Part shown: one piece after another, positions 1-29,814 of the stretch
Layout of the letters: every line of letters begins with the position of its first letter
Numbering within the stretch: position 1 is the first letter of the stretch
Virus record (IMG/VR): IMGVR_UViG_3300047376_000755
Coordinates: 1-29,814 of that record
Reading direction: 5' to 3' (one strand)
Source: a virus
DNA: 29,814 nt
The notes under the pieces: model-generated
Seen by the model: only the letters and a program-made list of their open reading frames with translations
Told to the model about the DNA's origin: nothing
The model's database searches: none
Translations under genes and position numbers: made by a program

Positions 1-605
1 ATTAACCTTCTTGTAGTTGCCGCTTGAAATCCTGCTATGTATGCAGTGACATCAACAGTAGTACCATCTAATTGATAAGTTACTGAATTTGGATCGTATA
101 ATACTCCACCTGCTAAAGTACCGTCTGAGGAAGTACTAAGTAAAAACGGATGTGTAGCATTTGTTGCGTTGTCTAAATTAAATGTATTAACTGCGCCTGG
201 AACAATTTGTAATACTGGAGCTTCTGTTCCATCAATATAAAATGCATTTCCGCCGCCGCCTGATTTAGCCGCTACAGTAACCGTAAATGTTGTATTTACT
301 GCATCTGAATTATCAGCTGATGTGTGACCTTCGTTAGCAATGTATAAGTTACCGCCATATTGAACAACGTCATTAATTTTATAAAGCTGGGCATTATCCC
401 AGTCTCCTTTCCATTGCTGACCGTCAGTAATTTTATTCCAATATGCGCTTAGATCTGTGTAAAAATCTGCTGCCGCTGTATGGCCGCCAATACATACATA
501 TGTATTACCACCATATCTAACTATATCATCTTTGTAATATGTAGTGCTGGTTACCCAATCACTTTTGTATACAAATCTAATTCGTCCTAACTTAAACTCT
601 GCCAT
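1..605 (-). CDS. Partial tail-fibre/adhesin-like protein (N-terminal 201 codons)
   Basis: The frame is open from an ATG at 605-603 to the left edge, so the C-terminus is missing. The ribosome binding site CGGAG lies six bases before the ATG, and a late promoter is at 626-633. The protein starts MAEFKL, like the 1958-residue protein just upstream. It carries two copies of the same aromatic repeat: W..STTYYKDDIVRYGG.TYVC..HT near residues 17-43, and a second near 70-96. Residues about 125-201 resemble a cupredoxin-like fold common in phage fibre proteins, with a THPF motif; this is a family impression only. It is probably a virion surface protein that binds host glycans. The relation to the neighbouring protein is seen directly; the function is inferred. 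Confidence 0.75.
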   Translation of the reverse strand, partial: MAEFKLGRIRFVYKSDWVTSTTYYKDDIVRYGGNTYVCIGGHTAAADFYTDLSAYWNKITDGQQWKGDWDNAQLYKINDVVQYGGNLYIANEGHTSADNSDAVNTTFTVTVAAKSGGGGNAFYIDGTEAPVLQIVPGAVNTFNLDNATNATHPFLLSTSSDGTLAGGVLYDPNSVTYQLDGTTVDVTAYIAGFQAATTRRL

Positions 606-625
606 TTGATGCTCCGTCTTCTATG

Positions 626-633
626 TATTTATC
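626..633 (-). promoter_or_regulatory. T4-type late promoter (GATAAATA) for the partial fibre gene
   Basis: The minus strand reads GATAAATACATAG between the stop of the 1958-residue gene and the start of the next gene. It shares the ATAAATAC core with seven other sites in the window. T4-like phages read such sites with a phage sigma factor (gp55). Confidence 0.6.
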
Positions 634-643
634 TACCCACATA

Positions 644-3600
644 TTATTCACCGCTACTTCCTAATAAGTATTGTGTGGCTAATAAATGTCCGTCAATGCC
701 GCCAATTGCGTTTACTGGTGCATCAATATTAACATATAATTCTGCCGCCGAACTTAATGTGTTTGAGGTTATTTGTACTTGTCCAGCTACTAATGTATTT
801 GTAGTAGCATTTGAACCACCGCCGCTAATCCTGCTTTCTAAGTATGCCGCAATAGCTTTTTGTGTTGGTACAATATTATCACTGTTAGCAATAAAAGATG
901 TTTCTTTTGAAAACTCTCTAATTACAACTGCGCTTGCGCCGACTTGAATACCACCAAGTGATAATTCTGTAAGTCCGCTTAAATTAAATTGTGTTGCACT
1001 AATTGTAACAACACCTCTGGCCTGTTCAACTTCAAATAAGTCACCTACTTTAAAGTTACCGTCCTGGTCAGTACTTGTATAGAATACTCTACCACCGTTA
1101 TATATAATTGTTTCATTAAAAGGTTTAGGATCATCTACTGGATTTTCACCTTCTAAGTATAATGTTGGATAACGTGTGCTGGAAATATTTCCTGTACCAA
1201 TATCTAAGAAATCGTGCCCTGTTAATCTTACTTGACTAAATTGTTCACGTATTGTACAGTCTACTTCGTGTGCTGGTGATTCATCAGCTTGTAAACTTGG
1301 GCTAATTAAAAATTCTGCAGACCAACTACCACTAATCAATTCTTGATTGCTCACTTTTGTTACTGAATAAAGAACTTCGTCGATGCCGCCAATGTTTAAG
1401 TTTGATCCAGGTCCTGGTATTGCTGATAAGTCTTTAACAAACAAAGTTGTACCTGTTTGATAATTGTCTGCATATCCATCTCCGGTAATTGTTGCAGTAG
1501 CAGTTGTGTATCCTTCTCCTGCATATGTAATTGTTGGTGGACCTAAAACTCCATCTCTGATATTTACATCTAAAATTGCGTCTCTTGTATTTTCATTATC
1601 ATAAAGTGTAGCAAAACATAATCCGTCAGTATATCCTGAACCAGGTTCGTATACTTCAACTTCCGCTATTCTTGATGTTGTAACAATTACTCTACCAATA
1701 GCTCGTGTTCCTGTAGAAACTTTATCCCATTGATTTGATCCGTCAACAAGAACTATCCAGTCATTATCTCCTGCACTTGCACTTGCTGTAAAGCTCTTGA
1801 AGTCAGTCATAGATAACGTTGTACTGTCATCTCCGTATGTATTCCAATACAATCCGTTTGTTGATTTTGCCGCAAAAGAACTATTACCTGTTGCAAGGAA
1901 TGTTCCTGTAGCGTAACTTATATTTGTAAATATACCTTCTTGTATATAACCTGTTTCAAAAATCTGTCCGTTTTGTGTAACTACAGTTGGTATAAATCCA
2001 AATGCACTATCTGCTTCTTCAGCACCTATAAGCACTAATTTGTTTGCTCCGTACGCACCATCTGAATATTGGAATTGTGGTACTCTTCTTGGAGAAACTG
2101 GTAATCCGGAAGTTCCTACGTGGTCCCAAGTTATCCAATATTCGCCATCAACAGACCATGCAAAATATCCATCTGTTGCATCAAATGCAATATGAACACC
2201 ATCATAGAAAACTTGTTTGCCGCCATAATTATCTTCAATAGACGTACTATTACTAATTTTACGTGCAACTAAGTCTTCAAATATTTGTTCAATTCTTAAA
2301 CTTCTATTATATGTTACTTCATCGTCGGCGTCTGCGCCATTTGTTCCTGCAAGCCAAGCAGTAAAACAATCTGTATCTTTAGAAGTAAATCCGCCGGAAT
2401 TGTTAATATCTTTTCTTACAAATCCAGTAGCTTGTACTGTTTCGTCCATAAAGTCGCCAAGTAATCCGCCCGATCCTTGCATTGCTTGTAAAATACAATG
2501 CGGATCAACCCATTTCCTATTGTCCAATGTTCTAATTATTGTAAAATCTCTGCCTGCTTGTGTTGCTGTAACTAACGGGTTATTAGCATCGCTTGCTGAC
2601 TTACCAGCCCATGTTCCTATGGCTGCCGCATCACTATATTGATAAGAGCCGTTACGTGCTAACATAACAGTCTTACCGTTTATAGTTGACATAGTATGCC
2701 AGTTAGCTGTTATAGCCCCTGTTGAAACTGTCCATGAACTACCTGTAGTAGTATATGCAAACTTATCTGTTGCGGCATTGTCGTAACTTCCGAAACTAAT
2801 AATAAAATTCGTTCCGTCAAAAACAAGTCCACTTACTTCACAAGTATCACTTGTTACAGTATTGCTGGTCCAACTTGTTCCGTCTGTACTTACTGCAACC
2901 TTACCGTCTGTAGTGGCAGCAACATATTTGGATCCTCCATAAACTATGTACTGCCAACTTCCACTTTCAGGACCATTTACGTTTGTTGCTTCAAACAATG
3001 GTTCAGTAAATGTAATTTTTGGTTCAATATTATATCTTGTAGTTGAATCTAAAGTTGCTTCTATTGGATATCCAGGTTGGAAATGATCCCAACCATTTTT
3101 TCCATCTGATTCTCTACTTACAATAACAATTTTTCCTGTTTCATCAAAGTCAGTAATTTCACCATACTGTCCTACACCTTTACCTGAAACAATAACAATT
3201 CTCTGTCCTATATACTTTGCTTGTGTACCTACATCTGCCTGTGCAAGTGTAATAGATAAAGTATCACCACCCTGTGCAGTGTTGGCAACAAATTGGTAAT
3301 CAAAACCACCTGGTACAGTACTGTCACCTTTTGGATCTACTCTTACATTGCTAACTGCGCCGTTTCTAATTTCATCAATTTTACCAGTACCATATTGTCC
3401 TGCGCCAGCAAATGATATTGTTGCTGATGTATATGTTTCTCCAGCATTTTTATAAGCTACTGCAAGAAGTTTTTGTTCGTCTGTACCGTATGTAAATAAT
3501 CTTCCAGTTTCAGCTTGTTTTGTTCTGTTGTCTATTTTAGCTGTAACAGGAACTTCGTCTGCGTTAAATCCTTCTGCAACTGAACCGTAATCTCCATATG

Positions 3601-6520
3601 AGTTGTTACCGTTGGTTGCACGTAACTTTCCACCATCTGTACACAAGTAACCGATATGATTGTAGTACGTAAACACAGACACAAGTTCTGACTTGCCATC
3701 TTTGTTTGCCCAGTAACCAATACCATCACTTAAAACTTGTGTAAAGTCGTTAGCAACAATTGATTTATTACCGCCATCGTGTAATGCACCATCTACTTTC
3801 ATACCTACACACCCTGTACCAAATGTAGAAACATTTTGCACATACGGTGACTTTGTTGTAATCCATGCCGCAGTATCGTCTGAACCGTCTCCTGGATCAA
3901 GTGAAACATATGCTCCTGCTGTCGGACGTCTGGTGTTATTAGCGTTTGGTGCACCTAATTCGCCTGTCAACCCTTGTAGAGTCATATTACGTATACCAGA
4001 TCCGTTTCTTACGTAGAACATGTTTGCAGTCTCTAATCCTGGAGCTGGTTCAATTCTTGTGCTTCTTAATTCGTCGCCTACCAAAGCAGTATTTGCAGGG
4101 ACAAGTATTGGAATTTGTTCTCTATATACACCTGTCTTAATATTAATTGTAGTTGTTTTAGGAATACTTTTTATTAAAGAATAATTAGTACCGTTGTACT
4201 CTACATATTCTCCTATGTAAGGAGTAGTGTTTTCTGTTAGTTCAATAATAATATTGTTAATAGAATCTGTTATGTCTTGCGATGGTGCATCTTCTGGTGC
4301 TAATTTATACAATTCAAAAAAGTTAGCATCGTCTGTCGAATCTGTGCTATCACGAACTATATCAGCATACGTATAACCGTCATCTGTTTGTGTTTGTAAA
4401 AACGCTTTGAAGTTTGGTGCATCTGGTATATCTGCGCCAGCTTGTATTTGTAGTATGGCTAACCCAATACCTGTTAAATTATCTTGGTAATCAGATGTAG
4501 TTAGGTTTGGTTCATAAAGAAATGCTGGATTAGTTCTTGCATAATCACAAGCAAATTTTACAGTTCTAAAAGGTTCTGCCGCCGTTTTACCATTTACAGC
4601 TGAATCTGTACCTTCAGGTGACACAAAGAAAGCTCTATCAACTTCTTCAAATGCTTCCCATTTTGGAATAGAATCAGTTCCTACTTTAAGCACATTACCC
4701 GATGATCCAACTGCTAATCTTGTAGATTCAGTATCATAAACTTTAATATCGCCGAAGTTTGTTAATTTATTACCTTCTGCACCCTTAATGCTTATTTTCC
4801 AATAGTTTTGATCTGGTTGTATAATATCTAAATCAGGTCTACTATCACTATTTGTAGAAGTATGCTCTAAGATACATTCGTATGTTGTTCCAGCCCACGT
4901 TACAATATCACCTACGTAATAAGTTACATCGTCTTCCCATGCGTTTCTAAATTGACGTCCTGGTACTAATATTTGCCAACTTAATGGTTGTTGTGTTGGG
5001 CTTTCAGCAAGTGTGTCAACTTTTGCTTGGTACAAATATCCGCTGTAACGTACTACATCACCTGTGCGGTACTGTAATGTTTCATCATAATCATTTAAAG
5101 CTCTATACCCTGTAAGCGTAACTTCCCAATCGCCAGTATCTTGTGCCAATCCATTAGCGCCTGGTACAGAATCAATATTATTAGTTAGTGCAGTATAAAC
5201 ATAACCGCCATGTAAAACTATATCACCTTTTTGATATTCAGTTGTACTATTCCAGCGACCTTCAAAATCTAATCCAGGAATATATAGATCCCATGCGGCT
5301 GATTCGTCATTACGTAATGCAGTAGCATCTGATGTATGTCCAAGTTTACACTTGTATAATGACGCATCATTTTTTACTACGTCACCAATTTTATATCTTG
5401 TTGCACCGGACCAATCACCTTTGTATTCAATACCTTGAACTTGGCTTACCCATTTAGCTTGATCGAGTTCTAATCCGTCAACATTTGCGTTGTCTGCAGA
5501 TGTATGATATTGTATACATCTATATACATATCCACCATACTTAACTACGTCATGGAGCATGTATCTGGTGCTGATGGTCCAGTCACCTTTCCAATTTTCA
5601 GTTTCACTTATAATTGTCCATTTTGCAATATCAAATTCTAATCCTGCTAAAACTGAATTAGATGTGTGTGCAGTGTTACAAATATAAGTTACACCATTAT
5701 AACGTATTACATCGTCAACTTTATAGTCGGTGCTTTCTGTCCAAGTGTTGTTCCAATCGTAGCCTGTCTTAAATAATTCCCAATGTGCAATATCGTCTTC
5801 AAAATCTAATATAACTTGTGATGTATGTTGAACAATACATTTATATTGACGTCCTCGATACTTTACAATTTCTCCTTCGCTATAGTATTGGCCGCGAATC
5901 CAATCGCCTTTCCAAACTTGTCCATCGGACATAAGTTCCCAATAGCTACCATATCTTGTTTGTAATTCATTACCCATGCCTGGGTTTGTTGTACTAAAGT
6001 AATATAATCTTTCAGGCGAGTCTGCACTAACTGTGATAATAATGTGTCTTGTAGTAGCAGTTGAATAACCATCATCATATTCTGTTTCAGTTACAGGTAA
6101 ACTATCAAGTTCATAACTAACACCAATGTTGTAAGTGTCTCCACCGTTCCATTTACCGTCTTTAGTTGAACTAAACTTTAAAATGTTTACTGCTGTATTG
6201 AAATTAATTGTTGTGTTGTCGCTACAATCAAAAGTATATGTTCTACCTTGTAGTAGATTTTGCACAGGAGCATTTATGTTATCAAATGTAAACTGTCCTT
6301 GTGCTTGATTATTTAATGCATCAGCTCCCACTCTTACAGCAATTGTTTCGCCGGTTGCTGGATCTCTATCTGTATAAAAATTTGTTGAAGCAACGTGGGC
6401 TTGTAAACAAACGTAAGCCTTACCTTGATAAGTTATTACGTCATCTTTACGGTAATTGATAGTTGAAGCCCAGTTTCCTCTCCATCTAAATTTTAATCTA
6501 TCTAACTTAAACTCTGCCAT
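644..6520 (-). CDS. Giant tail-fibre/adhesin with carbohydrate-binding-like repeats and beta-helix (1958 aa)
   Basis: The ATG at 6520 follows AAAGG eight bases upstream and sits 11 bases after the previous stop. Eight copies of a W-x5-Y-x3-D-(D/V)-(V/I)-x-Y-x-G-x2-Y-x-C-x4-HTS repeat occur: one at residues 15-45 and seven between about 200 and 560, spaced near 55 residues. This pattern resembles CBM5/12 chitin-binding-type modules. Residues 84-175 look cupredoxin-like, ending LYYFSTTNPGMGN. Residues about 630-985 form a pectin-lyase-like beta-helix shared with the 820- and 1109-residue proteins. Residues 1190-1560 contain Asp-box-like STDGTSW, TTTGSSW and STNGLYW motifs, suggesting a propeller. 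A dockerin-like DINNSGGFTSKD lies at 1371-1382. A VFYTSTDQDGNFKVGDLF motif at 1812-1829 is also shared with the other fibres. It is most likely a host-recognition fibre. Modules are visible; ligand and position in the virion are inferred. Confidence 0.8.
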   Translation of the reverse strand: MAEFKLDRLKFRWRGNWASTINYRKDDVITYQGKAYVCLQAHVASTNFYTDRDPATGETIAVRVGADALNNQAQGQFTFDNINAPVQNLLQGRTYTFDCSDNTTINFNTAVNILKFSSTKDGKWNGGDTYNIGVSYELDSLPVTETEYDDGYSTATTRHIIITVSADSPERLYYFSTTNPGMGNELQTRYGSYWELMSDGQVWKGDWIRGQYYSEGEIVKYRGRQYKCIVQHTSQVILDFEDDIAHWELFKTGYDWNNTWTESTDYKVDDVIRYNGVTYICNTAHTSNSVLAGLEFDIAKWTIISETENWKGDWTISTRYMLHDVVKYGGYVYRCIQYHTSADNANVDGLELDQAKWVSQVQGIEYKGDWSGATRYKIGDVVKNDASLYKCKLGHTSDATALRNDESAAWDLYIPGLDFEGRWNSTTEYQKGDIVLHGGYVYTALTNNIDSVPGANGLAQDTGDWEVTLTGYRALNDYDETLQYRTGDVVRYSGYLYQAKVDTLAESPTQQPLSWQILVPGRQFRNAWEDDVTYYVGDIVTWAGTTYECILEHTSTNSDSRPDLDIIQPDQNYWKISIKGAEGNKLTNFGDIKVYDTESTRLAVGSSGNVLKVGTDSIPKWEAFEEVDRAFFVSPEGTDSAVNGKTAAEPFRTVKFACDYARTNPAFLYEPNLTTSDYQDNLTGIGLAILQIQAGADIPDAPNFKAFLQTQTDDGYTYADIVRDSTDSTDDANFFELYKLAPEDAPSQDITDSINNIIIELTENTTPYIGEYVEYNGTNYSLIKSIPKTTTINIKTGVYREQIPILVPANTALVGDELRSTRIEPAPGLETANMFYVRNGSGIRNMTLQGLTGELGAPNANNTRRPTAGAYVSLDPGDGSDDTAAWITTKSPYVQNVSTFGTGCVGMKVDGALHDGGNKSIVANDFTQVLSDGIGYWANKDGKSELVSVFTYYNHIGYLCTDGGKLRATNGNNSYGDYGSVAEGFNADEVPVTAKIDNRTKQAETGRLFTYGTDEQKLLAVAYKNAGETYTSATISFAGAGQYGTGKIDEIRNGAVSNVRVDPKGDSTVPGGFDYQFVANTAQGGDTLSITLAQADVGTQAKYIGQRIVIVSGKGVGQYGEITDFDETGKIVIVSRESDGKNGWDHFQPGYPIEATLDSTTRYNIEPKITFTEPLFEATNVNGPESGSWQYIVYGGSKYVAATTDGKVAVSTDGTSWTSNTVTSDTCEVSGLVFDGTNFIISFGSYDNAATDKFAYTTTGSSWTVSTGAITANWHTMSTINGKTVMLARNGSYQYSDAAAIGTWAGKSASDANNPLVTATQAGRDFTIIRTLDNRKWVDPHCILQAMQGSGGLLGDFMDETVQATGFVRKDINNSGGFTSKDTDCFTAWLAGTNGADADDEVTYNRSLRIEQIFEDLVARKISNSTSIEDNYGGKQVFYDGVHIAFDATDGYFAWSVDGEYWITWDHVGTSGLPVSPRRVPQFQYSDGAYGANKLVLIGAEEADSAFGFIPTVVTQNGQIFETGYIQEGIFTNISYATGTFLATGNSSFAAKSTNGLYWNTYGDDSTTLSMTDFKSFTASASAGDNDWIVLVDGSNQWDKVSTGTRAIGRVIVTTSRIAEVEVYEPGSGYTDGLCFATLYDNENTRDAILDVNIRDGVLGPPTITYAGEGYTTATATITGDGYADNYQTGTTLFVKDLSAIPGPGSNLNIGGIDEVLYSVTKVSNQELISGSWSAEFLISPSLQADESPAHEVDCTIREQFSQVRLTGHDFLDIGTGNISSTRYPTLYLEGENPVDDPKPFNETIIYNGGRVFYTSTDQDGNFKVGDLFEVEQARGVVTISATQFNLSGLTELSLGGIQVGASAVVIREFSKETSFIANSDNIVPTQKAIAAYLESRISGGGSNATTNTLVAGQVQITSNTLSSAAELYVNIDAPVNAIGGIDGHLLATQYLLGSSGE
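4841..5923 (-). repeat. Seven tandem protein-level carbohydrate-binding-like repeats within the giant fibre gene
   Basis: Codons 200-560 of the 1958-residue protein encode seven diverged copies of a roughly 55-residue unit centred on W, GD(V/I)V, Y.G..Y.C and HTS. The copies starting near residues 423 and 477 lack the HTS end, and the one near 477 has Tyr in place of the first Trp. The repeats are clear in protein but not obvious at the DNA level, which suggests an old amplification. Confidence 0.7.
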
Positions 6521-6531
6521 GTTCTATACCT

Positions 6532-6921
6532 TTAACCGTACTGCTGTAATCCATTTGATGAATCACCGTCATTGTATGTTTGCTTTTGATTTACCCTTGC
6601 AACCAATTCGCCTTCGTCATTCACATAATAATATATGTTTCTGTTGTCCCATTTGTATTGTTCATAATTTAAATTATTATAAACTAATTCATGATCGACA
6701 TCTCTGCCTTCAAAGAAATCTTGTCCTTCTGTAAATTCGTTAAATTGTTCTTCAACGTCACCTGGTTTATTAATGTTAATACTGTCGTTATCATTAAATT
6801 GATCTAATCTACCAAAGAACAATTCACCTTTGTCTGTTCTGCGTAATCCGTAAAAGAATCTTACTTCAGATGTAAAACCCGAGTTACCTTCTCCTGGTCC
6901 GCCTATTATAGTCAACGACAT
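6532..6921 (-). CDS. Small structural-cluster protein of unknown function (129 aa)
   Basis: I do not recognise this protein. The ATG at 6921 is preceded by AAGGAG with a seven-base spacer. The start is glycine-rich (IIGGPGEGNSG), the body is rich in Asp, Asn and Tyr, and there is no signal peptide or membrane segment. It lies 11 bases before the giant fibre gene and 12 bases after the 109-residue gene, so it is almost certainly co-transcribed with fibre genes. A small virion part, such as a fibre connector, or a fibre chaperone is plausible by position only. Confidence 0.7.
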   Translation of the reverse strand: MSLTIIGGPGEGNSGFTSEVRFFYGLRRTDKGELFFGRLDQFNDNDSININKPGDVEEQFNEFTEGQDFFEGRDVDHELVYNNLNYEQYKWDNRNIYYYVNDEGELVARVNQKQTYNDGDSSNGLQQYG

Positions 6922-6933
6922 AACATATTCTCC

Positions 6934-7263
6934 TTAAACAATATCCACATAACTTATTACAGCATCTAAAGCGTCATCTTCGTCTGCTTGTATTTCTAAT
7001 GAATTTTCTGGTGCTAAAATAAGTTTATCACCTGCACCGATTACTTTCAATGTTGCATTTGTAGGTATTGCTACATCCTTTAAATAAAAACCTTTAACGC
7101 TGGTATCGTCTCCTACAATAAGGCTTACTTTTACTGTGTCGGTAGTAAGATTAGCTACAGTTATACCAACGATTGTACTTCTTGTACTTGCATCGGTTGC
7201 TATTGCTGTTATAGGTAATTTTCCTATATCTTTTACTACTTTATTTTTAAATAATGTTGCCAT
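6934..7263 (-). CDS. Small beta-rich virion-associated protein (109 aa)
   Basis: The ATG at 7263 follows TAGGA with a seven-base spacer, four bases after the stop of the 1109-residue fibre. The protein is Thr/Val/Ile-rich with alternating hydrophobic residues typical of a beta-sandwich. It ends DAVISYVDIV, which resembles the CTISYLEV end of the 111-residue protein at 13786-14121. Both proteins have N-terminal ...ITAIATDAS / ...ITNILVCNN segments and a central GD(K)-type turn, so they look paralogous. Both neighbour fibre genes. A small decoration or fibre-attachment protein is inferred. Confidence 0.7.
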   Translation of the reverse strand: MATLFKNKVVKDIGKLPITAIATDASTRSTIVGITVANLTTDTVKVSLIVGDDTSVKGFYLKDVAIPTNATLKVIGAGDKLILAPENSLEIQADEDDALDAVISYVDIV

Positions 7264-7267
7264 CTAA

Positions 7268-10200
7268 TTATCCTAACGTCAATACATACTCAATCACAAG
7301 ATTTTCTGCTGCCGCAAAAGTAATACTACCTGATTCACCTGCAACTGACACCCAACTTGTTCCGTCGAATACTTCTAAGTATCCTTCCTGAGTGTTAAAC
7401 CTTATCATACCAGTTTCTCTGTATGCTGGCAAAGGTCTTTGAACACTTGTTCCGCTTGGTACAACAAAGCCGCCTGTGCCTTCAATTTTGAAGTAGCCGT
7501 TGCCTGCTTGCTGAAATTCCAATGCAGTGTCTGCAAGGTTATTTGTGATAGTACTATCTTTAAAACCTATATCATCTATATTTACCTTGCCTGTACCATT
7601 GGCAGATAAATTTAAATCTGTGTCGGTAGTAATAGTTCCAATTACATTTCCGTCTACAAAAATATCATCAACTTCAATTCTTGGAGTATCTAATCTTGCA
7701 CTTGTAATATTAACTCTTTCACTACCACCAACATACATTCTAATAGTATCATCATTTGCACCTGGTGTGTTTTCAGCAGTAATATAAGTGTCTAAATCTA
7801 AATCATATACGCCATTAAGTGCAATCCAATTACCGTCATAACCTTCAAACATATTAGTATCTGTATTGTATCTAATTTGACCTGTAGCAGGACTTCCTGG
7901 ACGCTGTGCTGTTGTACCTTTAGGTAATTGTAATCCGCCTGTTGCAGTAAGTTTTAAATGTCCTGTTGCACTATCTAAATTAATATCACCTGCAACACTT
8001 GAAATTGTATTGCCAGCAAATTTTAAATTTCCAGTTGTAATTTGATCACCGAGTATAGTTGTTACATCGGATCCGTCTACAATAGTAATACCATTTTGCG
8101 AATTAACATTGAAATCAGCAGATGTAAAATTGATAGTTCCATCTTTTTGATTTACATAAAATAAATCACCTACTCTAAAATCACCGTTGTGATCAACAGA
8201 GCTAAATCTAATTTGTGCATTACTTAATTCTGTAACTTCATTGACTTGCACAACATCATTAATATCGTTATCTACTTCTTTACCAGTTCCAATATATGCA
8301 AAGTTTTGGCTAATGAGATACATAAGCACACCATTACCATTTCCGTATGCTCCGTAGTTTCCATATACACAAGCACTTGCTATTGAACGTAACTCTCCGC
8401 CAAAGTCAGTTTTGTCAGCTAAAGTTACAAAGTCAGCAGTTGCGCCTCCACTAAATCTTAAGTCTTGGCTTGTAGTTACATTGTCTATTATTTCAATACT
8501 GCTATCTAAAGCATTATTAAATTGTAATAATAATACCGTTGCACTGTCTCCAACTAATTGTGTTGTAGGTGCTGTAAAGTTTGCAGTGTATTGAGCTGTG
8601 CCTTTTTTAATTCTAAAGTCATCATAGTTGCCTTCAAAAAACTCTCCGCTGCCGTCGTATTTTGCGCCAATGATTAGTGGTTTAGCTGTGCCCATTGATG
8701 CACTATAAGTTGCACTTGCTTCTTCATTTCCGTTAATGAATAATTTGATAGTTGTTCCGCTACGTGCAACTGCAACATGATACCATGTTGATGTTGTCAT
8801 TGTTGTAGTTCCAGCTGTCAATATTGTTGAGCCGTTTATGTAAACAGATGCAACACCTGATGCCATTGTTAACAATAGTCCCGTATCTGTATCTGCTCCT
8901 GCTCTCATATCTGCAATAACACGAGTGCCTGTTACAGATGTTGGATGGATCCAAGTTTCAACTGTAAAGTTGCCTGTACCAAAACCAAAATCGTTGTTTG
9001 AGCCAACGCCAATATAATCTTCTGTGCCGTCTAATTGTAAACTACTTGCACCAAATTTTTGTTTGGCTGTATCTGTTACAGGATTTTGGTATCTTACTAT
9101 AGTTTTACCGCCTCTGTCTTGGGCTGTAGTAAGTCCTGTAAGATTGCCTGTGATATAAAATTTATTATCAGCATCAACTGTATCAATAGTGCCTTGTGCT
9201 AATACACTTACACCGTCTGTGTCGTAGTAAGTAAAAGTTTGGCCTGCGCTAAATGTTCCTGAGCCTCCAGTAACACGTATTTGTGTTTGTCCTGTACCTT
9301 TTAAACCATTAGCACTATCAAAACCATATAAGCCTCGCTGTGCAAAATATGTAAATGAATTTAACCATTCAACCCTTGTACCATTAGTAAAACTAAGTGC
9401 ATCTGCATTAGGTACAATAAATGTTACACTATGAAATAAGCAACCTGCTTCTCTACTGCCTACTGTTGCAAGTTCACCATCTAAATATGCACCACCACCT
9501 GCATCACCTTGTAAGTAACCTCTCGGGTCACTTGCAGAAGTAACGCTACCTGCTGTAATTACACTTACATTTCTAATGTAAGGTGATCTTGTAGTGACTG
9601 TGATTCCTGTTGGATTAAATGCAAACGCATATCCTGGGGCAAAAAAATCTTTAATTGTTAAGTCTTCAACTGTGCTTTCACCGTTAAGATAAAATGCTGT
9701 TGAAGTGTTTGATAATGCTGTTGGTGTAATATTGACACTACGTATACTGTGTCCTTTTACAGTAACCCCTGCAGGCACTGTCATTGGAAATGTTTCTTGA
9801 TATAATCCAGGAAATATGTGAATTGTGTCACCTGCTGTTGCTACACTTAATGCCTGTTGAATAGTTGCAAAAGGATCATTAGGGTGTGTACCTGTAAGTG
9901 TATCATCACCATTCTCTGCAACATATAACATGTTGCCTTGTCTAAGTGCTAAATCAATACCACCAACAAGTAAGTCATTAGCAGAAACAGTGTCTGCATA
10001 TAATGTATTTGTAAAAACTTGATTCCAACGCTTTGTTGCTGAACCAAGGTTATATGTAGCAGAAGCATCTGGAATAATATTAGATGCAACTTCTGCGTTA
10101 ATTGTAATATCGTCTGTATCTGCATCGCCTATGGTAATATTACCGTCAGCAGTAATTGAACCTGTAGCAACAATATTTCCGTAAACATTTGTATCGGCAA

Positions 10201-10597
10201 ATATTTCTACAGTACCTGTACCGTTGGGTGCAAGTTCTAAATTCTCATTTGTTGTATTTGTGCTAATAGTATTGTTTTCAATATCTATGCTATCTATTTG
10301 TGCTTTGTTTTGATAGACTACTGTATCCGCTGTACCTAAAGTAAGTTGCGGATTAGTCGTAGATACTGTATTACCAGATATAGTAACGTCTGCAATATTA
10401 GCGTTTGTGGAAACTTCTAATTGTGGAACTCTTGCTGTTCCGTTAACGTCTAAATCGTATTGGGGTGTGTTGGTTTTTATACCAATCCGGCTATTATTTA
10501 CATCTAAATATAGCAAGTCGTTCTCAAAAGCCAGATCTACACCCTCCCTTAGAAGGTTAGCTTTTAAGAGCGGACCACTAATGCGACCAAGTGCCAT
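7268..10597 (-). CDS. Beta-helix tail fibre with inserted LamG/ConA-like domain (1109 aa)
   Basis: The ATG at 10597 is preceded by GAGGAG with a five-base spacer. Residues 1-220 are repetitive, with NGTGTVEI and GSATKRWNQVF motifs. Residues 222-425 form a pectin-lyase-like beta-helix (DPFATIQQAL, IHIFPGLYQE, TVEDLTIKDFF, SPYIRNVSV). Residues about 512-680 match a laminin-G/ConA-type fold: SSLQLDGTEDYI, NFTVETWI, WYHVAVARSG, KLFINGNEE, FEGNYDDFRI. After about 734 the protein again matches the 820-residue paralogue (ELRSIASACVYGN; GDFRVGDLFYV). Two blocks of the LPKGT..QRP...GQIRYNT...FE.YDG.W type, common in phage fibres, follow. It is probably a receptor-binding or glycan-binding fibre. The domain calls rest on motif patterns, not a search. 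Confidence 0.82.
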   Translation of the reverse strand: MALGRISGPLLKANLLREGVDLAFENDLLYLDVNNSRIGIKTNTPQYDLDVNGTARVPQLEVSTNANIADVTISGNTVSTTNPQLTLGTADTVVYQNKAQIDSIDIENNTISTNTTNENLELAPNGTGTVEIFADTNVYGNIVATGSITADGNITIGDADTDDITINAEVASNIIPDASATYNLGSATKRWNQVFTNTLYADTVSANDLLVGGIDLALRQGNMLYVAENGDDTLTGTHPNDPFATIQQALSVATAGDTIHIFPGLYQETFPMTVPAGVTVKGHSIRSVNITPTALSNTSTAFYLNGESTVEDLTIKDFFAPGYAFAFNPTGITVTTRSPYIRNVSVITAGSVTSASDPRGYLQGDAGGGAYLDGELATVGSREAGCLFHSVTFIVPNADALSFTNGTRVEWLNSFTYFAQRGLYGFDSANGLKGTGQTQIRVTGGSGTFSAGQTFTYYDTDGVSVLAQGTIDTVDADNKFYITGNLTGLTTAQDRGGKTIVRYQNPVTDTAKQKFGASSLQLDGTEDYIGVGSNNDFGFGTGNFTVETWIHPTSVTGTRVIADMRAGADTDTGLLLTMASGVASVYINGSTILTAGTTTMTTSTWYHVAVARSGTTIKLFINGNEEASATYSASMGTAKPLIIGAKYDGSGEFFEGNYDDFRIKKGTAQYTANFTAPTTQLVGDSATVLLLQFNNALDSSIEIIDNVTTSQDLRFSGGATADFVTLADKTDFGGELRSIASACVYGNYGAYGNGNGVLMYLISQNFAYIGTGKEVDNDINDVVQVNEVTELSNAQIRFSSVDHNGDFRVGDLFYVNQKDGTINFTSADFNVNSQNGITIVDGSDVTTILGDQITTGNLKFAGNTISSVAGDINLDSATGHLKLTATGGLQLPKGTTAQRPGSPATGQIRYNTDTNMFEGYDGNWIALNGVYDLDLDTYITAENTPGANDDTIRMYVGGSERVNITSARLDTPRIEVDDIFVDGNVIGTITTDTDLNLSANGTGKVNIDDIGFKDSTITNNLADTALEFQQAGNGYFKIEGTGGFVVPSGTSVQRPLPAYRETGMIRFNTQEGYLEVFDGTSWVSVAGESGSITFAAAENLVIEYVLTLG

Positions 10598-10731
10598 CTC
10601 TTCTCCTCAATACGGGGATCCTGTCCCTCTCGCCAAATTCTCAGCATTTGCTCTTTGCCGGCGAACCACAGTTTGACCCTGCAATACAAAGGTCGCTGTA
10701 CTGCATTAATAGTATTTATCGTTTTAGTAGA
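10598..10731 (-). promoter_or_regulatory. Late promoter and about 107-base leader of the 1109-residue fibre
   Basis: GATAAATACTATT occupies 10713-10720 and onward on the minus strand, just after the stop of the 820-residue gene. The leader to the ATG is long and more GC-rich than its surroundings, and ends in GAGGAG. I see no clear terminator in it. Confidence 0.55.
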
Positions 10732-13194
10732 TTATCCTAATACAAGCACGTATAAATCAAGCAAATCATTTATGTCGTCAACGTCAACGCCGCCGCCATC
10801 TCCAGCCACTTGCTGCCATGAAACTCCATTCCAAACTTCCATGTATTCTGCTTCTGAATTGTATCTTGTATGTCCTAATTCAGGACTGCTATATTTGTTG
10901 CTGTTTGTACCTGTTGGAATTCTAAGTCCGTTTGTAGAATCAAACTTCACCCAACCAGTTCCTGCAGGATCTATAGTAAGTGCATTATTGCTTAGATTTT
11001 TTATATACTGATCTGATATTTCAATGTCATCTATTTGCAAAATGCCTGTGCCGTTTGGCACTAAATCTAAATCTGAATTACTTAATGTCGTAGTAATTAA
11101 TGCATCATCAAATAGTATATCTCCAGACGATAATCCAGCTAAGTTTACTATACCTGTATTATCAACTTCACCTGCAAGTAAACTATCCGCATACATTACT
11201 AATTTATTTGATGTAGTTGTTGCATCTACATAAGTTTCTCGATTATCTGAATATATTCCGCCTAAACTTAAATTGCCTGATGAATATGCTTCAAACAAAT
11301 TTGTATCAGTATTATAGCGTATGTCACCTTCAGTTTCATTACGATTAAAATCAGAACCTTTAGGCAAAGTTAAATGTGCATTATTTAAATTAAGTATTTG
11401 TGTATTAGGTGAAAGATCTAATTCACCGTCTGTTGTTGTTATAGTATTACCAGATATTCTAATATTTCCAGTATCTATTTGGTTACCTTGTATAACAGAT
11501 TGGCTTACACCGTCATTTACTGCTAATTGTTGTATGCCTGTAAAGTCTAAACTATTTGCATCAATGTTTGTAATACCTGTGTCATAATCAGCGTAAAAAG
11601 TCTCACCTACTCTAAAAGTACCTTTTTGATCAGTAGATACATAGTGTATCTTACCATCATTAATTTCTATTACTTCGTCTGCTTGCTGATGTAATGTATC
11701 GTCATTTGTAACATTACCGTCGACACCAATATATGCAAAGTTATGTCCTATTAGATACATCACTGTATCAGCACCATCTGCTTCTGCACCAATATTACCG
11801 TACACACATGCAGAACCTATACTTCTAACTTCTGCACCATAACGCATACTGCTATCAGGATTTGCATTTCCTATAGCGCCTCTTGTAGCATACAAACCTC
11901 TATTAGCAAAATATGTAAAACAATTCAACCATTCAACTCTTACACCATTTGTCATTGTAATTGCATCAACGCCAGGTGTAATAAAAGTACACGAGTGAAA
12001 CAACATACTTGCTTCTATACTATCAAAGTCTAATATACTTCCGTCTACTAAAGCACCTTTACCTGCGTCTCCTTGCAAATATCCTCTTGGGTCGCTTGCA
12101 GAAGTTACACTACCCTGTGTAATAACTGTTACGTTTCTAATGTAAGGTGATCTTTCGTTTACTAAACCATTAGGAACAAAACTAAATGCGTGTCCAGGTG
12201 AAAAGAAATCTTTTATTGTAAGATTTTCAATAGTAACATTTCCTTGTATTTGGAAAATGTCATTTGTGTTTGTATCCGAAGTAGGTGTAATTATTGTGTT
12301 TCTTATATCATGCCCTATGATTGTAATTCTTTCAGGAACTATTAAAGGACATACTTCTTGATATGTGCCAGGAAAAATATGTATTGCTACTGGGCCTGCT
12401 GTACTTGCATCTGCAACTTCTAATGCATGTTGTAATGTTCTAAATGCACCGTGTTGATGATCTCCAACATTTGTATCGTCTCCAAGCGTACTTACATAAA
12501 ACATGTTACCTTGTCGGCGATTCATTGTTGATGTACCGATAATAAAGTTGTTTACATTTGTGTTCTCAGTATTGAATGACTGGGTATGTATATCGCCCCA
12601 ATTTTTATCTGCACTACCTAAGTCATATGTATCAGTTGCGTCTGGGATTAAATCACTTGTTAGCTCACCTTGGAATACTAAGTCATCAGTGTCGTCATTA
12701 CCTATTGTTAGACTACCGCCAAAGTTTATATCTCCTGTAGCGTGTATACCGCCTGTGCTGTTTAAATTACTTCTAATATTAACTGTACCATTGCCGTTTG
12801 GTCTAAGTTCAATATTCTGATCCGTAGTTCTTGAAGATATGGTATTAAAATCTATCTTAATGCCTGAGGTAGCTAATGATGTTGCAAATATATTAGTACC
12901 TGCATTTAAATTTAGATTGCCATTGTTAGATGTTATAGCAGAATTATCTACAGTAATATCAGCGATGTTTGCTACTGTACCTATTGAATTTACTGTTGCA
13001 AGTGTTGTAGGAATATTCAGAACATCTGTAGATGATTCTGAATTAATATTAATTTTATTGTTTGTTACATCAAGGTGTAACAAAGGAGTACTACTTGCTA
13101 TTTCAGTAGAAGTATTGGCAAACTTTAGATCAATGCCATTACGTAATAAATTTGCTTGTAATAAACCGCCCGATATGCGACCAACTTGTGCCAT
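10732..13194 (-). CDS. Beta-helix tail-fibre/structural protein (820 aa)
   Basis: The ATG at 13194 follows AGGAG with an eight-base spacer and a perfect TATAAATA late promoter at 13215-13222. The protein is collinear with the 1109-residue fibre. The N-terminus has the same GRISG.LL.ANLLR.G.DL start and a GNGTVNI repeat region. A beta-helix follows at about 228-435 (AFRTLQHALEV, IHIFPGTYQE, ENLTIKDFFSPG, SPYIRNVTV, DPRGYLQGDAG). Then come EVRSIGSACVYGN near 455, STDQKGTFRVGETF near 520 and a DIRYNTDTNLFEAY block near 624. It lacks the LamG-type insertion of the paralogue, which accounts for most of the 289-residue length difference. It is probably a tail fibre or tail-associated surface protein. 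Confidence 0.82.
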   Translation of the reverse strand: MAQVGRISGGLLQANLLRNGIDLKFANTSTEIASSTPLLHLDVTNNKININSESSTDVLNIPTTLATVNSIGTVANIADITVDNSAITSNNGNLNLNAGTNIFATSLATSGIKIDFNTISSRTTDQNIELRPNGNGTVNIRSNLNSTGGIHATGDINFGGSLTIGNDDTDDLVFQGELTSDLIPDATDTYDLGSADKNWGDIHTQSFNTENTNVNNFIIGTSTMNRRQGNMFYVSTLGDDTNVGDHQHGAFRTLQHALEVADASTAGPVAIHIFPGTYQEVCPLIVPERITIIGHDIRNTIITPTSDTNTNDIFQIQGNVTIENLTIKDFFSPGHAFSFVPNGLVNERSPYIRNVTVITQGSVTSASDPRGYLQGDAGKGALVDGSILDFDSIEASMLFHSCTFITPGVDAITMTNGVRVEWLNCFTYFANRGLYATRGAIGNANPDSSMRYGAEVRSIGSACVYGNIGAEADGADTVMYLIGHNFAYIGVDGNVTNDDTLHQQADEVIEINDGKIHYVSTDQKGTFRVGETFYADYDTGITNIDANSLDFTGIQQLAVNDGVSQSVIQGNQIDTGNIRISGNTITTTDGELDLSPNTQILNLNNAHLTLPKGSDFNRNETEGDIRYNTDTNLFEAYSSGNLSLGGIYSDNRETYVDATTTSNKLVMYADSLLAGEVDNTGIVNLAGLSSGDILFDDALITTTLSNSDLDLVPNGTGILQIDDIEISDQYIKNLSNNALTIDPAGTGWVKFDSTNGLRIPTGTNSNKYSSPELGHTRYNSEAEYMEVWNGVSWQQVAGDGGGVDVDDINDLLDLYVLVLG

Positions 13195-13214
13195 AAAAGT
13201 ATTCTCCTACAGTG

Positions 13215-13222
13215 TATTTATA
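13215..13222 (-). promoter_or_regulatory. Perfect T4-type late promoter TATAAATA for the 820-residue fibre
   Basis: CTATAAATACACTG on the minus strand lies between the stop at 13227 and the ATG at 13194. The predicted leader is only about 15 bases and holds the AGGAG site. Confidence 0.7.
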
Positions 13223-13226
13223 GGAT

Positions 13227-13784
13227 TTACTTGTCGAAGTTGTGTATGACTGTTACGAACTTGCCTACAGGAACTGCTGTACCAAATACTATGTACCATC
13301 CTGCCGCATAAGCCGGATTAGGTCCAGTTGAAGGAACATTTGTTCCATCGCTTTGTTCTAATGTGTAGTTTGTTGTAGGTATTTGTAAAACGTTTTCAAC
13401 TAAAACTAAAACGTTTTGTGCTGCCGCTGGTATAGGATTATCTGTATCACCACTTGCTAATAGTCCAAACACAGTTTCTGTGCCGTCACCCGGGCCAAAT
13501 GTTTGTAATACAATACCTGGATTTTGATTAGGCTCTTTGAAGCGTAATTTTCTCCAAGCACCGTTTTGATATGCTTCTATTTCATTACTTGTAGTATTAT
13601 ATCGTATTTGCCCATTGTTTGACGCAGTTGATATTCCTGCTTCGCCTGGGCGAGTTGCATCTGCACCTTTAGGTAAAAGCAAAGCACGTTCACTATCCGC
13701 AATAACTTGCGTATCAGTATCGTATTTTACACCTTGTCCGGTAATACTTCTTAGGTTAGTGCTTTGTGCTTTAATTAGACGCAT
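13227..13784 (-). CDS. Fibre-associated structural protein (185 aa)
   Basis: The ATG at 13784 is one base after the stop of the preceding gene (TAAAATG arrangement), with GGAAG six bases upstream, so translation is probably coupled. Residues about 35-80 carry LLLPKGADATRPGEAG, then GQIRYNTTSNEIEAYQNGAW. This is the same short block seen near the ends of the two beta-helix fibres. The rest is beta-rich with a VLVLVENVLQIPTTNYTL segment typical of phage fibre and baseplate-attached proteins. A short tail-fibre or fibre-tip component is likely; exact role unknown. Confidence 0.75.
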   Translation of the reverse strand: MRLIKAQSTNLRSITGQGVKYDTDTQVIADSERALLLPKGADATRPGEAGISTASNNGQIRYNTTSNEIEAYQNGAWRKLRFKEPNQNPGIVLQTFGPGDGTETVFGLLASGDTDNPIPAAAQNVLVLVENVLQIPTTNYTLEQSDGTNVPSTGPNPAYAAGWYIVFGTAVPVGKFVTVIHNFDK

Positions 13785-13785
13785 T

Positions 13786-14121
13786 TTATACTTCCAAATA
13801 ACTTATAGTGCATGATAAATTTGTGTTAGAGCTACCAATATCAGGATCAGCAGTAAAAGAAACTTTATCTCCTGTTTCTAAAACAACTCTCTCACTATCA
13901 AATGTAAATGTTTCACCTGCTGGTAAACTTAAATTACTTATAACTCTTGTCACAGCGTTATTCAATGGTGCTCCATTTGGAATTAAGTGCATATCAAATG
14001 CCGCTGTATCACTTGCATGGTTATTACAAACTAATATATTTGTAATTGCATATGATTTATCTGCTGGAACAGTAATTAGGTCTAATTGTGTTGTAGTTAA
14101 TTGTGCGTTAGTTATTGCCAT
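13786..14121 (-). CDS. Small beta-rich virion-associated protein (111 aa)
   Basis: The ATG at 14121 has AAGGAA five bases upstream. The stop of the preceding gene (14131-14133) is close. Motifs ITNILVCNNHASDTAAFDMH, LPAGETFTFDSERVVLETGD and CTISYLEV suggest one beta-sandwich domain. It resembles the 109-residue protein at 6934-7263 in length, layout and C-terminal ending. It is not a recognised enzyme. A small structural protein placed between fibre genes is the best reading. Confidence 0.7.
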   Translation of the reverse strand: MAITNAQLTTTQLDLITVPADKSYAITNILVCNNHASDTAAFDMHLIPNGAPLNNAVTRVISNLSLPAGETFTFDSERVVLETGDKVSFTADPDIGSSNTNLSCTISYLEV

Positions 14122-14130
14122 GTTTGTTCC

Positions 14131-15105
14131 TTAAAAAAGCATTCCAAATAGTAATGCTCTATTCTTACTTACCAATTCATCTCTGTTTGCTTCGTCGTTT
14201 ACGAAGTAAATACCAGACTTACCAGTAGACTGTGTACTAATATAAATCTTAGATCCGTCTATTGGCTGTGTTGGTTCTATTGCTACATCGTCGTCGCCGG
14301 GTGTACTGTTAATATGTAAAGTATCATCAATTCTAACAGCGCCTGTACCAGGTGCTCTTAAAACTAAGTCATCGTTACTTGAGATTGTTTCAATTATTGT
14401 ATCAGTAAATCTTAAATTACCATACTCTAATCTATCATCGTACATCTCTGCATGAATTACGCCGTCAATTGTAAAAGTTATTTTACTATGATCAACACCG
14501 CTACCATCTGGTGATGGTTCACTATCAAAGATTCTAATGCTTGACGGGCTTGATACGCCGTCACCAATCTGTTTTAAAAATACAGTAGCAAAACTTGTGC
14601 TAATAGCATCATCAACATATTTTTTATTTGTGATGTCATCGTCGTCTGTTACTTGATTTTCATAATCAGTTGTACCAGTAACTGTAATAACACCTGTTCC
14701 TGAATTAATTAAATGTAAATCGGAACCAGCGGTGTTGATAGCATTTGTTCTTATCGCTGCCGCTGATCCGTCATTAAATTTAAAAGCAAATACGCCAGGT
14801 AATCCTGTTCGTGAATTAGTGATGTCCTCATCTAATACAATATAAGCATCTTGTAAAGTACCACGGTCAATTCTAATGCCTGCTTCATCTAATGTGATGC
14901 CTGCACCAGTTTCACCTTGGTTAAGAATAATAATATTATCCTTAACAGTAAGTTCTTCACTTTGTACTGTAGTTGTATTACCTTGAACAATTAAGTCACC
15001 AGATATACGAACCTCACCAGTTTCTGCTCCGGTGTAAAGATAGATAGTTCCACCGTCAGTAACTGAAAGTTTGTAACTATTATCGGATACTTTAACGTAT
15101 TTCAA
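14131..15105 (-). CDS. Fibre-like structural protein with TTG start (324 aa)
   Basis: The start codon is TTG at 15105-15103, with AAGGA seven bases upstream. In the same frame a TGA stop lies two codons earlier and no ATG is near, so TTG is the only reasonable start. The protein has repetitive short beta-strand elements: GEVRISGDLIVQGN, LTVKDNIIILNQGE, LHLINSGTGVITVTGTTDY and DLVLRAPGTGAVRIDDTLHI. The last two match the NGTG.V.I units of the large fibres. A KKYVDDAI segment near residue 165 is common in fibre proteins. It is probably a fibre shaft or base component. Confidence 0.78.
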   Translation of the reverse strand: MKYVKVSDNSYKLSVTDGGTIYLYTGAETGEVRISGDLIVQGNTTTVQSEELTVKDNIIILNQGETGAGITLDEAGIRIDRGTLQDAYIVLDEDITNSRTGLPGVFAFKFNDGSAAAIRTNAINTAGSDLHLINSGTGVITVTGTTDYENQVTDDDDITNKKYVDDAISTSFATVFLKQIGDGVSSPSSIRIFDSEPSPDGSGVDHSKITFTIDGVIHAEMYDDRLEYGNLRFTDTIIETISSNDDLVLRAPGTGAVRIDDTLHINSTPGDDDVAIEPTQPIDGSKIYISTQSTGKSGIYFVNDEANRDELVSKNRALLFGMLF

Positions 15106-15122
15106 GATTCAATCCTTATGCT

Positions 15123-15572
15123 TTATGCGTCTTCTGTGAAGTCGTCGTCATCAGTACCTACTAATGTGTTGTCGTCACCAGCTTCTTCAACTTGTGCCGC
15201 ACCATCTGAAGTACTTGTGCTAAAGTTCCACGCTACACTAAGTCCGTCATAAGCGTTTGCACCTGTTCCACTTGGAGCAGATAAAGTTGCTTTACGTCCA
15301 GCAATTTTACTTACTGTGTAAGTTTCACTGTCGTCCATTTTGAATGAAATAGCCATTTCGCCTGCCGCTAATGCCGCTGGTAATTTACCAGTTGTTAGTG
15401 TACAAGTAAATTCGCCTGCTGTTCCAATTTCTTCACATACAAATTTCTTTGAGCCTTTTTGCTTTACGATATAACCTTCTTTAACTGCTGTGCCGTTATG
15501 AAAGTTTACTTTGATTTCGTTGCCGGCTGCTGTCGGCGTTCCCATCAACCTTTTATTAAGTGGTCTTCCCAT
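15123..15572 (-). CDS. Small virion structural protein (MGRPLNK type, 149 aa)
   Basis: The ATG at 15572 follows AGGAGA with a five-base spacer. The start MGRPLNKRLMG resembles short structural proteins I recall from marine T4-like phages. The middle is beta-rich (IVKQKGSKKFVCEE, AISFKMDDSETYTVSKIAG), and the last 25 residues are very acidic (DDDDFTEDA). It is the first gene of the leftward fibre operon and has its own late promoter (15667-15674) and a structured leader. Abundant late expression is expected. A decoration-type role is possible but not shown. Confidence 0.72.
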   Translation of the reverse strand: MGRPLNKRLMGTPTAAGNEIKVNFHNGTAVKEGYIVKQKGSKKFVCEEIGTAGEFTCTLTTGKLPAALAAGEMAISFKMDDSETYTVSKIAGRKATLSAPSGTGANAYDGLSVAWNFSTSTSDGAAQVEEAGDDNTLVGTDDDDFTEDA

Positions 15573-15674
15573 TGTTTTCTCCTATAATAGTAGTCCTATG
15601 CCCGTTCTATGAGCTACGCTGTGGGTACAGCATAAGTCCGCCTTGCGGCACACTATCTGACATATGTATTTATC
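15573..15674 (-). promoter_or_regulatory. Late promoter (GATAAATA) and structured leader of the 149-residue gene
   Basis: GATAAATACATATG occupies 15674-15661 on the minus strand. The leader holds two short hairpins: CCGC-AAG-GCGG (15638-15648) and GCTGT-ACCC-ACAGC (about 15618-15631). It ends TTATAGGAGAAAACAATGG, a 19-base context identical at the gp67-like start (29760). The leader is more GC-rich than its surroundings. It may stabilise the mRNA or control translation. Confidence 0.5.
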
Positions 15675-15690
15675 AAACGTAAGATTTTGT

Positions 15691-15698
15691 TATAAATA
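15691..15698 (+). promoter_or_regulatory. Perfect T4-type late promoter TATAAATA for the plus-strand trio
   Basis: TATAAATAC stands 21 bases before the ATG at 15719 and is divergent from the promoter at 15667-15674. The stretch ATAAATACAAGTGGAGGGC (15692-15710) includes the ribosome binding site and is identical to the promoter-RBS stretch of csgF. Confidence 0.7.
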
Positions 15699-15718
15699 CA
15701 AGTGGAGGGCAATCCATT

Positions 15719-15997
15719 ATGGACTTTTTAAGTTTAGTAGCAGATTTAGGGTTTCCGATAGCAGGAGCATTGGCAGCCGGTTTATTTGTTTTTACTACAT
15801 TAAAATTTATATTAGCAGGTGTTACAGGTTCTGTCAAGGGATTAAAAAATATTACAAGTGGTCTTGACAATCGTGTGCAAACTATGAATAATGATCTTGT
15901 GAAGATCGATGCGCTTATGAGCCATGCACTAAAGGTAAAACCTAATGTAGATAGGATTGCGGCAAATGAAGGCAAAGAAGATGCAAGGAGAGATTAA
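15719..15997 (+). CDS. YvrJ/holin-like small membrane protein (92 aa)
   Basis: The ATG at 15719 follows GGAGG with a ten-base spacer. A single N-terminal membrane segment (residues about 10-33, LGFPIAGALAAGLFVFTTLK) is followed by a predicted helical tail with charged residues (LDNRVQTMNNDLVKIDALM). The DLGFPIAGA start resembles YvrJ/UviB-like phage membrane proteins. It is paralogous to the 106-residue protein at 16212, which starts MDLSQVVSDYGFPIVAA. It may act as a holin-like or membrane-anchoring protein; no catalytic lysis enzyme is seen in the window. Late promoter control agrees with a lysis or virion role. Confidence 0.7.
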   Translation: MDFLSLVADLGFPIAGALAAGLFVFTTLKFILAGVTGSVKGLKNITSGLDNRVQTMNNDLVKIDALMSHALKVKPNVDRIAANEGKEDARRD

Positions 15998-16237
15998 GTG
16001 ATTTGGTTAGACTATACTGTAGAACAAGCTGGAGATAATTTTACTGTCAAAGGTGATTGGCCCGGAGAAGTAATGGGTGTTCAAAAAGACGGTACGCCAA
16101 AATCTCATTGGTTATATAAACCAGGCGATGTCTTTATTGTTAACGAAAACGGATGGCTTGTTAAGTCAGACGAGGTGAACACGTTATTAATGAAATACGA
16201 AAAGGAAAAATATGGATCTAAGTCAAGTAGTAAGTGA
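15998..16237 (+). CDS. Small soluble protein of unknown function, GTG start (79 aa)
   Basis: The GTG at 15998 directly follows the TAA of the previous gene. AAGGAG stands seven bases before it, which fixes the start. The protein is short and charged, with W-rich segments (VKGDWPGEVMGV, SHWLYKPGDVFIVNENGWLV) and a lysine/serine-rich end. No signal or membrane segment is visible. It lies between two membrane-protein paralogues and overlaps the second by 26 bases, so the three are probably translated together. Function not recognised. Confidence 0.7.
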   Translation: MIWLDYTVEQAGDNFTVKGDWPGEVMGVQKDGTPKSHWLYKPGDVFIVNENGWLVKSDEVNTLLMKYEKEKYGSKSSSK

Positions 16238-16532
16238 TTATGGTTTTCCAATAGTCGCGGCTACTGGGTTAGGTTACTTTGTATATTATATTTGGAAATG
16301 GGTTACGACCGAAATTCAACCTGTCGTTGGTGATGCTATGGCTACACTAATAAAACTGGTTGACAGAGTTCGCATGTTAGACAACGACATGATACGCTTG
16401 AATACAAAACTTACTATGGCTTTAGAAAACGAAGCAAAACTTGATAAAGAGCGTAGAGCTGAACTTGAAGAAATTGTCAACAAATACAGTGATGTAACAA
16501 ATCAAAAATTTGACAGCACTGGTAAAAAATAA
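16212..16532 (+). CDS. YvrJ/holin-like small membrane protein, paralogue (106 aa)
   Basis: The ATG at 16212 lies inside the end of the previous gene and has AAGGAAA upstream. The layout copies the 92-residue protein: a GFPIVAATGLGYFVYYIW membrane segment (about residues 11-30), then a long charged helix (LVDRVRMLDNDMIRLNTKL, ending LEEIVNKYSDV) likely to form a coiled coil. Two diverged copies in one operon suggest hetero-oligomers or specialised roles. Its stop touches the stop of the convergent cyclase gene with no bases between. Confidence 0.7.
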   Translation: MDLSQVVSDYGFPIVAATGLGYFVYYIWKWVTTEIQPVVGDAMATLIKLVDRVRMLDNDMIRLNTKLTMALENEAKLDKERRAELEEIVNKYSDVTNQKFDSTGKK

Positions 16533-18584
16533 TTATTTAGAAGTTGCTATAAACACACCATTCCAATCTTTTGGTAGGTCTTGTGTTTTCATGTATTCAC
16601 AGCGTTCAATCCACATATCATAATAGCCTTGCATTTTTGCATTAAAGTGCCTTTTTAGTCTTTCGCATATGTAAATAGCTTCATCAAACTTTTGTTCTTT
16701 GTATGCATCGTGCATACGCTCGTGCATTTCTTGACTTTTCTTTTGAGCGTGTGTTCCTTCTAAATCTAACACAGTATAAATGCTTAATCCTACACTTTTA
16801 CCTTTTACTTGTAAGTCATCTACTTTTAGATAAAAGAAATCATCTTTAGTTTCTTTGTATGTGCTTTCGCCTACTAAGAGGAGACATCCGTATTCTTTAC
16901 ACTTGCTTTCAATTCTTGCGGCTGTTGATACTGCGTCTCCCAACACATCGTACGAATGTCTTGCTGTGCTACCCATTTCTCCAAGATAGCCAAGGCCGGT
17001 ATTGATGCCGGCACCCATTCCAACGGGCGGCCTTCCTTCTGCTGTAATTTTATCATTAAATTTCTCCACTGCACTTAACATATTCAATCCACATTGTATT
17101 GCTGTTTTAGGATGTTCTGGATCGTCTATTGGCGCATTGTGTATGTGCATACTTGCATCGCCGATATACTTAATAACCATACCGTCTGAATCTAATATAG
17201 GTTGCGTAATAGCATCCATATAGCCATTCATAATTTTAGTTAAGCCTTTAACATCATCACCGAACGATTCGCCTAATGGTGTAAAGCCACGCAAATCACT
17301 AAACAGTATACTAACTTCTTTTTTCATTCCTTCTTTAATTAATGAAGGATTTTCTTGTAGTAAACGTACTACTGTTGGACTTGCATATCCTGCAAACTGT
17401 TTCTTAATTGCTTGTTTCTGTGTGTATTCACTTACAAATCTATTAAACACTGCATGTAATCCGACGATTAGAACTGTAATCACCGGCATAGTAACATCAA
17501 GCAAATAAAGGTACTCTTGCCAAGCGTATAACGCTCCGTAAGCAAGACTTCCGCTAAAGAGTAGTATAGACCCACCAACTATGTAATATGGTGTAAAACG
17601 AGCTAATAATACTAATAAAAGGCCTAAAATAGCTGTAGTAAGTAGTTCAGCCAAAAACGCCCAGTATGGACGTTGTATCTGATCTCCATCTATTACAGTC
17701 TGGAGCATAACTGCTGAAGGAATGTAATTATATTTTGGACCAGTTGGTGATGCTATCATTCCGCCAATTCCTTCAGCAGTTACTCCTACAATAACAGTTT
17801 TACCTGCTACTGTACTTAAATCATTGTCAGCAACACTTATAGTTTCAAAATCTTTATTCCAACGTAACCAAATTTGTCCATTTGGATCTGTGGTTATTAT
17901 TGGAAACCCCGGAACTCTTACTTTTTCAATCCCACCTTGATTAGCTTTCACTTGATAGCTTGGATTTCCTGTTGCTACTCTGATTACTTCCACTGCTAAA
18001 GCAGGATACGTATCATCCCCGATACGCATAAGAAGAGGTACTCTACGTACAACGCCATCGATCTCTGGGAAAGTGTTCAACACTCCTACACCGTCTGCAT
18101 TCTCTCCTAACAATGGAATAGGTCCCAGCATCCCCGGCCATTCAAACATGTATGGCAGTGGGTCTCCTATCTTCGCAATTCCTCGCGGGACCGAGTTGCG
18201 ATTGGCTTGTGTAGATCCTGTTTGAGCAATCACTACGCCGTTATCTACAAGTGCTTCGGCTAATGCTATATCACCGCCAAGTCTATCTGGCTCTGAAAAT
18301 AACATAGGCATTACAATAATGCCAGCACCTGCTTCACGAAGCTTCCAGATTATATCTGCAAGAACATCACGCTTCCAAGGCCATTGTCCGTACTTTTCAA
18401 TGGCGCTTTCGTCGATAGTGACGACAGCAATATCTTGGGATAATGTTGGCTGATCTGTTTGTTGAAGTATATCAAATGACTTCAGCCGAGCCGTTTGCAC
18501 TACAGAGCTATCATTGTAGTGGAAACCTATCATAATAAAAGCCGTAACTAAGGCCACAGCCCAATGTGTAATATACTTGGTCAT
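16533..18584 (-). CDS. CHASE2-domain class III adenylate cyclase-like protein (683 aa)
   Basis: Residues about 5-22 form a membrane segment. A CHASE2 extracytoplasmic sensor follows at about 25-300 (LKSFDIL, IAVVTIDESAIEKYGQWPW, GVVRRVPLLMR). Three membrane segments lie at about 306-328, 334-353 and 358-378. A cyclase domain occupies about 420-605. Metal-binding Asp are D430 (ILFSDLRGFT) and D476 (KYIGDASM). K472 and D546 (SYDVLGD) match the adenine-recognising pair, so cAMP is the likely product. R557 is present, but the usual Asn of VNxAAR is Ser553 (AVSTAAR). The ATG at 18584 has no ribosome binding site; an AATAAATAC late promoter lies five bases upstream, so the message may be leaderless. 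It would sit in the host inner membrane and make cAMP if active. It is the last gene of the leftward run that starts with csgF. Confidence 0.9.
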   Translation of the reverse strand: MTKYITHWAVALVTAFIMIGFHYNDSSVVQTARLKSFDILQQTDQPTLSQDIAVVTIDESAIEKYGQWPWKRDVLADIIWKLREAGAGIIVMPMLFSEPDRLGGDIALAEALVDNGVVIAQTGSTQANRNSVPRGIAKIGDPLPYMFEWPGMLGPIPLLGENADGVGVLNTFPEIDGVVRRVPLLMRIGDDTYPALAVEVIRVATGNPSYQVKANQGGIEKVRVPGFPIITTDPNGQIWLRWNKDFETISVADNDLSTVAGKTVIVGVTAEGIGGMIASPTGPKYNYIPSAVMLQTVIDGDQIQRPYWAFLAELLTTAILGLLLVLLARFTPYYIVGGSILLFSGSLAYGALYAWQEYLYLLDVTMPVITVLIVGLHAVFNRFVSEYTQKQAIKKQFAGYASPTVVRLLQENPSLIKEGMKKEVSILFSDLRGFTPLGESFGDDVKGLTKIMNGYMDAITQPILDSDGMVIKYIGDASMHIHNAPIDDPEHPKTAIQCGLNMLSAVEKFNDKITAEGRPPVGMGAGINTGLGYLGEMGSTARHSYDVLGDAVSTAARIESKCKEYGCLLLVGESTYKETKDDFFYLKVDDLQVKGKSVGLSIYTVLDLEGTHAQKKSQEMHERMHDAYKEQKFDEAIYICERLKRHFNAKMQGYYDMWIERCEYMKTQDLPKDWNGVFIATSK

Positions 18585-18588
18585 ACTG

Positions 18589-18596
18589 TATTTATT
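18589..18596 (-). promoter_or_regulatory. Late-type promoter AATAAATA overlapping the upstream stop codon
   Basis: The minus strand reads AAATAAATACAGT directly before the cyclase ATG. The TAA of this motif (18594-18592) is also the stop of the 67-codon gene. A start site six or seven bases downstream would fall on the ATG. Confidence 0.4.
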
Positions 18597-18795
18597 TGTC
18601 TTTGATACGGTCTTTAAATTTTAAAGGAGGTCTGTCTACTTGTAGTCGTTTAGGGCATTGGTACTGTTTCAAAGTAGATGCGTAATCCTTTGAAGTGTCT
18701 GTGCATTTATAATAACACTGCCTATCTTCACCTACAATTTCTTGCTTGTATAAGTTGCAGGTTAAGAAGCCAGCCATAGCCAACTCTAATAACAT
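18592..18795 (-). CDS. Small cysteine-containing, possibly exported protein (67 aa)
   Basis: The ATG at 18795 is eight bases after the stop of the previous gene. No clear ribosome binding site is present; a second ATG at 18777 (MAGFLTC) is an alternative. The short hydrophobic N-terminus (LLELAMAGFLTC) could direct membrane insertion but is short for a signal peptide and not a clean lipobox. Four Cys (about 13, 27, 31, 48) suggest disulphides or metal binding. The C-terminus is basic. No family is recognised. It is a small gene in the envelope-gene operon. Confidence 0.55.
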   Translation of the reverse strand: MLLELAMAGFLTCNLYKQEIVGEDRQCYYKCTDTSKDYASTLKQYQCPKRLQVDRPPLKFKDRIKDK

Positions 18796-18800
18796 ACAAT

Positions 18801-18807
18801 TATTTAG
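18801..18807 (-). promoter_or_regulatory. Possible late-type promoter CTAAATA overlapping a stop codon
   Basis: The minus strand reads AACTAAATAATTGTATG. The TAA is the stop of the 62-residue gene and the ATG starts the next gene. It lacks the final C of the ATAAATAC consensus, so it is weaker evidence. Confidence 0.3.
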
Positions 18808-18992
18808 TTAAGTTTTATGTAAGTCTCGTCAATTACAATTTCGATGCAATCTATAGACTGGCCTTTTGATTTTACTAACACATGTGCTTTGCTAAGTTCT
18901 GCGGCACATTCTTCTTGTGTAGTAAATGTTCCTATATGATAATTTTGCATGGCTCCGCCTGCAGATAATGCCAAGTAAATTAATATCCACAT
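18804..18992 (-). CDS. Small membrane/exported protein (62 aa)
   Basis: I place the start at the ATG at 18992, one base after the TAG of the previous gene (TAGTATG, coupled translation) with AGGA ten bases upstream. The longer reading from a TTG at 19013 has its AGGAG directly abutting the codon, which is too close. The N-terminus MWILIYLALSAGGAM is a likely signal peptide or membrane anchor. The rest (YHIGTFTTQEECAAELSKA) resembles small secreted proteins with one cysteine pair. Function unknown. Confidence 0.65.
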   Translation of the reverse strand: MWILIYLALSAGGAMQNYHIGTFTTQEECAAELSKAHVLVKSKGQSIDCIEIVIDETYIKLN

Positions 18993-18993
18993 A

Positions 18994-19476
18994 CTACCAT
19001 TTTCCTGTGCCAACTCCTATTAACCAAAAAACAAAAGCTAATACAGATAGGCCTACTACCGCTAAAGTTATTCCGACTACCCATTCTAAGATTAATTGTT
19101 TACGTTCTTCAGCTTTATAAACTTCTGCCGCACGTTTCTTGCGCATTTCGCCTTCGATGCGTACAATTTCATCCCAGGCACTTGGACCATAATAAAAACT
19201 TATGTGTGTTTTCATTTCATCGCGCATTTCTTTTGCTTTTTGTTTATGCCCCCAAATTTCCAGAGCATTTTGTTCTATTTGGCTTGCGCCAAACAGTTTT
19301 TTGAACATTGGTGGATTTTCGGCTTGTTTGTGTGAAAAGTCTAAGTCAGACATTGCACCTGCCCACTGAGATAGAGTCCCTGCCATGTCGTGCAGTTCTC
19401 GCCCAGTGTCTATTGCTGACTTAATTCCGCGATATGCGGCTGTTGCCATTCCTATAGCCGATACGGGATCGATCAT
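18994..19476 (-). CDS. Membrane-anchored coiled protein of marine T4-like phage type (160 aa)
   Basis: I choose the ATG at 19476 (MIDPVSAIGMATAAYRGIK), because proteins with this start are familiar to me from marine T4-like phages. A GTG at 19500 adds eight residues. Residues about 1-30 are small and hydrophobic. The middle is helical with NPPMFKKLFGASQIEQNAL, EMRDEMKTHISFYYGPSAWD and EGEMRKKRAAEVYKAEERK. A C-terminal membrane segment covers the last 30 residues (GITLAVVGLSVLAFVFWLIG). A late promoter lies at 19546-19553. It is possibly virion-associated or a membrane factor; function unknown. Confidence 0.72.
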   Translation of the reverse strand: MIDPVSAIGMATAAYRGIKSAIDTGRELHDMAGTLSQWAGAMSDLDFSHKQAENPPMFKKLFGASQIEQNALEIWGHKQKAKEMRDEMKTHISFYYGPSAWDEIVRIEGEMRKKRAAEVYKAEERKQLILEWVVGITLAVVGLSVLAFVFWLIGVGTGKW

Positions 19477-19545
19477 GGGTATTGCTTTCTGTGAATGCAC
19501 CGAAAGGTGACTTTCTGAAACGCCCTCACGCTTCGCTTACAAGTG

Positions 19546-19553
19546 TATTTATC
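19546..19553 (-). promoter_or_regulatory. T4-type late promoter GATAAATA overlapping the upstream stop codon
   Basis: The minus strand reads AGATAAATACACTTG. The TAA at 19551-19549 is the stop of the 85-codon gene. The leader contains a GAAAG-TCAC-CTTTC hairpin just before the GTG at 19500. Confidence 0.6.
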
Positions 19554-19806
19554 TTTTACCCATAAGTTTGGCTTTTAGAGCCATCATTTCAAGATCTTTT
19601 TTGCTGGCTTGGGCTGATTCAGTTTTCTCTGTTCGCGTATCCACCACATGCTCGGAGTGTGCTTGTGTACTTTGATTGGATTCTTTATGCCTTCCGATGC
19701 GGCTTTCAAGAGCGGCGATTCTGGATTTAAGCTCTGCAACTCGCTTAGGAATCCAATCCTCTTGTTGTTCTGCATCTGTGTGCTCCTTTTGAAACCATCC
19801 GAACAT
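19549..19806 (-). CDS. Small coiled-coil protein of unknown function (85 aa)
   Basis: The ATG at 19806 has AAGGGG eleven bases upstream, which overlaps the end of the previous gene. The N-terminus MFGWFQKE is followed by a predicted coiled coil (VAELKSRIAALESRIGRHKE), a polar linker rich in Gln, Thr, Ser and Glu, and a helical basic end (MMALKAKLMGKR). No signal peptide. It may bind a partner at the membrane face, by analogy with its membrane-protein neighbours; no family is recognised. Confidence 0.65.
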   Translation of the reverse strand: MFGWFQKEHTDAEQQEDWIPKRVAELKSRIAALESRIGRHKESNQSTQAHSEHVVDTRTEKTESAQASKKDLEMMALKAKLMGKR

Positions 19807-19814
19807 GTGTTTAT

Positions 19815-20030
19815 TTACCCCTTAAATATAGGTTCCCATTTCCAGTCCGGTACTTCGTCCCAAAATGCCGCAGGCGAAACAAATGTAGTTTCCCATGTTG
19901 CATTTACTACTCTATACTCAAAATATAAAAATGTAATGTAAGTCATACATAATGCTACTAATATACCACATCCTAAAAAATACATTTTTTGTAGCTTTGT
20001 AAACATATGATCTTGATTAAAGTTACTCAT
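19815..20030 (-). CDS. Single-pass membrane protein of unknown function (71 aa)
   Basis: The ATG at 20030 (MSNFNQDHMF) is one base after the previous stop, with GGAGG eight bases upstream. This is better supported than an in-frame TTG at 20051. One membrane segment (about residues 16-36, YFLGCGILVALCMTYITFLY) is followed by an aromatic-rich tail (FWDEVPDWKWEPIFKG). The gene is coupled to its neighbour in the curli-to-cyclase operon. Function not recognised. Confidence 0.68.
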   Translation of the reverse strand: MSNFNQDHMFTKLQKMYFLGCGILVALCMTYITFLYFEYRVVNATWETTFVSPAAFWDEVPDWKWEPIFKG

Positions 20031-20031
20031 T

Positions 20032-20307
20032 TTAACATCCTCCGTTTGCAAGATATCTTTTGTTCTTGCCCCAGCACGGGTCTATGTTTCCATTTGATCC
20101 GCCTGGATATCTGAAATGAGGATTTGCTTTTAAGAAAGCCGCAGTATCATAATTATCTTTTATGTATAGTGCAACTCTACCCTTAGATGCACACCCTGCG
20201 GCCTTTCTAAAATCAAATTCTTCAAATCTTTCTTCAACAGGTAAGTTTCTATCATACCCTTCTAAATCGAGACAAGTTTTTGCTATCTCGTTAAAGCCCA
20301 TTTCCAT
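20032..20307 (-). CDS. Small soluble protein of unknown function (91 aa)
   Basis: The ATG at 20307 has GGAAGGA eight bases upstream; the next ATG (20301) is also possible. The protein is acidic at first (LPVEERFEEFDFRKAAG), then has aromatic and glycine segments (NPHFRYPGGSNGNIDPCWG). Four Cys are present, including one at the C-terminus. No signal peptide is visible. It begins 18 bases after the second curlin-repeat gene, so it is probably in the same transcript. I do not recognise a family. Confidence 0.65.
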   Translation of the reverse strand: MEMGFNEIAKTCLDLEGYDRNLPVEERFEEFDFRKAAGCASKGRVALYIKDNYDTAAFLKANPHFRYPGGSNGNIDPCWGKNKRYLANGGC

Positions 20308-20325
20308 TTTTTTAATCCTTCCCTT

Positions 20326-21780
20326 TCAGTTTTGTGTAATAGTAGTTGTGCCACAACCATTTGCGTTTAAGCAATTTTGCATTATAGAATAAGTTTTTCC
20401 TGTTGAACTATCTTGTGTAAGATCCAAACCTGATGTATAACCTGACATTGAAATACTGGCATTGTGATTGCCACTTCCGTCTTGTGTTACATCAATTGTT
20501 TGATCATTGCCTACAGATATTTCTGCATAGTGCGAGCCTGAGCCTTGTTGGTATAGGTCTATATCATTGTCGTCACCTTGTACACTTAGAAATGCTTTCT
20601 TATCTCCATCATTAAGTTGACTTGTCAAAACATTGTTGTCGTCACCGTCAAGATCTAATGCAACAAAGTGTCCATTAGTTCCAATACCATTGGCATGATT
20701 TTGCGTAATACTTGTTGTATTAAAGCCGCCATTGATGTTAAACTCGGCTCTGTTATCGTCTGAACCTGTAGTACCGCCTTGGTCAACAGTTGTATCGTTA
20801 TAGTTGCCTGTGATATCAAACAACATTACATTGTTAGTACCATTTTGATTTAGCGTAGTAACATTGTTACTTCCAGTAATTTCTGCATTTTCATAATTAG
20901 TAGTTGTACTACCAGTGCCTGCGATAAGATTGTTATCGCCTTCTTGGTCGATAGTTAACTCGTTGTCATTGCCCACTTGCTCGATGTATATACCATTACC
21001 ACTATGTGTTACTGCTCTTGATGTTGTTATTTGTGTGGTCTGTGCATTGCTTATACTTGATGTGTAAGTCACTGTTGTTGCAACTAATCCTTCTTCTTGC
21101 AATGCTCTTAACAAGAAAGCATTTTGATTATCAACAAGAGAATTATATGATAAAAACTGTCCATAACCAGTAGTGACCATTACGGTACCACCATTGGAAC
21201 CATAGCCCCATTTATACCAACTCATATAATTATTACCTGTGCTGTTTTTGGCCATTGCTGTACCGCCACTTGCTGTAAACAATTTGTCTGGTCCTGGCAA
21301 TGTGTTTTCACTTGATGTACTTGAAGCATAATCGCCTACTGCAACTGAAGCAAAACAGCCGCTACAACTTTGGGAATACCATGTCATTGATCCCACACCC
21401 ATTTTATTTTCAATCAGTGATTCTATATTGCCATTTCTGTTGGTTGCACCGTTGACTCCTACTATGAGTAATTTACCACCACCATTTACATAGTTGTCAT
21501 ACGCTGTCTTACAAGTACTACCACAGTTTGAAGTTCCTGCCATATCAATAACTAAATCTTGGCCTGATATTGCACTTGAACTTACTGTGCCACTTGTACT
21601 TCCTGTAACAGTAAATCCTAAATCTTCAAGTTCGCTTTTTAAATGATTGTATTGAGCGGTGGTGCCTGGGCTACCGTTACTATAATATATAAAGGCATCA
21701 TTAGCTTGCACAGGACAAGCCTGAAAAACAAAGTATAATGCTATAACTAAGATTCCTAAATGTGTTCCTGTTAGTTTCAT
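20326..21780 (-). CDS. Secreted hybrid protein: unidentified N-terminal domain plus curlin-repeat domain (484 aa)
   Basis: The ATG at 21780 overlaps the stop of the FecR gene (TAATG). A signal peptide covers residues 1-26 (cleavage after VQA). Residues 27-235 look like an alpha/beta Rossmann-type domain (FIYYSNGSPGT, DLVIDMAGTSNCG, GGGKLLIVGVNG), perhaps ThuA/amidotransferase-like; no active-site triad is claimed. Residues about 264-484 carry curlin-type repeats: IYIEQVGNDNELTIDQEGDN fits I-x-Q-x-G-x2-N-x5-Q-x-G-x2-N, with further Q/N repeats (TTLNQNGTNNV, SITQN, LYQQGSGSH, VTQDGSGNHN). It is likely a substrate of the CsgG pore that joins amyloid fibres. An N-terminal globular domain is unlike CsgA or CsgB, which are about 150 residues. 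Confidence 0.8.
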   Translation of the reverse strand: MKLTGTHLGILVIALYFVFQACPVQANDAFIYYSNGSPGTTAQYNHLKSELEDLGFTVTGSTSGTVSSSAISGQDLVIDMAGTSNCGSTCKTAYDNYVNGGGKLLIVGVNGATNRNGNIESLIENKMGVGSMTWYSQSCSGCFASVAVGDYASSTSSENTLPGPDKLFTASGGTAMAKNSTGNNYMSWYKWGYGSNGGTVMVTTGYGQFLSYNSLVDNQNAFLLRALQEEGLVATTVTYTSSISNAQTTQITTSRAVTHSGNGIYIEQVGNDNELTIDQEGDNNLIAGTGSTTTNYENAEITGSNNVTTLNQNGTNNVMLFDITGNYNDTTVDQGGTTGSDDNRAEFNINGGFNTTSITQNHANGIGTNGHFVALDLDGDDNNVLTSQLNDGDKKAFLSVQGDDNDIDLYQQGSGSHYAEISVGNDQTIDVTQDGSGNHNASISMSGYTSGLDLTQDSSTGKTYSIMQNCLNANGCGTTTITQN

Positions 21781-22913
21781 TATTGTCTCTGCTTTATATC
21801 TATACTATTAGCACCTACACCAAGTAGATATTCATACACTGCTTCGTCTTGCTGTTCTATGTTTAGAGTATAACCGTATTGATCATTTAATTTTATATCT
21901 ATATTGTTGTTTAACGAAATATCTTTTCTTCTTATATGATATGTAGGTTCTTCGTAATCAAGGAATATACGTGTTGTTTCGTCATATCCTGTAATTTGTT
22001 TTTGTCTAAATATTTCTTGGTTTTCCAGTTTAAGTTGATCTCTAAATAAGTTAGCTAATGCTAAATTTAAAACATCTAACATATCAACTAACAAATCAGA
22101 TAGATAGTAATCGCTATCATCTAACTCTGTAGCCCATATATTTTGCACATCTGATGTTAGTGCATCATTATTAAGTTCGTCAAATTCTAAAAAATCTATA
22201 TCAAGAAAATCAAACATCTTTTTTGTTTTTTTACGTATTTCATCTTCCTCTTCTTCATAAGGTTTTTTCTTACGTAATATTAATAGTTGGTTGATTTCTG
22301 ATTCGCCTATATCTAAAATTAAAGGGGGAGTCGGGGGACGCATGCCGTGTGTAACCATGGTGGATTGGAAGGCTTGGTTCATAATTACAAAGCCAGCATC
22401 GGTTTCCACTTCTATTTCTCCTGTGTAGCAATACCCATCTACATCACAAGAGGGTAAAAGTGTTACCATCGTGCCGCCCGCCTCGTCTACTACTAATATA
22501 AAATCGGTTCCCCTAACTCCGATTGTAGCAGATGGTGTTTTAATTTGTACGTTTTGTCTATATTTTTTTGCTATTTGGCCTGAAGCATATCTCACACCTC
22601 CTAAGGAGGCCTTAATTGAAAGTTTGCCTATATCGTTTGCAGGGTCATAGACAAACTCGTCAATCAAAAGTCTTGAATGTTCTGTTAAATCTACTCGTGT
22701 TTCGTCAATAAAATCAATTCTCATTTTACCGTTAGCTGTAACCGCAGTGTCCATACTTTGCACACTTACGCCTGCGCCACCTGTAATTACATCATTTCGC
22801 CTTTCAAGCACGCCAGAGCCTTTCATTTCGCCAATATTGCCTGCTGACAAATTAGCATAAACGGTTGAGGTGCTCGAAAGAAAAAATGCGAATGTTAGAA
22901 TTAATCTTAACAT
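21780..22913 (-). CDS. Secreted FecR-domain protein (377 aa)
   Basis: I choose the ATG at 22913, one base after the stop of the curlin gene. A GTG at 22922 adds three residues. A signal peptide covers about residues 1-20 (LRLILTFAFFLSSTSTVYA). A FecR domain follows with VTANGKMRIDFIDETRVDLT, VYDPANDIGKLSIKA, then TPSATIGVRGTDFILV. Residues about 190-330 are a charged helical region (KKKPYEEEEDEIRKKTKK). The last 45 residues have curlin-like strands (NNIDIKL, YTLNIEQQDE, NSIDIKQRQ). Bacterial FecR-domain proteins often accompany envelope sensors, including CHASE2 proteins; a CHASE2 cyclase ends this same run of genes. It may act in the periplasm or on the surface. Confidence 0.85.
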   Translation of the reverse strand: MLRLILTFAFFLSSTSTVYANLSAGNIGEMKGSGVLERRNDVITGGAGVSVQSMDTAVTANGKMRIDFIDETRVDLTEHSRLLIDEFVYDPANDIGKLSIKASLGGVRYASGQIAKKYRQNVQIKTPSATIGVRGTDFILVVDEAGGTMVTLLPSCDVDGYCYTGEIEVETDAGFVIMNQAFQSTMVTHGMRPPTPPLILDIGESEINQLLILRKKKPYEEEEDEIRKKTKKMFDFLDIDFLEFDELNNDALTSDVQNIWATELDDSDYYLSDLLVDMLDVLNLALANLFRDQLKLENQEIFRQKQITGYDETTRIFLDYEEPTYHIRRKDISLNNNIDIKLNDQYGYTLNIEQQDEAVYEYLLGVGANSIDIKQRQ

Positions 22914-22914
22914 T

Positions 22915-23661
22915 TTAGTCACTCTGCGTTATATTGACAGTTTGACCATCACCTGAAAAAGTTGCATCAACTTTGTTGTCGTTAACGCCACTTTGGTTAA
23001 TGGTGTAAGATGACCCGCCGCCTGTAATATCTAAGATAATTTCATGCCCGTTTGTATCTCCATTACCGTCTATATCTAAATCAATAATATTTCCTCCAGC
23101 AACACTTGTTGAAAGATTATTATCGGTAGCTGATTGGACTTGGTTAGATGCTAACGATGCACTGTTATCTACAGTGACAGTTATGTTTGCATCTGTTCCG
23201 TCAACGTCAACGTCAAAAACGTTTCCGTCTCCATCAACAGTGAATGCCGCAAGTAAATCTTCTGCATCTGCAGATTGCCCTACATAAAACTTGAATTCGT
23301 TGTCATCACCATCTACAGTGACATTCAACGTAACGTCATCACAATTACCCGAACTTGCGCTTGAACATAACATGTCTACTGTGTTACGATCACCAGTAAA
23401 ATCCCATGTTCCTTCGTAGTTCACTCCTTTGATAGTTGCCGCAATAACGTTTGCACTTCCTGTCTGTGTAATATCGAACGTCATACCGTCGCCCTCTAAA
23501 ATAGCCGCAGTTGTTGCTGTGCCTATAACATTATTCGCACCATCTTGTACTATGTCTAAGTCTAATGTGTCTCCGACCTGCTCGATGTAAATATCGTTTG
23601 CCAGAGCAGTAGATACAGTAAACCAGAGTATAGCTGTTAAGTACAATTTTATACTTTTCAT
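22915..23661 (-). CDS. Curlin-repeat secreted protein, CsgA/CsgB-like (248 aa)
   Basis: The ATG at 23661 has AAGAGGG eight bases upstream and lies 13 bases after the csgG stop. A signal peptide covers residues 1-21 (cleavage after TALA). The mature start NDIYIEQVGDTLDLDIVQDG closely matches the repeat of the 484-residue protein. Further repeats end in Q-x-G or D-G-x-x-N (FDITQTGSANV, VTVDGDDNEF, YTINQSGVNDNKV, VNITQSD). Many repeats have Asp in place of Gln, so the amyloid core may be weaker and more acidic than E. coli CsgA. It is probably exported through CsgG. Confidence 0.85.
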   Translation of the reverse strand: MKSIKLYLTAILWFTVSTALANDIYIEQVGDTLDLDIVQDGANNVIGTATTAAILEGDGMTFDITQTGSANVIAATIKGVNYEGTWDFTGDRNTVDMLCSSASSGNCDDVTLNVTVDGDDNEFKFYVGQSADAEDLLAAFTVDGDGNVFDVDVDGTDANITVTVDNSASLASNQVQSATDNNLSTSVAGGNIIDLDIDGNGDTNGHEIILDITGGGSSYTINQSGVNDNKVDATFSGDGQTVNITQSD

Positions 23662-23674
23662 AATAGTTACCCTC

Positions 23675-24478
23675 TTATTTAAACTTCCAGAGTCCTTTAT
23701 TAACTCCTTCGTTTACCAGCTCTATTATGCCTTGTTCAATGGCTGCCCTCACAGCATAATTAACTGGTTCATTAACACTGAAGCCGGCTTCCGACTCCAC
23801 TAATTTAGTCCCCAAATCCAAAAACTTGAAGATGTCCGCTCCGGACCTGTAGCTTGCAATCGTTTTTTCGGTTGCTATGCTCATCAACACCTTACCGGTG
23901 CTAACACTAACAAGGCGCATCACAATAGTAACAGTGTCTATTCTGTACTCTGTTTGTGCTCCTATTCCTAAATACCTTGCTCCAATTCCTCCGACTGCAA
24001 CATTGCTGTCGTATCCTACAATGCCGCCTTCAAGCAATAAGCCCGCAAACAACATAGGTTTTAATGGCGTTGGACCATTAGGTAAATCTTTTTCATACAC
24101 GTCACGTGTGTTACGTATCAACTGACGTTCTTTAATCAAGTGGTCCATGCCCACTCTTTCAACAACTTCAAACCACGTTCCGTTTCCTACTTCTTGTAGA
24201 GCTTTAATAACCCAAACTTCACTTCCTTGTGTTACTGCGCTACTTAAATTAGCAATATTATCTGCAGGTTTACGTTGTCCTGTTTTATCTGCAAATTGGT
24301 ATACTGCTATTGTAATTTTTGGTCCATCTATAGGACGAACATTCATCATTCTATCTTTAATAGGTGACACCTGTAATCCAGGACTGTCTTGTGAATCTAT
24401 TAATTTTTCCATGCTTTGCATGCCTGCACAGCCTGTTAGGAATGCAAGGGTAAGAATGGCACAAACAGTTTTCAGCAT
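23675..24478 (-). CDS. csgG: CsgG-like curli secretion pore lipoprotein (267 aa)
   Basis: I start at the ATG at 24478, one base after the csgF stop (TAGTATG); an upstream in-frame start at 24544 would disrupt the signal. A lipoprotein signal ends in the lipobox LTGC, with Cys17 the lipidated residue. The body follows E. coli CsgG closely: IAVYQFADKTGQ, SSAVTQGSEVWVIKAL, WFEVVERVGMDHLIKERQLI, GGIVGYDSNVAVGGIGARYL, GIGAQTEYRID, SVSTGKVLMS, NEPVNYAVRAAIE, GVNKGLWKFK. The protein family forms a nine-subunit outer-membrane channel for unfolded curli subunits. The length is close to E. coli CsgG (277). The constriction loop differs (see findings). It is very likely a functional pore. Confidence 0.95.
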   Translation of the reverse strand: MLKTVCAILTLAFLTGCAGMQSMEKLIDSQDSPGLQVSPIKDRMMNVRPIDGPKITIAVYQFADKTGQRKPADNIANLSSAVTQGSEVWVIKALQEVGNGTWFEVVERVGMDHLIKERQLIRNTRDVYEKDLPNGPTPLKPMLFAGLLLEGGIVGYDSNVAVGGIGARYLGIGAQTEYRIDTVTIVMRLVSVSTGKVLMSIATEKTIASYRSGADIFKFLDLGTKLVESEAGFSVNEPVNYAVRAAIEQGIIELVNEGVNKGLWKFK

Positions 24479-24479
24479 A

Positions 24480-24968
24480 CTAAAAATTAAACTCTCCTGA
24501 TCCTGGTATCGATATTTCAGTAGTAGAGCCATCTTCTTCAACAACAGTCAAAGTGATTTCTCCAGTTATAGCATCTTTAACCCATGATATAGTTGAACCT
24601 TCGATTTCTGCTGTTCCTGATGTTGGGCATGTGCCTGTTGTGGCATCACAATCAGCAAACATACTATCAACCATTTGTTTTGATAGTTGTGCATATATTC
24701 TTGATTCAACGTTCTTAATAAATTTATTAAGTGTAGTATTTTCTAATTCACGCTCTAAGCGAGCCGCTTCTGCTTTCTGTGCATCTGCAATTTCTTTTCT
24801 GCGGTTAAACTGTAGCTGTTCTACACTTAGTACGTGAGTACTGTAGCCGTTACCATAATGAAATGCTGGAGATTTAAAACTCCAAGTCAAGTCACTTGCG
24901 GCAACATTGGGTATAGCAAATGTAAGTGCTAAAGTCAGACCGATGATATGTATATTTCTTATCTTCAT
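24480..24968 (-). CDS. csgF: CsgF-like curli assembly factor (162 aa)
   Basis: The ATG at 24968 has GGAGGG eight bases upstream and a late promoter at 24988-24995. A signal peptide covers residues 1-24 (PNVAA|SDL). The mature start DLTWSFKSPAF parallels TMTFQFRNPNFGG of E. coli CsgF, the segment that inserts into the CsgG channel. A helical part follows (LQFNRRKEIADAQKAEAARL), then strands ISWVKDAITGEITLTVVEED and STTEISIPG that match the CsgF C-terminus. A Cys pair near 109 and 115 is not typical of E. coli CsgF. It couples secretion to surface nucleation in bacteria. The stop is one base before csgG. Confidence 0.9.
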   Translation of the reverse strand: MKIRNIHIIGLTLALTFAIPNVAASDLTWSFKSPAFHYGNGYSTHVLSVEQLQFNRRKEIADAQKAEAARLERELENTTLNKFIKNVESRIYAQLSKQMVDSMFADCDATTGTCPTSGTAEIEGSTISWVKDAITGEITLTVVEEDGSTTEISIPGSGEFNF

Positions 24969-24987
24969 AAAGGAAGCCCTCCACTTG

Positions 24988-24995
24988 TATTTATC
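24988..24995 (-). promoter_or_regulatory. T4-type late promoter GATAAATA for the curli operon
   Basis: GATAAATACAAGTGGAGGG on the minus strand stands 19 bases before the csgF ATG. It puts the curli-type genes under the same promoter class as the virion genes. Confidence 0.7.
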
Positions 24996-25000
24996 GCTTG

Positions 25001-25018
25001 GTGTTAAAATTTTAACAC
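25001..25018. promoter_or_regulatory. Perfect 18-base palindrome, candidate operator
   Basis: GTGTTAAAATTTTAACAC is a perfect inverted repeat with no loop. It sits 5 bases upstream of the csgF late-promoter motif and about 77 bases before the divergent helix-turn-helix gene. A dimeric DNA-binding protein is the obvious reader; the Fis-type protein beside it is a candidate. Confidence 0.5.
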
Positions 25019-25063
25019 ATATGTAATATGTTTCCGATCATTGTAATTGTTTTGCAAACACTG

Positions 25064-25071
25064 CATAAATA
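25064..25071 (+). promoter_or_regulatory. Possible promoter for the helix-turn-helix gene
   Basis: CATAAATA lies 23 bases before the ATG at 25095, close to the late consensus but without the final C. A sigma70-like alternative is TTGCAA (25052-25057) with TTAATA (about 25074-25079). Confidence 0.35.
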
Positions 25072-25094
25072 TCTTAATAAGGTCAGGAATCTAA

Positions 25095-25358
25095 ATGGTG
25101 CTAAAGTCAGAACAGGATGTAATGTTCGAAGCTTTTGAGGAAATGAGTCGACATCATAATATCAAAGATGACCAGAACGTACCTACAAAAAATTTAGATA
25201 AAGAAACTGAAGATTTTATAATAGATAAAATTAAAGATGCTTTAATTGAACACAACTACAATCAAACACATGCAAGCAAATCTTTAGGAATCAAACGTAC
25301 AACGTTTATTGCTAAATGTAAAAAGTTTGGAATTTTTAATAAGAAAACAGACGCCTAA
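25095..25358 (+). CDS. Fis-family helix-turn-helix DNA-binding protein (87 aa)
   Basis: The ATG at 25095 has AGGA six bases upstream. Residues 1-38 are polar and acidic. Residues about 42-80 match the Fis/NtrC C-terminal helix-turn-helix: FIIDKIKDALIEHNYNQTHA, then SKSLGIKRTTFIAKCKKFGI. E. coli Fis has [23 protein letters not shown] at the same place. The length is near Fis (98). It probably binds DNA as a dimer. It is on the opposite strand to its neighbours, between the curli operon and the capsid genes, so control of curli genes or of the nearby small-RNA region is plausible. The target is not known. Confidence 0.85.
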   Translation: MVLKSEQDVMFEAFEEMSRHHNIKDDQNVPTKNLDKETEDFIIDKIKDALIEHNYNQTHASKSLGIKRTTFIAKCKKFGIFNKKTDA

Positions 25359-25368
25359 GCGCCTGTTT
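25345..25368 (-). terminator. Intrinsic terminator ending the candidate small RNA
   Basis: The minus strand reads AAACAGGCGC-TTAG-GCGTCTGTTT then TCTTATT, a ten-pair stem (one G-U) followed by a T-rich run. On the plus strand the same hairpin overlaps the stop of the helix-turn-helix gene but has an A-C mismatch and a short T run, so it is better on the minus strand. Confidence 0.7.
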
Positions 25369-25591
25369 AAGAATAAGCAATTTTAGGTAGGACTCGGTTT
25401 CACCTACAACCCTTCGACACAGATACCTGTCTGAATCCCGGGAACCAACTTCCGCTCGGTAGAGCGATGTGACACAACGCATTTCTGCAACCATGCCTGG
25501 GTACCACCCCTAAGCTGTCATCTTCAACCCTCTGGTAAGAGCCTCTTCGATGCACTAAAAAATAAAAGTTAATTACTCTTTTATTGCTTAT
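25345..25591 (-). ncRNA. Candidate phage small RNA (about 247 nt), family not recognised
   Basis: A sigma70-type promoter (TTGACT, 16 bases, TATATT) ends at 25598 and an intrinsic terminator lies at 25345-25368. Between them, 25381-25550 is clearly more GC-rich than the surroundings and has no long ORF. Several short hairpins are visible on the minus strand: CTCT-TACC-AGAG, GGGT-GGT-ACCC, CGCTC-TACC-GAGCG, ACAG-GTAT-CTGT and GTAGG...CCTAC; two share the loop TACC. An A/T-rich inverted repeat (AATAAAAG...CTTTTATT, 25561-25585) lies at the 5' end. No tRNA, tmRNA or 6S shape was found. The structure and transcription are inferred. Confidence 0.6.
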
Positions 25592-25597
25592 GTTACT

Positions 25598-25625
25598 AAT
25601 ATAGCATCTATATTATAAAAGTCAA
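25598..25625 (-). promoter_or_regulatory. Sigma70-type promoter in front of the candidate small RNA
   Basis: TTGACT (25625-25620) and TATATT (25603-25598) are separated by 16 bases on the minus strand. This differs from the ATAAATAC late promoters and suggests host polymerase use, perhaps early in infection. Confidence 0.6.
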
Positions 25626-25720
25626 CCACTTTTTTGCACTTTTTGCAATAAAAAGTCAACTTTTTTCTTATGGTGCAGTTTGATAAGCTGTTGAAAGCAC
25701 CAAAGCGTATAGTTGTCCAT
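25622..25720 (-). CDS. Small ORF with strong ribosome binding site (32 aa)
   Basis: The ATG at 25720 is preceded by GAGGAG with a seven-base spacer, one of the best sites in the window. The peptide starts MDNYTLWCFQQLIKLHH and ends with a basic amphipathic helix (KKKVDFLLQKVQKSG). It lies after a late-type promoter and structured leader, and before the small-RNA promoter. It could be a real small phage protein or a leader peptide. I do not recognise it; a chance ORF cannot be ruled out. Confidence 0.55.
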   Translation of the reverse strand: MDNYTLWCFQQLIKLHHKKKVDFLLQKVQKSG

Positions 25721-25802
25721 TACACTTCTCCTCGTTAAAGTTAAAGTGCGTTCCTTCGCTAATGCTACTTCCGTCCCGTAGGATGAACGTAATAATATTT
25801 AG
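25721..25802 (-). promoter_or_regulatory. CTAAATA promoter and structured leader of the 32-residue ORF
   Basis: CTAAATATTATT lies at 25802-25791 on the minus strand, directly after the capsid-gene terminator. The leader can fold with CGTTC...GAACG as outer pairs and CTAC...GTAG inside, loop GGGACGGAA. It then gives GAGGAG and the ATG. Confidence 0.5.
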
Positions 25803-25832
25803 TCAAAAAAATAGGCCCCGAAGGGCCTATTT
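25803..25832 (-). terminator. Strong intrinsic terminator after the major capsid gene
   Basis: The minus strand reads AAATAGGCCC-TTCG-GGGCCTATTT followed by TTTTGAC. It is a perfect ten-pair stem with a UUCG tetraloop and a T run, 23 bases after the gp23 stop. Confidence 0.92.
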
Positions 25833-25855
25833 CCAATTTTGCTATGCTTTATATC

Positions 25856-27031
25856 TTAGCTAAAAGATACATTACCATTGGTAATTGCAACGGCAGCCAA
25901 GTAATCAGCGGCGTTACCAAGCGATGAAGCAGTATTGTTTAGCTCAACATAACCATAACGTGTCATAAATGATACTGTTGGTTCGAATGTTGATGGATCT
26001 AATACAACACCTGAGCTCATTAGCGGAATGTATGGGCAATAAAACGCTGCCGCATCTGATTCGCTTGAACCTTTGTAACCAACAAGTACGTTTGCACTGT
26101 CGGCTGCATATGTGTTAACATATACCTTCATAGCGTTGTTCAAAGTACCAACCATTTTAGTGTTAGTTGGAGCTTCAAAAGTTCCTTCAGTAGTTCTTGC
26201 AAATGCTGAAGTTGTTGCACTTTGTAGGATCGTTAGCGCAAATGGGCTAACTACGGCCCAGTTACCTGCGCCTCTACGTGTACGCTGTGCAATCAAGTTT
26301 GCAACTCTATTGATTTGAACTGCCAATGCGGCGTGTTCGTCACCAACGAATGTTGCTGTACCTGATACAGCGGCCTGATCGTATGTAAGTGCGGCTGTAC
26401 CTGCAAGAGTATTAAGACTTGAAAGGACCTCTTGGTCGATTTCAGCAGTAATTTCTTGTGCAAGTGCTGCCATGATTTCAGCTTCTACGTCAATACCGTG
26501 CTGTGACTGAGCGTCCTGAGCCGCCTCAAATGTCCAGCGAGCTGACAATTTACGTGTCTTAGCTTCGACTGTTTGCTTGAGGATCTGGATGCTTAGTTGA
26601 TTTCCAGCTGTACCTTCTTTAGTTGCTGTAGCATCTGCTTTACCATTTGCATTACCTGAATAACCTTCAGCTATTTTGAATGGTGAAAGAGCTTCTTCGC
26701 CTGCGGTTGTTGAACCGCCTGCTGTGCCTGCGTAAGTGTCCGAATAACGGACTCTTAGTGTGTGGATTTGACCCACTGGACCGGTCATTGGTTGTACCCC
26801 AACAAGTTCATTTGCAATCACTGTTGGCATAACACGTCTGATGACTGGTAGGATAACTCTATTAAGAGTTGCGACATTACCGGCAGATGTAGCACCAGCT
26901 GTTGCTGACTCTGACAAATACGCTCTCGTATTTTCCAAAGTTGCAGCCATAACTGATTTCTTGTTGCCCTTAAGGCCTTCAAGAAGTGCTGTCTTTGTAT
27001 CCTGCCAGCGACTTTCGAGTAGTTCTGACAT
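25856..27031 (-). CDS. gp23: Major capsid protein, T4 gp23-like (391 aa)
   Basis: The ATG at 27031 follows AAGGAG with a six-base spacer. The segment IANELVGVQPMTGPVGQIHT matches the conserved GVQPMTGP region of T4 gp23. It is shorter than T4 gp23 (521), as in many marine relatives. A likely gp21 cleavage site is LSE|S at residue 41/42, of the (L/I)-x-E type used in T4 head maturation; the first 41 residues would be removed. It forms the hexameric capsid lattice. It ends the capsid operon, with a strong terminator after it. Confidence 0.95.
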   Translation of the reverse strand: MSELLESRWQDTKTALLEGLKGNKKSVMAATLENTRAYLSESATAGATSAGNVATLNRVILPVIRRVMPTVIANELVGVQPMTGPVGQIHTLRVRYSDTYAGTAGGSTTAGEEALSPFKIAEGYSGNANGKADATATKEGTAGNQLSIQILKQTVEAKTRKLSARWTFEAAQDAQSQHGIDVEAEIMAALAQEITAEIDQEVLSSLNTLAGTAALTYDQAAVSGTATFVGDEHAALAVQINRVANLIAQRTRRGAGNWAVVSPFALTILQSATTSAFARTTEGTFEAPTNTKMVGTLNNAMKVYVNTYAADSANVLVGYKGSSESDAAAFYCPYIPLMSSGVVLDPSTFEPTVSFMTRYGYVELNNTASSLGNAADYLAAVAITNGNVSFS

Positions 27032-27041
27032 AATTATCTCC

Positions 27042-28139
27042 TTAATTTAAACCAGCAAGACGTTTGATGTCAATGACATTTGATTCGTCTGCTTCACTAC
27101 TAACGTTAGTTGGTTGTTCTCTGTTGCCTGTTACTTCTTTGCCTTCTTTTAATACTGCCTTCTGCTTTGCTGGAGTATTACCGTCAATAACTGTTGGTAA
27201 ATATTTTTCAAACTGCTTTGTTAATCTTGCAGTTTGTACTGATTCCAGTAAATCTGTCATAATTTCTTTTTGGTCTTTACCTAACGGTGAAACCAAATCG
27301 TTAATTATTTTTTCTCTTTTGATAGACTCTTCAAGTGCTTTACGTGAAGTGTCTACATTTACAGCTATGTCTTTAGCTTTGGCAGCGAATGCCTTTGCTT
27401 CAGCTAACTGTTTATCTTTTGTGTCGATTACTTTTAGAAGTTTTGCAGTCTCGCTCTTCTCATTTAAGTAAGAAGTGCCATACTCGGCTGCGTATGCTTC
27501 GAAAATTTTGCGACCAAAATCATTTTTACGTGCTGTATCAATATCTTCTTTAAGTTGATGAATTTCTTTGTTAAGACTTTCACTAACAAGATTGGATACG
27601 GCAGTAGCACCACGCTTGATAAAGTTGTCTTTAACTTTAGCAAGATGTGCTTTTGCTTCTTTGACCAAACGTACTTTTGTTTCAGCCAAATCATTTTTAT
27701 CTTCTTGAAATTCTGCAATTTCGGAAGTAAGAGCTTCTACAACGAACTCTTCAAGTTTTGAATAACTTTCTGCCATTTTAACTTTGTCTGAACGTAATTC
27801 GCTTACTTCTTTTTGTAATTGATTTACAACAAAGTCTTTTAAGAGATGTGCATTTTCTTTCATTGCAACAGCATATTTTGCTTTTTGCTCTGAAAGTGCT
27901 TTGCGGTCTTCTGCAAATTCTGCAATCTCAGCAGTTAAGTTTTCACTTAGCATTTGGTCGATTGACTCAACCATTGCCTGCTTGTCATGTTCGTACTTGG
28001 CAGCAAATTCTTCGCGGAGTTCAGCAGTCACTGACTGTTTGTTCTCTTTGACTTTTGCGTTCCAAGCTTCTTCAATTTCAGCTCTGATATCTTCGTTTAT
28101 TGCATCGCTTTCGAAGAGTTGTTTCAGTGCATCTATCAT
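27042..28139 (-). CDS. gp22: Prohead core scaffold protein, gp22-like (365 aa)
   Basis: The protein is almost entirely helical and highly charged, with repeated units such as LTAEIAEFAEDRKAL and LTSEIAEFQEDKNDL about 80 residues apart. It ends in a low-complexity linker and VIDIKRLAGLN. T4 gp22 is 269 residues and is the inner prohead scaffold cut up by gp21. The position between gp21 and gp23 is the T4 order. The ATG at 28139 is preceded by GAGGAG-type sequence. The stop is 10 bases before gp23. Confidence 0.9.
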   Translation of the reverse strand: MIDALKQLFESDAINEDIRAEIEEAWNAKVKENKQSVTAELREEFAAKYEHDKQAMVESIDQMLSENLTAEIAEFAEDRKALSEQKAKYAVAMKENAHLLKDFVVNQLQKEVSELRSDKVKMAESYSKLEEFVVEALTSEIAEFQEDKNDLAETKVRLVKEAKAHLAKVKDNFIKRGATAVSNLVSESLNKEIHQLKEDIDTARKNDFGRKIFEAYAAEYGTSYLNEKSETAKLLKVIDTKDKQLAEAKAFAAKAKDIAVNVDTSRKALEESIKREKIINDLVSPLGKDQKEIMTDLLESVQTARLTKQFEKYLPTVIDGNTPAKQKAVLKEGKEVTGNREQPTNVSSEADESNVIDIKRLAGLN

Positions 28140-28153
28140 ACCATTCTCCTCGT

Positions 28154-28774
28154 TTATCGGAGGTTGTTGATTATATTAACCAACGATTCCTTAAGATACT
28201 TTTGTGCCTTTTGATCTTCTTGTGTTGCCTTTGCTAATTCAAATGCCTTATATCCTCCCTGAGTGTTCATGATATGCTCATAAATCGGTGTTGGATATGC
28301 ACCAGGGGCACTTGGCTGTGCCACAATGTCCACGGTGATTATTTCAAAGTCTTTTACGTTTCCTTGACCATCTACTTCACCAGAGCCCCTACTGGAAACA
28401 CCTAATTTAACTTTTGCATCAAGCATTGTTCTAACTAAGTTTCCCATAGGAGTTGGTAAGATTTTCAATTTTCCGTAACCATTAGCACCGTCCATCCAAC
28501 ATGATTCAATCATGTGTGACACACGGTCAAGGTTTATGTTTAGTCCTTCTGGATGATCTACCTCTCCACAAACGCTATAACCATTCTCAATTTGATCGTT
28601 GAGAGTTTTGACAGCCCTGCCTATTTCCTCAACTGGGTACACACGCTGATTAGCATTGCGCACTCCGCCTTGGATACAAATACCTTTCATTTTAAGGTCT
28701 TTGCCTTCGTTGGCAGTTTCAACAACTATTTGAGCTTGGTCAAAACTTAACTGTTCGCTTAGGTAATTACTCAT
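28154..28774 (-). CDS. gp21: Prohead core protease, gp21-like (206 aa)
   Basis: Motifs IQGGVRNANQRVYPVEEI, then GEVDHPEG (His74), GVSSRGSGEV (Ser127 or Ser128) and VDIVAQPSAPGA (Asp149) match the T4 gp21 and herpes-type assemblin fold, with His and Ser as catalytic candidates. The length is like T4 gp21 (212). It matures the prohead by cleaving gp22, gp23 and core proteins after (L/I)-x-E. The ATG at 28774 has AGGAA six bases upstream. Confidence 0.95.
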   Translation of the reverse strand: MSNYLSEQLSFDQAQIVVETANEGKDLKMKGICIQGGVRNANQRVYPVEEIGRAVKTLNDQIENGYSVCGEVDHPEGLNINLDRVSHMIESCWMDGANGYGKLKILPTPMGNLVRTMLDAKVKLGVSSRGSGEVDGQGNVKDFEIITVDIVAQPSAPGAYPTPIYEHIMNTQGGYKAFELAKATQEDQKAQKYLKESLVNIINNLR

Positions 28775-28788
28775 CTAAAATTCCTAAT

Positions 28789-29760
28789 TTAGCTTCCAAG
28801 AGTTGATTTCTTGTCGGCTGCTTGTTCGGGCTTACCTTTTTTCTCAGCCCCGTGACCTGGTTGAGCTTTATTTGCTTTAGAAGCCTTACCACCTGGAACA
28901 TTTACATTCCCTGCGCTATCTTCTTTAGCATTGCTATCACCTAAGCCAGCATGGTCGCCACCTTTTTCTTCACCGCCTTTAGCGATGTTTGCAGAGGTAC
29001 CACCCATGTTATTTGCGCTTGCTATTGGGGATTTAGTGTTGTCACCGTTGTCGCCCATTGTTGCAGATACTTTTTCTACATATTCGCGCATTGTTTCGCT
29101 TGCTGATTTTTCGCCTTCGTCAACTTCCTCATCGGATGCTTCGTCAACTTCTTCATCAGTAGCTTCTTCAACTTCTTCGTCGGATGATTCAAAAGCAACT
29201 GCTTCTTCTTTGTCAGCTTCGTCGTCAGCGTCCATGTCCATGTCCATATCGCCTTCGTCGTCACTGTCGCCAGCGTCTTCGTCGCCCATCATCTTTTCAA
29301 ATTCTGCTTTAAGATCTTCTAATGCATCTTCAAGGTCTTCTACACGATCTTCAACGTCACCTTCTGGTTCGTCGTCGCCTTCTTCACCTTCGTCGTCCAT
29401 ACCTAAGTCGGACATCATGTCATCAGTTTTATCTTCGCCTGCATCGTCCATTGGATCTGCTTCAACTTCAAATTCATCAAGGTCAAAACCTTCATCAACT
29501 TCTTCGTCTTTAGCTTCGTCAACTTCTTCGTCAGTAGCTTCATCTACTTCTTCGTCGGATGCTTCGTTTGTTTCTTCGTCGGATGATTCATCTACTTCTT
29601 CATCAGTAGCTTCATCAATTTCCGCTTCGTCTTCAAGTAGTGACTCATATATGTCACGTGACTTTTCAACTACAATTTCGTGGAATAATGCTTCAGCGCC
29701 TTCCTTGTCTTCGTTAACAAGGAGCTCGAGCATTTGTTCAAATTTATTTGTGTCTGCCAT
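28789..29760 (-). CDS. gp67: Acidic prohead core protein, gp67-like with acidic repeats (323 aa)
   Basis: The N-terminus FEQMLELLVNEDKEGAEALF matches the start of T4 gp67 (EQLIEAIKSNDLVAARKLF), and the position before gp21 agrees. T4 gp67 is only 80 residues; here the acidic tail is greatly expanded. Residues 49-91 and 192-216 hold tandem (A/S)(T/S)DEEVDE repeats. Between them is a run of Asp, Glu and Met, then a coiled region (RVEDLEDALEDLKAEFEKMM). The last 90 residues are Gly/Lys/Asn-rich. The ATG at 29760 follows AGGAGAAAACA. The protein is expected inside the prohead core. Confidence 0.8.
   Translation of the reverse strand: MADTNKFEQMLELLVNEDKEGAEALFHEIVVEKSRDIYESLLEDEAEIDEATDEEVDESSDEETNEASDEEVDEATDEEVDEAKDEEVDEGFDLDEFEVEADPMDDAGEDKTDDMMSDLGMDDEGEEGDDEPEGDVEDRVEDLEDALEDLKAEFEKMMGDEDAGDSDDEGDMDMDMDADDEADKEEAVAFESSDEEVEEATDEEVDEASDEEVDEGEKSASETMREYVEKVSATMGDNGDNTKSPIASANNMGGTSANIAKGGEEKGGDHAGLGDSNAKEDSAGNVNVPGGKASKANKAQPGHGAEKKGKPEQAADKKSTLGS
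29113..29187 (-). repeat. Acidic DEEVDEA repeat block, second copy
   Basis: Codons 192-216 of the gp67-like gene encode three units of the octad seen at codons 49-91. The DNA repeats CTTCGTCAACTTC / ACTTCTTCATCAG-type strings on the plus strand, so slippage or recombination between the two blocks is possible. Confidence 0.6.
29488..29616 (-). repeat. Acidic DEEVDEA repeat block, first copy
   Basis: Codons 49-91 encode five to six units of an eight-residue (A/S)(T/S)DEEVDE repeat. The DNA is repetitive (cttcgtcagtagcttcatc-type units). Confidence 0.65.
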
Positions 29761-29781
29761 TGTTTTCTCCTATAAATAAGC

Positions 29782-29798
29782 ACCAGACATAGTCTGGT
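29782..29798 (-). terminator. Hairpin upstream of the gp67-like gene, possible terminator of the preceding gene
   Basis: ACCAGAC-TAT-GTCTGGT is a perfect seven-pair stem on the minus strand, followed by GCTTATTTAT. The T run is broken, so it could equally be an mRNA-stabilising or processing hairpin. Confidence 0.35.
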
Positions 29799-29814
29799 TA
29801 TGGGCTGTCATATA

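Follow-up and report, generated by a model that had tools for sequence, protein, structure and literature searches.

A stretch of 29,814 nucleotides of virus DNA (IMG/VR record IMGVR_UViG_3300047376_000755, here the window) appears to hold a type VIII (curli) secretion module carried by the phage, and the reading favoured here, with reasonable confidence, is that it makes an adhesive fibre on the infected cell late in infection, monitored by a FecR-domain protein and a cyclase. The features expected of a type VIII system, namely a CsgG pore lipoprotein, its CsgF partner and a curlin-repeat substrate (Cur2 over cut-off), are present in the window. CsgF, CsgG, curlin repeats and FecR domains are recognised by Pfam in five packed genes (20326-24995), which bears out the five-gene CsgF/CsgG/curlin/FecR/hybrid-curlin module that an earlier note had proposed; cur1 alone falls below cut-off and is grouped with cur2 by profiles built from related loci. 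That note ended the unit at 20326, which is too short: a CHASE2 cyclase and proteins A and B also belong, and the module appears larger than described. The features are as follows.

15691 to 15698, plus strand: late-type promoter motif TATAAATA, before A.
15719 to 15997, plus strand: protein A, 92 amino acids, one membrane span and a coiled coil by inspection, PHROG 18771 ("unknown function").
15998 to 16237, plus strand: small protein between A and B, with relatives in 41 of 84 profiled sequences.
16212 to 16532, plus strand: protein B, 106 amino acids, a paralogue of A, PHROG 18771.
16533 to 18584, minus strand: CHASE2 class III nucleotide cyclase (Pfam CHASE2 143.1 bits, Guanylate_cyc 61.4 bits).
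18592 to 20307, minus strand: six small open reading frames that separate cur2 from the cyclase, every one having relatives in 2 to 15 of 84 profiled sequences.
20326 to 21780, minus strand: cur2, hybrid subunit (Pfam Curlin_rpt 32.9 bits, cut-off 20.7).
21780 to 22922, minus strand: FecR-domain protein (Pfam FecR 39.3 bits, cut-off 24), likely start ATG 22913.
22915 to 23661, minus strand: cur1, the first of two curlin-type subunits, with a signal peptide by inspection, ending VNITQSD with the C-terminal strand signature.
23675 to 24478, minus strand: csgG, outer-membrane lipoprotein pore (Pfam CsgG 166.4 bits, cut-off 20.8), lipobox LTGC by inspection.
24480 to 24968, minus strand: csgF, secreted pore partner (Pfam CsgF 41.3 bits, cut-off 25.8), signal peptide by inspection.
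24988 to 24995, minus strand: late-type promoter motif GATAAATA, beginning 27 bases ahead of csgF.
25095 to 25358, plus strand: Fis-type HTH protein, transcribed divergently from csgF (Pfam HTH_8 27.6 bits, cut-off 22).
25856 to 27031, minus strand: gp23-type major capsid gene.

The five curli-type genes are as tightly packed as first described, the junctions being gaps of 1 and 13 bases and overlaps of 1 or 8 bases. A single base separates the csgF stop from the csgG ATG at 24478, 13 bases lie between csgG and cur1, cur1 is followed after 1 base by ATG 22913 of the FecR gene (or overlaps it by 8 bases should GTG 22922 be the start), and the FecR gene and cur2 share 1 base. The listed csgG start at TTG 24544 is probably wrong and ATG 24478 the true one, because the predicted lipobox LTGC comes after the inner ATG. 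Among 59 distinct CsgG from 82 loci, with loci too short for a given gene excluded from its row, CsgF lies upstream of CsgG in 58 of 58 eligible loci, Cur1 comes next in 56 of 56, FecR follows Cur1 in 50 of 50, a second curlin is present in 39 of 41 (it is missing from L041 and L066) and the cyclase is found downstream of csgG in 33 of 33. Because this order is conserved across distinct CsgG loci the gene set is not together by chance, and profile searches find it conserved as a unit in related phages. No near-identical DNA was found among phage records. The earlier note had overlooked the curlin-like FecR tail as well as the cyclase, the A/B pair and the Fis-type HTH gene.

The same gene order, likewise lacking CsgE, is known from the type VIII module of pelagiphages (accessible parts of PMC9599517, and also of PMC7029224 and PMC9004378), and the records of HTVC008M and Melnitz have it too. 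Completeness of the set, which had been put forward as the new part, is therefore not new, since the accessible text of PMC9599517 printed CsgF-CsgG-CsgA/B-FecR-second CsgA/B-cyclase in 2022 and reported phage curli at all 65 GOV2.0 stations. The module in the window differs in that A and B lie on the opposite strand, behind the cyclase (in HTVC008M and Melnitz they occupy the place ahead of csgF), that Cur2 has an unnamed N-terminal domain and that the capsid protein is of large-phage type. The neighbouring capsid gene, already remarked upon, encodes a protein that shares 87% identity with its counterpart on a 330-kb contig, some 65-70% with those in the best 40 phage records listed, nearly all of 280-470 kb, and only 37% with that of HTVC008M, so that the trait of Kyanoviridae pelagimyophages, a capsid close to HTVC008M's, is absent. 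Judged by its capsid sequence the phage is of a T4-related capsid lineage other than that of the pelagiphages. Among the titles and abstract openings listed by the literature searches only those of PMC9599517 and PMC9004378 deal with phage curli, and the FecR tail, the Cur2 domains and A/B figure in none of those listed. As far as the accessible parts of these accounts go, what lies beyond them is the linkage of A/B and the cyclase, the curlin-like FecR tail, the variable Cur2 N-termini and the late motif.

Bacterial curli operons (E. coli, Alphaproteobacteria) have CsgG, CsgF and curlin substrates in common with the phage module, and the phage profiles for FecR, cyclase and A/B found none of these in five bacterial csgF/csgG stretches of 19 kb each. 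A bacterial ancestry was sought by a scan of genome contigs with the CsgG alignment and was rejected: it gave only 7 loci, 43-74% identical, with no bacterial relatives, and because 5 of the 7 have A/B beside the curli genes they are taken to be phage contigs binned into MAGs. In the class of a Rhodobacteraceae MAG, protein A was found in 0 of 384 other genomes and CsgF in 7 of 385 class-wide (6 over cut-off), one of these being the MAG that carries module contigs. The absence of CsgE, noticed from the start, holds in all 11 records searched, of which HTVC008M and Melnitz are complete and the others fragments or of unstated completeness, the E. coli control of that search being matched; CsgE, typical in E. 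coli, is termed non-essential in the accessible text of PMC7029224. The strict pattern [FWYL]x[FWY]xxPxF is found in 71 of 89 distinct phage CsgF sequences.

The first curlin scores only 14.7 bits against Curlin_rpt (cut-off 20.7) when taken alone. Cur2 of the window is laid out as an unnamed N-terminal domain at about residues 29-230 and curlin repeats at about 260-484; its structure model (mean pLDDT 59) shows two-strand repeats and a poorly modelled N-terminal part, and with this model Foldseek gave no match at E 0.001 or better. PA14 is over cut-off at the N-terminus of Cur2 in HTVC008M, L088 and L158, and F5/8C is so in L157. Cur2 of Melnitz lacks any such N-terminal addition, which inspection shows in just 3 of 58 distinct Cur2. 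The second curlin can thus bear differing N-terminal domains: PA14, F5/8C or the unnamed one seen here.

The FecR-domain protein is modelled as a signal peptide (a helix at residues 2-16), a beta domain starting near residue 25 that constitutes the FecR domain, a low-confidence helix and a C-terminal beta domain with a curlin-like final strand. FecR and PupR cell-surface signalling regulators share the FecR domain fold (the modelled domain against the PupR signalling domain 6ovk gives Z 15.4, 135 residues aligned and rmsd 2.7), but in the phage protein, whose model starts with the signal-peptide-like helix, neither an anti-sigma part nor a membrane span precedes the domain, and its C-terminal beta domain is reached by none of the bacterial matches listed, the VIA-align matches spanning mainly residues 20-210. 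No sigma factor match was obtained among the ten window proteins scanned with Pfam. The curlin C-terminal strand pattern, which was picked after inspecting tails, occurs in 85 of 85 Cur1, 68 of 73 Cur2 and 81 of 83 FecR proteins, against 0 of 94 CsgG, 0 of 90 CsgF, 4 of 84 cyclases and 33 of 1988 open reading frames of at least 120 amino acids with curlins and FecR left out. A crude curlin-unit profile gives more than 5 bits for about 9 of 40 FecR tails, a modest result, and for 2% of tails after shuffling; when the FecR tail was compared with Cur1 by hhalign only 12 columns were aligned, at a probability of 3%. When the FecR alignment was searched against PDB sequences, the tail weakly resembled a domain of a staphylococcal adherence protein (E 0.023), and this match was set aside. 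The FecR model also matches 5ix9 (Z 9.5, 73 of 76 aligned), an entry under the title "Cell surface anchoring domain", and this is only a lead for anchoring. In the Burkholderia BiofilmReg operon, which has a role in biofilm, a CHASE2 sensor likewise has an exported FecR-domain protein as its neighbour according to the accessible text of PMC5192318, but there the sensor is a kinase and not a cyclase, and that text mentions no curli pore or substrate.

The cyclase relatives keep K-xx-GD in 74 of 74 and SDxRGFT in 64 of 74. Asparagine is the usual transition-state residue of class III cyclases, and at its position 66 of 74 relatives have Ser and 5 have Asn, with no match in the remaining 3; because Ser replaces the usual Asn in most relatives, the predicted cyclase activity is uncertain.

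Linkage of A and B to curli genes was assessed by using A or B as the seed of three scans, in which the best 80 of 418, 221 and 213 relatives gave 240 loci, 213 of which have curli genes. A cyclase without a curli gene is seen in 11 of these 240 (10 stop inside the cyclase; L126 runs 947 bases past it with no curli gene) and neither curli gene nor cyclase in 16 of the 240, of which 14 stop no more than 450 bases past the pair, whereas in L227 and L230 a desaturase-like gene adjoins B before the sequence ends. In the conserved-order count A/B are present in 43 of 44 loci, and are lacking from the 20.8 kb of L078; this row is biased to presence because loci showing any A/B were admitted, and the seeded scans are fairer. 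Six phage records with a distant CsgG have no A/B match, five of them from Brevundimonas phages (about 29-30% identity) and one, of 1.5 kb, from a Salmonella phage (41%), and therefore a phage curli pore protein does not by itself imply A/B. Weak matches link A and B to YvrJ (best E 0.098 and 0.019) and B also to a holin PHROG (E 0.002), and neither matches histidine-kinase families. The accessible text of PMC9599517 describes for podoviruses a "histidine kinase, sometimes two" ahead of csgF, and we infer that these genes are probably A/B, because A and B are of about 100 amino acids, match no histidine-kinase family and have no HATPase_c with them in the window, HTVC008M or Melnitz; among the 11 records searched HATPase_c was matched in 2, over cut-off in G393 and below it in G392.

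That a phage late promoter precedes csgF was claimed from GATAAATA at 24988-24995, and the claim is strengthened by the relatives. The leaders of A and csgF have ATAAATACAAGTGGAGGGC in common, and within 70 nucleotides of csgF genes heading an operon the motif NATAAATA occurs in 27 of 48 and its T4-like core TAAATA in 45 of 48 (shuffles 2.3 and 5.7), against 1 of 37 for each where csgF is located behind B. Upstream of A the counts are 58 and 78 of 89 (shuffles 5.4 and 12.9), and they fall to 1 and 3 of 93 upstream of B, to 0 of 89 each for csgG and to 0 of 80 each for FecR. The substrate-pore-FecR set is thus supported as a conserved unit headed by a late-type promoter motif, and from these motifs the module is probably switched on late in infection. 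In relatives the Fis-type HTH gene adjoins csgF or sits between csgG and cur1, and its product is a possible local regulator.

On the favoured reading the host would, late in infection, produce a CsgG/CsgF outer-membrane pore exporting two curlin-type proteins, which would assemble on the infected cell into an amyloid fibre. Cur2 would be the displayed, exchangeable part of this fibre, and since it has sugar-binding-type domains in some phages the fibre is probably an adhesin, which may hold lysing cells and released virions near new hosts. The FecR protein would be exported to the periplasm where its curlin-like end may be joined to the fibre at the pore or cap it there, with the FecR domain probably signalling the state of fibre or pore to the inner-membrane CHASE2 cyclase, with A and B as putative co-expressed inner-membrane partners. 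In the accessible text of PMC9004378 the authors of Melnitz saw clumping neither in cytograms nor in electron micrographs, which speaks against this reading. A bolder version, held only tentatively, makes of this a self-monitoring machine of at least eight parts in which the FecR-curlin chimera would replace CsgE, its curlin strand lying inside the fibre base and its FecR domain acting in the periplasm as an anchor or plug at the mouth of CsgG and telling the cyclase of the presence of the fibre, while an A/B hetero-complex would serve the secretion system and the swapped Cur2 N-terminus would choose the adhesion.

Other functions have been proposed for such genes, and the earlier note thought of an amyloid coat on cells or virions, a bar to other phages or altered aggregation of lysed hosts as possible roles. 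The Melnitz authors, in the accessible parts of PMC9004378, considered a gated or pinholin-like pore, and an unlikely role in lysis timing could be built on this, in which A and B would be holin-like partners in the inner membrane and the curlins plugs or remnants; late-type promoters and the resemblance of A and B to one-span proteins, with the YvrJ and holin matches, would suit it, but those matches are all weak, and the curlin genes are kept and some Cur2 carry adhesin-type domains, neither of which a lysis pore needs. It seems a little more doubtful still that fibre or pore stops competing phages adsorbing to the infected cell: a surface coat could plausibly hide receptors, but phage exclusion genes are usually early and a late-type promoter would give expression when exclusion is of little use, which argues somewhat against such a barrier, although one was suggested for pelagiphages in the accessible text of PMC9599517. 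The adjoining capsid gene, the late-type promoter and the sugar-binding-type domains would also fit Cur2 or the FecR protein decorating the virion and aiding attachment, but this is very unlikely, as CsgF, CsgG, Cur1, FecR and Cur2 all have a signal peptide or lipobox by inspection and so would leave the cytoplasm, where virions are assembled. An uptake pore for iron or cofactors, suggested in the accessible parts of PMC7029224 and PMC9599517, is hardly probable, for it leaves two curlin substrates unexplained and the FecR protein is apparently exported and lacks an anti-sigma part, and none of the ten proteins scanned matched a sigma factor.

Phage curli have so far been discussed as a pore or an incomplete operon. 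With a parts list, a probable late timing and a spread to a large-phage capsid lineage, the function of phage curli becomes testable, and it is suggested that FecR-domain proteins may be parts of amyloid machines and not iron regulators alone.

The five packed curli-type genes claimed by the earlier note are real, with Pfam matches to CsgF, CsgG, FecR and curlin repeats, and lie as it said near a capsid gene. They occupy the minus strand from 24968 down to 20326; going from csgF to cur2, successive genes are separated by 1, 13 and 1 bases, and the last two overlap by 1 base. The first curlin-type gene, cur1, stays below the Pfam cut-off by itself and groups with cur2 in profiles made from related loci.

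Features of the module in the window
25856-27031, gp23-type capsid gene, beyond the csgF end of the operon
24968 (operon head), minus, csgF; Pfam CsgF 41.3 bits
24478 (ATG taken as start), minus, csgG; Pfam CsgG 166.4 bits
22915-23661, minus, cur1; Pfam curlin 14.7 bits
22913 (ATG taken as start), minus, fecR; Pfam FecR 39.3 bits
20326-21780, minus, cur2, last gene, ending at 20326; Pfam curlin repeats 32.9 bits
16533-18584, minus, CHASE2-cyclase
16212-16532, plus, B, 106 aa
15719-15997, plus, A, 92 aa

This set is conserved and belongs to an already published kind. A census was taken of 82 loci with 59 distinct CsgG, namely HTVC008M, Melnitz and 80 IMG/VR loci found with CsgG, which are the best 80 of 590 relatives and so sample close ones. 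Counting distinct-CsgG loci whose DNA is long enough to show the gene, CsgF is present in order in 58/58, Cur1 in 56/56, Cur1-FecR in 50/50, the second curlin in 39/41 and the cyclase in 33/33, and so the co-occurrence and constant gene order expected in related phages are borne out. The suggestion that the complete set was the new part has to be given up, since CsgF, CsgG, CsgA/B, FecR, a second CsgA/B and adenylate cyclase appear for podoviral and myoviral pelagiphages in PMC9599517 (2022), and the HTVC008M and Melnitz records have the same gene order as the window. That paper also gives the frequency of the curli genes for all 65 GOV2.0 stations and reports their metatranscriptome expression, and a 2020 survey (PMC7029224) lists csgF and csgG in pelagimyophages, accompanied by hypothetical genes and curli-associated ones.

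At least two capsid lineages related to T4 carry the module, that of HTVC008M and Melnitz and that of the window and L161, a 330-kb IMG/VR contig also with the module. The window capsid protein is 87% identical to that of L161 and 37% identical to HTVC008M's, and about 65-70% identical to those of the 40 top-ranking phage records listed, almost all of which are 280-470 kb long. Among 30 contigs that carry the module, 9 match the capsid PHROG: five score about 540 bits, three score 331-346 bits and one is a fragment. The 331-346-bit capsids resemble the window's type, and one of these three comes from a 60-kb record that is nearly identical to the window. Contigs with the module that appear to be phage DNA (L162-L168) are also found in bacterial metagenome-assembled genomes (MAGs) labelled Pirellulales, Rhodobacteraceae, Flavobacteriaceae and Pelagibacter.

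The module is bigger than the five genes first noted. In the window the CHASE2-cyclase lies behind cur2 with six small ORFs between, and beyond it on the opposite strand are the small paralogous genes A and B, each by inspection with one membrane span and a coiled coil. Both match the same 6 of 50,697 phage records (two of HTVC008M and four of Melnitz, thus two independent phages), and CsgG and the cyclase also have their best matches in these; six further records among the 50,697 with a distant CsgG match gave no A/B match. Five of these distant CsgG-like proteins come from Brevundimonas phages about 350 kb long and one from a 1.5-kb Salmonella phage record (together ON529851-ON529853, ON529855, ON529860, OR851715); all lie outside the present module type.

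Linkage was tested with seeds other than curli genes, by scanning IMG/VR with window A, HTVC008M A and a distant B and taking the best 80 of 418, 221 and 213 relatives. CsgF, CsgG, curlin or FecR were found in 66, 74 and 73 of the 80 loci, 213 of the 240 best-ranked together, the window-A scan sharing some contigs with the CsgG-found set. A further 11 loci, all from the window-A scan, have the cyclase only, and 10 of them stop inside it; of the 16 with neither, 14 stop within 450 bases past the A/B pair. The remaining two, L227 (3670-4650) and L230 (4335-5120), on contigs close to the HTVC008M type, have a desaturase-like gene directly after the pair, where csgF is expected. The commonest arrangements put A/B immediately upstream of csgF and co-directional with it, or, as seen in the window, facing the cyclase tail to tail; among other layouts, L007, L137 and L157 have the pair following the cyclase in the same orientation. 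In a search of the class to which a Rhodobacteraceae MAG belongs (taken as Alphaproteobacteria), A matched only that MAG, a carrier of phage-type contigs, and was absent from all 384 other genomes. Both proteins belong to PHROG 18771, a family of unknown function, and neither matched a histidine-kinase family; HATPase_c matched 2 of 11 records searched, one above cut-off, and neither HTVC008M nor Melnitz. A/B are probably the genes named "histidine kinase, sometimes two" in PMC9599517.

T4-like late promoters have a consensus wider than TATAAAT. That form is the one used in PMC9004378. Motifs were counted in the 70 nt before script-chosen gene starts, over distinct upstream sequences only.

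Late-motif counts: full NATAAATA, then core TAAATA, with dinucleotide shuffles in the same order
csgF as first gene: 27/48, 45/48; shuffles 2.3 and 5.7
csgF behind B: 1/37, 1/37
A: 58/89, 78/89; shuffles 5.4 and 12.9
B: 1/93, 3/93
csgG: 0/89, 0/89
FecR: 0/80, 0/80
Cyclase: 29/73, 41/73; shuffles 1.9 and 5.6

The late-type motif claimed for the module head thus recurs, and because the counts are high for first-gene csgF and A and low for csgF behind B, csgG and FecR, it marks operon heads and shifts with the layout. In the window ATAAATACAAGTGGAGGGC is common to the csgF and A leaders, and AATAAATA stands 12 bases before the cyclase, too near the start codon to lean on. Late control of the module is predicted from this promoter motif.

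Around the operon a Fis-type HTH gene, a candidate local regulator, lies on the strand opposite to csgF. Over 84 profiled sequences (the window, its copy L083 and the near-identical L003 and L004 among them) it is divergent from csgF in 12 and antisense between csgG and cur1 in 7 (L024, L025, L073, L074, L079-L081), the operon being constant in all else. Structured RNAs and a short ORF are also present, the first three features between the capsid gene and csgF.

RNA and leader features in the window
25745-25791, minus, Glutamine riboswitch; Rfam 49.6 bits, gathering 35
25622-25720, minus, 32-codon ORF after the riboswitch, preceded by GAGGAG
25377-25585, minus, manA RNA; Rfam 59.8 bits, gathering 55.2
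15570-15652, minus, freshwater-2 RNA; Rfam 65.8 bits, gathering 49.9; leader of a 149-aa gene (15123-15572)

A GATAAATA motif lies at 15667, just upstream of the freshwater-2 RNA, and most of the window's first half is taken up by three long repetitive genes (644-13194, minus; 1958, 1109 and 820 aa), possibly of tail-fibre type.

The FecR protein looks built like a client of the curli system. In its model (mean pLDDT 74.5, pTM 0.50) the FecR domain is followed by a helix of low confidence and then by a C-terminal beta domain (pLDDT 84-89 over residues 311-377). That FecR domain matches the signalling domain of PupR with Z 15.4 (6ovk) and also 4m0n, a putative anti-sigma factor, with Z 14.5. 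It ends in the strand that closes both curlins: a tail pattern picked after the tails were inspected, [hydrophobic]x[hydrophobic]xQ plus 0-4 residues to the end, occurs in 81/83 FecR, 85/85 Cur1 and 68/73 Cur2, against 0/94 CsgG, 0/90 CsgF, 4/84 cyclases and 33/1988 other ORFs of at least 120 aa, many probably not genes; weaker tests of the likeness gave a less clear result. Of the 385 genomes in the Rhodobacteraceae MAG's class, 139 have matches to the FecR alignment A1, and since all matches listed end by model position 227 of 375, except two on the MAG's phage-type contigs, the tail looks specific to the phage module.

The N-terminus of Cur2 differs between phages, with PA14 above cut-off in HTVC008M, L088 and L158, F5/8C above it in L157 and just below in L151, and a related unnamed domain in the window, L004, L091, L094, L104 and L108. 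Such an extra domain is the exception, seen by inspection in 3/58 distinct Cur2 of the CsgG-seeded set and in 9/17 long Cur2 (at least 330 aa only) listed from the window-A-seeded set. PA14 and F5/8C often take part in sugar binding. Because of these domains and the predicted late timing, adhesion is preferred over a superinfection barrier as the putative role of the fibre that the module would form. The Melnitz paper (PMC9004378) proposes a lysis-timing pore and observed no clumping with Melnitz. It is the parts added beyond the five genes, and the link between FecR and the curlins, that deserve follow-up.
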